Positions 1 to 60,862 of a DNA stretch of 60,862 nt are shown piece after piece. Numbering within the stretch: position 1 is the first letter of the stretch; each line of letters starts with the position of its first letter. A program made the position numbers and the translations under genes. Below the pieces are notes generated by a model. It saw only the letters and a program-made list of their open reading frames with translations. It had not been told where the DNA came from and did no database searches. This stretch comes from Methylobacter sp. (GTDB lineage: Bacteria; Pseudomonadota; Gammaproteobacteria; Methylococcales; Methylomonadaceae), in contig PERF01000002.1 in the NCBI GenBank assembly GCA_002928495.1, positions 1 through 60,862 of the forward strand, read 5' to 3'.

Positions 1-109
1 ATGAAAATAAAAAGAGGAACACCATGAGTCCAATGGGACAAATGGTGTCCCAAAGGGAAAAGCTAAGAATTAGCGAAGCTCAAAATGACGGAGCAACGCC
101 GTGGGTAAC

Positions 110-532
110 CTAAAAATCAATGTCATCGAAATCATCATAGTTAGACGGATAATCGGCTGATTGAGAGGTTGATGTAGATGAGTCAGAAGAAGAATTAGAG
201 CCTGATTTAGAACCAAGCATCTTCATTTCTTCAGCGTGAAGCTCAGTGGTGTACTGATCTTTACTATCTTTATCTTGCCATTTACGTGTGCGTAATGGAC
301 CTTCAAACAAAACGAGGGCACCTTTTTTAAGGTGATCACGAGCAATTTCAGCAAGTTTTCCAAACAGAACGACACGATGCCATTCCGTTTTTTCTTTACG
401 CTCACCCGATTGGCGATCTTTCCAGGTCTCCGTAGTAGCCACTCTCAAATTGGCAATCGCCTTTTGATCTTGAGTAAAACGAACTTCTGGATCAGTTCCT
501 AAACGGCCGATGATTGTAGATTTGTTGTACAT
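110..532 (-). CDS. ssb: Single-stranded DNA-binding protein
   Basis: This 140-aa protein has an N-terminal OB fold (residues about 1-105, with an NLRVATTETW stretch and a TEWHRVVLFG core) and a Ser-rich linker. It ends in the acidic tip DDFDDIDF, which resembles the DDDIPF tail that recruits replication and repair partners. It binds single-stranded DNA as a tetramer in this family. The reading frame extends upstream, but the methionine at 532 is preceded by AGGAG at a good distance and starts exactly at the OB fold, so it is chosen. Plasmids often carry their own ssb next to replication genes, and the rep gene lies divergently to the right. Identification is confident from motif and length. 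Confidence 0.95.
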   Translation of the reverse strand: MYNKSTIIGRLGTDPEVRFTQDQKAIANLRVATTETWKDRQSGERKEKTEWHRVVLFGKLAEIARDHLKKGALVLFEGPLRTRKWQDKDSKDQYTTELHAEEMKMLGSKSGSNSSSDSSTSTSQSADYPSNYDDFDDIDF

Positions 533-605
533 GATGAATCTCCTAAAGGAAAAAATTAAAAAGGAGACCAAGATACCCACAGGGAGTACAGGGTCTCCCA
601 AATGG

Positions 606-746
606 TTAATTTGAAGCCAAAACAGCTTCGATTTGAGCGTGCCGGTTGGCAAGCAGGGATTTGCCGTTGTCCAAGGAATCCTTGGCTGCAGACAGTGCGG
701 TTCCGATGCTGTAAAGGAATACGGCAATGACGATGAACGTTTTCAT
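606..746 (-). CDS. 46-aa small exported peptide, unknown function
   Basis: A short frame encodes 46 residues beginning MKTFIVIAVFLYSIGTALSA, which reads as a signal peptide with a hydrophobic core and an Ala-x-Ala-like cleavage region. A short polar tail of about 25 residues follows (KDSLDNGKSLLANRHAQ..). A strong AGGAG ribosome binding site sits 7 bases before the ATG. It lies 73 bases upstream of ssb on the same strand, so the two could share a transcript. Nothing in it identifies a function. It may be a periplasmic or secreted peptide. The good Shine-Dalgarno and signal peptide argue that it is real. Confidence 0.55.
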   Translation of the reverse strand: MKTFIVIAVFLYSIGTALSAAKDSLDNGKSLLANRHAQIEAVLASN

Positions 747-1127
747 GATGTTTCTCCTAAAAAGAAAGGGAAACATCAACGCCCATACCGGGAGAAGTTG
801 TTTCCCCGGTGGGTAAAGTAAGAATCACGCCGAAGCGCTTAACAGGTTGCCTTATTTAGAGTGCTGAACTGGCACTTGCTTTTGAGTCCTCTTAGAGAAC
901 TACAAAAATTCCGTCTTTCCACAGCACTCTCAACCAAGCACTCTGGGAAGACGGTACCGGCATTATGCCAAATACTGTCACGATTTTTTCATTCGAAAGA
1001 CACTTGTTTTAGCGCGTCTTTCGGTGGCCGCAATACAAAAGAGGCGTTTTTTCCGCGTCTTTCAACCCGTTGCGTTTTCGGAAATATAAATAGTATTGGG
1101 TGCACGATAGAGCCAAACGGATTGGTC
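747..1127 (+). promoter_or_regulatory. Rep leader region with repeated GTCTTTC motif
   Basis: This 380-base stretch before rep has no convincing gene. It holds three direct copies of GTCTTTC (913-919, 1016-1022, 1057-1063); the last two lie in the longer repeat CGCGTCTTTC (1013-1022 and 1054-1063). One inverted copy at 994-1001 pairs with 1016-1023 as an 8-bp inverted repeat. Such arrays near a replication gene could be operators for Rep or another plasmid regulator. That role is inference. Confidence 0.4.
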
Positions 1128-2216
1128 ATGACTTCACCCGATAAACCTAAAAAAGAAGCTAAATTCGAGCCACCAAATCAAGATGCTTTCACTTGCAAAC
1201 AAATAGATCTTTTTCAGACCTTTTTATGCAACGGGGATGAGCAGCGAGAAAAGCTTTCCAATGCGATTCCACTATGGGATTGCCTACCCCTTTATTCCGT
1301 CTCAAGGCAATGGGCGCACAAGATGAGGAAGGAAGGAAGTTTTCCTCAGTTATTGATAAGGGATAGTCTGTACAAAGGGGGCAAAATCAGGATCGAAATT
1401 CAGCCGGCAAGGATATTGGAGAACGGCCTTGTAACTGAATATTACCCTGGGGCAAACGAAGAATTGATTGAGGCAGCCCTTCGAAAGATCGCTACTATAC
1501 AAAACCACGGGTATTACGACGAGTCGACTCCTAGGTATGGCGTTAATTTTTCAATTTATCAGCTTAGAAAAGAACTGAAAAACAGAGGGCATGCGCGGTC
1601 CTACCAAGAAATAGTGCTAAGTCTACGAATTCTGGCCCGCAGTTCGATAGAGATTACGGCGAATAACAACAAAACCAAGATTTACGATGTAAGTAATTAT
1701 TTTAGCCGATTGTCATCCGTTTCTCGTTTTGATATCGAAGAAGACCCGCATGCGCGATGGTATGTTGAATTCCATCCACTCATCACAAAAGCCCTAAAGG
1801 CCATTGATTACCGGCAGTTCAATTACGAATTAATGATGTCGCATGATACGCAGCTCACTCGATGGCTTCACAAATACCTTATAGCCAAATTTACCTACGC
1901 AGGAAGAGGCCAAAAATTTGAGATCCGGTACAGCACCATCAAACGTGACAGCGGCTTGCTTGAAAGTTTCGGGAACCATCGAAAAGCGATGCAATACGTG
2001 CGCAAAGCGCTAACTGAACTAGCGGACAAAGGGATTTTGGAACCGAAACTTTTGAGCCTTGACGGCCAAGAAAATCTAATCCCATTCGAAGAAGCCAAGA
2101 TTCTTGGGGAAAAAGGCCAAACCGAAGATGTTATTTACACCATCTATCCTGCGGGAAAATTTTCGAGTGAGTCCAAACAGGCAAATGCAAACCTGAACCG
2201 ATTGTTGGAAAAATAG
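1128..2216 (+). CDS. Plasmid replication initiator protein (Rep/RepA type)
   Basis: A 362-aa protein that lies immediately upstream of an iteron array. It contains the segments GSFPQLLIRDSLYKGGK and FNYELMMSHDTQLTRWLHKYL, typical of winged-helix plasmid initiators that bind iterons and open a theta origin. The exact Rep family is not certain from reading alone. The open frame extends upstream to 861, but that part is low-complexity and unlike the family, so the ATG at 1128 is preferred. No strong ribosome binding site precedes it, and a non-ATG start is possible. The stop codon TAG abuts the first iteron, which fits an initiator controlling its own origin in cis. Confidence 0.85.
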   Translation: MTSPDKPKKEAKFEPPNQDAFTCKQIDLFQTFLCNGDEQREKLSNAIPLWDCLPLYSVSRQWAHKMRKEGSFPQLLIRDSLYKGGKIRIEIQPARILENGLVTEYYPGANEELIEAALRKIATIQNHGYYDESTPRYGVNFSIYQLRKELKNRGHARSYQEIVLSLRILARSSIEITANNNKTKIYDVSNYFSRLSSVSRFDIEEDPHARWYVEFHPLITKALKAIDYRQFNYELMMSHDTQLTRWLHKYLIAKFTYAGRGQKFEIRYSTIKRDSGLLESFGNHRKAMQYVRKALTELADKGILEPKLLSLDGQENLIPFEEAKILGEKGQTEDVIYTIYPAGKFSSESKQANANLNRLLEK

Positions 2217-2493
2217 CGGTAGGTATAAGGTACGGGTTCTCGCGCTTTTCGGTAGGTATAGAGTACGACCCTTGGTAGGAATAGGGTACGGAGGGGTTCA
2301 ATGGTTGGGAAAGTAGGCATTTTTTGAAAAAGTTGTCGGTAGGTATAGGGTACGGACATCAAAAAATGCGGTAGGTATAGGGTACGGGTATTAAAAAATG
2401 CGGTAGGTATAGGGTACACCCGATCAAATTTAAGTCTGATTTTGGCTAAATCTGTGGATAACTTTTGGTTGCTCGGTAGGTATAGGGTACGGG
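2217..2493 (+). repeat. Iteron array of the plasmid origin (seven copies)
   Basis: Seven direct repeats of about 19-20 bp with consensus CGGTAGGTATAGGGTACGG start near 2218, 2250, 2272, 2337, 2369, 2401 and 2474. Copies 4-7 are nearly identical; copies 1-3 carry single changes (AAGG, AGAG, GGAAT). All point the same way. Short AAAAAATG tracts separate some copies. This is the classic layout of Rep binding sites in an iteron-controlled origin, directly after the rep stop codon. Confidence 0.9.
2453..2461 (-). promoter_or_regulatory. DnaA box within the origin
   Basis: TGTGGATAA at 2453-2461 is the exact complement of the DnaA consensus TTATCCACA. It lies between iterons 6 and 7. The DNA from about 2500 to 2580 is strongly AT-rich and is the likely duplex-unwinding element. 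Together with the iterons this supports a theta-type oriV at 2217-2580. Confidence 0.8.
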
Positions 2494-2792
2494 CTTAAAA
2501 TATAAGGCAATGATTTATATTAATAAAAATTCAATTTTTTTGCTCTTATCCTTTTAACCTTATTTTTATCCAAAAATTATCCCTGCCGTCATTGTCTGTC
2601 GGATCTCATAATTAATGAAAAAAATCTCACAATTTCTTAAACATCCTGGCGGTTGACCGTGCCGACGGGCGCCCCAGTTATCGTGCTTAGGCGACCGATT
2701 GCTCGAAAGAAGCAGAAAAACAGCGCCTTTCACCCCGATACAAATCAAATTCTCCTTGTAGTATCACCCAGACACAATCAGGAGAATCTGAA

Positions 2793-3116
2793 ATGCAATC
2801 GAACGACGCCTCATCCTTAAACAACATCCCTTATAAACCGACCAAACTAGGTCGTCTTTTTTGGCTAGCAGCCAAAAATCTTGCCGTAGCGGATCCTGAA
2901 TTCTCACATAAAGACAATGTCCGTTTTGCCCTAGCCTTGTATTCAGGCGCGTATATTAATCACATCCTGCTCTCAGATATGGTGGATTGCGTTATCAACA
3001 CATTAGCCAACTATTACAAGCATGTTGGAGTCAACGATGTTGAGTTAAGGGCGCTGTTCAATGAGTTGAGAACGGACTACGCCACCTTAACAAACCAAAA
3101 ATGGGATCAAGATTAG
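2793..3116 (+). CDS. Hypothetical protein, 107 aa
   Basis: This frame starts after a good ribosome binding site (AGGAGA, 7 bases before the ATG). It encodes a soluble, mostly helical protein with no signal peptide or membrane segment. The segments LGRLFWLAAKNLAVADPEF and NHILLSDMVDCVINTLANY suggest a small helical bundle. I do not recognise a family. Its place right after the origin fits a plasmid accessory protein such as a copy-number, partition or conjugation accessory factor, but nothing proves this. Confidence 0.65.
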   Translation: MQSNDASSLNNIPYKPTKLGRLFWLAAKNLAVADPEFSHKDNVRFALALYSGAYINHILLSDMVDCVINTLANYYKHVGVNDVELRALFNELRTDYATLTNQKWDQD

Positions 3117-3143
3117 GCTTTAGAAAAAATCATTTCAGCCTGC

Positions 3144-3383
3144 ATGAGCCGATCGATGCTTGCGCAAGTACGGGATGGAGACAATCTGCTCGTCGATCTT
3201 AGTGGGCCCGAGGTTGACTACAGAGAAGTCTGGGGAAGAGTCGAACGAGAAGAGAAAAAAGAACAGGAAGCAGAAAAAGAGAAAACTTTGGCGGTTTTCG
3301 AGAAATGCCGGTGCGATGGTATTGCGAAATGCCTTCGATTATTTGAAGTGGCTACACTAAACCGGACATACAATCTAAAATAA
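3144..3383 (+). CDS. Hypothetical 79-aa ORF next to IS3
   Basis: This frame has a charged centre (EREEKKEQEAEKEKTLAVF, likely coiled coil) and ends just before the IS3 element. It has no convincing ribosome binding site, and a shorter frame overlaps it. It may be the start of a gene cut by the insertion or a chance frame. Confidence is low. Confidence 0.3.
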   Translation: MSRSMLAQVRDGDNLLVDLSGPEVDYREVWGRVEREEKKEQEAEKEKTLAVFEKCRCDGIAKCLRLFEVATLNRTYNLK

Positions 3384-3397
3384 CCTAAAAATAGAGA

Positions 3398-3718
3398 GTG
3401 TGTCGAAAATGGATCAAGAAAAACAAAAAACAAAAAGTAAAAGTATATAGTGCCGAATTTAGAGAATCCTCCGTGAAGCTGGCGATAGGCTCAGATCAGC
3501 CGATCACCCAGACAGCAAAGGATTTAGGTGTTAATCCCAATACGCTCCATACCTGGATCAACAAATATAGCCAGCCAAAGGAGCCCAATAAAATTGTGCG
3601 AACCGATGAGCATCTCTATGAAGAATTGAAGCGGCTAAAGAAGGAAAACGCCCGATTGACAGAGGAACGTGACCTATTAAAAAAAGCAGCGGCGTACTTT
3701 GCCAGAGAACAACGGTGA
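3398..3718 (+). CDS. IS3 transposase OrfA
   Basis: This frame encodes 106 aa with the N-terminal helix-turn-helix of IS3 OrfA ([11 protein letters not shown]...[19 protein letters not shown]) followed by a leucine-zipper-like coiled coil ([24 protein letters not shown]). It starts at a GTG or at a later codon. A run of seven A at 3679-3685 within LLKKAAA is a plausible -1 frameshift site that would fuse it to OrfB, since OrfB lies in the -1 frame and overlaps by four bases (GTGA). Confidence 0.85.
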
Positions 3719-4608
3719 AGTACGCCTGGATCAAACAACATGAGCCCGAATTTTCGGTTAAGTCGATGTGCCGTTTCATGAGCGTTTCTCGTAGCGCTTA
3801 CTATGGTTGGCTAGAACGTCCTCAGACAGCTATTGAAAAAGACGATGCTGAGTTGGTTGAGGTCATTAAGACCTTGTTTAAAAAAAGTCGAAAAAACTAC
3901 GGAACGCGTCGTCTCAAGGAAGCCTTAATCAAACGAGATCGGCAGGTGAGTCGCCGTCGCATTGGCCGGTTAATGGGAACTGCGGGTTTAGCCTGTAAAA
4001 CCAAGCGCAAATTCAAAGCGACCACGAATTCCAAGCATAATTTGCCCATTGCCCCCAATCACTTGGATCGGCAATTCACGGTGGCGCAACCGAATCAGAC
4101 CTATGTCGGCGACATCACTTATATTCTTCATACACAGGAAGGCTGGTTGTACTTGGCTGTCGTAATCGATCTCTATTCGCGGCAGGTGGTGGGCTGGTCA
4201 ATGGCCGAGCATATGAGGGCTAAATTAGTGAATGATGCGTTATTGATGGCCGTTTGGAAACGCAAACCCGGTAAAGGCTTGATTTGGCATACCGACAGAG
4301 GCAGTCAATACGCCTCTGACAGTCATCGTGCCCTATTGAAGGATCATGGCATCATCCAGAGCATGAGCCGCAAAGGCAACTGCTGGGACAATGCCGTCTC
4401 AGAAAGCTTCTTTCATACCCTGAAAACAGAACTGGTTCATCATCAGCGTTATCAAACCAGAGCTGAGGCTAAGCAAGAACTTTTTGAATATATCGAGGTG
4501 TTCTACAACCGTGAACGGCTTCATTCTGCCAATAACTATTTGTCGCCAGTGGACTACGAAATGAAGCTAAAATCTGCTTAACTTTGTGTCCGGAAAAGTG
4601 TTGACACA
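3399..4608 (+). mobile_element. IS3-family insertion sequence
   Basis: A roughly 1.2-kb element with overlapping orfA and orfB. Its ends carry TGTGTC at 3399-3404 and GACACA at 4603-4608 as a short inverted match; the longer terminal repeats are poorly conserved. No target duplication is visible (GAGAG left, TCAGT right). The malate dehydrogenase remnant on its right lacks its N-terminus, and that N-terminus is not found on the left. The element therefore seems to sit at a deletion or recombination boundary rather than at a simple insertion. Confidence 0.8.
3715..4581 (+). CDS. IS3 transposase OrfB (DDE integrase)
   Basis: The 288-aa catalytic half of an IS3 transposase. The HTH_21-like region ([13 protein letters not shown]) is followed by an rve integrase core with Asp in YVGDITY, Asp in [11 protein letters not shown] and Glu in [14 protein letters not shown], spaced as a DDE triad. 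The frame is full length and intact. It starts at a GTG overlapping the OrfA stop, so it is made by coupling or as an OrfAB frameshift fusion. Confidence 0.93.
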
Positions 4609-5524
4609 TCAGTTTCGGTTGGCCACAGGGGAATTGCTGGGTTGTGCTCAGCCGTTTTCTTTGCGACTACTCACTCCCAATCCAAGAGGATTGAATGCTA
4701 TTTTGATGGAGCTGGCCGACTGCGCCTATCCGGTACTCCACGAAATCGTCGTGACCGATAACCCCTGGATCGCTTTCAAGGATGTGAACTATTCTTTTCT
4801 CGTTGGCGCAAAGCAAAGAAGACATGGCATGTTGAGGCGCGATCTGTTGCTGGAAAATGCCGAAATCTTTAGGGTACAAGGCAAAGCGTTGAATGATGTC
4901 GCTAACCGAAACGTCAAGATTTTGGTCGTCGGTAATCCAGCCAATACCAATACGTTGATTGCGATGAAAAATGCGCCCGACTTGGCGCCTGAATGCTTTT
5001 CATCCATGGCGATGCTCGACCATAACCGAGCCGTTGGATAGCTTGCGGAAAAATGCGGCGTACCTGCTGGCAAGATTCAGCGAGTGTCGGTGTGGGGAAA
5101 TCACTCCAGCATGCAGTACCCGGATCTGCACTACGCGAAAGTTAATGGAGTTGATGCCTTATCGCTGGTGGATAAAAATTGGTTCGTGAATGAATTCATC
5201 CCGGCGGTACAGCATCGAGGCGCAGAGGTTATCAAAGAACGAGGTCAATCCAGCGCTGCTTCCGCGGCGAATGCAGCCATTATGCAAATGTCGGCATGGA
5301 TATTTGGGACTCGGCAGGGGGACTGGGTCAGTATGGGGGTTGCGTCAGACGGCAGCTATGGCATCCAAGAAGGACTGGTGTGTTCGCTTCCTGTCGAAGT
5401 AAGAAACGGTCACTGCCAAATCGTATATGGACTCGATTTGAATGATTTCAGCAAAAAAATGTTGAAACAGAACGAAACTAAATTGAGATCAGAGCGAGAC
5501 GCGGTTAGGCATTTGTTGGTTTGA
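4609..5524 (+). pseudogene. mdh: Malate dehydrogenase, truncated with in-frame TAG
   Basis: Two frames in the same register together give the body of an NAD malate dehydrogenase: RLATGELLG, VVGNPANTNTLIAMKNAPD, then RVSVWGNHSSMQYPDLHYAKVNG and the C-terminal GLDLNDFSKKML...ERDAVRHLL. About 22 N-terminal residues, including the NAD-binding GAAGQIGY loop, are missing at the IS3 edge. A TAG at 5039-5041 stands where the family has Gln (NRAVG[Q]LAEK), which looks like a CAG to TAG change. The gene cannot give an active enzyme. A functional copy probably exists elsewhere in the genome. Confidence 0.88.
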
Positions 5525-5546
5525 CAAAAAAGTTTTAGGAACACCG

Positions 5547-6075
5547 ATGTTGATTGTTTATATGCGAGCCATCTGCCTTGGATGGCACGCAGGTTTTAGA
5601 TTTGCAACCTGATGCCTTATTGTAAGCCGGTATTTCGCCAGAACACCTTTATGAAGATTTTGCATCCGGCAAAAGCGACGAGCGACAAGGATTGAAAGCT
5701 TACCTTAAAGCCTTACGCTCATCATGGAAACTAGATAGTCTCGATCGTAATTTGTGACACCTTGTCAATACCGTGCATGAGTTACCCAGCGGAGGGATTA
5801 GTTTCAAAGTGCTAACTGGGCAAGGGGCGAAAATCGATACCACCACTTCGCAAGACAAATTAGTATTCGGAATTTTTCCGCTCTCGCTGAACTTGAGCGT
5901 GACTTGATTTCTGAGCGTACCAAGGCGTGTTTAGCTTCCGCTCATACCCATGGACGGAAAGGAGGCGCTCCGTTTAAAATGGCAAATGACACCACCTAAA
6001 TTGCGGCTTGCAATGACCTCTATGGGCAAACTTGAAACCAACATTGGCGATTTATGTAAGTAACTTGAAATCACA
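5547..6075 (+). pseudogene. Decayed Tn3-type resolvase (serine recombinase)
   Basis: Reading across frames recovers a serine recombinase: MLIVYMRA at the start, then SPEHLYEDFASGKSDERQG, WKLDSLDRNL, HLVNTVHELPSGGISFKVLTGQGAKIDTTT, KLVFGIF, ALAELERDLISERT, GRKGGAPFKM and LETNIGDLCK. The reading needs at least two frameshifts and passes TAA and TGA stops. The matching transposase is not present. It is therefore an old relic of a Tn3-family transposon. No res site could be identified with confidence. Confidence 0.8.
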
Positions 6076-6173
6076 CGCCACTCTCTCTATCTTCATACCG
6101 CCCCCGGCGGGTTTTGCGAGAGGACGGAGAGAAGTTATTGAAAAATACCTAATTTTGTTAATGAAATTTGAAG

Positions 6174-8441
6174 TTATCCTACTGCCAACCTTAAAGCCTT
6201 GGCCGCCTCGGTCATGTTGGCCAAGGAAATTCTAACATCCTCCCACTGCCGCGTTTTCAATCCGCAATCGGGATTGACCCATAACTTGTCGGTATCTATC
6301 CTTTCTCCGGCTTTTTTCAGCAACGCAATTATGTCGTCGGTGGTTGGTACATTGGGGCTATGTATGTCATAGACGCCAGGCCCTATCTCATTCGGATAGT
6401 TAAAATCGATAAAGGCCTCCAGCAGTTCCATATTGGAACGGGACGTTTCAATGGTAATCACATCGGCGTCCATGTCGGCGATGGATGTTATGATGTCATT
6501 GAACTCCGAGTAGCACATGTGGGTGTGGATTTGCGTACTGTCTTTGACCCCGCTTGAACAAATTCGGAACGCGCGCACCGCCCAATCCAGGTAAGTTTGC
6601 CAGCGCGATTGGCGTGGCGGCAAGCCTTCCCTGAAAGCCGCCTCATCGATTTGAATGATCGGGATGCCGGCACGTTCCAAGTCGTTGACTTCCTCGCGTA
6701 TCGCCAGGGCCAATTGATAGGCCGTGGTTGATCGTGGCTGGTCGTCACGGACAAACGACCAGTTTAGGATAGTGACTGGGCCGGTCAACATGCCTTTCAT
6801 GGGTTTGCCGGTCAGCGACTGGGCATACTGGCTCCAACGCACTGTCATCGGTTTAGGCCGACTCACGTCGCCGAAGATGATCGGCGGTTTGACGCAGCGG
6901 GAGCCGTAGGATTGCACCCAACCATTGGCGGTGAATAAAAATCCGTCCAGTTGTTCGCCGAAATATTCCACCATGTCGTTGCGTTCCGCTTCTCCATGCA
7001 CCAATACATCAAGCCCCAGTTTTTCCTGCTCGCTGACGCAGAACGCAATGGTTTGTTCCATGTGTTGGATATAGTCATCTTCGCTGAGCAAGCCGCGTTT
7101 AAAGTCCGCGCGGGCCTTGCGGATTTCCGGAGTTTGCGGGAACGAGCCGATGGTCGTGGTCGGATAGCCGGGCAGGTTCAGCCTGGCTTTCTGTTGCCCG
7201 CGCCGCACCGGGAATGGATTTTGCCGTTGCATCAGCGAGCTGTCGATCTTTGCGAGTTCGGCTTGCACAGCGGGATTATGAATCAATGTGGATTCCCGGC
7301 GGGAACGGATGGCGTTTGCCGAAACGATTAAATCGGGTTCTGCCGCCGCCGGTTCTTCGATCGCCAAACGCAAGACTTCCAGTTCGGTCAGTTTTTGCCG
7401 GGCGAACGCCAGCCAGGATTTGAGGGTCGGGTCTAAAGCGGCTTCGTGTTCCAGATCGATCGGCACATGCAGCAAAGAACAGGAAGGCGCGAGCCAAAGC
7501 TCGCCTTTAAAGCGTTCCCTTGCGACTGCGATGGTGCCGAGTGCCGCGCTTAAATCGGTGCGCCAGATATTGCGCCCATCAATCAACCCTAATGACAGCA
7601 CTTTATGGTTGGCGAAATTATCCAACACCGCCGTCAATTGTTCCGGTGCCCTGACTAGATCTACATGCAGCCCTGCAACAGGGAGCTTGCAAGCTAAAGA
7701 AGTGTTTTCACCCAGTTCCCCGAAATAAGTCGTCAGCAGCATTTTAACCGGGGCGCTTTGCAACTGATTATAAACGGCTTCAAACGCATTTTTCCAGGCA
7801 GTGGGCAAATCCAGCACCAGGATCGGTTCGTCGATTTGCACCCACTGCACACCCTGGTCGGCCAGGCGGCGCAGGATTTCCCCATAAACCGGCAGCAAGC
7901 GGTCCACTAAATCGAGCTTATCAAAGTCGCTGGTCGTTTTCGCCAGCCACAGCCAGGTCAATGGCCCCAGCAAAACGGGTTTCGGCTGATAACCCAGAGC
8001 TTGCAGCTCGCGGCATTCATCGAACAATTTGCTGCCGGATAGCGCAAATTGCTGATCTGCCGCCACTTCCGGCACCAGATAATGGTAATTGGTATCGAAC
8101 CATTTGGTCATTTCACAGGCACGATAGGGCTGACCATCGCTTGCTTGCCCGCGAGCCATCCTGAAATAGGTGTCAAGGCCGGTTGATGATCCAAATCGTT
8201 CGGGAACGACGCCGAGCAGGACGCTGGTATCCAGTACCTGATCGTAATAGGAAAAATCGCCGACCGGAATCAAATCCAGGCCGCTGCCGGCTTGCAGTTG
8301 CCAATGGCGTTGCCGAATCTCTGCGCCAACTCTCAATAATTCATCCTGATCGATCTCATTGCGCCAATAGCGTTCCAGGGCAAATTTCAGTTCGCGGTGT
8401 TCGCCGATGCGGGGAAAACCCAGGTTGTGAATCTTAATCAT
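6174..8441 (-). CDS. metE: Cobalamin-independent methionine synthase
   Basis: A full-length 755-aa MetE that transfers the methyl group of 5-methyltetrahydropteroyl-triglutamate to homocysteine in the cytoplasm without B12. The N-terminal half starts [12 protein letters not shown] with the usual [11 protein letters not shown]. The C-terminal half has [16 protein letters not shown] and the zinc ligands His and Cys in HTHMCYSEF, Glu in [13 protein letters not shown] and Cys in [10 protein letters not shown]. The gene stands alone. A MetR-box-like site lies about 87 bases upstream (8528-8540). The regulator gene metR is 22 kb away in this window beside a dead copy of the metE 5' end. Identification is confident. 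Confidence 0.98.
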
Positions 8442-8505
8442 GTCTAGCGTTCCAGTCAGTTGAATAAAAAAACAACATTGTAGAGCCCATTAAATATGAT
8501 TAATA

Positions 8506-8540
8506 TTGATAGTTTCTCACGATTTAATGACAAATATTCA
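8506..8540 (-). promoter_or_regulatory. MetR-type operator upstream of metE
   Basis: TGACAAATATTCA at 8528-8540 is close to the MetR consensus TGAA-N5-TTCA. It lies 22 bases after the start of TTGATAGTTTCTC (8506-8518). The same two blocks with exactly the same 22-base spacing occur upstream of metR at 30453-30487. Shared sequence at two met loci makes a functional MetR-controlled promoter region likely. The remaining intergenic stretch to about 8970 shows no gene. Confidence 0.7.
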
Positions 8541-8975
8541 TTATTGTTCAGAGCCTTTCAGCAAGAGGCTTAATTTGTTGTCATTTCGACCAGCGGAGAA
8601 ATCCTGGACGCTCAGTTTTGATATATTCATCACCTTGAAATTTCGACGCCGGGGGATTTGTCAGAGGGTGCCGTAAATCCGTCCCTGGAGGCTTTCGACA
8701 ACATCCCTACTGTCGAATCTCTACCAAAAACCCCGGCACCTCCGTCGCATCAAAGCCAAAATTTGAAGTACGATAGGTATAAACAAAACTGGGAGTCTTG
8801 TAACAAATCAATGAACAGTTGAAACTGAAACTATGACAAAATGAGTTGTGCGAGTTATCAGCAGAAGGGGATTGCGACGTTGACAGGCCGGAGCTGCCAA
8901 AAGTCAGGCCCAGCTTGCGGCACTATGATCCTTGTTTTGGTTAGGATTTATTAGTCTGCGATAAACGTTAAAACT

Positions 8976-8991
8976 ACCGCCTGTAGGCGGT
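8976..8991 (-). terminator. Short hairpin after the outer-membrane protein relic
   Basis: ACCGCC at 8976-8981 pairs with GGCGGT at 8986-8991 around a four-base loop. On the minus strand it is followed by AGTTTT. It lies just past the stop codon at 9010 and could be an intrinsic terminator, although the T-tract is weak. Confidence 0.45.
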
Positions 8992-9009
8992 CAAATTTAT
9001 TCAATCCGT

Positions 9010-9357
9010 TCAGAAAAAATAGCGCAGACCGATGTAGCCTCCCGCGGACTCCCATTTGATCCGGTTCAGTTGGGTGCTGCCGCTGGTGTTGTCGTGGAAA
9101 AATGTTTCGTCATTGCCGGTATCGGTGGTCCAGTTCTGATAGGTGGCGCCCAGTTCCATTCCCCAACCGGAGACGGTCAGGTAACGCAGGCCCAGCGCGG
9201 CGATATAACCGGTGCCATCGGCGTGATGGCTGAAGCTTTTCGGTTGCTAGAAGTCTTCGCGCAGATTCCAGGTTCCCTGGCCATGGTATGACGCCCAATG
9301 ATACGAGAAATCGCCGAACAACTGAATGGGGTTTAAGGCTGCCTCAACCCGTAGATT
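9010..9357 (-). pseudogene. 3' fragment of an outer-membrane beta-barrel, possibly omptin-like
   Basis: The minus strand encodes about 115 residues of a beta-barrel end: GTGYIAALGLRYLTVSGWG, GMELGATYQNWTTDTGND, and the C-terminus GGYIGLRYFF ending in the terminal Phe typical of barrel proteins. An in-frame TAG at 9247-9249 interrupts it. The spacing and the TDTGNDETFF-HDNTSGS loop recall omptin proteases, but this assignment is tentative. Its 5' part is replaced by an IS256 transposase fragment in the same reading frame. Confidence 0.6.
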
Positions 9358-9642
9358 CGCTTTGCGCACGTACGGCGGCACCAGCGCCGAGTTGAATTTA
9401 ATGCCGCCGCCCGAACGATCCCGCACCTTGGGGACTTTAACTGCCACACTACCCACTCCGGTGACGATCTCCCGCTCCGGCAAATAACCATTACGGACGA
9501 CGGTTTGCCGCCCGCGTAAATCAGTGACCTTGGCGTATTCCGCCAGGAACGCTTGCAACTCGGCTTCAACCGCCTGCTGAATCAAAGCCTTAGCTCCTCT
9601 TCGCAACAAATCCGTCAAAGGATCCTCAATGACCCTACACAT
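9358..9642 (-). pseudogene. N-terminal fragment of an IS256-family transposase
   Basis: Residues 1-95 of this frame match the start of Mutator/IS256 transposases: DPLTDLLRRGAKALIQQAVEAEL, RGRQTVVRNGYLPEREI, TGVGSVAVKVPKVRDRSGG and LVPPYVRKA. The catalytic DDE part is absent. The frame runs straight into the outer-membrane protein fragment, so a deletion has fused the two. An upstream ATG (MSKDKAKNWE..) is in another frame, which suggests a further frameshift near the start. Confidence 0.8.
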
Positions 9643-9784
9643 TCCCAGTTTTTTGCTTTATCTTTGCTCATGGCGTCTCTCATTTTTGCTGTTATTCAAT
9701 CTCGACAATCTTATTTCAGCAGAGGACGCCACCTCCCTTCAAGCTGCTATACACCAGATTCAGTTATAACTCCAGCAGCGCCTA

Positions 9785-9825
9785 AAGTGCCTACTTTTGG
9801 TGCCCACCCTACTACACTAGACCAG
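9785..9825. repeat. Dispersed-repeat-like sequence (GTAGGGTGGGCAC type)
   Basis: On the minus strand the bases around 9790-9825 read GTAGTAGGGTGGGCACC followed by AAAAGTAGGCACTTTAGGCG. From memory this motif class recurs in intergenic DNA of many bacterial genomes. No second full copy was found in this window, so the repeat status rests on recollection. Confidence 0.3.
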
Positions 9826-9836
9826 CCGAGGAAAAA

Positions 9837-9959
9837 ATGATTGGCGAGCAGCTGAGAGGGCTGCAAGCGTTGGGAGATTCGTTATCCGAAGACTTGTCGC
9901 GGCCAAGCGCGAGATCGCAAGAAGAATACCCTGTCAAGAAGCAGCCCAAAAGCCAATAA
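9837..9959 (+). CDS. Possible 40-aa ORF
   Basis: The frame MIGEQLRGLQALGDSLSEDL continues to KKQPKSQ. It is preceded by GAGG seven bases upstream. The protein is charged and helical with no recognised family. It could be the tail of a lost gene. The following 150 bases up to 10113 contain only short imperfect inverted repeats. Confidence 0.3.
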   Translation: MIGEQLRGLQALGDSLSEDLSRPSARSQEEYPVKKQPKSQ

Positions 9960-10113
9960 TTCGAGAATTCATAATGTCACCCATAGGGCATTATTTTGCT
10001 TTATTATAATGGTAGACGCGCGCACTCAAAATTAGGCTATCAATCCCCGCTGGAATTTGAGCGGGAATTCCATAGAAAGTCTGCCTAAGAAAGTATCCTG
10101 TTTTAGTTGACCA

Positions 10114-10428
10114 TTACACTTCCCTTGGTTCCAGATGGACGGTCACCTTAGCCATTAAAGCGATCCGGTAAATATCTTTGGTTACTTGGCATAACGCAAC
10201 ATGTGAAGGTAACAATCGTAGCGATTTCAAATCGATTAAGCCGCCATACAACAGGGCTGATAATAATATTTGTCCTGCTCGTATTTGCTTTACCGTTGAC
10301 TTGCCTTTTAATCGGGGTTTACCTTCAAGACGTTCAAGATAAAGTTCTGCTGAAGAAAAGAAATTGGCATCGGTTAAAGTTTGTTGAAATGCCTTTTGAA
10401 CAATTCTAATACTGGGTATCAGCGCGGC
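10114..10428 (-). pseudogene. Unidentified fragment, possibly integrase-like
   Basis: About 100 residues follow the PepSY gene on the same strand: SIRIVQKAFQQTLTDANFF, SAELYLERLEGKPRLKGKS, IRAGQILLSALLYGGLIDL, ending VHLEPREV. No start codon is available after the PepSY stop, and upstream the frame runs out of phase through that gene. It therefore looks like the remains of a larger gene. The GQ-LLSALLYGGL stretch is reminiscent of N-terminal regions of some tyrosine recombinases, but this is a guess. Confidence 0.35.
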
Positions 10429-11435
10429 TTGATAATGCGCCAGCCATGGTATAAGCCGCTGCCAACCAGAAAAAACAGGGCGGAGCCGAAAAGAACTAGC
10501 AGCCAATGGCCGTATATGCCCGGTAATTTGCCGCTATGCAGAGGATAGAGCAGCATAGTCCAATGAGAGGATGGCGTTTTGAGTCTAAGCAGTGTTCCAT
10601 TTTGACCGTCCACGAATCCCCAGCTTCCGTCCAGGAAGCGAAAACGCCACGGCTGGCTCGCGGTGGCCGGAAAGTAGATGCGCTCCAACGGAGAGTCGTG
10701 GTAACCATTAACCGCTGCATCGACCAGTCTGGGCAGCGATAACGTCATTAGCTGCTGCGTGGAAATTGGCGTCACAATTGCTGGCGGCGGGTCAAGCCAT
10801 TGCATCAATGGCCCAGCAAAGTTGAGCAGCGCTCCCAGCAAGGCCAGACCGGTGATGGGGCCGCCCAGTAATAATCCGGCCTTTCGATGAATTCTGATGG
10901 TTTTGACATAAGTGCTTGCGCCGCGCCGATGCAGTTTTGCTGTCATGGTGTGTCTGCACCATAGCCACAACCCCATCAGCCAAAGGAGTAACGTCCCCAG
11001 TCCGGCCGCGCTGGCGGCGATTTTCCCGGGCAGGCCCAACACGCTGCCTCGGTGTAGTTCCCGTAGCCAATCCAACCAATCCAAATCAGCAGTGCCCTTC
11101 ACCGCCAGAATGTCCGCTGTGCCGGGATGGACAAATACCAGCAACGGTTCCGGTCCGGCCAGCCGGGCTCTTGCGCTACGCTCCGGAGCCGTTTGCAAGA
11201 ATAACACCTCCAGGCGGTGGCGGGGATAATGGCGCCGGATGGCATCGGCCAATGCGGAGGCATCCTGTGACTGATAAACAGGGGTTGCCAGGCGATAAGG
11301 CAGCGCGGCATAGCGCAGGTCGTCGTAGAAGCCCAGAACGGTGCCGCTGGCGGCGATAATCAGTAAGGGAAGAGAAATTGCAATCCCCAGGTAAAGGTGG
11401 CCGAACCACAGTTTTTTGGTAACAGTCGCGCTCAT
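10419..11435 (-). CDS. PepSY-type iron-regulated inner-membrane protein
   Basis: A 338-aa protein with an N-terminal membrane segment (LYLGIAISLPLLIIAASGTVLGF), a periplasmic PepSY-like domain, further helices (LGTLLLWLMGLWLW, GGPITGLALLGALLNFAG) and a C-terminal helix (WLLVLFGSALFFLVGSGLYHGW). This is the architecture of PiuB/FoxB-like proteins, implicated in inner-membrane reduction of ferric siderophores. Its start overlaps the stop of the aldolase gene (ATGA), so it is the last gene of the siderophore operon. It probably handles iron release or uptake of the same siderophore. Confidence 0.85.
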   Translation of the reverse strand: MSATVTKKLWFGHLYLGIAISLPLLIIAASGTVLGFYDDLRYAALPYRLATPVYQSQDASALADAIRRHYPRHRLEVLFLQTAPERSARARLAGPEPLLVFVHPGTADILAVKGTADLDWLDWLRELHRGSVLGLPGKIAASAAGLGTLLLWLMGLWLWCRHTMTAKLHRRGASTYVKTIRIHRKAGLLLGGPITGLALLGALLNFAGPLMQWLDPPPAIVTPISTQQLMTLSLPRLVDAAVNGYHDSPLERIYFPATASQPWRFRFLDGSWGFVDGQNGTLLRLKTPSSHWTMLLYPLHSGKLPGIYGHWLLVLFGSALFFLVGSGLYHGWRIIKPR

Positions 11436-12208
11436 GGCAATGCCGGGCTTTGCCAATTTTGCAGGTATGCCTTGAATGCCCGGAAAGCGACGCCCCGGTC
11501 ATCGCCAAGAAGGAAAGCATGAACGCCACGCTGAAGCCAGTAATCGCCCTGTTCCGGCAGACGCGGCACGGCGCAGAACGGCACGTCGTGTTTGCAGCAG
11601 GCATCTGCGATGGTGAGGATGGCGGTCTGCACGTTAGGATGCTGAGCCTGGCCGGGCACGCCGTAAGATTGGGACAGGTCAATCGCCCCTTCCAGTACCA
11701 GGTCGATACCCGGCACGGAGACGATCGCGTCGATATTCTCTACGCCAGTCCGGTCTTCGATCATGACCGCGACCAGCAGCTCGGCGTTGGCTTGTTCAAA
11801 ATAGCTCGGCAGGTCCAGGCGGCCAAAACCCGTAGTGCGGCCGCCGCTGATGCCGCGTTGGCCCAGCGGATGGTAGCGGCTGGCGCTGACGGCGGCTTCT
11901 GCTTCGGCACGGCTTTGCACATGGGGGACTACGATGCCTTGCGCGCCGCTGTCCAGGGCGCGCAAAACCGCGGCGGGATCCATGCCGGGCACGCGTACCA
12001 AGGCGGTAAGGCTGGCGCATTCCGCAGCTCGGATCATGTTTTCCAGGGTTTCCGGATTGCTGTTCACATGTTCCAGGTCCAGGATGACGAAGTCGTATCC
12101 GGCATAACCTAGCATTTCCACCAGCAACGGCGACGGCACCGAATTCAGCAGCCCGTATACGGCATTACCGTTACGCAGGGACTGTTTCAGTTTATTAGTT
12201 TGCAGCAT
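11432..12208 (-). CDS. HpcH/HpaI-family aldolase, SbnG-like citrate synthase
   Basis: A 258-aa TIM-barrel protein of the HpcH/HpaI class. It shows FVILDLEHVNSNPETLENMIRAAE, VRVPGMDPAAVLRALDSGAQGIVVPHV and VMIEDRTGVENIDAIVSVPGIDLVLEGAIDLSQS. In staphyloferrin B clusters the member SbnG condenses oxaloacetate and acetyl-CoA to citrate for the siderophore. Its place between the decarboxylase and the membrane protein of a NIS cluster supports that role. The start is set at 12208, overlapping the upstream gene by 14 bases. A longer frame exists but runs through the decarboxylase gene. A catabolic aldolase role is less likely here. Confidence 0.85.
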   Translation of the reverse strand: MLQTNKLKQSLRNGNAVYGLLNSVPSPLLVEMLGYAGYDFVILDLEHVNSNPETLENMIRAAECASLTALVRVPGMDPAAVLRALDSGAQGIVVPHVQSRAEAEAAVSASRYHPLGQRGISGGRTTGFGRLDLPSYFEQANAELLVAVMIEDRTGVENIDAIVSVPGIDLVLEGAIDLSQSYGVPGQAQHPNVQTAILTIADACCKHDVPFCAVPRLPEQGDYWLQRGVHAFLLGDDRGVAFRAFKAYLQNWQSPALP

Positions 12209-13418
12209 GAATCGGCTCCTGTGCCGGTAGATAGATGTGCTGCGGATGCGGGTGGCGTAGAAAATCGTGATGGGAGATATGCCAGGCGTAGGCTCCGGCA
12301 TAAGGAAATAGCAGCAGGTCGCCGACCCGCAGCCGCTCCACCGATGCATCAGTGGCTAAGACATCTTTCGGGGTGCAGAGCTGGCCTACCACGGTGATTT
12401 CCGCCTGCTCCACGCCGGGCCGGGGAAACGGATAGGGCCAGTGTTCGCGCGGCAATACCAAAAACGGATGGCTATGGCCTTGGGCGTAAGGCGTGCGGAA
12501 ATGGTGGCTGCCGCCGCGGCCGACCGCGAAATGGCGGCCGAAGCATTGTTTGATGTCCAGTACCTGCATCACATAATAGCCGCAGGCCGCCGTCAGGTAG
12601 CGGCCCGGTTCGAAGCGGATGCGCCAGTCGTCCATGTTTTCGCATTTTACCAATGCCGCCAAACCGGCGCTGAAAGCCGGCCAGTCGAATTGCCGGCCGG
12701 GTTCGCGGTAATTGATCCCGATGCCGCCGCCGACGTTGAGGTGGTTAATAGTGAGCCCGAATTGCTCCCGCCATTGCCGCGCCTGCCGGAAATAACGCGC
12801 AAGCAAGGCCAGATGGGCGCCGGCATCCAATTGGTGGGACATCAGGTGGAAGTGGAAACCGTGCAAACGGATTTCCGGGTGCCGCGCCAGCCATGCCAGG
12901 CATTCCGGCAGTTGCCCGGCGTCTATGCCGAACGGCGTGGCCCGGCCGCCCATGGTCAAGGTGGTGGCCGGTACGCCGTCCAGGGCCAGGTTGATACGCA
13001 ACAATACATCGGCCTGCCTGTTCATGTTTCGAGCCAGCCAGGCCAGGCGCCGCAACTCGCCCAGGCTTTCAACGTGCAGCAACTCCACGCCTTGCTCCAG
13101 CGCGGCGGCCAGCTCCGTATCCAGCTTGCCGGGACCGCCGAAAATCACCGGCGTATCCGGAAAATGGCGGTGTACCCAGTCCAGCTCGCCGCCGGAGGCA
13201 ACCTCGAAACCGCGCACATGCGGCGCCAGGGTTTGCAGGATCGGCAGGTCGGAATTCGCCTTGACCGCATAAAAGAGCTCGCAGTTGTCCGGCAGCGTAG
13301 CGGCCAACCCGGCTGCATGCTTATCCAATGCCGCCAAGTCGTAGATATAGGCGCATAAAGGCTCATCGGTGCAGGCGAGATGAACGGCGTCCGTCACTCG
13401 TGCTAACGATCGGTTCAT
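12195..13418 (-). CDS. PLP-dependent (type III) amino-acid decarboxylase, SbnH-like
   Basis: A 407-aa alanine-racemase-fold decarboxylase. The PLP lysine lies in LFYAVKANSD, the phosphate loop in NVGGGIGINY and FEPGRY, and the catalytic Cys in VGQLCTPKDVLA. Relatives include DAP/ornithine decarboxylases and SbnH, which decarboxylates a citryl-diaminopropionate intermediate in staphyloferrin B synthesis. The ATG at 13418 is preferred over 13427 because GGGAG stands nine bases before it and directly abuts the other. The gene starts just after the NIS synthetase stop and overlaps the next gene. The exact substrate cannot be read from the sequence. Confidence 0.88.
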   Translation of the reverse strand: MNRSLARVTDAVHLACTDEPLCAYIYDLAALDKHAAGLAATLPDNCELFYAVKANSDLPILQTLAPHVRGFEVASGGELDWVHRHFPDTPVIFGGPGKLDTELAAALEQGVELLHVESLGELRRLAWLARNMNRQADVLLRINLALDGVPATTLTMGGRATPFGIDAGQLPECLAWLARHPEIRLHGFHFHLMSHQLDAGAHLALLARYFRQARQWREQFGLTINHLNVGGGIGINYREPGRQFDWPAFSAGLAALVKCENMDDWRIRFEPGRYLTAACGYYVMQVLDIKQCFGRHFAVGRGGSHHFRTPYAQGHSHPFLVLPREHWPYPFPRPGVEQAEITVVGQLCTPKDVLATDASVERLRVGDLLLFPYAGAYAWHISHHDFLRHPHPQHIYLPAQEPIHAAN

Positions 13419-13419
13419 G

Positions 13420-15243
13420 TCACGCATCTCCCAGGTAAGCCAGCGGGCTGGGCAACGGCAGGTAGGTGGAATCGCGGTCCGGACGTTTGTAAAAGCGGTT
13501 GATCAGGTTGGCCTTGGCCGGGAAGGGCGCGCCGGACAGCAGGGCATTGATGCGCCGCACCGCATTCGGGTTGCCGTGCTGGGCCAGGTAACAGCGTAAC
13601 TGCTGGCCGACGATACGCCACAAGCGCGGCTCCAGCGACGGGCGGAAGACGCTCAATTGCGCCACGGCCTCGCAGAAATTGTTGACCAGCAGGCAATAGG
13701 CGATACGATTCCAGCCTTGGTCTTCACTATAAAACAGTGCTTGCCGAACCCGTGCGTCGACAGCGTCGAGCGGAACCGCGTTGAATCGTCCGGCTACCAG
13801 TTTGACACCCTCGAAATCGCGCAGCCAGACGTGGCTGGGCCAGTCATGGGTCAAGCCGATCAGCACGTTTTGCAAATGCGGTTCGAAAACGATGCCGTGG
13901 TCGAAAAAGCAATGCAGCACCGGCGGCAGCAGCTGTTCGACATAGGCCGAGAACCAGTCTTCCGCTACCGTATCCCACAGCGAAGCTTGTCTTCGCGCCA
14001 ACCGGCCGATAATGTCCGCCAGCCGTGCCTGGCCCCGCGTATGATTGCCGAACAGGGAACCGGCCAGTAACGGCGTCGTTGCGGCAGTGTCCGCCGGGTC
14101 CAGTCCCTGGCGCAGGATCAGGCCGAAACCTTCCGCCGCCTCCCGCTCGGCTGGAGTTTCATTGCTGCCCAGACGGACAGACGCGTAGGCCGGTTCCTCC
14201 AGTATCCGCAGGCTGGGGAATTGCGCGGCCAGGCGCGGCCCGACGGTTCGCATGATGCGGGTGACTTGCAATGCTCCGGCCAGTTCGTAAATGGCGTTCT
14301 TGCGCACGCAATTGGTGATGCGCACATGCAGGGAACATTTGTAAAAATAGGGATTGTCCGGATGGAACAAGGTGCGTATCGACGAGGTGGCGAAATAGGC
14401 CGGACCCTGCAGACCCAGGTCGCGCAGCCGGTCCTGTTCGAGGGCCGCCTGTACGGCCGGCCGGGACAGTAAATAACGTGCTTGCCAGGGATGCGCCGGC
14501 AGCAGGGCGAAGTCGTCGTCCGCTTCCAGGCCGGCGGGCACCTGGGCGGCCAGCAAGGAATCGGCGGATTCCGGCAGCAGCGATTGCTGGAGCCAGTGTT
14601 CGCGGCGCACCGCGAAATAATGCAGCGGGAAGCGGGCGCGCAACTCCGGGGCGTAGCGTTGCAGATCCTCGGCCGAAAAGCCTTGCCGGCTCTTCGGGGC
14701 TGGGTGGAATGGATGGCCGAATGACAAAGACTGCTCGGAATCCAGATAGGCGGCCAAGGTTTTTTGAGGTGCAGGCGGTTGCGGTGCCGCGAGAATAGCG
14801 CAAGTCACCACAACGCTGTCGCGGATTTGTTCGAGCAGTTCTTCATTGAACGGGACATAGTTTTGGCTGGCCAGGTCGCGCAGCAGCAAGGTGGCCAAGG
14901 TGCGCCAGTCCAGAGGCGCCCAGGGCCGTCCCGGCGATTTGTGGTAAAAAGGCGAGCGATAGCGGTAGTTGCCGGTAGCCGAAGCTTGATCGACTGCCAC
15001 TAGCAAGCGTTCCCCGCTGTGCGGCAACAGGATGTGCATGGCTTTTCCGCCGCCTTGCCTTAGCGCCGTTCGTAACGCCATAGGCCAATCGCCTTGGCCG
15101 AACAGCGGGCCGATGCCGATTTGCCCGGCCGGACCGGCGACTTCCCGGCAATAGCAATTGAGCAAGGTTTCCAGGCTGCGCTGGCCGGCTTGATCCTCGG
15201 CCGAACAAGTTTGGTAAAAAGCTTGCAGTGCTTGATGTCTCAT
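13420..15243 (-). CDS. NIS siderophore synthetase (IucA/IucC family), second copy
   Basis: A 607-aa NRPS-independent siderophore synthetase that couples a carboxylate such as citrate to an amine using ATP. Family signatures are visible in order: FGHPFHPAPKSRQGFS, LLPAHPWQ, the ATP-binding TSSIRTLFHPDNPYFYKCSLH with ITNCVRKN, and HGIVFEPHLQN near the metal site. A FhuF-like C-terminal part follows (CLLVNNFCEAVAQL). The start at 15243 has GGAG seven to eight bases upstream; the longer open frame overlaps the MFS gene and is not used. It lies 17 bases after the exporter gene in the same operon. Confidence 0.93.
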   Translation of the reverse strand: MRHQALQAFYQTCSAEDQAGQRSLETLLNCYCREVAGPAGQIGIGPLFGQGDWPMALRTALRQGGGKAMHILLPHSGERLLVAVDQASATGNYRYRSPFYHKSPGRPWAPLDWRTLATLLLRDLASQNYVPFNEELLEQIRDSVVVTCAILAAPQPPAPQKTLAAYLDSEQSLSFGHPFHPAPKSRQGFSAEDLQRYAPELRARFPLHYFAVRREHWLQQSLLPESADSLLAAQVPAGLEADDDFALLPAHPWQARYLLSRPAVQAALEQDRLRDLGLQGPAYFATSSIRTLFHPDNPYFYKCSLHVRITNCVRKNAIYELAGALQVTRIMRTVGPRLAAQFPSLRILEEPAYASVRLGSNETPAEREAAEGFGLILRQGLDPADTAATTPLLAGSLFGNHTRGQARLADIIGRLARRQASLWDTVAEDWFSAYVEQLLPPVLHCFFDHGIVFEPHLQNVLIGLTHDWPSHVWLRDFEGVKLVAGRFNAVPLDAVDARVRQALFYSEDQGWNRIAYCLLVNNFCEAVAQLSVFRPSLEPRLWRIVGQQLRCYLAQHGNPNAVRRINALLSGAPFPAKANLINRFYKRPDRDSTYLPLPSPLAYLGDA

Positions 15244-15260
15244 GATCTGTCTCCAAAGGG

Positions 15261-16433
15261 TCAAATATTTTCGGTGCGGGGGCGGCAACAGTTTGATATT
15301 GCCAGCCAAGCGGCGGCCGCGGTCATAATCCCGGCGCCGAGTAAAAAAGGTGTGTGCGGGCCGAAACCATCCACGATGGCCCCGGCAGCCAGGCCGGCGG
15401 CTACCGCGCCCCATTTCGAGCCACTTTCCAGCCAGCCGAAGGTGCGTCCGGCATTGCTTTCATGAATCAGGGCCGCCACCAGCGCATGCAGTGCAATAAA
15501 GCTGCCAGTCATGGCCAATCCCATCAATGTCCGCCACAGGATCAAACCCATCAGGCTTTGCGCCTGGGCCTGGCCGAACAGGGTGACGGCCATTAACAGG
15601 AACAGCCATGCCAAGCCGTTCGGCGATACCCGTTGCCCGAAACGGCCGGCCAGGACGCCGGCCGTCGCAAGGTAAAGCAGGTTGGGCACGCCGAACAGCA
15701 GGCCGGCCAGTTCGACGGAGACCGATTCCAAACCTTGGGCGTAAGGGATGAAGTAAGGGAAGGTAGCGACGGTCGCGAAAACAAAAGCAAATTGCAGCAG
15801 GTAAACATTGTTTGCCGGCAGCAGCGGCGGACCCGCGGCGGTGTTTTTCGGCCGATAGCTGTCGTCTGCGGTTTTCGCCGGTTCGGGCAATAGCCAAAGC
15901 AGCAAGGCCGCAGCCAGCGGCAATAGAGCCAGGTAGCGGTAAAGCTCTATCGGCGAAACCGAAGCGGCGAACAGCCCCAGCACGGCGGGCGCCACGACCA
16001 GGGCGGCGCGCGCGGAGCCTTGCATCAAGGTCAGGCTGCGGGCCAGGGTGGAGCCGCTGGATAGGGTCGCTAAATAAGCATTGGAAGCGGCGAAGGTGCC
16101 GCCCAGCATCCCCTGTAAAGCCAAAGCCAGAAAAAACAGTTCGGTGTCATGGCTAAAGCCTGCCAGCAGGAAGCTTGCCGATAGCCCCAGTTGCGCGCGC
16201 AGCAATGAGATTTTTTTGCCGACCTGATCGGCAAACAGGCCCCACCAGGGACTGGATAGCGCCGTGAAAAACGTCGGGACGACGTAAAACCAGCCGACCA
16301 GGTAAGTATTGCTGTTGTGTAGCGACTGGCTGAGTATCAACGCGAAAAACGGCGGCATGCCGAGAGCGGCGAATGCCGCGATAAAGTGGCAAAACATGAC
16401 CACGCTCACCATGCGGCGCTCAACGATCGTCAC
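15261..16433 (-). CDS. MFS transporter, probable siderophore exporter
   Basis: A 390-aa protein with about twelve hydrophobic helices and the MFS loop motif after helix 2 (WWGLFADQVGKKISLLRAQ). It resembles SbnD- or LbtB-type exporters found between NIS synthetase genes. It probably moves the finished carboxylate siderophore across the inner membrane. It starts at a GTG that overlaps the stop of the upstream synthetase (GTGA), so translation is likely coupled. Import or another substrate cannot be excluded from sequence alone. Confidence 0.87.
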   Translation of the reverse strand: MTIVERRMVSVVMFCHFIAAFAALGMPPFFALILSQSLHNSNTYLVGWFYVVPTFFTALSSPWWGLFADQVGKKISLLRAQLGLSASFLLAGFSHDTELFFLALALQGMLGGTFAASNAYLATLSSGSTLARSLTLMQGSARAALVVAPAVLGLFAASVSPIELYRYLALLPLAAALLLWLLPEPAKTADDSYRPKNTAAGPPLLPANNVYLLQFAFVFATVATFPYFIPYAQGLESVSVELAGLLFGVPNLLYLATAGVLAGRFGQRVSPNGLAWLFLLMAVTLFGQAQAQSLMGLILWRTLMGLAMTGSFIALHALVAALIHESNAGRTFGWLESGSKWGAVAAGLAAGAIVDGFGPHTPFLLGAGIMTAAAAWLAISNCCRPRTENI

Positions 16434-18238
16434 AAGCCCGCCTTCAGGAAGTTAGGCCCGCTTTTTCCGTAGAACTTATTGACGTCGGTAGCGCCGGTTG
16501 CGGATTTGGGTTTCAGGCTGGCCGCGGTCAGCAGGTATTTGACGTATTGACGGTCGTCTTCAAGCAGGATGCGGCGCGCCAATGCGGTGTCTTCCCCTTG
16601 CCCGGCCAGTTCCGTCAGCAATGCCTCTATCTTGCCGCGCACGCAGCCGTAGAGTTGATTGCGGCTTAAGTGGTCAAGCCCCGCCAATCCTTCGATCAGG
16701 ACGGCGATATTGAGTTGCAAGGTGATGGTGGTGAACATCTGCGCCAGCGGCAATTCGTCGTCCACTACAATACGGCGGTCCTGCAAGCCGTCCACGAACA
16801 TTGCTAGCGAAGGCCACCGGGCTGCGAAGTGGGCGCGATGGATGCGCGGCGCGTCGTTATCTTTCAGCAACAGGCGCAGGGCCGGCGTCCCGGTGCCGAG
16901 CGCCAGCATGGTATTTTGCTGGTTGGATTCTAGTGCGATGCCGTAGCGCAGCCACAAAACCAGGTGAATGCGTAAGGTCGTCTCCAGATAGGCGTCGAGA
17001 AAATCCTCCAGCCGGCCGGCAAAAAAACGCTGCGCCAGTTCTTCGGCCACCGACAAGCCTTGCGGCGCGGCCGCGAGCAGGCCCGCGACCGGCACCACGG
17101 TAGCTTGCTCCAATCCAGCCGGATAGCGGCGCAGAATATAACCCAATTCGGGCAGGTGGTTGATATGGGCGCCGATGCTTTCATCGGTCAGCAGCAAGCG
17201 TCCGGCGATGTCCGCGTCCTGCGCCGCTATCCGCCCGAGCAGGCTTTGCACGGCATGGCCATCGGCGATGGTGCCGGGCTTGATGGTGCGTATGTTTTTG
17301 CCGCCCAAAGTTCGGATGGCCATCGGCAGTTTGATGTGCAGCCCCGGCTTGCCTTGCACCGCCAAGGTCCGTACCGACAAGGTCGGCAGGACTTCCAGAT
17401 AGGATTTGGGCGCCAGCAGGAGTTTGCCTTGCAAGCCGTTCGCCTCGGCCAACGCATCCAGCATTTGCTGCGTAAACAACGGGTGAACCGGCAACAGCAC
17501 ATGATCGCCGCTCAAGCGGGCGTCGAGCCCGACGTCCGCAAAGCTGGGCGATAGCTCTTGCAGGCTTTCCGCAATCTCCGGGCCGAAATGAATAGCCTTG
17601 GCCGCCGCGACCCAGCGCAACTGAAAAGGGCGCTGGAATTCCGGGGCGTATAAGGCCAGATCGTCCGGGGCAAGGCCCAGTTTCGCGCGCGCCGTCGGAT
17701 ATAAAGGGTGATCGAGAAACGCGGCCAGACGCTCGTAGTGCAATTGCCGTTCCTGCCAGCGCGGGCTGAGCTGTGCATCTTGGCTGCTATGCAGCAGTTC
17801 GGCGAAATAGCGCTGCCTTTCTTTTGAGCACAAAATGCCGTGCTCGACGGCGGTCAGACATTCCAGGGCATAATTTTCAAAGTCCACCGCTGAGACTTGA
17901 TCCAGCCCTTGCCGGAACAGCGCGAGAATGGCGAGTATATCGTCCAGCCGGCCGTAGCCGCTGTTGCTTTGCCAAACCAGCGGAAGATCGTGTAACGTCC
18001 ATTCCTGCATGAAGCTGCAAGGTTGAACCGGAATCCACAGGCGGCCGTCGCCCAGATGCTCGACGGCGAGCCAATGGCTGGGGCGCACCGGGAGATCGGA
18101 CCATGGCGCTTCGTCCGCAGCGACAATTTCCCCTCGACTTATTATTTCCCGCACGTCTTCCCGCAACAGCGCATCGATGACGCGCCGGCAGATATAGTCC
18201 TGTTGATTTTTGTCCATAAGTTCCGGCATTCCGCTCAT
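16430..18238 (-). CDS. NIS siderophore synthetase (IucA/IucC family), first copy
   Basis: A 602-aa relative of SbnE/AcsD/IucA synthetases. It shows LLPVHPLFTQQMLD, the ATP-binding stretch LSVRTLAVQGKPGLHIKLPMAIRTLGGKNIR, ESIGAHINHLPELGYILRR, and RYGIALESNQQNTML with LLLKDNDAPRIH toward the C-terminus. The two synthetases of this cluster are clearly different from each other, so they likely carry out successive condensations. The ATG at 18238 overlaps the ATP-grasp stop (TGATG) and has GGGAG nine bases upstream; earlier methionines are ignored. Confidence 0.93.
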   Translation of the reverse strand: MSGMPELMDKNQQDYICRRVIDALLREDVREIISRGEIVAADEAPWSDLPVRPSHWLAVEHLGDGRLWIPVQPCSFMQEWTLHDLPLVWQSNSGYGRLDDILAILALFRQGLDQVSAVDFENYALECLTAVEHGILCSKERQRYFAELLHSSQDAQLSPRWQERQLHYERLAAFLDHPLYPTARAKLGLAPDDLALYAPEFQRPFQLRWVAAAKAIHFGPEIAESLQELSPSFADVGLDARLSGDHVLLPVHPLFTQQMLDALAEANGLQGKLLLAPKSYLEVLPTLSVRTLAVQGKPGLHIKLPMAIRTLGGKNIRTIKPGTIADGHAVQSLLGRIAAQDADIAGRLLLTDESIGAHINHLPELGYILRRYPAGLEQATVVPVAGLLAAAPQGLSVAEELAQRFFAGRLEDFLDAYLETTLRIHLVLWLRYGIALESNQQNTMLALGTGTPALRLLLKDNDAPRIHRAHFAARWPSLAMFVDGLQDRRIVVDDELPLAQMFTTITLQLNIAVLIEGLAGLDHLSRNQLYGCVRGKIEALLTELAGQGEDTALARRILLEDDRQYVKYLLTAASLKPKSATGATDVNKFYGKSGPNFLKAGL

Positions 18239-19443
18239 CAACGGATCTCCCACGCCAAGCCGGCGCGGGCTTGCGCCAAGGCTTGATGCACGGTATCCGC
18301 ATCCGCTCCGACGCCGGTCAGGACGCCCAGATAATCCTTATTGGAATGCGTGATCATTATGGATTCACCGGCTTGGCGCAAGACGCTAAGGCCGATGTCT
18401 ACGGCTTCGTCGCGACGGCTGAACGGCATCGGGGCGGTGACGATTTGGCCGTCCGCCGAGGGCGTCAGATAACGTATCGCAGCTGCGCGCGGCACCAACG
18501 GCAAGGCCGACAGCGATTCGCCCAAGTGTAGCCGCAGCACTGTTTCGAATAGCGGGATGCCCAGCGTCTGCTCCAGCAGGAAATCGCGTCGGTCGCCTAT
18601 GCAGCGGTAATTGATTTCAATCAGACGCGGTCCTTGGGCGGTCAACACGAATTCGGTATGGCGGGAGCCGAAACCGATGCCGAAACGGACGATCTGGTTC
18701 AGTACCTCCTGCTGCTTCGCCAATTCGCTGCTCCAATCGGCTTCCAGTTCGACGAAATGCGGCGGTGCGGACAGGCGAACGTGAAATCCGCCCAGGGCTT
18801 GCAATCCTTTGCCGTCGCCTAATGTTTCCAGAGTGCACAAAGGGCCTTCGAGGTATTCTTCCAAGAGCATCACTTGACCGGGCCGCGATTGCCAAACCGC
18901 TTGGCAGTGAGCGGCGAGTTCGGCGTAATCCCGCACCAAACCGACTTCCTGGCTGGCGACGCCTTCGCGCGGTTTGACCACGCAGGGGAAGCCTAGCTCT
19001 GCCGCGGCCTTTGCCAAGCTTTCCAATTCCGATGCTACCGCGTAGCGTACCGTTTCGATGCCTTGCTCGCTGAGGTAGCTGCGCATTTCGGCTTTGTTCT
19101 TGGCGCGATAGGTCACCTGCCAGTTTTTGCCGGGCAGCCCGAAATATTCGGCGACAATCGCGGTACTGGTTTGCAGGTGATCGCTGTTGGAAAAAATCGC
19201 CGCCGGTTTTTGTCCGCGCCGACTGATCGCTTCAATCACGGCTAACGGATTGAACACGTCGCACGCGATGATGGCCTCGGGGTAGGCCGGCAGCCCATTT
19301 TGGCTAAAGTGCTTGCGGTGGGCTTCTGCCTGGTCGGTTAATAGCACTGGCGACAGGCCGAGATTCCGCGCCGCCGGCAGAAAACCGTCGTTGACCGATT
19401 CGGTCGTGACATGAGTGAGTAGAATCAATTCTTGGTTATGCAT
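18238..19443 (-). CDS. ATP-grasp ligase of the siderophore operon
   Basis: A 401-aa ATP-grasp enzyme. The N-terminal Rossmann-like part (ELILLTHVTTESVNDGFLPAAR) is followed by the ATP-grasp fold: ELGFPCVVKPREGVASQEVGLV (lysine and glycine-rich loop), MLLEEYLEGPLCTLETLGDG, and the metal-binding end PRLIEINYRCIGD. Such enzymes join a carboxylate to an amine through an acyl-phosphate. It is the first enzyme gene after the receptor, nine bases downstream. It might add an amino acid or diamine to the citrate core, a step that standard staphyloferrin B clusters give to other enzymes. Its substrate is unknown. Confidence 0.85.
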   Translation of the reverse strand: MHNQELILLTHVTTESVNDGFLPAARNLGLSPVLLTDQAEAHRKHFSQNGLPAYPEAIIACDVFNPLAVIEAISRRGQKPAAIFSNSDHLQTSTAIVAEYFGLPGKNWQVTYRAKNKAEMRSYLSEQGIETVRYAVASELESLAKAAAELGFPCVVKPREGVASQEVGLVRDYAELAAHCQAVWQSRPGQVMLLEEYLEGPLCTLETLGDGKGLQALGGFHVRLSAPPHFVELEADWSSELAKQQEVLNQIVRFGIGFGSRHTEFVLTAQGPRLIEINYRCIGDRRDFLLEQTLGIPLFETVLRLHLGESLSALPLVPRAAAIRYLTPSADGQIVTAPMPFSRRDEAVDIGLSVLRQAGESIMITHSNKDYLGVLTGVGADADTVHQALAQARAGLAWEIR

Positions 19444-19452
19444 GAGTTTTCC

Positions 19453-21588
19453 TTATATATCCATTTGAACGCTGAGCATCACTGAGCGGCCCGGTCCCGG
19501 CATTCGGCCCAGACTGGTATCCACGCCGCGGAAGTAGTAGTCCTGGTTGAACAGGTTGTTGCCGGCGAGACCGACCCGCATGTTGGCCTTGTCCAGGCGG
19601 AAATCCTTGGTGATTTGGGCGTTCCACAGCCAGTAGCCCGGTATCTTGCCTTTGTCGCCAATGGCGCTTTCCAGCTCGGTGTTGGCCGCATCCGTGAAGG
19701 CGGAACTCAAGTACGAGCCATTGACGTTGAAATTGATCGTGTCGAGACGGTAATTGCCTTGCAGGGTAAGTTGATGATGCGAACTAAACGGCACTTCATT
19801 GTCTTTAAACGCGACCTGCGACGTGCCGCTGAACAGATCATTCATCTGCTGTGTATCCACATAGGTGTAGCCCGCCTTGAGATCGAGGCCGGCCAGGAAA
19901 GACGGTCGCCAGTCCAGTTCGGTTTCGTAGCCTTGATGCTCGGCTTGGCCCAGGTTGCGGAATTTAGTGGAGCCGTTTTCCACGACGCCGACGATTTGAT
20001 TGTCGAAGTCAAAACGGAAATAACTGAACGTGGCGTCGAGCTCCGGTACCGGCGACACGCGCAAGCCGGCTTCGTAGTTCCAGGCCTTTTCGACGCCGGT
20101 ATCGCCTTCCAGGGTAATTTGTGTGAATTGCACCGGCTGCAAGGACTTGTGCACGTTGCCGAACAGGAAGACTTTATCCGGCCACAGATGGAAACCTATG
20201 TCGACGCCGGGCAATAGTTCATTGCTGTGGCTGTCGACTACTGTATTTTTGAGACGGTTGTCGCTGGACTGCTCGATCCATTCCGCACGCAAGCCCGGCG
20301 TGACGCTGAGCCGTTCGTTCCAGACGCTCAAGGTGTCGCTGGCATAGAGGGCAAAGGCATCGGTGCCGAAACGGAAGTCCTGAGCATTGGTGACGTTGCC
20401 GGTGCTCAGGCGGCGCCGGTCGACACCCTGCTCGACGTCTTCACTGACATAACGTCCGCCTAATGTGAACTTGTGATCCAGCCAGCCGGTCTTGGCGCCT
20501 ACGGTCAGGCGGGGTTCCGTGCCAAAGACAGTGAACGTGCGCGGGCTGGTCTGTACGCCGTTGGATGTCTTCGACGGATCGAGGCTACATGAGGTCGCGG
20601 CAGCATTAAGCAGACAGCCGACGGTGAATTCGCGGTCGCTGGTGTGCGCGAAGTTCATCCAGTTGAATTCCACGGGACTGCCGAAAAAGTCAAAATTTTG
20701 GTTGTAGACCAGGTGACCTCGCACAGTATCGCCCTGAAATTTGTCGTACGGACGCTGCGACTGGAAGCGGTCCTGCTCGTAAGCCTGGGGCGACAGGCTG
20801 CCCGGCAGCTCGGTATCGGTGTTGTAATACTGCAATCCGGCCTTGATGAAAGCATTGTCGGTGACGAACCAGTGGGCGTCCAGTGCCAGGTTTTCCACTT
20901 CCGTGTCCGAATGGGCGCGAGACGAATCGCCCAGCACAGTATTTGCCTGGAATTGCAGACCTAGCCTGTCATTCACAAAACCGCCGGCGCGCAGGTAGCT
21001 GTCGGTAAGCACATTGCCCGTGTCAGTGGAGATAGTCAGCGCCTCCCTGAGGATAGCGCTGAATTTTTCCGGAATCGGTTTGCTGACGAAATTGATGACG
21101 CCGCCCACGTTATTCGGTCCATAGCGCACGGCTGCCCCGCCGCGCGCGACATCGACGCTTTCGACTGTTTGCATGGTCAGCGGAAACAGGGACAAGCCCG
21201 TCTGTCCATAAGGCGCCAGGGCGATAGGGATGCCATCGACCAGCACCAGCGTGCGCGAGCTGCGCCTGGGGTCCAATCCGCGCACGCCGATATTCGGCAG
21301 AATGCCGGTGCCGGTTTCATCCTGGGCGCGGACGCCCGGCACCAGGCGCAAAGCGTCTTCCAGTGTACGGGCGCCGGCCTGCTGCAATTCGGTGTCGGTG
21401 ACCACGGAGCGCCCCCCTGGATAGGTGCGCACGTTGTCCTTGGTCGGAGGTCCCAGCCAGTCTCCTTTGACCGTGATTTCTTCCAATATGGCAGCGTCTT
21501 GGTTTGGCTCCGCAGCTGCTAGCGGCAATGAAGCTAGATAGGCACTACCGGCTAAGGTGATGGCCATGCGAGTGGTCACGCGTTTCAT
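19453..21588 (-). CDS. TonB-dependent ferric-siderophore receptor
   Basis: A 711-aa outer-membrane receptor with a signal peptide (LAGSAYLASLPLAAAEP). The plug domain contains LEEITVKGDW (TonB-box region), LEDALRLVPGVRAQDE, GVRGLDPRRSSRTLVLVDGIPIALAPYG and VESVDVARGGAAVRYGPNNVGGVINFVSK. A 22-strand barrel follows, with the usual NLFNQDYYFRGVD near the C-terminus. It resembles FecA-type carboxylate-siderophore receptors. It is the first gene of the siderophore operon, with a Fur-like site about 65-90 bases upstream, so it probably imports the ferric form of the siderophore made by the downstream genes. Confidence 0.95.
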   Translation of the reverse strand: MKRVTTRMAITLAGSAYLASLPLAAAEPNQDAAILEEITVKGDWLGPPTKDNVRTYPGGRSVVTDTELQQAGARTLEDALRLVPGVRAQDETGTGILPNIGVRGLDPRRSSRTLVLVDGIPIALAPYGQTGLSLFPLTMQTVESVDVARGGAAVRYGPNNVGGVINFVSKPIPEKFSAILREALTISTDTGNVLTDSYLRAGGFVNDRLGLQFQANTVLGDSSRAHSDTEVENLALDAHWFVTDNAFIKAGLQYYNTDTELPGSLSPQAYEQDRFQSQRPYDKFQGDTVRGHLVYNQNFDFFGSPVEFNWMNFAHTSDREFTVGCLLNAAATSCSLDPSKTSNGVQTSPRTFTVFGTEPRLTVGAKTGWLDHKFTLGGRYVSEDVEQGVDRRRLSTGNVTNAQDFRFGTDAFALYASDTLSVWNERLSVTPGLRAEWIEQSSDNRLKNTVVDSHSNELLPGVDIGFHLWPDKVFLFGNVHKSLQPVQFTQITLEGDTGVEKAWNYEAGLRVSPVPELDATFSYFRFDFDNQIVGVVENGSTKFRNLGQAEHQGYETELDWRPSFLAGLDLKAGYTYVDTQQMNDLFSGTSQVAFKDNEVPFSSHHQLTLQGNYRLDTINFNVNGSYLSSAFTDAANTELESAIGDKGKIPGYWLWNAQITKDFRLDKANMRVGLAGNNLFNQDYYFRGVDTSLGRMPGPGRSVMLSVQMDI

Positions 21589-21650
21589 AATAAAGCTCCT
21601 TGATAATTCAGTTGTTGTTCGTATGGAGGGGCATGTTTCATGACGTCACA

Positions 21651-21677
21651 ATTGATATAAGTAATTGCTATTACTGA
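21651..21677 (-). promoter_or_regulatory. Fur-box-like site before the TonB receptor operon
   Basis: The AT-rich stretch ATTGATATAAG-TAATTGCTATTACTGA contains the inverted repeat GTAAT-TGCT-ATTAC. A near copy of its complement (CAATAGCAATTAC) lies upstream of the first bacterioferritin at about 22116-22128. The match to the Fur 19-mer is moderate. Iron control of the siderophore operon is expected biologically. Confidence 0.5.
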
Positions 21678-21891
21678 TGCCGACGATAATATTTAAAGTA
21701 TTTATTTTTATAACCTCAGGTTGTTTAATGCCCGGCTTTTTACTGGATAAACATGGAGTTGAATAGCAGTTTTGCGCGACTCGCTTTGTTCTTTCTCCTC
21801 TGTACGGTTATCCGGCTAAGGAAGTTCCCGTGCTTGCTTTCTTCTTTCAACAAAACGGACAGGGCTATTATTGATGACAAACCGGAACTGT

Positions 21892-22035
21892 TTACGGCAG
21901 CGCCTCTATCTGCCCCCGTCGAAGCAGCCGTATTTCCAGTTTTAAATCTGCAAATCCATCATGACCGATGAGCTCGTCATACAACTCGCAAAGTTTCTTT
22001 TTAACGTCACTATATTTCGCTATGCTTTCCCGCAT
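21892..22035 (-). CDS. Small 47-aa protein, C-terminally shortened family member
   Basis: The frame encodes MRESIAKYSDVKKKL followed by CELYDELIGHDGFADLKLEI and RLLRRGQIEALP, with AAAGG nine bases before the ATG. The HDGF-D-K-EIRLLRRGQKE pattern matches a small conserved protein family that I recall from methylotrophic gammaproteobacteria and relatives. In that family the sequence continues with a GK-YRFVV strand, here lost at the TAA. It may be truncated. Function unknown. The opposite-strand frame here is not convincing. Confidence 0.45.
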   Translation of the reverse strand: MRESIAKYSDVKKKLCELYDELIGHDGFADLKLEIRLLRRGQIEALP

Positions 22036-22090
22036 TAATCAGCACCTTTCAGGGTAGTCAATTATCTGGCAGGGTAACCTCGGCACTTGT

Positions 22091-22117
22091 TGCAAATGAT
22101 AACCTATATCATTTGCA
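22091..22117 (+). promoter_or_regulatory. Palindromic Fur-box-like site before bacterioferritin
   Basis: TGCAAATGATA (22091-22101) and TATCATTTGCA (22107-22117) form a perfect 11-bp inverted repeat around a five-base spacer. The AATGATA...TATCATT core matches the Fur consensus. It lies 148 bases upstream of the bfr start, so Fur or a related regulator probably controls that gene. Confidence 0.7.
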
Positions 22118-22264
22118 ATAGCAATTACGTCTTTGCTGTTTTTTTACTTTCCTTTTCACTGCAGTTATTTCATCCGCCACCCAGCTATCTGTCATTGCTG
22201 AGCTATGAGGAAAAATACAATTCGATTACAATAAACCCGGATAATAATGCGAGAGGAGAATTCC

Positions 22265-22732
22265 ATGAAAGGCGATAATAAAGTTATTGAACAACTTAAT
22301 ACGTTATTGGCCGGCGAATTAACGGCTATGGATCAATATTTTATACATTCACGGATGTATCAGGATTGGGGATTTGATAAGTTATATGAACGCATTAATC
22401 ATGAAATGCAGGATGAAACACGTCATGCAGACGCTCTGATCAAACGTATTTTATTTCTGGAAGGTGTGCCTGATCTTTCGAAAAGAGCGCCGTTAAAAAT
22501 CGGCAGTCATGTACCTGAAATGCTGAAAAATGATCTTGAATTAGAACTTAATGTGGTCGCTGCATTGAAGGAAGTTATTGCTTATTGTGAATCGGTCAAT
22601 GACTATAATACCCGCGAGATTCTGGAAAGCATGCTGCAAGATACAGAAGATGACCACACTTATTGGCTGGAAAAACAATTGGGTTTAATTGACAAGATAG
22701 GCCTGGAAAATTATTTGCAATCGCAAATGTAG
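22265..22732 (+). CDS. bfr: Bacterioferritin subunit with ferroxidase centre but no heme Met
   Basis: A 155-aa bacterioferritin. The di-iron ligands are present: Glu18 (LLAGE), Glu51 and His54 (DETRHAD), Glu94 (LELE) and the ExxH pair (TEDDH, one residue shifted). The axial heme ligand Met52 of other bacterioferritins is Thr here (DETRH instead of DEMKH). It should oxidise and store iron but not hold heme by itself. The start at 22265 has AGGAG seven bases upstream. A second subunit 5.8 kb away has the opposite losses, suggesting mixed 24-mers. Confidence 0.95.
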
Positions 22733-22771
22733 AATAGGGTGGCCTCTTTTATATCAATCCTGGCGGATGCG

Positions 22772-22816
22772 GCAGTGGGGCGACAGTAAAAAGCATACTG
22801 ATTGTCGCCCCACTGC
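22772..22816. repeat. Long perfect hairpin downstream of bacterioferritin
   Basis: The 14-base arm GCAGTGGGGCGACA at 22772-22785 is perfectly complementary to 22803-22816, with a 17-base loop. No T-tract follows, so it is not a standard terminator. It may be a mobile palindromic repeat or an mRNA-stabilising structure. The region from here to 23129 holds no convincing gene. Confidence 0.6.
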
Positions 22817-23129
22817 CTACAATACCCAAGCGGAACCCTCTTGGTGTCCGTCCTGCAAAGCATCCCTGCTCCGGCATTGGGGAGATTTCTTTTGCTCTAT
22901 TTCAATCACCTAGAGAGGTCACAATAGATTATCAGAAACTCGTGTTGGAAAGTCTCATCCTGACTGGTGGAAAAATTTTTGCCACAAAAACAACCTTGCT
23001 ATTCCCGCCGCTGCCAGCCTGTTTTGCCGGCCTCCATTATTTCCGCACCCGATATGCAATTGGGTGCAAAAAATTTGTTAGTACGACCCATGCACTGTTT
23101 CAAAAACCGATATTATTCCTTTGTGTAGA

Positions 23130-23672
23130 TTACGCCGCATTTTTTATAGATAAATGAGTGTCTGAATTGACAAATTCCGCAGATAATTGATTAATCCAGG
23201 CGCTGACTCGTTCAGCGGTTAGCTCCGGCTGTTGATCTTCATCCAGCGCCAAGCCATAAAAATAGTCTGCCTCAACTAGACCTTGCGATTGCTCAAAATC
23301 ATAGCCGGATGCAGGCCACCTGCCTACTAAAGTGGCTCCACACGCCAATGCTTTCTTGGCAAGCCAACCCATCGCATCGACAAAATAGCGGCTCCAATTT
23401 TCCTGGTCACCCAAGCCAAAAACGGCGACAATCCGTTGATTTAAGTGAACTGTGTTCATTTTTTTAAGCATCAGCTCCCAATCTGATTGTAATTGTCCGT
23501 CATACCAGGTGGGTATGCCAAAAATAAATACGCTGTATTGGGAGAAAATATCGACATCAATTGAGGCGACATCATATAAATCCACAATATCCTTACCAAA
23601 TCCAGACTGAATTAAATGGGCAACATGTTCCGTATTGCCAGTATCTGATCCATAAATGATGGCTATTTTCAT
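23130..23672 (-). CDS. fldA: Flavodoxin
   Basis: A 180-aa long-chain flavodoxin. The FMN phosphate loop is YGSDTGNTE at the N-terminus; the ring-contacting loops IPTWYDGQLQSDWE and GLGDQENWSRYFVDAMG follow. It carries electrons at low potential in the cytoplasm and replaces ferredoxin when iron is short, which fits its place in an iron-starvation region. The ATG at 23672 has AAGGAA seven bases upstream; the earlier in-frame methionine is ignored. Confidence 0.95.
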   Translation of the reverse strand: MKIAIIYGSDTGNTEHVAHLIQSGFGKDIVDLYDVASIDVDIFSQYSVFIFGIPTWYDGQLQSDWELMLKKMNTVHLNQRIVAVFGLGDQENWSRYFVDAMGWLAKKALACGATLVGRWPASGYDFEQSQGLVEADYFYGLALDEDQQPELTAERVSAWINQLSAEFVNSDTHLSIKNAA

Positions 23673-23707
23673 GACTTTTCCTTCAAACAAAGGGTTACGA
23701 CACAGGT

Positions 23708-23777
23708 GTATAGAGCGCTGACCAGGAATTGCGCTTGGAGAGCAGACTTTTTACGTCTTGATCAGTGCTCTATATAC
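23708..23777. repeat. Imperfect inverted repeat between flavodoxin and upstream operon
   Basis: GTATAGAGCGCTGA at 23708-23721 pairs with TCAGTGCTCTATATAC at about 23762-23777, with one mismatch and a two-base bulge around a 40-base loop. It lies between the small-protein genes and flavodoxin. It could be a terminator/antiterminator or a repeat relic. Confidence 0.4.
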
Positions 23778-23798
23778 CCAAAGACTTGTAAATACGAA

Positions 23799-24023
23799 TT
23801 ACTTGACGATCGCTAAGGGTTTCCGCATGGTTTTTTTGGAGTGAGCCATTATTTTTCCGGTTGCTTCATTTAAAGTATTGGTAATACCAATGAAGGATTC
23901 CACGCTGAAATGCAATGACAAATTTTGTAACTGTAAATGCACTCTTTCGCATTTTTTGCAAATTAGTACTTGCCCAAATGCTGTCGCTGCCAGGTATTCA
24001 GGGACACAGGGTTCTTTATTCAT
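23799..24023 (-). CDS. Small Cys-containing protein, 74 aa, iron-linked operon
   Basis: The sequence starts MNKEPCVPEYLAATAFGQ and has a CxxC pair with a following His (VLICKKCERVHLQLQNLSLHF). The C-terminus is basic. The Cys/His pattern suggests a small metal- or cluster-binding protein. I do not recognise a named family. It is the last of four small genes on this strand that run from a strong Fur box, and flavodoxin follows. This setting suggests a role under iron starvation. Confidence 0.65.
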   Translation of the reverse strand: MNKEPCVPEYLAATAFGQVLICKKCERVHLQLQNLSLHFSVESFIGITNTLNEATGKIMAHSKKTMRKPLAIVK

Positions 24024-24082
24024 ATAGTTTTATTCCTAAATGGTTGAGATAACGCCAAATTAATCGAGGTGTATCTGGCAAA

Positions 24083-24385
24083 TTAATGAGTGATTTTCCC
24101 ATCCTTTGAAAGAGTTCTCTTTTGTTCCAGCAATGCTGCGGCTATGTTTTGCCATTGTTGCAGTAGTCCTAAGTACAGGGTTCTGCAGTTTGGAGAATCA
24201 ACTACATCAGGGTGCTCAATCACCAGCCGAATGTGGCTGACAATAAAGTGGGCAAGCTTGGGGCATTGATCTTTATGGAACCGCGTCATTAAAAAGCAGA
24301 GGGTTGAATGTAATTTAACAAATGATAAATCATCCGTTTTTTTCTCTTTAATGAGCGTTGCAAGACTATCCGAATTTTCTTCCAC
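24083..24385 (-). CDS. Hypothetical helical protein, 100 aa
   Basis: A soluble, helical 100-residue protein (KLHSTLCFLMTRFHKDQCPK, LAHFIVSHIRLVIEHPD, TLYLGLLQQWQNIAAALLEQK). It starts at GTG after AAGGA. Its helix pattern and size are similar to the upstream 92-aa protein, so the two may be distant paralogues or partners. No family recognised. It sits in the probable Fur-controlled operon of small proteins. Confidence 0.6.
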   Translation of the reverse strand: MEENSDSLATLIKEKKTDDLSFVKLHSTLCFLMTRFHKDQCPKLAHFIVSHIRLVIEHPDVVDSPNCRTLYLGLLQQWQNIAAALLEQKRTLSKDGKITH

Positions 24386-24395
24386 GGTTTTTCCT

Positions 24396-24674
24396 TTATA
24401 GTGTTAATGAGTTACATTCATGAAGCTGAACAAGATGATTGAGCTGATTTTGCATTTTTTGGGAATGCCATGGGCTGTTGATATGGCATGTCAGCCATGA
24501 CTTCGACTGTTTGGCGTACCCTTCCCGTTTATTTTTTGCAATATTTAAGTTTGCTAGTAAGTTGTAGTAACGGGAAATGTGTAGAGCAAAACAGGGATTT
24601 TGCAGTGATCCATACAGAATTTTTAAATATTCAATAGCCATTAACAACACCTCTTGTTGATCGTTCTCAAACAT
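24396..24674 (-). CDS. Hypothetical helical protein, 92 aa
   Basis: The frame encodes a helical protein with Cys and His scattered along it (LQNPCFALHISRYYNLLANL, SWLTCHINSPWHSQKMQNQL, LVQLHECNSL). The tail HECNSLTL and the CFALH motif could bind metal or heme, but this is speculation. It starts 18 bases after the 56-aa gene and ends 10 bases before the 100-aa gene, as expected for one operon. Confidence 0.6.
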   Translation of the reverse strand: MFENDQQEVLLMAIEYLKILYGSLQNPCFALHISRYYNLLANLNIAKNKREGYAKQSKSWLTCHINSPWHSQKMQNQLNHLVQLHECNSLTL

Positions 24675-24692
24675 AATCGTTTTACCTGTTCT

Positions 24693-24863
24693 TCAGATTT
24701 GTTCCTTTAACGTTGATTTCAGTGTGGATAACAATAATTTCCAAACCGTTTTTTTGGATTCCGTATTCAGGCACTTAAAATCCGCAGCATGAATAGCTCC
24801 CCTCTCAATCAATGATGCTAAAACGTTTGGCGAAATGGCTATGTGCACCAGGCTATTTTTCAT
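24693..24863 (-). CDS. Small protein, 56 aa, first gene of the Fur-linked operon
   Basis: This short frame encodes MKNSLVHIAISPNVLASLIE, then RGAIHAADFKCLNTESKKTV and WKLLLSTLKSTLKEQI. It begins about 30 bases downstream of a near-perfect Fur box. The ribosome binding site is weak. The protein has one Cys and an amphipathic helical tail. Function unknown. Its position as leader of the operon, with tight spacing to the next gene, supports it being real. Confidence 0.5.
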   Translation of the reverse strand: MKNSLVHIAISPNVLASLIERGAIHAADFKCLNTESKKTVWKLLLSTLKSTLKEQI

Positions 24864-24894
24864 ATCAAAACCGGATCGGTCGCTATTTGATACA

Positions 24895-24914
24895 AATGAT
24901 AATCATTCTCATTA
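24895..24914. promoter_or_regulatory. Fur box between divergent iron genes
   Basis: AAATGATAATCATTCTCATT matches the Fur consensus GATAATGATAATCATTATC closely. It lies 32 bases upstream of the 56-aa gene on the minus strand and about 320 bases upstream of the multicopper oxidase on the plus strand. It most likely represses the small-protein operon when iron is plentiful. Confidence 0.85.
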
Positions 24915-25156
24915 ATATGTCAAGTAAATTTCTTTCCCCGATGGTTTAGTGGCATTAATTTGAAACCGCGCTTGCACTGTAAAAGCGGGCTGCGCCGACT
25001 CCATTTAAGAGTGCAATGCTCAGGGCCGCTCTGTCCTGTGCTTTTTCAAGGGGCGCAGGGGAATGCCAGAAGTCCTGACTACCGGTATTAACGCACCACT
25101 ATAATGGCAACACGGGCCATTCTCCACGAATCGAGAAATGAAGCATATGAAATTAT

Positions 25157-25180
25157 ATTGCGAACGATTCGCATTACGTA
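25157..25180 (+). promoter_or_regulatory. Second, weaker Fur-like site before the multicopper oxidase
   Basis: ATTGCGAACGATTCGCATTACG keeps the GA-GATTCGCATT spacing of a Fur half-site pair and lies 55-78 bases before the oxidase start. The stretch 24915-25156 shows no gene. Assignment as a Fur site is tentative. Confidence 0.4.
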
Positions 25181-25850
25181 TACACTCATATTTAAATACT
25201 TCTTTTTCTCTAAATTTCCTTATGGGAAGGACTCATGAAAGCCCAAAAAGTACGTAAATGTCCGATCGTTTTACTTCCCCTCGCAATACTAGTGGCCATG
25301 CCTGCTATGGCTCAAACTCGAGACTATTATGTTGCTGCCGAGGACGGTATCTGGGATTTCGCCCCCTCCGGGAAGAATCTGGTCCACTGCCCAAATACCG
25401 CCCCTTGCGATATTCCTGAGCCTTGGACAGACAGCCACAGCTTTCCCGTGACGCGTTTCATCCAGTATGAAGCCGATTTCAAAACCCCGGTGCCGCAACC
25501 CGAATGGCTGGGTATCTTGGGCCCCATCATCCGTGCCGAAGTCGGCGATACTGTCAATGTCCATTTCTGCAATCGTGCTGAGGGGGCCTATGGCATGCAT
25601 CCCCATGGATTTCGCTACACCAAGGACAATGAAGGGGCGCATTTCTTTGGCGCCAATTCGGGAAGCGCGCCAGGCGCCGGGGCGGAAGTTATGCCGGGTC
25701 AATGTTTTGATTATACCTGGATCGCCGACAAGAACAGCGGGCCGGCGTCGGGCGAGTTGAGCTCCAAGGTCTGGTGGTACCACTCACACATCGACGAACC
25801 CGCTGAGACCAACAAGGGCCTGTTGGGCCCGATCATCATTACCCGCAAAG

Positions 25851-27212
25851 GCATAAGTATCTACACAACTTTTCGTAAATTTTGGCATGATGCCGCATGA
25901 TTTTAAAAAAGCCTATCCGGCGTGGACTCACGCCTAAACGACCGCTACCAGCGCCTGGTGAGTGAACACATGAATTCAAGTGAATGCCTGAGTGCTGGAT
26001 TAAAAGCGTTGCCTGACAAAATCAGCAGCTTTGCCAGCACTCAAGCGGCGTGGCGCTTCTACCAAAACGAATCGGTCAGTCTATCGAAGCTCCAAGAACC
26101 GCTCACGGTCGCCGCGCACCAAGGCATCTTGGCTCATTGCCTGAACTTCGCTTTATGCGTCCATGACTGGTCCCGATTGAGTTACAAACATGCCAACAAA
26201 CCGGACACTTACGCGATCACCCATGACACCGACATCGGCTACGATCTGCAAACCAGCCTCATTATTAGCGACCAAACGGGGCAGCCCTTGGCGCCGGTAG
26301 CGCAGAGACTGGTTAGCAGCGAAGGGAGTTTCGCGACCTATCAGGAAGCCAATCCCCAGCCCATCGTCCAAAACCATTTGGATGAAGTCAGCGATTGCAT
26401 TCAGTTTTTGGACGGACAAGGTTTTGCCAAGCCATTAGTCCACCTGATTGATCGAGAAGGCGATTCCATCGGCCATATCCGCCGCTGGGAAGCGACGGGT
26501 AGCCACTGGCTGGTACGCGTCAAGGATAATCCCAAAGTGGACTACCAGGCTAAGCCCATGGCTTGTAAAGCCGTGGCGCAAGAACTGGCGTTCAGCAAGA
26601 CTCGGGAAGTCCGTTATCAGGGTCAGACTTATTGGCAGTGGGTGGCAGAAACCGATGTGACGCTAACCCGTCCCGCCAAACCGAGTCAGAAGAAAAGCAA
26701 AAAGCCGGCTGTGCCTGGCATTCCTGTAGCGGCAAGGCTGGTGGTCAGTCGCGTCTTGTCCGACGAAGGTGATGTGTTGGCGGAATGGCTGCTATTGACC
26801 AATGTAAAAGATGTCGATGCTTCGACTATTGCGCTATGGTACTACTGGCGCTGGCAAATCGAGTGTTTCTTCAAACTGGTCAAGTCGGCAGGTCACCACC
26901 TCGAATCGTGGCAACAGGAATCAGCCATGGCCATTGCCAAACGCCTCTTGGTGGCTAGCATGGCCTGTGTTACGGTTTGGGCCATAGCCGCCGACAAAAG
27001 CAAGGAAGCGTCTGAATTAAGACTATTTCTGATCAAGCTCAGCGGCAGGCAAATGCGCCACAAAAAGGAGTTTACGAATCCAGCGCTGTTGTCGGGGCTG
27101 TGGGTCTTCCTCTCCATGCTCGAAATCATGGACGCCTACTCTCAAGAGGAGCTGGATAGTTTGAAAGCAACCGCTCAGCAATTTTTAGGAAAAGATATGT
27201 AGATACTTATGC
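25851..27212 (+). mobile_element. IS4-family insertion sequence
   Basis: A 1.36-kb element bounded by perfect terminal inverted repeats GGCATAAGTATCTACA (25850-25865 and 27198-27213). It is flanked by a direct repeat: CGCAAAG if the element starts at GCATAAG, or GCAAA if it starts at GGCATAAG. The ambiguity comes from a G shared by target and end. It holds one intact transposase gene. Clean ends and exact target copies point to a recent insertion. Confidence 0.93.
25922..27202 (+). CDS. IS4-family transposase
   Basis: A 426-aa DDE transposase. The catalytic Asp lies in ITHDTDIGYD and a second Asp in HLIDREGDSIGH. The IS4 signature Y-(2)-R-(3)-E-(6)-K is present as YWRWQIECFFKLVKSAGHHLE. The N-terminus (DRYQRLVSEHMN) carries the DNA-binding region. 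It starts at GTG 25922. The frame is complete, so the element is probably still active. Confidence 0.95.
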   Translation: MDSRLNDRYQRLVSEHMNSSECLSAGLKALPDKISSFASTQAAWRFYQNESVSLSKLQEPLTVAAHQGILAHCLNFALCVHDWSRLSYKHANKPDTYAITHDTDIGYDLQTSLIISDQTGQPLAPVAQRLVSSEGSFATYQEANPQPIVQNHLDEVSDCIQFLDGQGFAKPLVHLIDREGDSIGHIRRWEATGSHWLVRVKDNPKVDYQAKPMACKAVAQELAFSKTREVRYQGQTYWQWVAETDVTLTRPAKPSQKKSKKPAVPGIPVAARLVVSRVLSDEGDVLAEWLLLTNVKDVDASTIALWYYWRWQIECFFKLVKSAGHHLESWQQESAMAIAKRLLVASMACVTVWAIAADKSKEASELRLFLIKLSGRQMRHKKEFTNPALLSGLWVFLSMLEIMDAYSQEELDSLKATAQQFLGKDM

Positions 27213-27751
27213 CGCAAAGGGGAGGCGCGTCGCGATGGCAGTCCGAAGAACGTGGATCAGGAATTCGTCACCGCTTTTTTCGTCTTCGACAAGCTTGAAG
27301 GCGAGGAGCCAGGACTGATGCACAGCATCAACGGCTATATTTTCGGCAACCTGAAAGGACTTGTGATAGACAATGGCCAAAAGGTGCGTTGGCATGTGCT
27401 GGGGATGGGCAACGAAGTCGACCTGCATACCCCTCACTGGCACGGCAAGACCCTCACTACCGGTCGCGGGACAGCCGCTCAACGGACGGATGTCGTTCAG
27501 TTGCTTCCCGGGGGCATGATCAGCGCCGACATGAAGGCCGACAACCCGGGGGAATGGCTCTACCACTGCCACGTGGCGGATCACATTGATGCCGGCATGT
27601 TTACCACCTACCAGATCAAGGACAAATGAGCGGCTACCACGCCCTGAATGACTTCCGATGGCAGTCAGATTAAATTCTAACCTGACGCCATCTTCCGGCC
27701 AGCTCTGCCAATGGTGCAATCACAAAGAGCTGCCGGAAAATATGACTAATT

Positions 27752-27768
27752 GACGATCATTCTCATTA
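27752..27768 (+). promoter_or_regulatory. Fur box before bfd
   Basis: GACGATCATTCTCATTA at 27752-27768 matches the right half of the Fur consensus and closely resembles the strong site at 24895. It lies about 45 bases upstream of the bfd start, so iron-controlled expression of bfd and possibly of the following genes is likely. Confidence 0.65.
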
Positions 27769-27810
27769 ACATCAGCTTGTTAATATGATCAGCCAGCGGA
27801 GAGAAAAGCC

Positions 27811-28008
27811 ATGTATATCTGTTTGTGCAAAGGGGTAACCGATAGTCAGATACGGCAGGCAGTCTGCCAAGGCGCGTGCTCTATGCGCGAGTTACGCCAG
27901 CGCCTTGGCGTGGCCTCGCAATGCGGTAAATGCGGTCACTGTGCCCAAAGCTTATTACGGCAGACACGCATGACTATCACTGAAGACGCCGATTTGCAAG
28001 CCGCATAA
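27811..28008 (+). CDS. bfd: Bacterioferritin-associated ferredoxin
   Basis: A 65-aa Bfd. The [2Fe-2S] cysteines stand at CLCKGVT (CxC) and SQCGKCGHC (CxxC), as in the family. Bfd docks on bacterioferritin and reduces the stored iron so that it can leave the shell. It lies 80 bases upstream of the heme-type bacterioferritin gene, the usual partnership, and downstream of a Fur box. Confidence 0.95.
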   Translation: MYICLCKGVTDSQIRQAVCQGACSMRELRQRLGVASQCGKCGHCAQSLLRQTRMTITEDADLQAA

Positions 28009-28088
28009 CCGTAGTTTATCGCTGATTCTGGCTGGACCCGACTTGGCCTTTCCGCTAACTCACTACCACATAAATGAAGGAGTTCATC

Positions 28089-28556
28089 ATGAAAGGTGAC
28101 CTGAAAGTGCTCGACTATCTCAACAAGGTATTGACCAATGAGCTGACCGCAATCAACCAGTATTTCCTGCACGCCCGCATGTACAAGAACTGGGGTTTTC
28201 ATGAACTCAACGATCATGAATATGCCGCCTCGGTCGACGAAATGAAGGACGCCGACCGTCTGATCGAACGTATTTTGTTCCTCGAAGGCCTGCCCAATCT
28301 GCAGGACCTGGGCAAGCTGATGATCGGCGAAAACGTGCCGGAAATGCTCATGGCCGACTTGCAGCTTGAAAAAGACATCGCCATGCCCTTGCTCAATGAA
28401 GCTATCGCCTACTGTGAATCCTGCGGGGACTACATTAGCCGAGAGCTGTTTGAAGGCATCTTGTCCGGGGAACAAGGCCGCATCGACTGGCTGGAAACCC
28501 AACTGGAGTTGATCGGCAAGATCGGTTTGCAGAATTATCAGCAATCGCAGATGTGA
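28089..28556 (+). CDS. bfr: Bacterioferritin subunit with heme Met but broken ferroxidase centre
   Basis: A 155-aa bacterioferritin that keeps Glu18, Glu51, Met52 (DEMKDAD) and Glu94. His54 of the ferroxidase site is Asp, and the second ExxH His is Arg (EQGR instead of EEGH). It should bind heme at the subunit interface but oxidise iron poorly. This is the complement of the bfr at 22265, as in the two-subunit bacterioferritins of Magnetospirillum and Neisseria. AAGGAG stands eight bases before the ATG. It probably forms mixed shells and is the docking partner of the adjacent Bfd. Confidence 0.93.
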
Positions 28557-28688
28557 GCTTAGAGTTCATGGGGTAGATGCCCTGTGCTGCCAGAACTCGA
28601 TCTCTGTGGAAAGAAGATATTGCCTGCACAAGGGGCTATTCAAATACCTTATAGCGGTTTCTTGCAGGCCTGTTGTTAAGGGAGATGT

Positions 28689-29729
28689 ATGTTTGCCACC
28701 TTTATCATTACGTTGCGTGAAGGGTTAGAAGCCTTCCTGATTGTAGCCATCAGCGTGGCCTATCTGCGCCAAACGGGGCGATCGCGCCTGGTGCCGGCTG
28801 TTCATTGGGGCATCGCGGTCGCCCTTGGTGCAAGCATCGTCGCCGGCCTGCTCTTCCGGCAGGCCGAGAACAAGCCGCTGTGGGAAGGCATTTTGGCTTT
28901 GGTCGCGGCCTTGCTGGTTGCCTCGCTGACCATCCATATGCGCCATGCCGCCTACACGATGCAGGCGCCAAAGTTGCAGTTGGCCATGTTAGCGGCGCGC
29001 ACGGGCCCTGCGGCGTTTGCCGGGGTGTTCGCGTTCACCGTGTTCATGGTCGGCCGGGAAGGAATGGAAACCGTCCTGCTGATCACGGCGCTGCTGTTCC
29101 AGGTTCACTCGCCGGAGCTGCTCGCAGGCGGGGTGCTCGGCCTGATGGTAGCGGGCGGCGTTGCCTGGGCTTGGGCGCGCTATGGCCACCATGTTAATCT
29201 GACCCGCTTCTTTCAGACGACAACGATCTTTTTGTATCTTCTGGTGGCCCAACTCCTGATCTATGGCTTTCATGAACTGACGGAAGCCCAAGCCCTGCCG
29301 CTCGACAATCATTACTGGCATGCGGTAACCGAACCTTACGGCCCGGAAGGCCCCTACTGGCACTGGCTGACCTATGCGCTGGTGGCGCTGCCGGGGGGTT
29401 GGTTGTTGGTCGCTACGCTACGCGATCGGCGGTTGATGCGATGGCGGGTGGAAGAGGAGGCGCTTTCGGTGGCGATGAAACGGGAGGAGGGACGCATAAT
29501 CATGATCGCCGATCAGAAAACCGCTGCCTATTGCGACGAGAAGGGAACGATCTATCTTTTTTCCCCGGTTTGCCCGCATGCCGCATGCGACATCGCCTGG
29601 AACAGCGAGGCGAAGACCTGGGATTGCCCCTGCCATGGAGCTCGCTTCGATCCTACCGGCAAGCTCATGTGTGGCCCGGCCATGACCGATCTTCAGCTCA
29701 AAAAGCGGCTGACACCTCCCACACCTTAA
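28689..29729 (+). CDS. FTR1-family iron permease fused to a Rieske domain
   Basis: A 346-aa protein. Residues 1-245 form an FTR1/OFeT permease with about seven helices and both iron motifs: LREGLEAFLI near the N-terminus and GREGMETVLLI in helix 4. After a basic linker (LRDRRLMRWRVEEE), residues about 265-340 form a Rieske [2Fe-2S] domain: SPVCPHAACDIAWN with CxH and WDCPCHGARFD with CxxH, then GPAMTDL. The Rieske part would probably lie on the cytoplasmic face and could reduce or channel incoming iron. I know FTR1 proteins paired with ferredoxin-like partners, but this direct fusion is unusual. It follows bfd-bfr and precedes a small membrane protein. Confidence 0.93.
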   Translation: MFATFIITLREGLEAFLIVAISVAYLRQTGRSRLVPAVHWGIAVALGASIVAGLLFRQAENKPLWEGILALVAALLVASLTIHMRHAAYTMQAPKLQLAMLAARTGPAAFAGVFAFTVFMVGREGMETVLLITALLFQVHSPELLAGGVLGLMVAGGVAWAWARYGHHVNLTRFFQTTTIFLYLLVAQLLIYGFHELTEAQALPLDNHYWHAVTEPYGPEGPYWHWLTYALVALPGGWLLVATLRDRRLMRWRVEEEALSVAMKREEGRIIMIADQKTAAYCDEKGTIYLFSPVCPHAACDIAWNSEAKTWDCPCHGARFDPTGKLMCGPAMTDLQLKKRLTPPTP

Positions 29730-29742
29730 AAAAGGAAAGACC

Positions 29743-30252
29743 ATGCGTTTCGTAGTCACGGGAGAATGGAGAGAAAACCGGCTCCTTGCCCTCATCCTGA
29801 TCTGGTTTCTTGTTTTCGGCGTCGGCGTCTGGCTGACCAATCTCCTGCTCTACTTGGGTCAAATGGAATTGACTTACGAGTCGGTCGTGGCCCATTACCG
29901 GGGCAACGAGGAGCAGTTCCGTCCGCCAAGCAGCTACCGGGGGCTGTTGGAGATCACCCATTTTCATCTTCTCGCCATGAGCATCTTCATCCTGACGCTT
30001 GCTCATCTTGTGCTCTTCGTCGCCCTTTCCTCGCGGATTAAATTCTGGCTGATCCATTTGACCTTCTTCGCCGCACTCTCGAACGAAGCGGCAGGATGGC
30101 TGACCCGCTTTGTGCATCCGTTGTTTGCCTATTACAAGATCGGCGCCTTCCTGCTCCTCCAAGCATCCCTCGCGATTCTGATTGTGGCCGTATTGGCGGG
30201 TCTGCTCTTCAATACTGATAAAGAATACAACGACAATTCTCCAAAAGGGTGA
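29743..30252 (+). CDS. Four-helix membrane protein next to the FTR1-Rieske gene
   Basis: A 169-aa integral membrane protein with helices around LLALILIWFLVFGVGVWLTN, ITHFHLLAMSIFILTLAHLV, WLIHLTFFAALSNEAAGW and AFLLLQASLAILIVAVLAGL. Several His lie within or near helices (ITHFHLLAM, LAHLV, LIHL, RFVHPLF), so a b-type heme site is possible. It starts 13 bases after the FTR1-Rieske stop and is surely co-transcribed. It may pass electrons to the Rieske domain. That is inference; no family is recognised with confidence. Confidence 0.8.
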   Translation: MRFVVTGEWRENRLLALILIWFLVFGVGVWLTNLLLYLGQMELTYESVVAHYRGNEEQFRPPSSYRGLLEITHFHLLAMSIFILTLAHLVLFVALSSRIKFWLIHLTFFAALSNEAAGWLTRFVHPLFAYYKIGAFLLLQASLAILIVAVLAGLLFNTDKEYNDNSPKG

Positions 30253-30280
30253 TGTCCGGCATCGAGCAAGCGGCCTACGA

Positions 30281-30372
30281 GACTGATCGATTTCGCCTCG
30301 CTAATAGCGTTCCAGAGCAAATTTCAGTTCGCGATTTTGCCCAGGCGAGGAAAACCAAGGCTATGAATTTTT
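30281..30372 (-). pseudogene. metE: Dead 5' end of a second metE
   Basis: The minus strand reads KIHSLGFPRLGK, then after a one-base deletion [10 protein letters not shown], then TAG where MetE has Trp, then RGEID. This is the first 30 or so codons of MetE and aligns over the whole stretch with the intact gene's start (8346-8438). Nothing further of metE follows toward 30250. It lies divergent from metR, the standard metE-metR arrangement, and therefore marks a lost metE. Confidence 0.85.
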
Positions 30373-30452
30373 AGAGGTTCCCTTTAATCATCAATACCCT
30401 CCGTAGATTAAACACAAAGCGGTATTGCAGGTCTTGTATAAAACGATAAAAA

Positions 30453-30487
30453 TTGATAGTTTCTCGCTCTTTCATGAGAGAAATTCA
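30453..30487 (+). promoter_or_regulatory. MetR-type operator between the metE relic and metR
   Basis: TTGATAGTTTCTC at 30453-30465 and TGAGAGAAATTCA at 30475-30487 repeat the blocks upstream of the intact metE with the same 22-base offset. The second block fits TGAA-N5-TTCA with one change. It ends 5 bases before the metR start, as expected for an autoregulated divergent operator. Confidence 0.75.
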
Positions 30488-30492
30488 TCAAT

Positions 30493-31374
30493 ATGGAATT
30501 GATCCATTTTCGTATCCTGTTGGCGCTTAAACAACACGGCACCCTAACTGCCGCTTCAGAGTCAATGCATCTGACCCAATCAGCCTTGTCGCACCAGATG
30601 AAAAATCTGGAACAGCGTTTGGGCATTATTCTTTGGCGCAAGCAGGGGCGCACGTTGGTGTTGACCCAGGCGGGAAAATATCTTTCCGAAGTCGCCGAAT
30701 CGGTCATTGCCACTGTCGATTCCGCCGAGCAGCACTTGAACTTGCTGGCGACAGGAAAAACCGGCAAACTGACTATCGGCATCGATTGCCATGCCTGTTA
30801 TGAATGGTTTCGCACAATTCTTCAGCCCTATCTTCAGGCGTGGCCGGATTTGGCTATCGAAGTCACGTCCCGCTACCGGTTTAATTCGTTTGAGGCGATC
30901 CGGCAATACAAGCTTGACGCAGTTTTGACTTCCGACCCCGTATTTAACGGTGTGCTGCATTACCAGCCACTGTTTGATTTTGAGTTGGTGTTAATCGTCG
31001 CCAGGCAGCACCGGCTCGCCGGACTTAGAGAGATTGAACCCGCTGATCTACAACCGGAAACCATTCTGACTTACCCGGTCGACCGGGAGCGCCTGGATAT
31101 GTTCAGAAAAGTCCTCGGGCCCGCCGGGATTGAACCCTTCGCCCATATCACTGTGGAAGAAACCGACATTATGTTGCAGTTAGCCGCCAGCCAACGCGGC
31201 GTTTGCCTGCTACCGGAATGGTTGCTGGCTGACAAAATCAAGAATCCGGACGTGGTCAGTCTGCGCTTTAAAAACCTGCCGTTGACCAAAACCATGTATC
31301 TGGCGACTCGCCACGAAGATGTGCAACTGGACTATATCCAATGGCTGATAAGGCATGCGCAATCCGGTCTATGA
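30493..31374 (+). CDS. metR: LysR-type regulator of methionine synthesis
   Basis: A 293-aa LysR regulator. The HTH covers residues 1-60 (LKQHGTLTAASESMHLTQSALSHQMKNLEQRLG). The effector domain carries the MetR-typical IGIDCHACYEWF, and LDAVLTSDPVFNGVLHYQPLFDFE, ILTYPVDRERLDMFRKVL and QRGVCLLPEWL. MetR senses homocysteine and activates metE. The relic of metE upstream and the shared operator-like sequence support this identity. It very likely still controls the intact metE 22 kb away. Confidence 0.92.
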   Translation: MELIHFRILLALKQHGTLTAASESMHLTQSALSHQMKNLEQRLGIILWRKQGRTLVLTQAGKYLSEVAESVIATVDSAEQHLNLLATGKTGKLTIGIDCHACYEWFRTILQPYLQAWPDLAIEVTSRYRFNSFEAIRQYKLDAVLTSDPVFNGVLHYQPLFDFELVLIVARQHRLAGLREIEPADLQPETILTYPVDRERLDMFRKVLGPAGIEPFAHITVEETDIMLQLAASQRGVCLLPEWLLADKIKNPDVVSLRFKNLPLTKTMYLATRHEDVQLDYIQWLIRHAQSGL

Positions 31375-31454
31375 TTAGTCATTCTGACTATTCGGCTACT
31401 TGGTGCAATTAATAGTTTTGCATGTATTTTCTAGTTCCACTGGTTTGCATGCCG

Positions 31455-31901
31455 TTAGTCCGAAGCGGTAGCTCCAAGTGTTGACCGGAAAATAATGATT
31501 GCCCCCATGCCAAACCCGTATGTCGTAATGGCTATACTCATCATTAAAAAAACACGGAATGTCATGGAAAATATTCCTTCTGCGGGTTTTTCCAATACCG
31601 GAAAAATGGACTGCATAAGGAACAGGCTTGAATTGGTAAAGGCACCGATCACCATAGACCATTGCACATGCCGGGGCAATGGCACTTTCGCGGCATAAAA
31701 GCCAAAAATTAACGCACTCATTAACAAGAAATCAAGATGCCCCTGAAGTAACCGGTGGAAATCTTTAAAAATCATTTTTATGAAAGGCAGTTCCAGTTTC
31801 ATAAATACCAGGCACCATGCCAAAACCAAGGCGACTAACAGCCACAAGGCGGCACCTCTCAATAAAACGATATTGCCTGCATGTTTGGAATTTTGATACA
31901 T
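31455..31901 (-). CDS. Four-helix membrane protein, 148 aa
   Basis: An integral membrane protein with helices at about residues 12-34 (LLRGAALWLLVALVLAWCLVF), 55-70 (LDFLLMSALIFGFYAA), 80-98 and 112-140. The segment HRLLQGHLDFLLM, with charged His/Asp at a membrane boundary, recalls styrene-oxide-isomerase-like and related four-helix proteins, but this is weak. It is divergent from an AraC regulator (231-base gap), so it may be that regulator's target. Function unknown. Confidence 0.7.
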   Translation of the reverse strand: MYQNSKHAGNIVLLRGAALWLLVALVLAWCLVFMKLELPFIKMIFKDFHRLLQGHLDFLLMSALIFGFYAAKVPLPRHVQWSMVIGAFTNSSLFLMQSIFPVLEKPAEGIFSMTFRVFLMMSIAITTYGFGMGAIIIFRSTLGATASD

Positions 31902-32132
31902 TATTGATTCCCTAAAAATTTAAATTTGATAAAAACGCACATCGTTTGGCGCCCGGATTGTGGGAAGCGCCAAAGTAGTTTTTATCTAGCCTATTGAAGT
32001 TTTTAGTATGATCGTTTTTGCTGTTGTCCACTGGTGTAAAACGGAACTAAAACTTGATTACAACGGCTGTTTTGCCGATGTTTAACAGAAAAACTGATTT
32101 TCAGTGTTTATAATCGGCAAAGGTTTTGGTAC

Positions 32133-33152
32133 ATGGCTATTAACACTTCATCCACATCGAATCTTCTGAGCCACAAAGGTGTCTTTGGCCTTAAGCTTTC
32201 GACAAACGATATTCCACCGCGCGAAAGACAGGAATGGTTGCGCGAGGTGATATGCCGGGAATATGCCCATGTTGCAATAACTTCTCCTGCCAAAGCCGCC
32301 ATGTTTCAAAATCTGGTTATTTATCCCTGGAACAATCTGCAGCTATCAGTCGTTCGTTCCAGTGCGATTACTATTGAACGGTTACCGCAAGAGCCGTATT
32401 TGCACAGCCAGGATGCTTACTTCGCAGTCATCCTGGTTGCCGGTAAATACTTGATGATGCAGAATGGCCGGGAGGTTTTTTTACAGCCGGGGGATATGAC
32501 CATTTACGATGCCACCAGACCACATCGAATACAATGTCCTGATGAATTCACGAAACTGATCATTTCAATCCCTCGTTCACTTTTCAGAGAAAGTGTAGCC
32601 GGGATCGATCATTGTACCGCTCTGCTTATTCCAGGCACGGCAGGAGCCGGATTGATTGCATCGAACTTTCTGCGTTCGCTTGCCGGCCAAACAGGTCACT
32701 TAAAAGCGCATGAATTTTCCACCCTTTCCGATTCTGCCCTCGACTTGCTGACATTGGCAGTAGCCTCAGTGCGTCCGGTTGATTATGCCTTGTCCAGAAA
32801 CCGGACGCTTGCAATTAATCGTATCAAGGCGTTTATCGAAAAAAGACTCGGTGATTCGACTATTAATGCCAACCTGATTGCCAGCAGCGTGGGTTTATCA
32901 TCACGTTATATCAACGGTCTCTTTGCAGACGAGGGGACGTCCCTTATGCGTTATGTCTGGAAGCGTCGATTAGAGAGCTGCCGGAAGGATATGCTGGATC
33001 CGGTTCATGCCGGCCATCGACTATCCGATATTGCCTTTCGCTGGGGATTTAACGATCTCTCGCATTTTAGTCGGGCATTTAAACAGCAGTTTGGTTGTTC
33101 TCCTCGTGAGTTTAGACACGTTGAGACCCGGCAGTACCATCAGTCGCCCTAA
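32133..33152 (+). CDS. AraC-family transcriptional regulator
   Basis: A 339-aa regulator. The N-terminal part contains a cupin-like ligand domain (YFAVILVAGKYLMMQNGREVFLQPGDMTIYDATRPHRIQ) of the AraC-binding-2 kind. The C-terminus has the double HTH with the family signature (LSDIAFRWGFNDLSHFSRAFKQQFGCSPREFR). The ligand is unknown. It faces away from the membrane-protein gene at 31455-31901, which is the obvious candidate target. Confidence 0.93.
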   Translation: MAINTSSTSNLLSHKGVFGLKLSTNDIPPRERQEWLREVICREYAHVAITSPAKAAMFQNLVIYPWNNLQLSVVRSSAITIERLPQEPYLHSQDAYFAVILVAGKYLMMQNGREVFLQPGDMTIYDATRPHRIQCPDEFTKLIISIPRSLFRESVAGIDHCTALLIPGTAGAGLIASNFLRSLAGQTGHLKAHEFSTLSDSALDLLTLAVASVRPVDYALSRNRTLAINRIKAFIEKRLGDSTINANLIASSVGLSSRYINGLFADEGTSLMRYVWKRRLESCRKDMLDPVHAGHRLSDIAFRWGFNDLSHFSRAFKQQFGCSPREFRHVETRQYHQSP

Positions 33153-33412
33153 CAATCCGTATACGGCAAGTCAATTGCCCCAGTTTTTATTTATTGTGAT
33201 ATAGACTGTACGAGGTTATCAAACAATCACCGCATTGATCCATATGGAAAGTACACAGTCATGAAGTGTTTCTTGATTATTTTAGGACAGGTTAATTTGA
33301 TATAACCCTATGAAATAACTTTTGTTTTACAATTTTACAAACCATTAGACAAACAAATGATGCGATGTTTTGCGTCATTTAGGATTCTAAAATTATTTTA
33401 GGACTAAAAACT
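33153..33412 (+). other. Intergenic DNA with a cassette-boundary-like core
   Basis: No gene is visible here. ATTAGACAAACAAATG at about 33344-33359 resembles the sequence ending the third attC-like site (ATTAGACAGACAAG at about 41211), itself a one-base variant of the integron core GTTAGAC. It could mark the left border of the first cassette. Weak evidence. Confidence 0.3.
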
Positions 33413-34009
33413 ATGACCTATGATCTGCTCAAACTCGCCCACATCATTGGTGCCATATTGATTGGCGCGGGCTTAATTGGTGTCTGGATCTGCGATCTTC
33501 GCTCCCGGCAGTCGTTTGAACTTGTCCGTTTTTCCGAAGCTGTGCGTAACATTGCCGTGTTTTACGATGGTGTTGTGGTGCCTGGCGCCCTCATCCTTCT
33601 CACGTCGGGCATATGGATGATTGTTGAGTTTTTCGGCGGCTGGAACTTTGTCGCCGTGCCTTGGCTCGCAGGCATGGTTTTTCTTTTTGCATTCGAGTTT
33701 ATCGAGGGCAATACCATAACCCGCCTCTACTTCACGCGCTTGCGTCGGCTTACGCAAGAGGCTTTACGGGTCGGAGCATTTACGCCCGAATTGGAAAAAG
33801 CCCGTGCTGAAAACCTGCCTTCGTTTACGCATTTTCTCGATTTGCCGATGTTGTTCTTGATCGTAGCCTTGGGTGCGCTCAAACCGGACAATTGGCGTTT
33901 GTTTGTTGTCGGGTCGCTGGGCGCACTCGCTATAGCCGCTGCCCTAACAATAGTCCTCCCTCGACTTTATCCATGGGCGGCAGACCGGCGATCACCTGTC
34001 CCGCCCTAA
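33413..34009 (+). CDS. DUF2269-like membrane protein
   Basis: A 198-aa membrane protein with an N-terminal helix (LLKLAHIIGAILIGAGLIGVW) and helices at VVVPGALILLTSGIWMIVEFF, WLAGMVFLFAFEF, FLDLPMLFLIVALGALK and VGSLGALAIAAALTIVL. The KLAHIIGA start and GG/GW pattern are those of DUF2269 proteins, whose function is unknown. Its TAA stop lies inside an attC-like sequence, as in integron cassettes. Confidence 0.75.
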   Translation: MTYDLLKLAHIIGAILIGAGLIGVWICDLRSRQSFELVRFSEAVRNIAVFYDGVVVPGALILLTSGIWMIVEFFGGWNFVAVPWLAGMVFLFAFEFIEGNTITRLYFTRLRRLTQEALRVGAFTPELEKARAENLPSFTHFLDLPMLFLIVALGALKPDNWRLFVVGSLGALAIAAALTIVLPRLYPWAADRRSPVPP

Positions 34010-34092
34010 TATTACGCTCAAGCGGAGCGCGGCCAAAAAACCGTTTTCATTTTCAAGCTTTCGTGGGCCTCGCCCGCTTAGCTCTGAGTATC
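34005..34092 (+). repeat. attC-like recombination site A
   Basis: The 88-base stretch starts CCCTAATATTACGCTCAAGC, has GGAGCGCGGCC and TCGTGGGCCTCGCCC in the middle, and ends GCTTAGCTCTGAGTATC. It aligns along its whole length with site B after the next gene (CTAACATTGCGCTCAACCGG ... GGTTAGCCCTACATTAGGA). The ends correspond to the R'' and R' core boxes and the middle to L''/L' pairing. It overlaps the stop codon of the gene before it. Confidence 0.65.
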
Positions 34093-34105
34093 ACTGGGTG
34101 GAAAT

Positions 34106-34498
34106 GTGATCAGTTCTTTGTATGCTGCGATGTTGGCGCTATTGATCGTCTGGTTATCGCTTCGGGTCATAAAATTGCGCCGGGTAAAGAAAGTGCGCCT
34201 CGGCGATGGAGGCGAACCTGAACTCCGGATTGCTATCCGAGCCCAGGGAAATGCAACAGAATATATCCCTATTTCTCTGATCCTGCTCGTTCTGCTTGAA
34301 TTAAGCGGGGCTCACGCAGCCCTCGTGCATTCCGGCGGTATTGCTGTGCTCGCTGGCCGCATCCTGCATGCAAGGGGCTTGCTGACCGAAAGTCTTCGTT
34401 ACCGCGTGCTGGGAATGCAGGTGACCATCTATACTTTAATCGGATTGGCATTTGCTAATCTCGCTTACGCTGTGTTTAACGGTCTCCGTGCGCTCTAA
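34106..34498 (+). CDS. MAPEG-family membrane protein
   Basis: A 130-aa four-helix protein of the MAPEG (glutathione-transferase/eicosanoid) superfamily. The signature RIAIRAQGNATEYIPISLILLVLLE carries the RA-x-N-x-x-E-x-xP motif, and ILHARGLL fits helix 3. Bacterial members are of unclear role. It starts at GTG. It begins 13 bases after site A and ends within site B, so it has the shape of a gene cassette. Confidence 0.88.
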   Translation: MISSLYAAMLALLIVWLSLRVIKLRRVKKVRLGDGGEPELRIAIRAQGNATEYIPISLILLVLLELSGAHAALVHSGGIAVLAGRILHARGLLTESLRYRVLGMQVTIYTLIGLAFANLAYAVFNGLRAL

Positions 34499-34572
34499 CA
34501 TTGCGCTCAACCGGAGAGCGGTTAAATTTTTTTCAGCTTTCCGGGCCACGCCAGGTTAGCCCTACATTAGGA
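34493..34572 (+). repeat. attC-like recombination site B
   Basis: CTCTAACATTGCGCTCAACC at the left, CCGGGCCACGCC in the middle and GGTTAGCCCTACATTAGGA at the right match the general plan of chromosomal-integron attC sites. The right core reads ATTAGG instead of GTTAGG. The site overlaps the MAPEG stop codon. It is about 70% alike to site A by eye, with a shorter central loop. Confidence 0.7.
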
Positions 34573-34593
34573 CCATCCATCAAGGAAGTTTAT

Positions 34594-34875
34594 ATGTATC
34601 ACGTTTTAATCATTCATGAGGTTGAGGCTTATCCAGCATGGAAAGCTGTTTTTGATCAAGCGGCAGATATCAGAAAACGCGCCGGCGAAATCAGCTACCA
34701 GTTGCTGCGATACGACCATGACCCAAACAACATTGTCCACTTCTCGGTGTGGTCCTCCCTGGATAATGCCCGCCGCTTCTTCGAGTCCCCGGCGTTGGTG
34801 GAAATCAGGAGAAAGGCCGGGGTAAAGGCGCCGGAATTTATTTACCTGCACGAGATAGAACGCGGCATACTATAG
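34594..34875 (+). CDS. Antibiotic-monooxygenase-like (dimeric alpha-beta barrel) protein
   Basis: A 93-aa protein: MYHVLIIHEVEAYPAWKAVF, then ISYQLLRYDHDPNNIVHFSVW, and ARRFFESPALVEIRRKAGV. The strand-helix-strand pattern and the W--LD-A--F-ES motif are those of small ABM-type ferredoxin-like folds. Function is unknown; many are not enzymes. AAGGAAG stands seven to eight bases before the ATG at 34594. It follows attC-like site B directly and is probably the third cassette. Confidence 0.75.
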   Translation: MYHVLIIHEVEAYPAWKAVFDQAADIRKRAGEISYQLLRYDHDPNNIVHFSVWSSLDNARRFFESPALVEIRRKAGVKAPEFIYLHEIERGIL

Positions 34876-35201
34876 CCCTTAATCGAACATTCAATCGGGG
34901 CGAACTAATGGGCACTAGTCGGCTAAACAACATACGGCCCGTTTGCGCCCGGGCATCAATCAGGAACGATATGTTCACCGCGTGCTTTTCAAGCCGGTTC
35001 CCTTCAGCCCATTTGAACTGGGCGCAAAACACATGTTAATTAATAGGTATCGACTCGTGAATTTTTTTGGCGAGCGACCTAACACCTCGTTCCATCACCT
35101 TGTCATGAGTCCTTTTGAGGTCCGTAAGGCGGAACCCGTAACCCGTATGGCGTATTCGCCGGCAATACGCCGGACTTTGCGGGTATAGGCGTTTTGCTAT
35201 C
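34876..35201. repeat. Intergenic DNA with REP-like palindrome
   Basis: No credible gene lies here. GGCGTATT (35149-35156) and AATACGCC (35164-35171) form a hairpin within ACCCGTATGG...GCCGGAC, a pattern that recurs between genes of many proteobacteria. The left half of a second palindrome (GGCGTTTTGC, 35189-35198) is cut off by the IS1182 element, and its right half (GCGAAACGCC) lies at 36918-36927. Confidence 0.6.
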
Positions 35202-36913
35202 GAGACTGTGAAAGAATTCGGCGCCCATTTTTAGTAAACTATACTCAATTAACTCATTGATAAAGAATAAAAATGGCAGGTCGAAATTACAAGGTTGGCC
35301 ACAATCGCTACCAAACGGCGCTCTTACCGCCGAGCATTGATGAGTATGTATCGGAGACTAATCCGGTACGGGCCATTGAAGCTTATGTAGAAACCCTCTG
35401 TTTATTGGATTTGAAAATCCAAAATAGCGATTCAGGTCTGACAGCAGGGCAACCCGCGTTTCATCCCAGTATTCTGATCAAGCTCTACCTCTATGGCTAC
35501 ATGAACGGCCTACGCAGTAGCCGAAAGTTGGAGCGGGAAGCCGCCCGGAATCTGGAAGCGATCTGGCTGGTCGGCAACCTTCGGCCCAGCTACAAAACCA
35601 TCGCCAATTTTCGCAAAGACAACAGCATCGCCTTAAGAACGATCAATAAAGATTTCATCCTGCTCTGCCGGCAACTCAATCTGTTTAAGGGTGAAGAAGT
35701 GGCGGTAGACGGCAGCTTTTTTAAAGCCGACGCCAGCAAAGCCAGTATTTATACCGGCAAAAAAATTGAGCAGCAACTGGCGGAACTCGAAAAGAAAATT
35801 GAGGCTTATCAACAACAATTGGCCGAACAAGACAGCCGTGACGATAAGGACGGTCTTGGCAGCTTGGTTGACGATCAAGAGCTAGCCCAAAAAATCGAGC
35901 TTTTAAAAAAGAAGCAAGCCCGGAAAAAAGCATTACAAGACGAGTTAAAAGCCTCCTCACAGACCCAAATTTCAACGGTTGACCGGGATGCCCGATTGCT
36001 GAGCAAACGCGGCCAAACCACAGCCGGTTACAACGTCCAGATTGCGGTAGACGGCCAACACAAACTGCTGCTTGCCGTGGAAGTGACTCAAGACGGCAAT
36101 GATACCCAGCTCCTCATGCCCATGCTGGAAGCCTCGCAAGAGGTTCTGCAATCGGAACATCTGATTGGGCTGGCCGATTCCGGTTACTACAATGGCGAAC
36201 AGATTAAACAGGCCGACGAAAAAGGCATTGAAATTTATGTGCCGATCACCCAAAGGCGTGGCCCGAGCGTGGAAGACGGCCGTTTTACCCGCGAGCAATT
36301 TACCTACGATGCCGAAAACGATTGTTATGTATGCCCACAAGGTGAGCAACTCATCCGATACGGCAAGCTGCGCGAACATAGCAATCGAAAAGCCTGGACT
36401 TACAAAAGCAAACGCTCCGTCTGTAAAAACTGTCCCTTACGCCATCAATGCTTAACCGAAAAAGCGACCACTAAAAAACTTGATCGCTGGGAACATGAGT
36501 CTGTGATTGACCGCTACAGAGAGCACATGAAAGGGGCTGGCAAGATGATGAGCAAACGCAGCAGTTATGTTGAGCACCCTTTTGGCACCCTCAAACATCG
36601 AGCGGGCATGCATCATTTTTTGATGCGTGGCCTCGAAAAATGCCGAGGCGAATTTAGCTTAATGGCCGTTTGTTATAACTTTACCCGCGTACTGAATATA
36701 CTGGGGGTTGAAGCCTTTAGGGATTACTGCGCCCAGCAACTAAGGAAGGGCGAAAAAAGAGCGGTTTTTATTTAAAACGGGGGCAAAATCACCCTTTATT
36801 GATCCATTTTACCCTTCTACGGTAAAAACTTTTTCAATCGCTTGAAAATCTGTCAATTAGAGGCGATTTTGCACAATAGGGCTGCAATGGCTTTGGGATT
36901 CTTTCACAGTCTC
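35202..36913 (+). mobile_element. IS1182-family insertion sequence
   Basis: A 1.71-kb element with perfect 16-bp terminal inverted repeats GAGACTGTGAAAGAAT (35202-35217; complement at 36898-36913). It is flanked by the four-base direct repeat TATC (35198-35201 and 36914-36917). Removing element and one TATC restores a palindrome GGCGTTT...AAACGCC with TATC at its centre, so it inserted into a hairpin loop. One intact transposase gene lies inside. Confidence 0.92.
35273..36775 (+). CDS. IS1182-family transposase
   Basis: A 500-aa DDE transposase. The N-terminal region (YVSETNPVRAIEAYVETL) and FHPSILIKLYLYGYMNGLRSSRKLEREAARNLEAIWL are typical of the family. Catalytic Asp lies in EEVAVDGSFFKADASK, a second in IGLADSGYYNGEQI, and Glu in SSYVEHPFGTLKHRAGMHHF. 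A zinc-like Cys cluster (CVCPQGE, CKNCPLRHQC) precedes the end. The frame is complete. Confidence 0.95.
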   Translation: MAGRNYKVGHNRYQTALLPPSIDEYVSETNPVRAIEAYVETLCLLDLKIQNSDSGLTAGQPAFHPSILIKLYLYGYMNGLRSSRKLEREAARNLEAIWLVGNLRPSYKTIANFRKDNSIALRTINKDFILLCRQLNLFKGEEVAVDGSFFKADASKASIYTGKKIEQQLAELEKKIEAYQQQLAEQDSRDDKDGLGSLVDDQELAQKIELLKKKQARKKALQDELKASSQTQISTVDRDARLLSKRGQTTAGYNVQIAVDGQHKLLLAVEVTQDGNDTQLLMPMLEASQEVLQSEHLIGLADSGYYNGEQIKQADEKGIEIYVPITQRRGPSVEDGRFTREQFTYDAENDCYVCPQGEQLIRYGKLREHSNRKAWTYKSKRSVCKNCPLRHQCLTEKATTKKLDRWEHESVIDRYREHMKGAGKMMSKRSSYVEHPFGTLKHRAGMHHFLMRGLEKCRGEFSLMAVCYNFTRVLNILGVEAFRDYCAQQLRKGEKRAVFI

Positions 36914-37075
36914 TATCGCGAAACGCCCTACGGGACCTTTGAAAAGCACGCGTGGATTGACGCTTTGCTAAAGTTTCCGAGCCTGTCATAGGCTACTTTG
37001 GGTATTCCTAGTCGCAATGCTGATTAGCAATAACCGTGCTTGCAATTCAATTTATTACCATCAGCAATTTTTAGG
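36914..37075. other. Intergenic DNA right of IS1182
   Basis: Nothing was recognised apart from the right half of the interrupted palindrome at 36918-36927. It lies downstream of the DUF2380 gene on the minus strand. Confidence 0.4.
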
Positions 37076-37633
37076 CTATTGATTCTTGCGCGTTGCATGG
37101 GAAGGCGGCGGCGGTGTATAAATTTTATCCAAATCGTTGTCGATTTTAACGGCAAGACTTTCAACACCTTTTAGCGTTAGTTTTTTATCGCCGCCTTTTG
37201 TCTCTGAAATATAATTACCGATAAGTTGGCCGTCCTTCGCCCTGACTAAATGCCCCATAATATATGCGAATAAGAAGCTTGGTTTATGGAGTCTTCCAAC
37301 CACGATATAATCCGCGCCGGCTTTTTTAGCTAGCTCTGCGGCAGTATCGTTGTGGTCAAAAAGATAACCAAAACCGGCATTGGCTTCATGTTGGCTTGTT
37401 AAGTCAACAGAAATGATTTTATAGCCCGCTCTTTTTAACTCGCCTTCCAGCATGGCTTTTATACTCGCCGTTCTTTGAATTTCATCTGGCGTTCGAGGAA
37501 TTAGAGTTTGATCATTTAAATCGAAATCCAATATAGCGATGCTTGTTTCAGCACAGGCTCCAACACTGAACAAGCATAAAAAAAATACGCCAAAGATGTA
37601 GCGTAGTCCTGTATTGATTCTAGGGTTCATCAT
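37076..37633 (-). CDS. DUF2380-like exported protein
   Basis: A 185-aa protein with a signal peptide (YIFGVFFLCLFSVGACAETS). The domain starts TSIAILDFDLNDQTLIP and includes IKAMLEGELKRAGYKIISVDL, AKKAGADYIVVGRLHKPSFLFAYIMGHLVRAKDGQLIG. This is the DUF2380 pattern, which I associate with periplasmic proteins of methylotrophs and relatives near quinoprotein or sensor genes. The two-component pair 38304-40411 lies just beyond the next gene. Function unknown. Confidence 0.8.
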   Translation of the reverse strand: MMNPRINTGLRYIFGVFFLCLFSVGACAETSIAILDFDLNDQTLIPRTPDEIQRTASIKAMLEGELKRAGYKIISVDLTSQHEANAGFGYLFDHNDTAAELAKKAGADYIVVGRLHKPSFLFAYIMGHLVRAKDGQLIGNYISETKGGDKKLTLKGVESLAVKIDNDLDKIYTPPPPSHATRKNQ

Positions 37634-37680
37634 AAAATGGCAGGGTATCTTGTTGAAAAATCATCGGTAACACAAGGCCG

Positions 37681-38127
37681 TTATTTTTCTGCATTATCTT
37701 GCTGTGCTTTATATAAGCCGATGAAATCCAGCATACTCAGCGTAGCGACAACATTCAAGTCATCATCGAGAATTTCATATAAAATGCCATCACTTCCGCG
37801 AATGCTGAAAAAGACGATGGCATCCTCATCGCCGCCGCCTTCCCTATGCGGCTCATCGCTTGGGGGGCTGGAGGTATAACTGCCGACGGGCCTGGCTTCC
37901 TTTAATGCGCCATTGGCTTCATAAAGACGATGTTCCCCTTGAATGACAAACGTATTATTCAAGGCTAAATGCCGGTGCAGAATAATCTGTTGGTTTGCCG
38001 CAAACTTAAAAATCACATCGATGATTTTATCGTTTTCATCAATATTGAGAATCGAATAAGCGAGATTCTCAAACCCTTCAAGGCTTTGCCATTTAATGTT
38101 GCAATCATCGAAAAAATATCTTGTCAT
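37681..38127 (-). CDS. Cupin-fold protein, 148 aa
   Basis: A small cupin: ILHRHLALNNTFVIQGEHRLYEANG carries the HxH...E-like metal motif, and YEILDDDLNVVATLSMLDFIGLY closes the barrel. It resembles ChrR- or dioxygenase-like cupins that bind Zn or Fe. It ends 47 bases upstream of the DUF2380 gene on the same strand, so the two may be co-transcribed. The substrate is unknown. Confidence 0.7.
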   Translation of the reverse strand: MTRYFFDDCNIKWQSLEGFENLAYSILNIDENDKIIDVIFKFAANQQIILHRHLALNNTFVIQGEHRLYEANGALKEARPVGSYTSSPPSDEPHREGGGDEDAIVFFSIRGSDGILYEILDDDLNVVATLSMLDFIGLYKAQQDNAEK

Positions 38128-38212
38128 CTGTTTTCCCCCTTATTGGGCCTATTGGTTTGGTAGGCGCTAGATTAGCGAGTTAATGTAAGTCCGTAACCTC
38201 ATATCTGCCCGC

Positions 38213-38239
38213 AAAAGCCGGGCAATTTGCCCGGCTTTT
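38213..38239. terminator. Bidirectional intrinsic terminator
   Basis: AAAAGCCGGGCAA at 38213-38225 and TTGCCCGGCTTTT at 38227-38239 form a long GC-rich stem with A/T tracts on both sides. It lies between the cupin gene and the histidine kinase gene, which diverge, so it may insulate the promoters or belong to a lost gene. Confidence 0.75.
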
Positions 38240-38357
38240 CTGCGGCTATTTTCCAGGCGTAGCATTCGGGCGTAAAATGACCTGAAAGGCGTGAGGCAAG
38301 GCAATGGATCATTTCGCTGCCGAATCGTCAACAAAATATCTGGGAAGCTTGCTTATC

Positions 38358-39728
38358 ATGAATCTAAAATTTCACCTGCTATCGCGTATCGTCGTCATTG
38401 CCGTCATTTGCCTGATTGCAACAGCAGGCTGTGTCCTTTATCAAGCTGACCGGCAATCAATTCTTACAACGCGGGTAACGGTTGAATCAATCGATAAGCA
38501 ATTGGAACTTCAATTGCTGCGTATCGATGCGGGTTTTGGCCAGCCGGAACGCTTTCCTGATTTTGATTTATGGAAAGAGACCGGAATGGTGTCAGGCGTT
38601 TGTGTCAGTTATCTATCGGCGCATGGCAGTTTCAGGCGCAGCATTTGCAATGGCGCAAAAATTACTTCCCGAATTTGGCCCACCTGGTTCGAAAGCTTTT
38701 ACCGATGGACTTTCCATCCGGGGTATGAAATGGTGCGACAGGTAGCATTCAATGGTCGGATTCATGGTTCCATAGTCGTCGCGCCCAGCCCTGAGATGGG
38801 AATAGCAAGCGCCTGGCAAGCTATTCGTGGTTTAATGGGGCTTTCCGTCAGCTCCACGTTGGCTCTTTGCCTGCTGGTTTATTTCACGATAAGTCGAGCC
38901 TTACGTCCGGCACAGGTGATCATTGCGGGTTTGGAGAAAATGGAGAAGGGGGAGTTGTCGATTCGGCTGCCGGCTTTCGAGCTAAAGGAATGGCAGCGGA
39001 CCGGAAAAGCCATTAATCAACTGGCGGCAAGCCAGGAACAGCTTCTTTCAGAGCGTAAAAAATTAGCGCTGAAATTGATGACTATCCAGGAGGAAGAGCG
39101 CCGTTATCTGGCAAGAGAACTTCACGACGAGTTTGGTCAATGCCTGGCTGCGATCAATGCGGTTGCGGCTTCTATTTCCCAAACCGCAGAATATGAATGT
39201 CCCGCACTGGTTCCGGAAGCAAAAAACATCAGTCGAATTATCGGTCACATGATGTCGGTATTGCGCGGATTATTGTTGCGTTTGCGTCCTTCGGATATTG
39301 ACGAATTGGGCCTCACGGCCAGTTTAAAAAGCCTGGCGACGGGCTGGAATGCCGGCGGTAGCGGCAAAATTCATTATAGCCTCGCTGTTGATGGCGATCT
39401 CGACCGCTTGCCCGAACCTATTCCCGTTACCATTTTTCGTATTGTTCAGGAATGTCTGACCAATGTGGCAAAACATTCCGCCGCCGCTCATGCGAAAGTA
39501 ACACTCAGGACAATTCCCGCAAATAACCCGATAACGGCTATTGAGCTTAGTATCGAAGATGACGGTAAAACAAACAAGCTGCCGTTTGAAGACAGTCCCG
39601 GAATTGGCCTGCTCGGCATACGGGAGCGTGTAACTGCACTCGGAGGTCGATTGGTATTGGAAACGTGCAAACCGAGCGGGCTTGCCGTCCAGGTATGGCT
39701 TCCGGTTCAGCCGCTTTCAGGGACATGA
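38358..39728 (+). CDS. MoxY-like sensor histidine kinase (NarL type)
   Basis: A 456-aa membrane kinase (485 aa if the ATG at 38304 were used minus ten; the frame from 38304 gives 474). An N-terminal helix (FHLLSRIVVIAVICLIATAGCV) and a periplasmic domain of about 130 residues resemble MoxY/LapD sensors. A second helix (GLSVSSTLALCLLVYFTI), HAMP, then the dimerisation box EEERRYLARELHDEFGQCLAAI with phospho-His, and the HATPase part (FRIVQECLTNVAKHS, GIGLLGIRERVTALGG). Together with the following regulator it forms a two-component system. MoxYX-type pairs control methanol or formaldehyde oxidation genes in methylotrophs; that role is inferred here. Confidence 0.87.
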   Translation: MNLKFHLLSRIVVIAVICLIATAGCVLYQADRQSILTTRVTVESIDKQLELQLLRIDAGFGQPERFPDFDLWKETGMVSGVCVSYLSAHGSFRRSICNGAKITSRIWPTWFESFYRWTFHPGYEMVRQVAFNGRIHGSIVVAPSPEMGIASAWQAIRGLMGLSVSSTLALCLLVYFTISRALRPAQVIIAGLEKMEKGELSIRLPAFELKEWQRTGKAINQLAASQEQLLSERKKLALKLMTIQEEERRYLARELHDEFGQCLAAINAVAASISQTAEYECPALVPEAKNISRIIGHMMSVLRGLLLRLRPSDIDELGLTASLKSLATGWNAGGSGKIHYSLAVDGDLDRLPEPIPVTIFRIVQECLTNVAKHSAAAHAKVTLRTIPANNPITAIELSIEDDGKTNKLPFEDSPGIGLLGIRERVTALGGRLVLETCKPSGLAVQVWLPVQPLSGT

Positions 39729-39730
39729 AC

Positions 39731-40411
39731 ATGGCCAGTTCAGATCGCATCAGAATTTTGCTGGTCGATGACCATGCCATCGTGCGCGAAGGATACCGCT
39801 CGTTGTTGGCGAAGCAACCGGGAATGGAAGTGATTGCTGAAGCAGCCGATGGCGTGGAGGCTTATTCGCATTTTAAGGCTTGCAAGCCTGATGTAGCCGT
39901 TATGGATATTTCGCTGCCCGGTCAAGGAGGGTTGGAGGCTATTGCGCGTATTAAGCAACGATGCCCGGAGGCAAAAATACTGGTATTCAGCATGCACCAG
40001 AATCCGGGCTTTGCTGTTCAGGCAACCCGGGCGGGTGCGCTGGGTTATGTCACCAAAAGCAGTGCGCCGGAGGTTTTGATTCGGGCTATCCATGATGTCT
40101 ATGCCGGACGCCTCACGCTGAGCGCCGATATGGCGCAGGCACTGGCCTTGGAGAAGCTGGGCGGAGATAACAGCGCGCTGCAGGATTTGACGGTACGGGA
40201 ATTCGAGATTCTGCGACTGTTAGTCGAAGCCCGGTCAACGGATGCTATTGCTCGAACGCTCAATATCAGTCCAAAAACCGTAGCGAACTGCCATTACCTG
40301 ATCAAGCGAAAACTCGGCGTAGCCAGCGACATTGAGTTGACCCGCCTGGCCATCAGGATGAATGTAATTAATCTCCTGGAGTTATCGGGACCACTGTCGA
40401 AAAACTTGTAA
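39731..40411 (+). CDS. NarL/LuxR-type response regulator (MoxX-like)
   Basis: A 226-aa response regulator. Receiver: ILLVDDHAIVREGYRSLL, phospho-Asp in PDVAVMDISLPGQGGLEA, then LVFSMHQNPGFAVQATRAGALGYVTKSS. The C-terminal LuxR HTH is LTVREFEILRLLVEARSTDAIARTLNISPKTVANCHYLIKRKLG. It starts at 39731 (AGGGA eight bases upstream) or at 39725, overlapping the kinase stop. Translation is therefore coupled to the kinase. It resembles regulators such as MxaB of methanotrophs. Confidence 0.92.
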   Translation: MASSDRIRILLVDDHAIVREGYRSLLAKQPGMEVIAEAADGVEAYSHFKACKPDVAVMDISLPGQGGLEAIARIKQRCPEAKILVFSMHQNPGFAVQATRAGALGYVTKSSAPEVLIRAIHDVYAGRLTLSADMAQALALEKLGGDNSALQDLTVREFEILRLLVEARSTDAIARTLNISPKTVANCHYLIKRKLGVASDIELTRLAIRMNVINLLELSGPLSKNL

Positions 40412-40513
40412 ATCAATGTCAGCAGGCAGGACTTGATTTGCCGTGGGAAGTACGCTCTAATCCTTCATCCATCCAAACGAGCTCCTTAATTCGAATGTTA
40501 TCGCGCAATACCC

Positions 40514-41158
40514 ATGTACATACCCCCACATTTTGAACAGCCGAGTATTGAAGTCATGCACGAACTGATTCGTAGCAGGCCGCTAGCCACGCTGGTCACC
40601 CTCTCGTCAAATGGCATCAACGCAAATCACATTCCGTTGCACCTATCTGCAGCGCCTTCGCCGTTTGGCGCCTTACGAGGTCACGTTGCTCGTTCAAATC
40701 CAGTCTGGAGTGATCTGAAATCGGATATTGAGGTGCTGGCTATATTCCACGGCCCGGACGCTTACATCAGCCCGTCCTGGTACGCAACCAAGCAGGAGGC
40801 GGGGAAGGTCGTTCCCACATGGAATTACACGGTCGTGCATGCCTACGGTTCTTTGCGCATTATCGATGATGCTTCCTGGATTCGTACCCAGCTTGAGACG
40901 CTCACCGCTCATAACGAGGCGACTTTTTCCGAACCGTGGGCCGTATCGGATGCTCCAGATGATTTTACCGAAAAGCTAATTGAGGCAATTGTTGGAATTG
41001 AAATGATTATTACCCGGCTATCCGGTAAGTGGAAGGTAAGTCAAAATCAACCGCCACAAAATCAGGCCAGTGTTATACAAGGGCTGAATACAAGCAGTCA
41101 AAGAGACGCGGCGGCAATGGCTGCACTGGTCAATATCGGGGTAAAAAATGCACGTTAA
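40514..41158 (+). CDS. PaiB-like FMN-binding protein
   Basis: A 214-aa protein of the PaiB (FMN-binding negative transcriptional regulator) family: MYIPPHFEQPSIEVMHELIR, PLATLVTLSSNGINANHIPLHL, GHVARSNPVWSDL, YISPSWYATKQEAGKVVPTWNYTVVHAYG and GIEMIITRLSGKWKVSQNQP. Members have a split-barrel FMN-binding fold; the regulatory role was described in Bacillus. Its stop codon merges with an attC-like sequence, so it may be a captured cassette. Confidence 0.92.
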   Translation: MYIPPHFEQPSIEVMHELIRSRPLATLVTLSSNGINANHIPLHLSAAPSPFGALRGHVARSNPVWSDLKSDIEVLAIFHGPDAYISPSWYATKQEAGKVVPTWNYTVVHAYGSLRIIDDASWIRTQLETLTAHNEATFSEPWAVSDAPDDFTEKLIEAIVGIEMIITRLSGKWKVSQNQPPQNQASVIQGLNTSSQRDAAAMAALVNIGVKNAR

Positions 41159-41217
41159 CATTGCGAGCAACCAGCAAATTCTGCGCTTTTGTCTGCCGAT
41201 GATTTTACACATTAGAC
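41154..41217 (+). repeat. attC-like recombination site C (degenerate)
   Basis: GTTAACATTGCGAGCAACC at the left and ACACATTAGACAG at the right match the ends of attC-like sites A and B. The middle (TTCTGCGCTTTTGTCTGCCG) is less conserved. It overlaps the PaiB-like stop codon. The evidence is weaker than for A and B. Confidence 0.45.
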
Positions 41218-41230
41218 AGACAAGCCATTG

Positions 41231-41926
41231 ATGGGATTTATACTCGAAAAAGTTGTACCGTGGGGGCGTTCTCATGATGAGTATGTCCGCATGTTTGGCC
41301 TTACGGAGGCCGATCAGGAACTTCGTATTCTTGGCTGCGGTGATGGTCCGGCGGCGTTTAATGCGGAATGGACCAAACGAAGCGGAACCGTCGTCTCAGT
41401 CGATCCGATTTATGTTTTTGACGCCTCTCAGATCAGAAGCCGCATCGCTGAGAGTTATGAAACCGTTATGGCCCAGATGCGCAAGAACCAAAGCGACTAT
41501 GTTTGGGGCGCCATCTCGTCGGTTGAAGAACTGGGGCACATTCGCATGTTGGCAATGGACACGTTTCTGTCTGACTTCGAAGCCGGGAAGAAAAATGGTC
41601 GCTATATTGCCGGAGAATTGCCGTTACTGCCTTTTGAAAGCGGCACGTTCGATCTTGCTTTGTCGTCACATTTCTTATTTTTATACAGCGCCCACTTTTC
41701 TGCCGAAATTCACCTTCAGGCTCTGCGGGAAATGTTGCGAGTAGCTCGCGAAGTCAGAGTATTTCCTACGCTTACGCTTGACGGAAAGCCTTCGCCACAC
41801 ATTACCTTCATCAGAGAATCCCTTGAGAGCCTTGGTTTTTGTGTTGAGGTTCGGCGTGTACAATACGAATTCCAGCGTGGCGGCAATGAAATGTTGGTCA
41901 TCAAGCTTGTCCAACATTTGTCCTAA
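41231..41926 (+). CDS. SAM-dependent methyltransferase-like protein
   Basis: A 231-aa protein. Motif I reads LRILGCGDGPAAFNAEWTKRSGTVVSVDPIYVF, with a class I SAM pocket and an Asp at the end of strand 2. Motif IV-like FESGTFDLALSSHFLFLYSAHF and the post-motif EMLRVAREVRVFPTL follow. The substrate is unknown. It lies just after attC-like site C and is probably a further cassette gene. The start is the ATG at 41231. Confidence 0.8.
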   Translation: MGFILEKVVPWGRSHDEYVRMFGLTEADQELRILGCGDGPAAFNAEWTKRSGTVVSVDPIYVFDASQIRSRIAESYETVMAQMRKNQSDYVWGAISSVEELGHIRMLAMDTFLSDFEAGKKNGRYIAGELPLLPFESGTFDLALSSHFLFLYSAHFSAEIHLQALREMLRVAREVRVFPTLTLDGKPSPHITFIRESLESLGFCVEVRRVQYEFQRGGNEMLVIKLVQHLS

Positions 41927-42035
41927 TGCCGAACGACAGCGTATTGTTGAAAGGCTATCGACCGGACGAATCGAGCGCAGTATTGGCCGTATTCCATAAG
42001 CTATGAATAAAAAGGTATCCCTGCCGACATTCCTA

Positions 42036-43169
42036 TTAATCCCAGCTGAGCGCACCGCCCGTTTGGTATTCCGTCACCCGTGATTCAAAGAAATTCTTCT
42101 CTTTCTTGAGATCGATCATTTCACTCATCCAGGGGAAGGGATTCGCGGCTCCGGGATAAAGCACATCCAGGCCGATCTGCTGGCAGCGGCGGTTGGCGAT
42201 AAAGCGCAGGTATTCCTTGAACATGGCTGCGTTCAGTCCCAACACACCGCGCGGCATCGTGTCTTCGGCATAGCGGTATTCGAGTTCCACGGCCTGTTGC
42301 ATCAGCGCCTTGATTTCATCGCGGAAGTCATCCGTCCACAACTGCGGATTTTCCAGTTTGATGGTGTTGATAAGGTCAACGCCGAAATTGCAATGCAGCG
42401 ACTCGTCGCGCAGGATGTATTGATACTGCTCCGACGCACCCTGCATTTTGTTCTGCCGTCCCAGCGCCAGAATCTGCACAAAACCCACATAGAAAAACAT
42501 GCCTTCCATGATGCAGGCAAACACGATCAGCGAGCGTAACAGTTGCTGGTCGGCTTCCAGTGTGCCGGTTTTGAACTTCGGATTGGTCAAGATATCGATA
42601 AATGGAATCAGGAACAAGTCCTTATCCCGGATGCTGGGGATTTCGCAGTAGGCATTGAAGATTTCCCCCTCATCCAGGCCCAGACTCTCGACGATGTATT
42701 GGTAGGCATGGGTATGGATGGCTTCTTCAAAGGCTTGCCGCAGCAGGTATTGACGGCATTCCGGCGCGGTAATGTGGCGATAGGTGCCGAGCACGATATT
42801 GTTGGCGGCCAGCGAATCGGCCGTGGTAAAAAAGCCCAGGTTGCGCTTGATGATCAGCCGTTCGTCTTCGGTCAGCGCCGTGCTGTCTTTCCACTGGGCA
42901 ATGTCGCGGCTCATCTGGACTTCCTGCGGCATCCAGTGGTTGGCGCAGCCCGCCAGGTATTTATCCCAGGCCCAATGGTATTTGAACGGCACCAGCTGGT
43001 TGACATCGGTCTGGCCGTTGATGACGCGCTTATCCTGGGCATTGACGCGGCCGGCTAAGGCAGGTTGATTGGCGGCGCTTAATCCTGAGACTGGAGCGGA
43101 TGTTGACAACATTGCTTTTGTTTGAATAGGCAATGCTTCACTGAGTATTTCTTCTTCAAATAACAACAT
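42036..43169 (-). CDS. nrdB: Class Ia ribonucleotide reductase, beta subunit
   Basis: A 377-aa radical-generating subunit. Iron ligands: Asp in [13 protein letters not shown], Glu and His in [13 protein letters not shown] (whose Tyr is the radical site, EAIHTHAY), Glu in CIMEGMFFY and ESLHCNFG. The oxygen-dependent di-iron tyrosyl radical drives reduction of ribonucleotides in NrdA. AAGGAAAA stands before the ATG. It starts 40 bases after nrdA and shares its B12-controlled transcript. Confidence 0.96.
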
Positions 43170-43209
43170 GATATTTTCCTTATAATCTTGAATTACGGTG
43201 ATCGTGTGC

Positions 43210-46035
43210 TTATTGGCAGGCTTCGCAGCCGGGATCGTCGATCAAACATTGCTTGGGTTCCGGCACTTGTGCCCCTGAGGGTATGAGCGAGGAAACCGCA
43301 TTCAGTTCACCGCCCGTCCCCGTTGATTTCTCGGTCGAAGTCGCCCCGAGCGAGCGCAGGTAATAGGTGGTTTTCAAGCCGCGCTGCCAGGCCAGAAGAT
43401 AGGTGTCGTGCAGCTTTTTACCGGAAGGAACGGCAAAGTAGAGATTCAGCGATTGCGCCTGGTCTATCCATTTTTGCCGCCGGGCGGCGGCTTCCACCAG
43501 CCAGCTTGGATCAATCTCAAAGGCCGTGGCATAAAGCGCTTTCAGTTCGGCGGGGATGCGGTCGATCCGGGCCAACGAGCCGTCGTAATATTTGATGTCC
43601 GCCACCATCACTTCATCCCATAAATCGAGCGCCTTAAGCTCATTGACCAGCGCCTCATTGACCACGGTAAATTCGCCGGACAGATTGGATTTCACATACA
43701 GGTTTTGATAGTCCGGTTCAATGCTGGCGGATATGCCGATGATATTGGCAATCGTGGCGGTTGGCGCAATTGCCACGCAATTCGAGTTACGCATTCCATA
43801 TTGTTGAATGTGGCTTCTTAACGCAACCCAATCCAGGGTGCTGCTGCGATCGACTTCCACCTGACCGCCACGGGCTTCGCTTAACAGGTTCAGCGTATCT
43901 AGCGGCAAAATCCCCTGATCCCACAAACTGCCCTTAAAGCTGGAATAGGCGCCGCGCTCCTGCGCCAAGTGGCTGGATGCCGAATAGGCGTGATAACAGA
44001 CGGCTTCCATCGTATTGTCGGCGAATTCAACGGCTTCGATTGAAGCGTAAGGAATCCGTAGCGCATGCAGGCAATCCTGAAAGCCCATGACGCCCAAACC
44101 CACAGGACGATGGCGGTAGTTGGCGTTACGTGCACTGCCGACGGCATAAAAATTGATGTCGATGACGTTGTCCAGCATCCGCATCGCGGTCGTGATGGTG
44201 CTTTTGAGCTTGGCTTGATCCAGTGCCAATTTGCCATTGTCTTCCGTCAAATGCGCCAGTAAATTCACTGAACCTAAATTACAGACGGCGATTTCAGTCG
44301 CGGAGGTATTCAGGGTAATTTCAGTGCACAAGTTGGAGCTATGCACCACGCCGACATGCTGCTGCGGAGAGCGGATGTTGCAGGCATCTTTAAACGTAAT
44401 CCAGGGATGGCCGGTTTCAAACAGCATCGACAGCATTTTGCGCCACAGTTGCAGGGCGGAGACACGCTTGAACAATTTGATCACGTCGAGATCCGCGCGG
44501 CGCTCGTATTCGCAGTAAGCCGCAGCAAATGCGCGGCCGAACTTGTCATGCAAGTCGGGTACATCGGATGGCGAAAATAAGGTCCATTCGGCATTGTCAA
44601 TGACACGCTGCATGAACAGGTCGGGAACCCAGTGCGCGGTATTCATGTCGTGGGTTCGGCGGCGGTCGTCACCGGTGTTTTTCCGCAAATCCAGAAACTC
44701 TTCGATGTCCAGATGCCAGGTTTCCAGATAGCCGCAGACGGCACCTTTGCGTTTGCCACCTTGGTTTACGGCGACGGCGGTATCGTTGGCGACTTTCAGG
44801 AAGGGAATCACGCCCTGGCTTTTGCCGTTGGTGCCTTTGATGCGCGAACCCAAGGCACGCACTGGCGTCCAGTCATTGCCGATGCCGCCGGCATATTTTT
44901 GCAACAAGGCGTTTTCCTTGATCGCCTGATAGATGCCGTCCAGATCATCGCTGACCGTGCTGAGATAGCAGGACGAAAGCTGGGAATGCACGGTGCCGCT
45001 ATTAAACAGCGTCGGCGTGGAGCTCATAAAATCAAAGCTGGACAACACATTATAAAATTCGATGGCCCGGCCTTCGCGGTCAATCTCGTTGATTGCCAGC
45101 CCCATCGCTACACGCATGAAGAAAATCTGCGGCAGTTCGATACGCCGCTCCTCGATATGTAAAAAGTAGCGGTCATAGAGGGTTTGCAAGCCAAGATAGC
45201 CGAACTTGAAGTCACGGTCTGCCACCAACGCCTCGCCAAGTTTGGTCAAATCAAATTGCGCCAGGCGCTGATCCAGCAAGCCTACTTCAACACCCAGTTT
45301 GATGTAGTGCGGGAAATGCTCAGCGTAACGGCATTGCACCGCGGCATGACTGACCCTTTCGCCCAACACTTCTGCACGAATCAAATCCAGCAGCAAACGC
45401 GCGGTGACATAATTGTAAGCCGGTTCGCGCTCGATCAGGCTGCGGGCGGAAAGAATCAAGGCTCGGCGCACTTCGTTGAACGCAATGCCGTCATAACAAT
45501 CGCGCACGGTCTGCTCGACGACAACCTTGGGGTTGACTACGGCGCCTAAATCCAGGCAGGCTTCCGCCGCCATTTCTATGAGCTGGGCGACATCCAACGG
45601 CTGCCTGACGCCATCGATAGTCACATGGATTTGAGACATACCGGGCGTTTGGCTGGCGCGCTCGGCGGCGCGTTTTTCGCGGTACAGCACGTAGGCTTTG
45701 GCGACGTCGTGCTCGCCGGAGCGCATCAAGGCCAATTCGACCTGATCCTGAATATCTTCGATATGCACCGAGCCGCCGGAAGGCAGGCGGCGCATCAGCG
45801 CGGTGACGACGGTTTGCGTCAGCACCATTACTTGTTCGCGTATCCGGCTGGATAGAGCGGTTTGACTCTGTTCCACCGCCAAAAACGCCTTGCTCATGGC
45901 GATGGAGATTTTTTCTGCATTAAATGCGACGGCGGCGCCATTGCGCCGGATGACTTGTATTGTGGGGCTTGTGGCGGAATGCTGCCTTGGTTGCGACAAT
46001 GCGTCGAAAGACGCCGTGGTATCGGTATCGTACAT
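43210..46035 (-). CDS. nrdA: Class Ia ribonucleotide reductase, alpha subunit
   Basis: A 941-aa catalytic subunit. An ATP-cone lies at the N-terminus ([26 protein letters not shown]). Active-site Cys lie in [21 protein letters not shown] and VCNLGSVNL, and the C-terminal redox pair is in DDPGCEACQ. It makes dNTP precursors with NrdB and oxygen, without B12. AAGGAG seven bases before the ATG at 46035 sets the start; the longer frame to 46158 is ignored. A cobalamin riboswitch lies about 200 bases upstream, so the enzyme is made when B12 is scarce, presumably replacing a class II NrdJ encoded elsewhere. Confidence 0.96.
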
Positions 46036-46242
46036 GGATAGCTCCTTAAAATTAGGAGCGGGAATGCCTTCAAAAACGACGCGGCAGTTCAGGTGCATCA
46101 GCGCACTGGATTTCGATGTGCAGGCATTGAACTGTACGCCAGTCTTAAAGACCAGCATGGCGGAAAGCAGTCAGTTGGCACAAATAAGCAACGGATACCT
46201 TCCATCTGCCGAGGACACCCCGCCTCAAACGTGTTGAAAAAA

Positions 46243-46453
46243 ACATACGGCAGGTCTCCTGGCTTTCGGGTCGTTGCATGTTGTCGGCCTTCCCAAGTCA
46301 GCATTGTTTCTGACTCAGTGGCAAATGGTTGACAACACACTCTCCGATTACAGTTGCGGGGGCAGCTCCGGTTTTCAGATGGCATTCTATGAGTTCATCT
46401 GTCACCGGATTCCCTTTTATCCCAGCTCAAGAAACAAGCGTGAGAACCGTATG
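46243..46453 (-). ncRNA. Cobalamin (B12) riboswitch upstream of nrdAB
   Basis: On the minus strand the conserved blocks appear in order: AAGGGAATCCGGTG, CCGGAGCTGCCCCCGCAACT, GCCACTG, GGGAAGG and the B12 box AGCCAGGAGACCTGCC. The closing stem P1 pairs CATACGG (46447-46453) with CCGTATG (46243-46249) and is followed immediately by seven U (46236-46242). P1 plus the U-tract can itself act as an intrinsic terminator, so B12 binding would stop transcription before nrdA. The identification of the aptamer is certain; the terminator mechanism is inference. Confidence 0.96.
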
Positions 46454-47024
46454 GTGGTTAAGGTAACATTGAAAATGCTTGTACGTCAATAAAAACACTA
46501 TATGCTGCTAAATTATCTTAATATAAATCTATATATAGTGATAACAAGACGAATATTGATTTGCCGTTACTGTGCGACAAATTTTACTTATACAATCATT
46601 TGGAGATTTTTTAGCCGACTCTTTTACCCGTTTCGTGAGATGATTCCTATCCTAAAATCCTTAACGGGATTTATATTCCGAATTCTGTGTTGACCCCAAG
46701 GATAGGTCTGTCAGGCTGGTCGTTTGCAGGGAAAGTGTTGGAAGTTGCTGAAAAGGAAATGATCCCTTTACTGGTGATGATAGTGGTGATTCCGTGTTGT
46801 TCTGGCCCGATAGCGAAACCGTTACCTAATGTTATATTCAGTAGGTACGTGTCTGCCAAAAGTAAGCTGGAAAACAAAATCCGAGAAGAATGCGAGAATT
46901 TTTTGGAGTCCTTGTTGGAATAGGCTTTAAGCAGAGAAGGAACGGTTTTTGTCATGGATCGCTCGGAATCCAACAAAGAAATTTTGAGATTGTTTAGGAA
47001 GAAAGCTAGGCCGGATAGAAAAAT
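46454..47024. other. Region without a convincing gene upstream of the riboswitch
   Basis: AT-rich DNA from 46454 to 46680 should contain the nrdAB promoter (minus strand). From 46671 to 46976 open frames exist on both strands (plus: IGLSGWSFAGKVLEVAEKEM...; minus: NGFAIGPEQHGITTIITSKG...). Neither has a good start or a known family; the stretch may be a gene relic. A 24-codon frame at 46954-47028 with AAGGA upstream is also seen. None is called. Confidence 0.4.
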
Positions 47025-47441
47025 TTAGTTTTTCAGTTTGCTATTCCAGTATCCGACGTAAGCCAAATAAGCTTTTTCAGTAGTCAAAAAATTAATGTGT
47101 TGTTCAACAGTTAGTTTGAATGCTGATATGGTATTAACGCCTAATCTGCGAGCTTTTTCCATTCTATGGTTGCCATCAATCAAATTAAATTTTCCAGGAG
47201 CTATTTCGGCAAAAATGACAGGACGATAAATATCGACAGAGTCGATATAAGGTTCATTGAGATTAGAAAAATTTTGATTAAATTCAGTTACTGTAACTTG
47301 TTCCAAAATAAATTTATCAGGATTTTTTTCAATAAATGAGAACATCTTTGTGATGTTGAATTCGAATATTCCATTCGGAAACAACTCGTCCCCATCATCA
47401 ACAGTGCAAGGTATGAATTTTTTGTTTCTCTTTAATTTCAT
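47025..47441 (-). CDS. ParB/sulfiredoxin-fold nuclease-like protein
   Basis: A 138-aa protein. PVIFAEIAPGKFNLIDGNHRMEKARRLGVNTISAF matches the ParB N-terminal fold (the NTP-binding GxxR-like box appears as DGNHRMEKA). It lacks the HTH of partition ParB proteins, so it is more like small stand-alone ParB-like enzymes or regulators. No parA is nearby. Function uncertain. Confidence 0.75.
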   Translation of the reverse strand: MKLKRNKKFIPCTVDDGDELFPNGIFEFNITKMFSFIEKNPDKFILEQVTVTEFNQNFSNLNEPYIDSVDIYRPVIFAEIAPGKFNLIDGNHRMEKARRLGVNTISAFKLTVEQHINFLTTEKAYLAYVGYWNSKLKN

Positions 47442-47464
47442 TGAAAAAAATTGTTTAACGGATG

Positions 47465-47566
47465 GGGTACTTGCAAAATTACCATAACATGTTGATTTGC
47501 ATATGTTTATAATAACGACACAAGCTATTATAAATCAATAACTTAGATGTAATTTTGCAAGTACCT
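47465..47566. mobile_element. MITE-like 102-bp palindromic element
   Basis: GGTACTTGCAAAATTAC at 47466-47482 is perfectly repeated in inverted order at 47549-47565 (17-bp terminal repeats). The element is flanked by the six-base direct repeat CGGATG (47459-47464 and 47567-47572). An inner inverted repeat TTTATAATA...TATTATAAA adds a second stem. It has no coding capacity. Size, terminal repeats and target copy fit a miniature inverted-repeat transposable element. Confidence 0.7.
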
Positions 47567-47726
47567 CGGATGAATTCACCTAAATCCTCATCATTATACA
47601 ATGTGATAAGTTGAATTTCCGGGCCTCGCTGAAAAGTAAAAGATCCAACAATTACATTTTGTAAGGTATTGCATTCCCGGCAACCTGTTTTACCGTGTAT
47701 TCAAAACACAAAAACAGGAAGCCGAA

Positions 47727-48599
47727 ATGACAGTTACAGCCGAAACAATCAAATCAACTATTCAATCTCGCCTGCTCGAAATGGTGGAATCACGCCATGA
47801 ATTAATCAAGCATGCGCAATCCTTATCGGGCCTGGGTATTTCCGTGAGGGATTCCAGGCTTTATATCAGTGAATGCTTCGAAGCCGTTGCTGAGAGCTAC
47901 CTTGAAAATCTTTGTGGAAAATTAAGTAGTCAACATTCCAATGGGACGCCGGCTAAAGTGTCTTTGGATGTCGCTCTGTATAAAGTCATATCCAGCCGGA
48001 GCCGTCGCGAAAAATTCGCTGAACTGTTCTGGTCACATGTCGATGGGGATCTGGAGGCAGACAGAGCACTGATTGAAGCCTATTTGGCTGAAGTTAAGTT
48101 TGAGGCTATTGCTGAATCGATCAATCAGCAAGTGGGAAGCCTAGAAGAAAAAGGCCTCAACATGCTGGCATGTAAAATCATCGATCGCTTGAATTTAAAG
48201 TGCGAGCGTGGATATTACGAGCCTTACAAAAAGGCAGGGCGCGTCATTTGCCAAACCTGGTCAGTTAATTACCACGATGCCTATTCGAAGATAAGCGAAC
48301 TGACAGCTTTAAGCGAGGCGTTCAGTATCATTGAAAAGGAATCCGGCGTGTCATTGGGTGTCGCGATCAGCGAGTATATTTCGGCTATCAAAGATCTCAG
48401 CTGGTCTCGGGAAAAAATCGCTTCCAGGACGATTTTTGGTAAAGGCGGGCATCTTGAAATACTCTGCTTCAAAGACAAACATGAGTATCGATTCAGCATT
48501 CAAGCATTCGATGCCTTGATTGCTTTCCTGACGATCAACGGCGAAGCAGATGCCGCGGATAGGGTTATCGAGAAAACCGGCTTGCAGGAGGCGGCATGA
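47727..48599 (+). CDS. Unknown 290-aa partner of the methylase-helicase
   Basis: A soluble, mostly helical protein (LEMVESRHELIKHAQSLSGLGISVRDSRLYIS; FAELFWSHVDGDLEADRALIEAYL; LEEKGLNMLACKIIDRLNLKCERGYYEPYKKAGRVICQTW). The C-terminus resembles a small strand-rich domain (FGKGGHLEILCFKDKHEYRFS). I do not recognise a family. AGGAAG stands nine bases before the ATG. Its stop overlaps the start of the methylase-helicase gene (ATGA), so the two are translated together and probably work together, in anti-restriction, defence or DNA transfer. Confidence 0.8.
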   Translation: MTVTAETIKSTIQSRLLEMVESRHELIKHAQSLSGLGISVRDSRLYISECFEAVAESYLENLCGKLSSQHSNGTPAKVSLDVALYKVISSRSRREKFAELFWSHVDGDLEADRALIEAYLAEVKFEAIAESINQQVGSLEEKGLNMLACKIIDRLNLKCERGYYEPYKKAGRVICQTWSVNYHDAYSKISELTALSEAFSIIEKESGVSLGVAISEYISAIKDLSWSREKIASRTIFGKGGHLEILCFKDKHEYRFSIQAFDALIAFLTINGEADAADRVIEKTGLQEAA

Positions 48600-51500
48600 T
48601 GGTAATGCGCTATCTCCCTGCAGAACTAGATCAGATTCAATCCAAGGGTAGTACGGCCACTAAAGCAGGTTCTTTGGCAGCTTTGCATGAAAAGCGCAAG
48701 GAAACCCTGTCTCAGTTCTTTACACCCGATTGGTTGGTTAGTTTTATTTGGCAGGCTATATCACCTGCCTTTGATAGCGATGACGGCCGGTACCGGCTGC
48801 TGGATAACAGCATCGGGAGTGCTGGCATGTTCCGCTATGCAGATCCTAAGCGGTTTCATTTGTGCGGTCTGGATGTCGATGGCCAGTTGGTTGAAATGGT
48901 ATCTGAAATCCTTGACGGAAACGGATACATGTTCGACTTGGTTCATGCCGGCATGGAATCGGTCGAATTGGTTAAATATAGTGCTGCACTCATCAATCCA
49001 CCGTTCTCTATTCCGCTATCGAGTCCATTCCTCAATGCTTACCCTGGCGTTACCCATTACGGGAAATACGGCCCTAACACGTCGGCCGTGTCTCACGAAT
49101 ACGCCTTGGCGCAAGCCTTAAACCATAGCGATATTGTGGCGGCTGTCGTACCGGCATCGACCCAAGCGATAGTGAAGCAATCGCCCGTCATGGCTGGCAG
49201 GTTGCGAGCAATATTTGATCTGCCAAGCAACGCATTCAAAGAAGAAAATGTCGAGTCGGTCAACACCGTTTTAATGGTGTTCGGTCGAAAGCTTCAAGGC
49301 CCAGCGGCCAATGCGCCGGAAAGCATCCGAATCAAAACTGGCTCGATCAACGAAAGCTTGATACCGCCAACACTGTTTCAACTGAGCTGCCGTTCGGTAG
49401 ATGAACTGGGGCATAGCAGGAATCCTATTAGCGTCATAGGCATTGAGGAATCAAAGCCTGTGATTACCACGGAGGCGACCGGTGATAATACGGTTATTCT
49501 GAAAAGAGCTGGTCGCTGGATAAAACTGGATTTCTTCGACGGCGCCACAGAAGGCCGCGTGAAGAATGCGCTTTATCGATCCCGCTTGTATTCCGATCAC
49601 CTGCATAAGTACCCAGCGAAGACGCGTTATGCAGGGCAATTCCAATTGAATCTGGATGCCATCAGCATGCAGGACGATCCTTTTAAGGCGTTAAATTCAG
49701 TGTGCAATGTCATCCGGTCGGCTGGTGGTGAACCGGTCGTCAATCGCCAACTGATCGACGGCATTAAATCGATCGTTGTTGAAAATAAAAAAATGGGGAT
49801 TCCATTCGGACGCACGGTTTTTCGGAAAGGCACACCGGAATTTAAAGCAACGGCAAACAAGATGGCCTTGATCAACCGGACGCAAAAAGGGGCAGCGATA
49901 TCGAAAAATGAAACTGTCACGGCCAAACGGGTTGATGCTGGATTTATTGTCCAAACCGGACGCGGTGAATTTGCCTGTGACCACGACACATTTTTCGCGT
50001 TGTTCACCCCAGAGAAGACGGTTGTTGACGCCGGTTACTGGGAGGATATTTACCCGCCAATCAAGAACTGTTTTCCAAAGGAGATAGACCGCTTAAAAGC
50101 AAAGGCCACGCTACTTGGGATCGACCAGTGGCTGACCTGGGACTATCAGCTCGAAGATCTTTGCGAGTTGGCGTTTAAGCCCAATGGGGCCATTTGTGGC
50201 TGGCAAATGGCTTTGGGTAAATCCAGGCTCGCGCTATCGCTCGCTCTGCTTCTCAATGGAAAATCGCTGTTGGTGTTGAAATCGAGGTTGGTGCCAGAAA
50301 TGGCCAATGAATTGAAATCGCTTGGCGTCACGGATTACAAGGTGATCAAAACCTTGAGTGATACCAAACAGCTCGGCAAGGTCAATATCATCAGTTACGA
50401 ACGACTGAAAATGGCCATCGATCCGCGGTTTCCCAAACTGACATTGGCTAAATTTCTGCGTAAGAAAATAAAAAACGTGCTGTGCGATGAAGGTGGTTTG
50501 CTGGCCAATCATTTTTCTCAGCAGACTCGCGCAGTATGGGCGCTGGGTGCTAAACGCCGGTATATCCTGGACGGTACGCCAAGCCCTAACTATCCCCGCG
50601 AAATGCAAAATCTGGCGGCTTTTGTGGCCGGTCAAGAAAGGGCTTATCAACCATACTCGATGAATGGCGGCTTCATTGAAAAGCGGCTGTTCAATAGCGC
50701 CGAATTCCAGCCAACAGGCCGGGATGAGTTTACCCGTCGTTACGTGACCCTGGAATGGGCAACGAAGGAATTTTTAGATAACCACGAACGCGGGGCAAAA
50801 CGGGAAGTACCCAAGATCAAACCTGCATTTCTTCAGGATTACAGGGCATGGGTGGCACCGATGATCAAACGCCGTGTCCAGCAGGAACCGGCCGTCAGTC
50901 GCTATGTAAAATTCCCGGTACCTACCTTATGCGATCCGATTGAAGTCGATTGGAATATGGATCATTTGCTGCTCTATGTGAAAACTGAGGAAGAGTTCGC
51001 CAATTGGTACAAGCAATATGCCAAAGAGCGCGGCGAGGAAGGCAAGGCGCTTAACTTGACGATGATCCTGGCCAGGCTTGAAGCCTGTTTCAAGGCGGCG
51101 AATGTGCCCAGCGCGGTTAGTGGCTACGGTCGAGAGTTTCAATCCCTGACCAGTAAGGAAAAGGTTTGTCTTGACCTGATCGAAAGCGAAATCAACAAGG
51201 GACTAAGACCGATCGTATTTGCGAAAAACCCCGTGGTATTGCGGCGTCTCTCTGAAGAGTTGAGAAAACGAAATATCATAAACCTGGTTTTCTCCGGCGA
51301 GGACACCATTGCGAAACGGACGGCAAAGCTGAATGAGCGTATCCGCAACGGAAGTGATCAAGTCATGCTGGCCAGCCTCGGCGTGACACAAGACGGCTTG
51401 AATCTGCCGATGCTCAATTCGGTGATTTTCTACAATCGATCCTACAAATCGCGGGAAGAATTCCAGGCTATTTATCGACTAATCCGTCCACAGCAAAAAA

Positions 51501-51721
51501 GCGAAGTGTCCTGTCATTTTCTGCATCTGAAAGGCTCGATCGACGAATACATGGGGCAGTTGATCAAATGGAAAACCCTGGCCAGTGAAGCAGGCCTGGA
51601 CTATGGCGAACAAGCCGACGATGAAGATTTCGTGCATTTTGATGCGTTTGTGTATCGTTTCATCAACTCTATCCCCGAGTTGAAAGAAAAACTGGATTTT
51701 CTCCGAAAAAAGGCTGCGTAA
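48596..51721 (+). CDS. DNA adenine methylase-helicase fusion protein
   Basis: A 1041-aa two-part protein. Residues about 35-240 resemble an N6-adenine methyltransferase: QFFTPDWLVSFIW, motif I LLDNSIGSAGMFRY, GLDVDGQLVEM and the catalytic NPPF (ALINPPFSIPL). Residues about 530-1000 form an SNF2-like helicase: Walker A ICGWQMALGKSRLAL, Walker B VLCDEGGLLANHF, motif III ILDGTPSPNYPREM, and motifs V-VI LGVTQDGLNLPMLNSVIFYN and EFQAIYRLIRPQQ. The architecture recalls phage P1 DarB and other methylase-helicase anti-restriction proteins on phages and conjugative elements, but it is much shorter. DEGG in place of DEAH/DEGH is a slight oddity. Confidence 0.88.
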   Translation: MMVMRYLPAELDQIQSKGSTATKAGSLAALHEKRKETLSQFFTPDWLVSFIWQAISPAFDSDDGRYRLLDNSIGSAGMFRYADPKRFHLCGLDVDGQLVEMVSEILDGNGYMFDLVHAGMESVELVKYSAALINPPFSIPLSSPFLNAYPGVTHYGKYGPNTSAVSHEYALAQALNHSDIVAAVVPASTQAIVKQSPVMAGRLRAIFDLPSNAFKEENVESVNTVLMVFGRKLQGPAANAPESIRIKTGSINESLIPPTLFQLSCRSVDELGHSRNPISVIGIEESKPVITTEATGDNTVILKRAGRWIKLDFFDGATEGRVKNALYRSRLYSDHLHKYPAKTRYAGQFQLNLDAISMQDDPFKALNSVCNVIRSAGGEPVVNRQLIDGIKSIVVENKKMGIPFGRTVFRKGTPEFKATANKMALINRTQKGAAISKNETVTAKRVDAGFIVQTGRGEFACDHDTFFALFTPEKTVVDAGYWEDIYPPIKNCFPKEIDRLKAKATLLGIDQWLTWDYQLEDLCELAFKPNGAICGWQMALGKSRLALSLALLLNGKSLLVLKSRLVPEMANELKSLGVTDYKVIKTLSDTKQLGKVNIISYERLKMAIDPRFPKLTLAKFLRKKIKNVLCDEGGLLANHFSQQTRAVWALGAKRRYILDGTPSPNYPREMQNLAAFVAGQERAYQPYSMNGGFIEKRLFNSAEFQPTGRDEFTRRYVTLEWATKEFLDNHERGAKREVPKIKPAFLQDYRAWVAPMIKRRVQQEPAVSRYVKFPVPTLCDPIEVDWNMDHLLLYVKTEEEFANWYKQYAKERGEEGKALNLTMILARLEACFKAANVPSAVSGYGREFQSLTSKEKVCLDLIESEINKGLRPIVFAKNPVVLRRLSEELRKRNIINLVFSGEDTIAKRTAKLNERIRNGSDQVMLASLGVTQDGLNLPMLNSVIFYNRSYKSREEFQAIYRLIRPQQKSEVSCHFLHLKGSIDEYMGQLIKWKTLASEAGLDYGEQADDEDFVHFDAFVYRFINSIPELKEKLDFLRKKAA

Positions 51722-51808
51722 AAAACCAACAAATCATCAAAAGGCGTCTAAAAATAGCGCCTTTTAGCCAGGCATTTCAAAAATAATCCATTCAAAATTG
51801 GTTTTAAT

Positions 51809-52090
51809 ATGGCAAATAACCGCGTCATTAAACACATCAGTCTCAACGAAGAAACCCGCAATCTGGTGATTCTGTTTCGGGGAAATTCCTCAGCAATCGA
51901 AACGAAAGCACTGGATTTCAAAAAGGACGACAAGGGGAATATCGTTTACATGCTGCTCGATCGATTGATTCATAAACCGCATGAGAATTTGTTCGAATGC
52001 TTTCTGAATGATCAATGGGAAAGCGGATTCTCGATTTCTGGTTGTTATGTCAGCGAGCTTAGCCGCGCCTCAAACACAGTCGGATATTAA
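51809..52090 (+). CDS. Hypothetical protein, 93 aa
   Basis: This frame encodes MANNRVIKHISLNEETRNLVI, LFRGNSSAIETKALDFKKDD and LIHKPHENLFECFLNDQW. It is a small mixed alpha/beta protein with no signal or membrane segment, and it has no recognised family. It lies between the methylase-helicase and the sliding clamp on the same strand, and is likely part of the same backbone transcript. The ribosome binding site is weak. Confidence 0.6.
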   Translation: MANNRVIKHISLNEETRNLVILFRGNSSAIETKALDFKKDDKGNIVYMLLDRLIHKPHENLFECFLNDQWESGFSISGCYVSELSRASNTVGY

Positions 52091-52139
52091 TTTGCATTAT
52101 TTTTGCGGCACATAAAATGGAATTATCAAGGATTTTTAC

Positions 52140-53255
52140 ATGGATAAGACGATGAGATTTTCAATTAACCGCGGACAAATACTGGGCCCGCTGCAACAAA
52201 TTGCCCGTGTCATTGATAGGCGCCAAACATTGCCCATTCTTTCAAATGTACTGGTTCAGTGCTGCGATAATCGGCTAATCCTGACAGGCACCGATTTAGA
52301 GGTTCAAATCGTCAGTCATTTGAATCTGGATGACATTCGTGATGAAGGCAGTATCACGATGCCAGCACGAAAGCTATTGGATATTTGCAAGCTACTGCCA
52401 GCTGACAGCGTGATCAAATTCGACCTGGATAACGATAAGGTCAAGGTTTCTTCGGGGCGCGGTCGTTATACATTGAATACCTTGCCAGCCGATAGTTTTC
52501 CCGAATTTAGCCGCAGCGAGACGAAATCCAGCTTCAAGGTCAATGCCGGAAAGCTGAGAGAAGGTCTGGATAAAACAGCGTTCTGCATGGCGGTCAATGA
52601 TACCCGGCACTACCTCAACGGCTTGGAGCTAAGCATCAAGAATTCAAAAATCAAGCTGGTTGCGTCTGATGGGCATCGGCTCGGTCTGTATGAGGATGAC
52701 ATTGGGGCAAAAACTGATTACGATGCCAAAATCATCCTGCCCAGAAAAGCAGTACAAGAACTGGTGCGATTGCTAGACGATTCGGAGGCGGACGCGGAGA
52801 TCCGGATTTCAAATAATTCCATCGAGGTTTTGTATAAAAACTCGGTGTTTTCATCAAAGCTGGTTGATGCTCGTTTTCCTGATTTTAGTCGAAGTTTCAA
52901 CCAGTCATTTCTGGATCCGCTGAGAGTGGATAGAGTGTCGCTAAAAGAAGCATTGATGCGAGTTGAGGTGCTTTGCAACGAGAAATACAAAGGCGTGAAT
53001 TTCGAAATCAATAGCTGCTCGATGAAACTAAGCGGCAATAATCCGGAAAATGATGAGGCAGAAGAAGATATTGTGATCGACTATCTGGGAGATTCCGTTT
53101 CAATTTCCTTCAATGCTCAATATGTGTTGGATGCCGTGAATAACGTCGACGGCGATACAGTGGAAATGACCATTGCCGCCAATGCGAGCGCCTGTTTTCT
53201 CGAAGCGCCGACTAAATCGTTGTTTCGGTATATCGTGATGCCGATGCGAATATGA
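52140..53255 (+). CDS. dnaN: DNA polymerase III beta sliding clamp (plasmid copy)
   Basis: A 371-aa clamp: MRFSINRGQILGPLQQIARV IDRRQTLPILSNVL at the start, LTGTDLEVQIVS, LPADSFPEF, KTAFCMAVNDTRHYLNGLELS, VASDGHRLGLYE, ILPRKAVQELVRLL, VLCNEKYKGVNFEI and the end FRYIVMPMRI. Three clamp domains are complete, so it should form the usual dimer ring that tethers polymerases. A dnaN on a plasmid is rare; it may support plasmid replication or a translesion polymerase. AAGGA lies nine bases before the ATG at 52140. Confidence 0.95.
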   Translation: MDKTMRFSINRGQILGPLQQIARVIDRRQTLPILSNVLVQCCDNRLILTGTDLEVQIVSHLNLDDIRDEGSITMPARKLLDICKLLPADSVIKFDLDNDKVKVSSGRGRYTLNTLPADSFPEFSRSETKSSFKVNAGKLREGLDKTAFCMAVNDTRHYLNGLELSIKNSKIKLVASDGHRLGLYEDDIGAKTDYDAKIILPRKAVQELVRLLDDSEADAEIRISNNSIEVLYKNSVFSSKLVDARFPDFSRSFNQSFLDPLRVDRVSLKEALMRVEVLCNEKYKGVNFEINSCSMKLSGNNPENDEAEEDIVIDYLGDSVSISFNAQYVLDAVNNVDGDTVEMTIAANASACFLEAPTKSLFRYIVMPMRI

Positions 53256-53297
53256 ATGTGACAATGAACTATTTTTTAACCCAATGGAGTTGAACCC

Positions 53298-53633
53298 ATG
53301 TTAGACCTGGAAAATAAAACCCCGGCCGAACTACAAGCGCTCATAGCCGAAGCAGAACAAAAACTGGCTGAAAAGCAAAAGAGTATGCGCAAAGAAGTGA
53401 TTGCACAAATCAAAGAATTGGCGGCATCAATTGGCGCATCAGTCAATATCAAGTTCGACGAACAGGCAAGCAGAAAGAGCGGCGGCCCACAAGGCAAAGT
53501 GGCACCGAAATATCAAAACCCAGCCAATCCTGATGAGACGTGGACAGGACGCGGCGTTGTGCCGAAATGGATGCAGGAATTGATCGATTCCGGCCGAAGT
53601 AAGGATGAATTTTTGATCAAGAAAGATCAGTAA
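53298..53633 (+). CDS. hns: H-NS-family nucleoid protein
   Basis: A 111-aa H-NS-like protein. An N-terminal coiled-coil (ELQALIAEAEQKLAEKQKSMRKEVIAQIKELA) serves oligomerisation. The C-terminal DNA-binding domain is KYQNPANPDETWTGRGVVPKWMQELIDSG, with the core TWTGRG variant. Plasmid H-NS proteins silence foreign AT-rich DNA and soften the cost of carriage. GGAG lies nine bases before the ATG. Confidence 0.93.
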   Translation: MLDLENKTPAELQALIAEAEQKLAEKQKSMRKEVIAQIKELAASIGASVNIKFDEQASRKSGGPQGKVAPKYQNPANPDETWTGRGVVPKWMQELIDSGRSKDEFLIKKDQ

Positions 53634-53662
53634 ACGTGCTTATTCATAAGGAGATATGGCAG

Positions 53663-54487
53663 GTGCCATTCAAAAATGTTTTGGTCTATTCACTAACCTA
53701 GCCACTCGATTTACACCAGCTTGCAGATAAGCTGAATGAGAGAGAATTCAAACCTTGTGCTGCGACAGATTCAATGTCCGTCGATTGGGCGAAGCCTGCG
53801 GAATTCCTTCAGGAAAATAACCTGGTTTACCGGATTGGCCAGTACGATCTTATCGCACTGAAAACCGAGTCCAAGGTGCTTCCTGCTGCTTCGATCAACA
53901 AAATTCTCATCGAGAAAATTACCGAAATCGAGTCCAGAGAACAGCGCCGAGTCAAAGGCCGTGAGCGGGCCGATCTGAAAGACCAGATCGTCGTTAATGC
54001 TTCGTCGGCAAGTGCTGCTGAAAAGCTGCTGTCACATTTGCGGAAAGCCATAGGCTCGCTTCCGGTTGTGCCGTTGGCTGTCGAAAACAACGTGCCTGGC
54101 ACAATCACCGGCTGGGTCAGCGACCACTTTCCCGAAGGATTTGTGCCCGGCAATAGCGCTTCGATCTCGACGGACGAAGGTGGAGTGATCAAACTCAAAA
54201 ACATCGATTTGCTCTCGCAAGATGTCAGATCACATATCGATGCCGGTGGTCGGGTAACAAAAATCGCTCTGACGTAGGAAGACAAAGTAGCGTTCGACCT
54301 CGATGCGAGCCTTGGAATCAAGCGAATCCGGCTGCTCGATCTATTCAATGAAAACCGGGATGAAGAATACGAGTCAGCCGCCGCTTTGTTCGAGGCTGAT
54401 CTGACTCTATTTGCCGGCGGGATGGCAGAACTGATCGAAAAGCTGGTCGCCGTGTTTGATGGCGAGGCAAAACGGAAGGCAGCGTGA
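53663..54487 (+). pseudogene. rdgC: rdgC with two in-frame TAG codons
   Basis: One uninterrupted register of 275 codons encodes RdgC, a ring-shaped DNA-binding protein that limits RecA, except for two TAG codons. PFKNVLVYSLT [TAG] PLDLHQLADKLNEREFKPC reads on into SVDWAKPAEFLQENNLVYRI, VKGRERADLKDQIV, SHFPEGF-type GWVSDHFPEGF, TKIALT [TAG] EDKVAFDLDASLGIKRIRLLDL and ends DGEAKRKAA. The TAGs (53699-53701, 54275-54277) stand at positions where Gln and Trp are expected. GTG at 53663 has AAGGAG nine bases upstream. Without suppression only fragments are made, so it is probably a young pseudogene. Confidence 0.85.
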
Positions 54488-55032
54488 CTCCAGAAATCAC
54501 CCCCTCAATCCAAGCACGTTCCGGACGGTACATTAATTTTGTAGCGCTTGATCCAAGCGTATTTTGCATTCACGACATTGCTCATGCCTTGTCACATACC
54601 TGTCGATTTGGCGGGCTCACAAGGTCGTTCCACTCAGTGGTGCAGCATTCGGTTTTGGTGAGCTATCTGGTACCCGAATGCGATCAATTTGCAGCGTTGA
54701 TGCACGATGCTGCAGAAGCTTATGTTGGTGACGTTCCTACACCGCTAAAGCAGTTGTTGCCGGAATTTAAGATCATCGAAAAGCGGATAGAGACTTCTCT
54801 GTTTGAAAAATTCGGCCTTTATGACGGAATGCCAGTGTCGGTAAAGAAAGCCGATTTGATAATGTTGGTCACCGAGCAAAGGGATTTGATGAATGCAAAA
54901 AACGATGATGAAGAATGGGGCGTCATCGCTGATATACCGCATGCGCCGTTCAGAATAAAGCCTCAATCCCCAGAACAGGCGAGAAAATCCTTTTTGGATC
55001 GATTCAATCAACTTTCAAAGGTGCGCAGGTAA
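54484..55032 (+). CDS. HD-domain phosphohydrolase (YfbR-like)
   Basis: A 182-aa HD-family hydrolase: IQARSGRYINFVALDPSVFCIHDIAHALSHTCRFGG, then HSVVQHSVLVSYLV and the HD pair AALMHDAAEAYVGDVPTPLKQLLPEF. The spacing resembles YfbR-type 5'-nucleotidases of deoxynucleotides; phage and plasmid copies are common. It would act on nucleotides in the cytoplasm. It starts at a GTG overlapping the rdgC stop (GTGA). Confidence 0.87.
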   Translation: MTPEITPSIQARSGRYINFVALDPSVFCIHDIAHALSHTCRFGGLTRSFHSVVQHSVLVSYLVPECDQFAALMHDAAEAYVGDVPTPLKQLLPEFKIIEKRIETSLFEKFGLYDGMPVSVKKADLIMLVTEQRDLMNAKNDDEEWGVIADIPHAPFRIKPQSPEQARKSFLDRFNQLSKVRR

Positions 55033-55036
55033 GCAA

Positions 55037-55258
55037 ATGCTCAAATTCGTTGAATGGTTTGGCTCGATTACTGGGCTTCTTGGAAGCTTGATCCTGGGGC
55101 TCAACACCTCATTCTCTGGATGGGGATTTGTGGCCTTTCTGCTATCGAATGCTGCTTGGCTTACCTACGGTGTAAAAACCAGAACATGGTCGATGGTTGC
55201 CATGCAAATGGGTTTTACCGTGACCAGCTCGATCGGTGTCTGGCGATGGCTGTTTTAG
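55037..55258 (+). CDS. Small PnuC-like membrane protein
   Basis: A 73-aa protein with three helices (VEWFGSITGLLGSLILGL, WGFVAFLLSNAAWLTYGV, MGFTVTSSIGVWRWLF). The S-GW-F--FL-SN--W pattern resembles one repeat of PnuC nicotinamide-riboside carriers and small plasmid/phage proteins annotated as such. It may assemble as an oligomer. It follows the HD gene by four bases. Confidence 0.7.
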   Translation: MLKFVEWFGSITGLLGSLILGLNTSFSGWGFVAFLLSNAAWLTYGVKTRTWSMVAMQMGFTVTSSIGVWRWLF

Positions 55259-55314
55259 CTCGTTGCCGGCTGGCTGCGGTGGTCTATACTTTTTGAACTT
55301 CATCATGGAAGAGC

Positions 55315-55973
55315 ATGTTTAGCTGCCCAATACCCAATTACACCTGCGAACCAATCTTAGCCGTCAAGCATCGCCGTCAAGCATCGTCGCCCTGTTTTAT
55401 TCTGGGAGGCTTTGTTTCGAGGACAAAGATCTGCGGACGAAACATGGGTGAGGTCGACCGAAAGCCATTTAAGTATTTGGCCAACAACCATGCGCCGGAC
55501 AAATGGAAACGCAAAACGATTGCTGTCAACCTGTCCACGGCTCGGTTCTGGGTATTTCTGATAAAGTTGTGAAAGCAGCTGCATTGAATTGGAAGTTGTG
55601 CCTCGAATGGACAGAAGATTTTGCGTCAAATGCTGATCTTCACAACGCTGCTGAACGGTTTATCGAATGGCGAAAAGAGCATATCGTGCTGATTTCTGTT
55701 GATGATATTGGCGCCGGCATGGACGGATTACTTCGAACAACCCTCACTCAGCCTGATGTACTCAAGATCGACGGCAATTTCCTAAAGCTGGCGATGGCTA
55801 GCATTGAAAACCGGGAAATCCTTCAGCACATGATCAGCCATTTTTCCAAGAAGAAAATGACAGTGGTAGCAGAGCATATCGAAACCAGCTGGCATCTCAG
55901 CTTTGCCCGATCGATCGGCTGTAATGCTTGGCAGGGATTTTGGTCCAGAGAGTCGAGATTTGGTTATCTTTAA
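55315..55973 (+). pseudogene. EAL-domain remnant with frameshift
   Basis: Two overlapping frames together resemble a degenerate EAL (cyclic-di-GMP phosphodiesterase) domain: CEPILAVKHRRQASS and RKTIAVNLSTARFW in the first, then LEWTEDF, LISVDDIGAGMDGLLRTTLTQPDVLKIDGNFLKLA and KKMTVVAEHIETSWHLSFARSIGCNAWQGFW in the second. The frame changes around 55540-55570, and the catalytic EAL triplet is not recognisable. It is probably a pseudogene or a non-enzymatic EAL relic. Confidence 0.6.
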
Positions 55974-56077
55974 ATTCGAAACAGCCAGAAAATAGCGTTC
56001 TTCAACGTGACTTCTTTCGAAGAGGTTGCACAAAATAAAGCTTCAAAAAACCAATTTTTTTAACCGTGAGGAAAAAC

Positions 56078-56352
56078 ATGAACAAGAGCGAATTGATAGC
56101 TAAAATTGCACAAGACACCAGTCTGAACAGGAAACAGGTTGAAGACGTTTTAAAAAGCCTGGCTGAAACCATCAAAAGTGAAGTGATTAGTTCAGGCGAG
56201 TTTACTCTTCAGGATGTCGGCAAATTAAAGTAAACGACAAGCCGGAAATGGAACGCCGCAATCCTAGAACTGGTGAGATGTTTAAATCGCCGGCCAAAAA
56301 GGTAGTTAAAATCACACCTGCAAAAGTATTACGGGATGCGGTAAACGCTTAG
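56078..56352 (+). pseudogene. HU-like DNA-binding protein with a frameshift
   Basis: The first frame gives 51 aa of HU: MNKSELIAKIAQDTSLNRKQ, VEDVLKSLAETIKSEVISSG, EFTLQDVGKLK, then TAA at 56231. The next frame continues the family without a gap: VNDKPEMERRNPRTGEMFKS, PAKKVVKITPAKVLRDAVNA. One base is missing within TTAAAGTAAAC. A -1 slip on AAG just before the TAA would restore the protein, so programmed frameshifting cannot be excluded, but a simple mutation (or sequencing error) is more likely. GAGGAAAA precedes the ATG. Confidence 0.85.
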
Positions 56353-56370
56353 TCCATTAGCGATCGGGCA

Positions 56371-56595
56371 ATGAGAAAGTTTTTTTCGATGATGGGGCAT
56401 TTTTTCGTCGAGACGATTTCATTGCCCAGCCTTATCACTCAAATTTGGAAATATACCGCTACAAGTTTAGATTTTGTCGCCTCATTCGGAAGGTCTGTGT
56501 TCGGGGCGGTATTCACTGATCCTCTGATATTTATCCTGACTTCCGGTATTTTGTTATGGATGTATCTGGATGATTTTCTGACGCAATTTCAATAG
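56371..56595 (+). CDS. Small membrane protein, 74 aa
   Basis: The frame has hydrophobic segments around SLDFVASFGRSVFGAVF and PLIFILTSGILLWMYL. No family recognised. The start at 56371 has a poor ribosome binding site. It follows the HU relic by 18 bases. Confidence 0.45.
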   Translation: MRKFFSMMGHFFVETISLPSLITQIWKYTATSLDFVASFGRSVFGAVFTDPLIFILTSGILLWMYLDDFLTQFQ

Positions 56596-56673
56596 CTTGA
56601 TCAGAAATTTTCGCCAAGAACCTTTCTTAATCCGGCATCCGTCAACAAGTAACCACTGAATTTATCCAAAAGC

Positions 56674-56732
56674 GGCGTAAAACGCCCCTTCAGGTAGAGG
56701 AATCCCCGGCCTTTAAGCCGGGGGAAGATGTG
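56674..56732 (+). repeat. Hairpin pair resembling an IS200/IS605 end or omega-RNA scaffold
   Basis: GGCG-TAAAA-CGCC (56674-56686) is followed by CTTCAGGTAGAGGAATCCCC and the stem CCCCGGC-CTTTAA-GCCGGGG (56704-56723). GAATC-stem-GGAAGATGTG resembles the right ends of IS200/IS605 elements, whose transcript guides TnpB. A TnpB relic lies 600 bases away on the other strand, so orientation does not match a single intact element. The stop codon of the gene at 56713 lies inside this hairpin. Confidence 0.45.
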
Positions 56733-57039
56733 AAAGATCCTTGTTCAAGTTTTCGATATAGTCATCCCAATCTTGTTTTTCTTCATCGTCCATCACAGAT
56801 CCGCCATCGTGATCCGGGCACTCTCCGCGATCATTGATCTGGTCGGCGCGGTATATAACATCCGGACCACAAAATAGGCATGTGTCGTACTCATCTTCAG
56901 ATGACGCACAGTTCGGGCATACCCATCCATCTGGCTGAAAATAGAGCTCATCGGGATCGCCAATTGGCTGGTTTTTCTTTTTCTTGATCCCGCAGCATTC
57001 GCATTCAGGAGTCAATGCCGTGCTGATCAGATTCCCCAA
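56713..57039 (-). CDS. Zinc-ribbon-like hypothetical protein, possibly 3'-altered
   Basis: A 108-aa acidic protein with paired Cys: CECCG, WVCPNCASSEDEYDTCLFCG and a later GECPDHDGG. The four CxxC-like knuckles suggest zinc binding. It starts at TTG, overlapping the stop of the 75-aa gene upstream. The last residues (HLPPA) come from the IS605-like hairpin, so the original C-terminus may have been replaced. Confidence 0.55.
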   Translation of the reverse strand: MGNLISTALTPECECCGIKKKKNQPIGDPDELYFQPDGWVCPNCASSEDEYDTCLFCGPDVIYRADQINDRGECPDHDGGSVMDDEEKQDWDDYIENLNKDLSHLPPA

Positions 57040-57254
57040 ATGATCATTGGAACTGACTTCAAGGGTGTTTCCTTCATCTCAGAAACGCACTCAGCAAGCT
57101 TTGGCAAGTCTGACGTTATAGCGAGAATGAGATTTTTGTCTTCAGTGTCGGGCCCGCAATCAATTAGCGCCTTTTCGGAATTGAAACCACAATATGCGGA
57201 TATCGACGCATGGGCATGAGGTGAACCTACCTCAATACCTTTTCTAAAAAGCAT
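57027..57254 (-). CDS. Hypothetical protein, 75 aa
   Basis: The frame from the ATG at 57254 gives MLFRKGIEVGSPHAHASISA, YCGFNSEKALIDCGPDTEDK, NLILAITSDLPKLAECVSEM. A longer open frame upstream comes from a TnpB relic. The protein is small and soluble with no known family. It overlaps the start of the zinc-ribbon gene by 13 bases, so the two look like an operon. Confidence 0.5.
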   Translation of the reverse strand: MLFRKGIEVGSPHAHASISAYCGFNSEKALIDCGPDTEDKNLILAITSDLPKLAECVSEMKETPLKSVPMIIWGI

Positions 57255-57305
57255 GAAAGAATAACACCAAGTCAACACTGGTGAATTGAAAATCAGGAAG
57301 TTGAT

Positions 57306-57446
57306 GAGATTTTCGAGTGGGTTGGCAGCATTGATATCGCGATCGTGCCGGGTGCCGCATTGTGGACAATCCCTCATCCGCACCGACAAGGACCGCTTGT
57401 CGACGAAAAGCTCGCAGGCATGGCAGCGTTTGGCGTTGAGTTCAAA
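57306..57446 (-). pseudogene. C-terminal fragment of a TnpB nuclease
   Basis: About 47 residues carry the TnpB zinc ribbon and the last RuvC block: RCHACELFVDKRSLSVRMRD, CPQCGTRHDRDINAANPLENL. The HDRDINAA motif holds the third catalytic Asp. The rest of the gene is missing. It marks an old IS200/IS605 insertion in this region. Confidence 0.8.
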
Positions 57447-57486
57447 CCGGTCAATACAGTATGGATGAAGAATTTCGCGGTTTTTG

Positions 57487-57771
57487 TTAAGTCGAATTCT
57501 GAGAAAGAAACTCAAGCAAGTCCATAGCTTCCTCGCCCCAAAGAGAGGGTTTCATTTCGACCGATTTGTCGAAAATATCATCACTTTCAGTAATGAACAA
57601 AAAGCCTTCGCTTTCCAACGCCCGAGCTGCAGCCGAAGCGGATTTTCTAGTGATACCTTGATGTTCGATGCATTCAGCCAAAAGTTTTTTCGCCCGCCCG
57701 CCAAGCTTTTCAAGTGCATGAGCAGCTGCTATGGCTTCGGATTCACTTTCGAAGAAAAACAGTTCGATCAT
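57487..57771 (-). CDS. Hypothetical winged-helix-like protein, 94 aa
   Basis: From the ATG at 57771: MIELFFFESESEAIAAAHAL, GGRAKKLLAECIEHQGITRK, SASAAARALESEGFLFITES. The helix-turn-helix-wing shape (LLAECIEHQGITRKSASAAARALESEGFLFIT) suggests a MarR-like DNA-binding fold, but this is a structural guess. A longer frame to 57852 overlaps the DUF805 gene. It lies just downstream of DUF805. Confidence 0.5.
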   Translation of the reverse strand: MIELFFFESESEAIAAAHALEKLGGRAKKLLAECIEHQGITRKSASAAARALESEGFLFITESDDIFDKSVEMKPSLWGEEAMDLLEFLSQNST

Positions 57772-57781
57772 TCTCGAACGA

Positions 57782-58183
57782 TCATCGAGAAAAATTTTGG
57801 ATGTTATACTTCCAAGATGGCGATTCGCCGTATTGGTTTGGGTTCGGATCACTATCTAGCAAAGCAAAATACAAAAAGACCAGTAGACCTAACACAGGGA
57901 TGGCAGTAATCAAAAACCACCCTCCAGAACGTCCCGTGTCATGTAAGCGTCTTATCGAAACGCTCAGACCAGGGAGAATCATTGCCAGCGTATAAATAGC
58001 GCTCAATGGCCCATAGCCGGCGTCAAAGTTAAAAGTGCCCATTAGTTGATCAATTAGGCCAAATCCCAAGACGGCGAGGATATTGAACAGCGTGAAGTAC
58101 CAGTATTCACTACGGGTAGCACGGCCTTTGAATACGGCGTATTTTCTGAAAGCTGCAAAGTAGTAGTTCACGATAGACTCCAA
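57782..58183 (-). CDS. DUF805 membrane protein
   Basis: A 133-aa inner-membrane protein of DUF805: FRKYAVFKGRATRSEYWYFTLFN, then SAIYTLAMILPGLSVSIRRLHDTGRSGGWFLITAIPVLGLLVFLYFALLDSDPNPNQYG. The RATRSEYW and RRLHDTGRSGWW-like motifs are diagnostic. Function unknown. Its start overlaps the end of ung by 16 bases. Confidence 0.93.
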   Translation of the reverse strand: MESIVNYYFAAFRKYAVFKGRATRSEYWYFTLFNILAVLGFGLIDQLMGTFNFDAGYGPLSAIYTLAMILPGLSVSIRRLHDTGRSGGWFLITAIPVLGLLVFLYFALLDSDPNPNQYGESPSWKYNIQNFSR

Positions 58184-58887
58184 TCGATTGTTTGTTTTCC
58201 AAGGTTTGCTAAAGCCTCATTTGCACGGCTAAACGGCCTCGAACCAAAAAAGCCTTTATTGCATGAGCCGCCGATCGGCGAGGGATGGCTCGATTCGATG
58301 ATTGTATGCTCATTATTAGCGATGAACGGTCGAACCGACTTGGCATGGTTTCCCCAAAGAATGAACACAATGCCCGAATGCTGTTGAGACAGAGCTGATA
58401 CCAATGCTTCTGTTACCTGTTGCCAGCCAAGTTTGCTATGAGAACCGGGTTTATCTTTCTGGACGCTGAGCATGCGATTTAAAAGCAAAACCCCTCTATC
58501 GGCCCAAGCGGTTAAATCGCCGTGATCCGGCGCCGGATAGCCAACATCTTGATTCAGTTCCTTGAAAATATTGCGTAAAGAAGGCGGGATTTTTATTCCC
58601 TTGGGTACCGAAAAGCTCAGGCCCATTGCCTCCGGTACTGAGTGTGTTTCTCCGGATTCAAGGCATATTTCTGCAATGCCGTGGTAAGGATCTTGGCCAA
58701 CGATCACGCATCTTACCTTTTCCGGATCGATTGAAAGAGCCCTATAACGGTGATCGGCAGTGGGCAAAATCACAGCTTGTTTTGAAAGACCATCAAGAAT
58801 GCTCTCAATTTCAGCAATAGCATCAAGAATCTCAGGTTTGCCAGCGGTCAATAAAAGATTTGCCCAAAGTGATGGGATTTTGATCAT
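58168..58887 (-). CDS. ung: Uracil-DNA glycosylase
   Basis: A 239-aa family 1 UDG that removes uracil from DNA. The catalytic water-activating loop is VIVGQDPYHG, the uracil pocket is LLLNRMLSV, IVFILWGNHAK follows, and the DNA-intercalating loop is ESSHPSPIGG. An insertion between motifs (IAEICLESGETHSVPEA) makes it a little unusual. The ATG at 58887 overlaps the stop of the upstream gene (ATGA). It probably protects plasmid DNA or belongs to the plasmid's replication kit. Confidence 0.95.
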   Translation of the reverse strand: MIKIPSLWANLLLTAGKPEILDAIAEIESILDGLSKQAVILPTADHRYRALSIDPEKVRCVIVGQDPYHGIAEICLESGETHSVPEAMGLSFSVPKGIKIPPSLRNIFKELNQDVGYPAPDHGDLTAWADRGVLLLNRMLSVQKDKPGSHSKLGWQQVTEALVSALSQQHSGIVFILWGNHAKSVRPFIANNEHTIIESSHPSPIGGSCNKGFFGSRPFSRANEALANLGKQTIDWSLS

Positions 58888-59108
58888 TGCTTCTGGCTCC
58901 CTGAAAACTTCGGACAATCCGCCGGCACCTCACTGCGAATCCAGCGCGGACTTTTAGTTCCGTCACAGCCTACCCGTTTTTCTACGACGGCAGGTATATC
59001 ATCTTGAAAATGCAGACATTTGCTGTACGGGTATGGCTTGCCCAAACACCCGCCCGGCGCAGAGTACCAGTTGCGCTTGCAAGCGACGCAAATTGAAACA
59101 GAACTCAT
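58884..59108 (-). CDS. Small Cys-rich protein, 74 aa
   Basis: The frame encodes MSSVSICVACKRNWYSAPGG, CLGKPYPYSKCLHFQDD, VGCDGTKSPRW, ending ADCPKFSGSQKQ. Six or more Cys suggest a zinc-binding fold. Its start overlaps the helicase stop (TGATG) and its stop overlaps ung (ATGA), so it is a tight operon member. No family recognised. Confidence 0.7.
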   Translation of the reverse strand: MSSVSICVACKRNWYSAPGGCLGKPYPYSKCLHFQDDIPAVVEKRVGCDGTKSPRWIRSEVPADCPKFSGSQKQ

Positions 59109-60862
59109 CAAGATACCAGCCGAGAATAAAAGCTCGCCTTTTCCATTTGCTCAAGCGATGAAACCCGGCAGCGTTCCAAGCCAGGATTGGCAACGATAAT
59201 AGCCAAGGCCTGGGCACGGGAAACAGCGACATTTAGACGGTTGATGTCGAAGAGGAAATCGAGGCCTCGACTACTTTCCTCTACGTCGCTGACGGCCATG
59301 GAAATAATCACCACAGGCGCTTCCTGGCCCTGAAATTTATCAATGGTGCCAATGGCGATTTTGTCGCCTAAGCGATCTTTGAGCAAATTCACCTGCATGT
59401 TGTAAGGCGACACAACCAGGATATCCTCATCGGCGATTGAGCGAGCTTCGCCATTTTTAGCGGTACACCGCCCCATTTTGAGGTCGTCGATGATTCGTTG
59501 GATGACATCGACTTCCTCTTCGCTGCTTTGTCGGTTGCCATCGTGATCAACGTTGACCACCATGACCCCATGGGTCTGCTTGATCAGCTTCGAGTCCGGT
59601 ACCGAAACCAGTTGACGATCGTTGTGTTTGGCTGCCTTGAGCTTGCCCTCATAGACCACCTCGGATAGTGGATGACAAACAGCGGGGTGCATGCGGTATG
59701 TCCTTTCCAGGAAGATTCCCATATCTTCAGGAATGACGCCATGCCCACCAAGCATGTAATCCAATACTGATAATCCTGAGCTCCCAGGATGACTTCCCTG
59801 GATCGGTTGCTCCAACTGCATTTGATCGCCCATCAGGACGATGTTTCTTGCACATCCGGCCACGGCCACAAGATTTGCCAAGGCAACCTGGCTGGCCTCA
59901 TCCACAAACAAGAAATCCAGTGGTGATTCAAAGGACGTATTCGAGGCAAAGGCATAAGCGGTTGCACCGACCACCGCAAAAGAATGATAAGGATCGCGTT
60001 TGGTGAAATTCATGGAAGTCCGATACACGTAATTCGGGAAATCTTTTTCAGAATATTTCTCCTTGAACGCATCCTGTTTGGAACCAAAACCGCCGACTTT
60101 GGCAATTCTTGCGTGCTCGGTGGGTCCGTGGAGGGTATCCAAGAGATTCAGGATCGCAGCATGGCTATTACTCATCACTCCAACCCTGTTTCCTTTACGG
60201 ACAAGCGAGGTAATGATGTGTTTTGCGGTGAAGGTCTTCCCAGCGCCTGGAGGCCCTTGAATACACATCGTGCTGTTATTCATGGCCTCGACCGCTGAAA
60301 TGATGGCTTCCAGATACAAATCGTCTTCGGGGAATCTTGAACGAGTGATTGGCAAGTAATTGCCATCGGGCTCAGAGTCCGTTTTGAAAACTGGATTTTC
60401 TCGGTTCAGTACCGATTGAATTGCGCCTGGCAGTCGACCGTCGAACAATGCTTCCGCCACTTCGCATAGCCGGGTTTCCAAAGTCTCGGTACTGATAAAT
60501 GGCTCGTCGGCGAACAATGTCATGCGATCGGTGCCAAGCTTTGATATTTGGTCGGGATCAGCGATGAATTCAATAAGTGCGTCCGTTTCGGATTCCGGAA
60601 AACGAATGCCTTTCACTCGAATGTCTGTGCCTCTGATCGTCCCGGTGGCAAACTTGTCTTTTCTGACCGGTTGCTTGATGTCGAATTTGTAACGGAAAAG
60701 AACGCCATCATCGGATGGCATTTGACCGGTGATGACCACATCGTGAACGCAGGTATCATCGTCGAACAATTCCTCTTCAGGCTTTTCAAGACGCTCGAAA
60801 TAAGCCCAGATTTTGGGTTTGCGTTCCCGATTATGAAACCCTAGCAGATCCATAACCAATTG
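59108..60862 (-). CDS. UPF1-like superfamily 1 helicase, N-terminus outside the window
   Basis: At least 584 residues of an SF1 helicase. Walker A is CIQGPPGAGKTFTAKHI, Walker B is LFVDEASQVAL, followed by IVLMGDQMQLEQPIQGSHPG, FLERTYRMHP, VVSPYNMQVNLL, IGTIDKFQGQEAPVVIISM and LNVAVSRAQALAIIVANP. These are the motifs of UPF1/Dna2-type DNA or RNA helicases. The reading frame is still open at the window edge and its TTG at 60859 has no ribosome binding site, so the 5' part is probably cut off. It heads an operon with a Cys-rich protein, ung and DUF805. Confidence 0.9.
   Translation of the reverse strand, partial: QLVMDLLGFHNRERKPKIWAYFERLEKPEEELFDDDTCVHDVVITGQMPSDDGVLFRYKFDIKQPVRKDKFATGTIRGTDIRVKGIRFPESETDALIEFIADPDQISKLGTDRMTLFADEPFISTETLETRLCEVAEALFDGRLPGAIQSVLNRENPVFKTDSEPDGNYLPITRSRFPEDDLYLEAIISAVEAMNNSTMCIQGPPGAGKTFTAKHIITSLVRKGNRVGVMSNSHAAILNLLDTLHGPTEHARIAKVGGFGSKQDAFKEKYSEKDFPNYVYRTSMNFTKRDPYHSFAVVGATAYAFASNTSFESPLDFLFVDEASQVALANLVAVAGCARNIVLMGDQMQLEQPIQGSHPGSSGLSVLDYMLGGHGVIPEDMGIFLERTYRMHPAVCHPLSEVVYEGKLKAAKHNDRQLVSVPDSKLIKQTHGVMVVNVDHDGNRQSSEEEVDVIQRIIDDLKMGRCTAKNGEARSIADEDILVVSPYNMQVNLLKDRLGDKIAIGTIDKFQGQEAPVVIISMAVSDVEESSRGLDFLFDINRLNVAVSRAQALAIIVANPGLERCRVSSLEQMEKASFYSRLVS

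Follow-up and report, generated by a model that had tools for sequence, protein, structure and literature searches.

Yeast-type FTR1 permeases operate together with a multicopper oxidase, and the permease FtrC is accompanied by the cupredoxin FtrB (PMC11966278). In other systems, the thioredoxin-like FetE/F accompany FetM (PMC10783030), and FMN-binding proteins accompany P19/FTR1 (PMC8238504). How bacterial FTR1-type permeases release ferric iron on the inner side, and how this iron is reduced there, is poorly understood. The window analysed here, a 60,862-nt stretch of a genome bin of the methane-oxidising bacterium Methylobacter sp. (contig PERF01000002.1), encodes an FTR1 permease that continues in frame into a Rieske [2Fe-2S] domain (Table 1). 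This is a genuine, lineage-specific gene fusion on an iron-related DNA segment, which is possibly mobile. Literature search found no papers describing an FTR1-Rieske architecture, in agreement with the initial annotation, to which no described direct fusion was known; as far as these searches reach, the cytosolic Rieske domain fused to a permease is a new architecture.

Similar to yeast Fet3-Ftr1 and the bacterial multicopper oxidase/FTR1 pairs, the locus has a REGxE permease beside a gene for a periplasmic-type oxidase, whereas here the oxidase is split by an insertion sequence (IS), the permease bears a putative cytosolic Rieske domain, and Bfd and Bfr lie in between. EfeU and FtrC of the EfeUOB and FtrABCD systems share the Pfam permease family PF03239 with the fusion; however, neither EfeO/EfeB nor FtrA/B/D is adjacent to it, and its redox part is fused and predicted to be cytosolic. 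The P19/FetM-FTR1 clusters (PMC8238504, PMC10783030) also supply an FTR1 permease with redox components of its own, but these are separate and extracytosolic or membrane-associated, whereas the Rieske domain here is predicted to lie inside. Among Rieske proteins of the order, the closest after a free-standing copy in genome G459 belong to FAD-dependent oxidoreductases with a C-terminal Rieske domain (~510 aa, 41-48% identity), from which the fusion differs by the lack of a FAD domain and by CHGARF in place of CHGSRF. In addition, the locus shares the membrane protein (45-55% identity) of a pair found in the order, formed by an FMN_bind protein and a membrane protein of 169-180 aa, except that the FTR1-Rieske gene takes the FMN-binding position and His39 is lost.

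Table 1. Features of the fusion locus and further ORFs, in window coordinates
Feature	Position	Strand	Basis or remarks
Multicopper oxidase, 5' piece	25235..25900	+	Pfam Cu-oxidase_3; signal-like N-terminus, runs into the IS
IS4-like insertion splitting the oxidase	25850..27213	+	35-nt inverted repeats, DDE transposase domain
Multicopper oxidase, 3' piece	27221..27629	+	Pfam Cu-oxidase_2, 5e-18; colinear with intact relatives
Short ORF overlapping the oxidase stop (MSGYHALNDFRWQSD, then stop)	27626..27673	+	Aligns with the 5' end of the G459 free Rieske gene up to 27668
Fur-box-like site before bfd	27752..27770	+	13/19; near chance level alone
Bfd (bacterioferritin-associated ferredoxin)	27811..28008	+	Pfam Fer2_BFD, 5e-12
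Bacterioferritin (Bfr)	28074..28556	+	TIGR00754, 240 bits, over cut-off
FTR1-Rieske fusion ORF	28689-29729	+	346 aa, one frame without interruption
FTR1 permease part, residues 1-253	28689..29447	+	Pfam FTR1; seven predicted helices, REGLE and REGME
Rieske [2Fe-2S] part, residues 254-346 with stop	29448..29729	+	Pfam Rieske, topology; predicted cytoplasmic, CPHAAC and CPCHGARF
169-aa four-helix membrane protein	29743..30252	+	Sequence comparison; diverged paralogue of an FMN-binding-coupled family
SSB-, ribonucleotide reductase- and uracil-DNA glycosylase-like ORFs (by eye) and DnaN (Pfam)	113-742, 42039-46170, 52116-53252, 58171-58929		

Both domains of the fusion score above the curated cut-offs within a single in-frame ORF, which favours a functional protein: residues 1-202 match Pfam FTR1 (PF03239; E=5e-33, 115 bits, cut-off 25.3) and residues 268-335 match Pfam Rieske (PF00355; E=1e-10, 41.7 bits, cut-off 20.3). 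The motifs REGLE, REGME, CPHAAC and CPCHGARF start at residues 10, 123, 295 and 313, respectively. In a 43-row alignment, R10/E11/G12 and R123/E124/G125 of the FTR1 part are invariant. The Rieske part has the cluster ligands, C295-x-H297 and C313-x-x-H316. The one-frame fusion proposed by the initial annotation is therefore confirmed with its motifs, with somewhat different limits: the FTR1 part extends to residue 253 instead of 245, the Rieske part comprises 93 instead of 80 residues, and position 30252, once taken as the end, is that of the neighbouring gene. The joint sits at the natural end of FTR1, just ahead of the Rieske fold. The permease reaches 130.6 bits against the EfeU equivalog NF041756 (NCBIfam), below the cut-off of 255, and the Rieske domain 47.1 bits against the b6f/bc1 models, below the cut-off of 154. 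The latter also departs from bc1/b6f Rieske subunits in its predicted cytosolic location and in a CHGARF motif without Ser and Tyr. In bc1-type Rieske proteins, Ser and Tyr near the cluster raise its potential; their absence from CPCHGARF therefore suggests a potential below the bc1 type for the fused cluster.

Hydropathy analysis revealed seven helices in the FTR1 part, with the two REGxE motifs placed in membrane helices. The charges alternate as for an N-out/C-in protein under the positive-inside rule: the loops 24-37, 83-97 and 163-173 are positive, as is the tail RDRRLMRWR before the Rieske part, and the loop 193-225 has a net charge of -5. The Rieske part is therefore predicted to lie in the cytosol, at the exit side of the pore, which is where the electron path first suggested for this protein needs it. 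An AF2 model for which 42 relatives were used shows the permease part with confidence, and a single helix (residues 224-269) connects its last membrane helix to the Rieske domain. This helix and the predicted cytosolic location agree with a Rieske domain that serves the permease; the low AF2 confidence for the Rieske part, together with an electron flow that is conjectural, speaks against it. No relatives of the FTR1 part were found in the PDB, either by sequence or by fold. The same single-helix cytosolic tether, and a CPCHGARF cluster of likely lower potential, would also suit a sensor that signals the redox or Fe-S state of the cytosol and thereby gates the permease, without reducing iron; no earlier example of FTR1 with a Rieske sensor was found, and the membrane redox partner would be left unexplained, so that we regard a sensor as improbable.

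A profile of the nearest FTR1 relatives, run against 84,980 species (GTDB r220), retrieved 261 relatives, and the best 80 were analysed further; statements on rarity thus refer to this permease subfamily, other FTR1 subfamilies being sampled in about 1,000 genomes. These best 80 of 261 come mostly from Acidobacteria and Betaproteobacteria. Only one of the 80 has a Rieske domain at the C-terminus, and it is a 100% identical copy from a Methylomicrobium MAG, whereas the other 79 stop ~5-32 residues past the matched permease part, near the joint. Stand-alone FTR1 proteins ending there are 44-62% identical to the FTR1 part. With the identical copy excepted, no further fusion was found in 369 genomes of the class, 329 of the phylum and 311 of the order, nor was a permease of this type found at E<=1e-15 elsewhere among the 311 genomes of its own order; the plasmid collection and the IMG/VR viral collection lack the fusion as well. 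As judged from these searches, the fusion appears to be found in only one lineage. This restriction, with 79 related permeases (among the best 80 of 261) free of a Rieske domain, counts against a functional role and is in line with an accident. Base composition was also considered as a sign of foreign origin of the FTR1 part (GC 0.61, against 0.50 for the window), and was set aside as suggestive only.

The identical copy extends over 20 kb, where window 27059-47058 is 100% identical to contig C104 of bin G445 (JAGXSU010000104.1, Methylomicrobium sp. CROMO_BS_115_2). Another 3.1 kb (window 8000-11098) is 100% identical to contig C195 of the same bin, in which no such match was found for window 11.1-25.2 kb. 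Since the bins carry assignments to different genera within one family, the shared stretches come either from a mobile replicon or from a single replicon that was placed in two bins, and the second contig with the fusion may come from the same sample and not be a fully independent assembly. The frameshift considered by the initial annotation is not seen, because the reading frame runs on across the joint and the second MAG contig has the same sequence. One could imagine that the FTR1/Rieske joint arose as an artefact of assembly or binning, since both contigs that contain it are genome-bin contigs, possibly of one sample; but the joint is open, in frame and identical in two bins over 20 kb, and the linkage of the Rieske domain with its partner is seen separately in G459, which leaves an artefact hardly credible.

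The fusion is accompanied by genes for a multicopper oxidase, Bfd, Bfr, the 169-aa protein and a LysR protein. The upstream oxidase, which is the expected FTR1 ferroxidase, had been missed in the initial annotation together with its disruption. It is intact in relatives (G388, G437, G525, G526 and G394), whereas the window copy is interrupted by an IS4-like element that has a 9-bp target duplication (CCGCAAAGG, at 25843-25851 and 27212-27220). The inverted repeats and this duplication point to a recent insertion, and a broken presumed ferroxidase weakens the case for a working uptake system. Over about 1 kb, the element shares 97% identity with a transposase region of the Methylotuvimicrobium alcaliphilum plasmid NC_016108.1.

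Downstream of the element, Bfd, Bfr, the fusion and the 169-aa gene run in the same direction behind a Fur-like site, an arrangement that favours a functional unit and places the Bfd/Bfr system, noted early on as adjacent, in the same unit as the fusion. The site at 27752 resembles a Fur-box-like site at 24892 before the oxidase (15/19), and a promoter-like match lies at 27760-27789. Given these weak consensus matches before bfd, the genes downstream of the IS need not be silenced. The best NCBIfam match of Bfd is PRK10509 (1.6e-13, below its cut-off). Moreover, FTR1 followed by Bfd and Bfr recurs in four loci (L134, L143, L151 and L152), mostly of Oxalobacteraceae, which again supports a functional association. 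Bfd normally feeds electrons into Bfr for iron release; therefore, of the earlier suggestion that Fe(II) is handed to Bfd/Bfr, only the part on Bfr fits. Elsewhere in the window, a second bacterioferritin-like gene (22235-22729) has a GC content of 0.38, compared to 0.50 for the window.

The Rieske domain also occurs apart from a permease. In G459 (contig G459:C109), the multicopper oxidase gene ends with TAATG, of which the ATG starts a free Rieske gene of 107 aa (L051:462-782), 82% identical to the fused domain and without a signal peptide evident by eye, followed by a truncated gene of the 169-aa type. Bfd, Bfr and FTR1 are absent from this locus, and the Rieske protein can therefore stand alone. 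Alignment of the two loci stops at window 27668 and restarts at 29447, right before the fusion joint, so the junctions fit a G459-like ancestor whose Rieske gene received a bfd-bfr-ftr1 cassette. Compared to a simple insertion in the window lineage, deletion of the cassette in G459 would be at least as parsimonious, because the oxidase tree groups G459 with G437 (support 0.89), where the oxidase gene is followed by a bfd remnant and bfr. Horizontal exchange could account for either direction. As to the free Rieske gene itself, an origin from a FAD-Rieske oxidoreductase that shed its FAD domain was set aside as unconvincing, since the N-terminal SxYPPL resemblance was matched by 83 and 358 of 2000 shuffles.

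These comparisons bear on the main rival, an accidental fusion in a rearranging and eroding locus. The Rieske domain and the 169-aa protein would then form an independent redox pair, to which an ordinary FTR1 was attached by rearrangement with no gain. The free Rieske gene and partner fragment of G459 agree with such an origin, as does a neighbourhood that is IS-broken and deletion-prone; erosion is likewise seen at the related loci of G459 and G437 and also argues against a working system. When the window is compared with G459, dN/dS is lowest in the oxidase (0.10), higher in the first part of the partner (0.18) and ~0.32 in the Rieske domain. The Rieske value argues against free decay and is in favour of function, yet the constraint is weaker than on the oxidase, as would suit an accident. 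Against an accident, the joint lies in frame at the natural end of FTR1, as for a tolerated or selected fusion, and the unit keeps all its parts in the right order. We consider an accidental fusion quite possible, though we would not bet on it.

The 169-aa ORF begins 13 bases past the stop codon of the fusion and has four predicted helices and six His residues, in line with the initial annotation. It has no Pfam or NCBIfam match, and its single-sequence model is weak (pLDDT 67). Homologues, typically 45-55% identical, occur in 191 of the 311 genomes of the order, and the homology covers the full length. A family member usually begins right at the stop codon of an upstream gene, the product of which has the covalent-flavin motif [ST]GATLS (SGAT in 22 of the 28 loci examined, TGAT in three more), and in the window's own genome the protein upstream of the paralogue matches Pfam FMN_bind over the cut-off. 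Outside the order, close homologues were found in three genomes of one other family; weaker relatives also occur, two of them beside possible FMN-bind-like proteins. Because it is usually coupled to an FMN-binding periplasmic protein, we interpret the family as membrane redox partners of periplasmic flavoproteins. Directly upstream of the window copy lies the FTR1-Rieske gene, not an FMN-binding gene, so that at this locus a redox membrane protein whose family mostly accompanies a flavoprotein stands next to an iron-sulfur protein.

The idea that the 169-aa gene always follows FTR1 did not hold, since it is present at none of the 79 related FTR1 loci (among the best 80 of 261). Sequence comparison indicates that it is not an FTR1 partner by descent, and coupling of its family to a periplasmic flavoprotein rather than to a permease disfavours a role in iron uptake. 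A look for conserved His residues had been suggested in the initial annotation: His73, His75, His88 and His125 are near-invariant in the family and kept in the window copy, but Gly replaces His39, which is found in 28 of 28 relatives. The protein may therefore not hold the same cofactor set. With this invariant His missing and no Pfam match, the membrane b-type heme first suggested is conjectural.

A distant relative (L208:1021-1830) has a CTVCH, c-type heme-like motif in an outer loop. In addition, the order contains a conserved triad (L194:4743-7300, L056-L083) of a porin-like ORF, an FMN-binding periplasmic protein and a membrane protein of 169-180 aa, apparently a widespread, uncharacterised redox module of these bacteria. 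Electrons might be exported in parallel to the permease, from the cytosolic Rieske domain through the 169-aa protein to the periplasm, where external ferric iron or another acceptor would be reduced. The pairing of the partner's relatives with periplasmic FMN-binding proteins and the CxxCH of the distant relative would fit such a route. However, no periplasmic acceptor gene stands directly beside the window copy and the invariant outer-side His (39) is lost, making electron export a long shot.

Altogether, we propose, with a probability of roughly 0.4, a ferroxidase-type FTR1 uptake system in which a tethered cytosolic Rieske domain would reduce exiting Fe(III) and feed Bfr. The upstream periplasmic multicopper oxidase, its gene broken by the IS in the window, would oxidise Fe(II), in the way that Fet3 serves Ftr1 in yeast, and Fe(III) would cross the FTR1 helices via the two REGxE motifs, as is known for the family. 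At the exit, the tethered Rieske cluster may reduce Fe(III), with the 169-aa membrane protein or a cytosolic reductase as the putative electron donor. Bfr would be loaded with Fe(II), and Bfd would later give electrons for its release, in keeping with the roles of these families. Dedicated redox components of FTR1 systems elsewhere support this proposal. A more ambitious version, a new type of FTR1 transporter whose fused Rieske domain is wired to the membrane redox protein, so that Fe(III) reduction at the pore exit drives or rectifies uptake before storage in Bfr, seems doubtful to us. A permease with a tethered Rieske cluster of its own would allow release and reduction on the inner side to be studied directly within a single polypeptide, by spectroscopy and through ligand mutants.

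Several further features of the contig and of related loci were observed. The 61-kb contig has ORFs read by eye as SSB-, ribonucleotide reductase- and uracil-DNA glycosylase-like, in addition to a DnaN sliding clamp (Pfam), a set that recalls a large plasmid or chromid; no overlap of the contig ends was found. A siderophore region (window 10422-21645) encodes two IucA/IucC-type synthetases, an ATP-grasp enzyme, a PLP decarboxylase and an MFS exporter, and includes a TonB-receptor-like ORF (19456-21645, read by eye). Together, this region and the multicopper oxidase-FTR1 part give the contig the appearance of an iron-acquisition island. In Polymorphobacter (L033:3036-5783), a related stand-alone FTR1 gene follows those of an NO-inducible flavohemoprotein and a truncated globin, hinting at a link to nitrosative stress. 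Finally, an OsmC-like gene, named by eye, lies ~50 bases after the permease in 21 loci of the FTR1 subfamily (e.g. L113:3996-4460).
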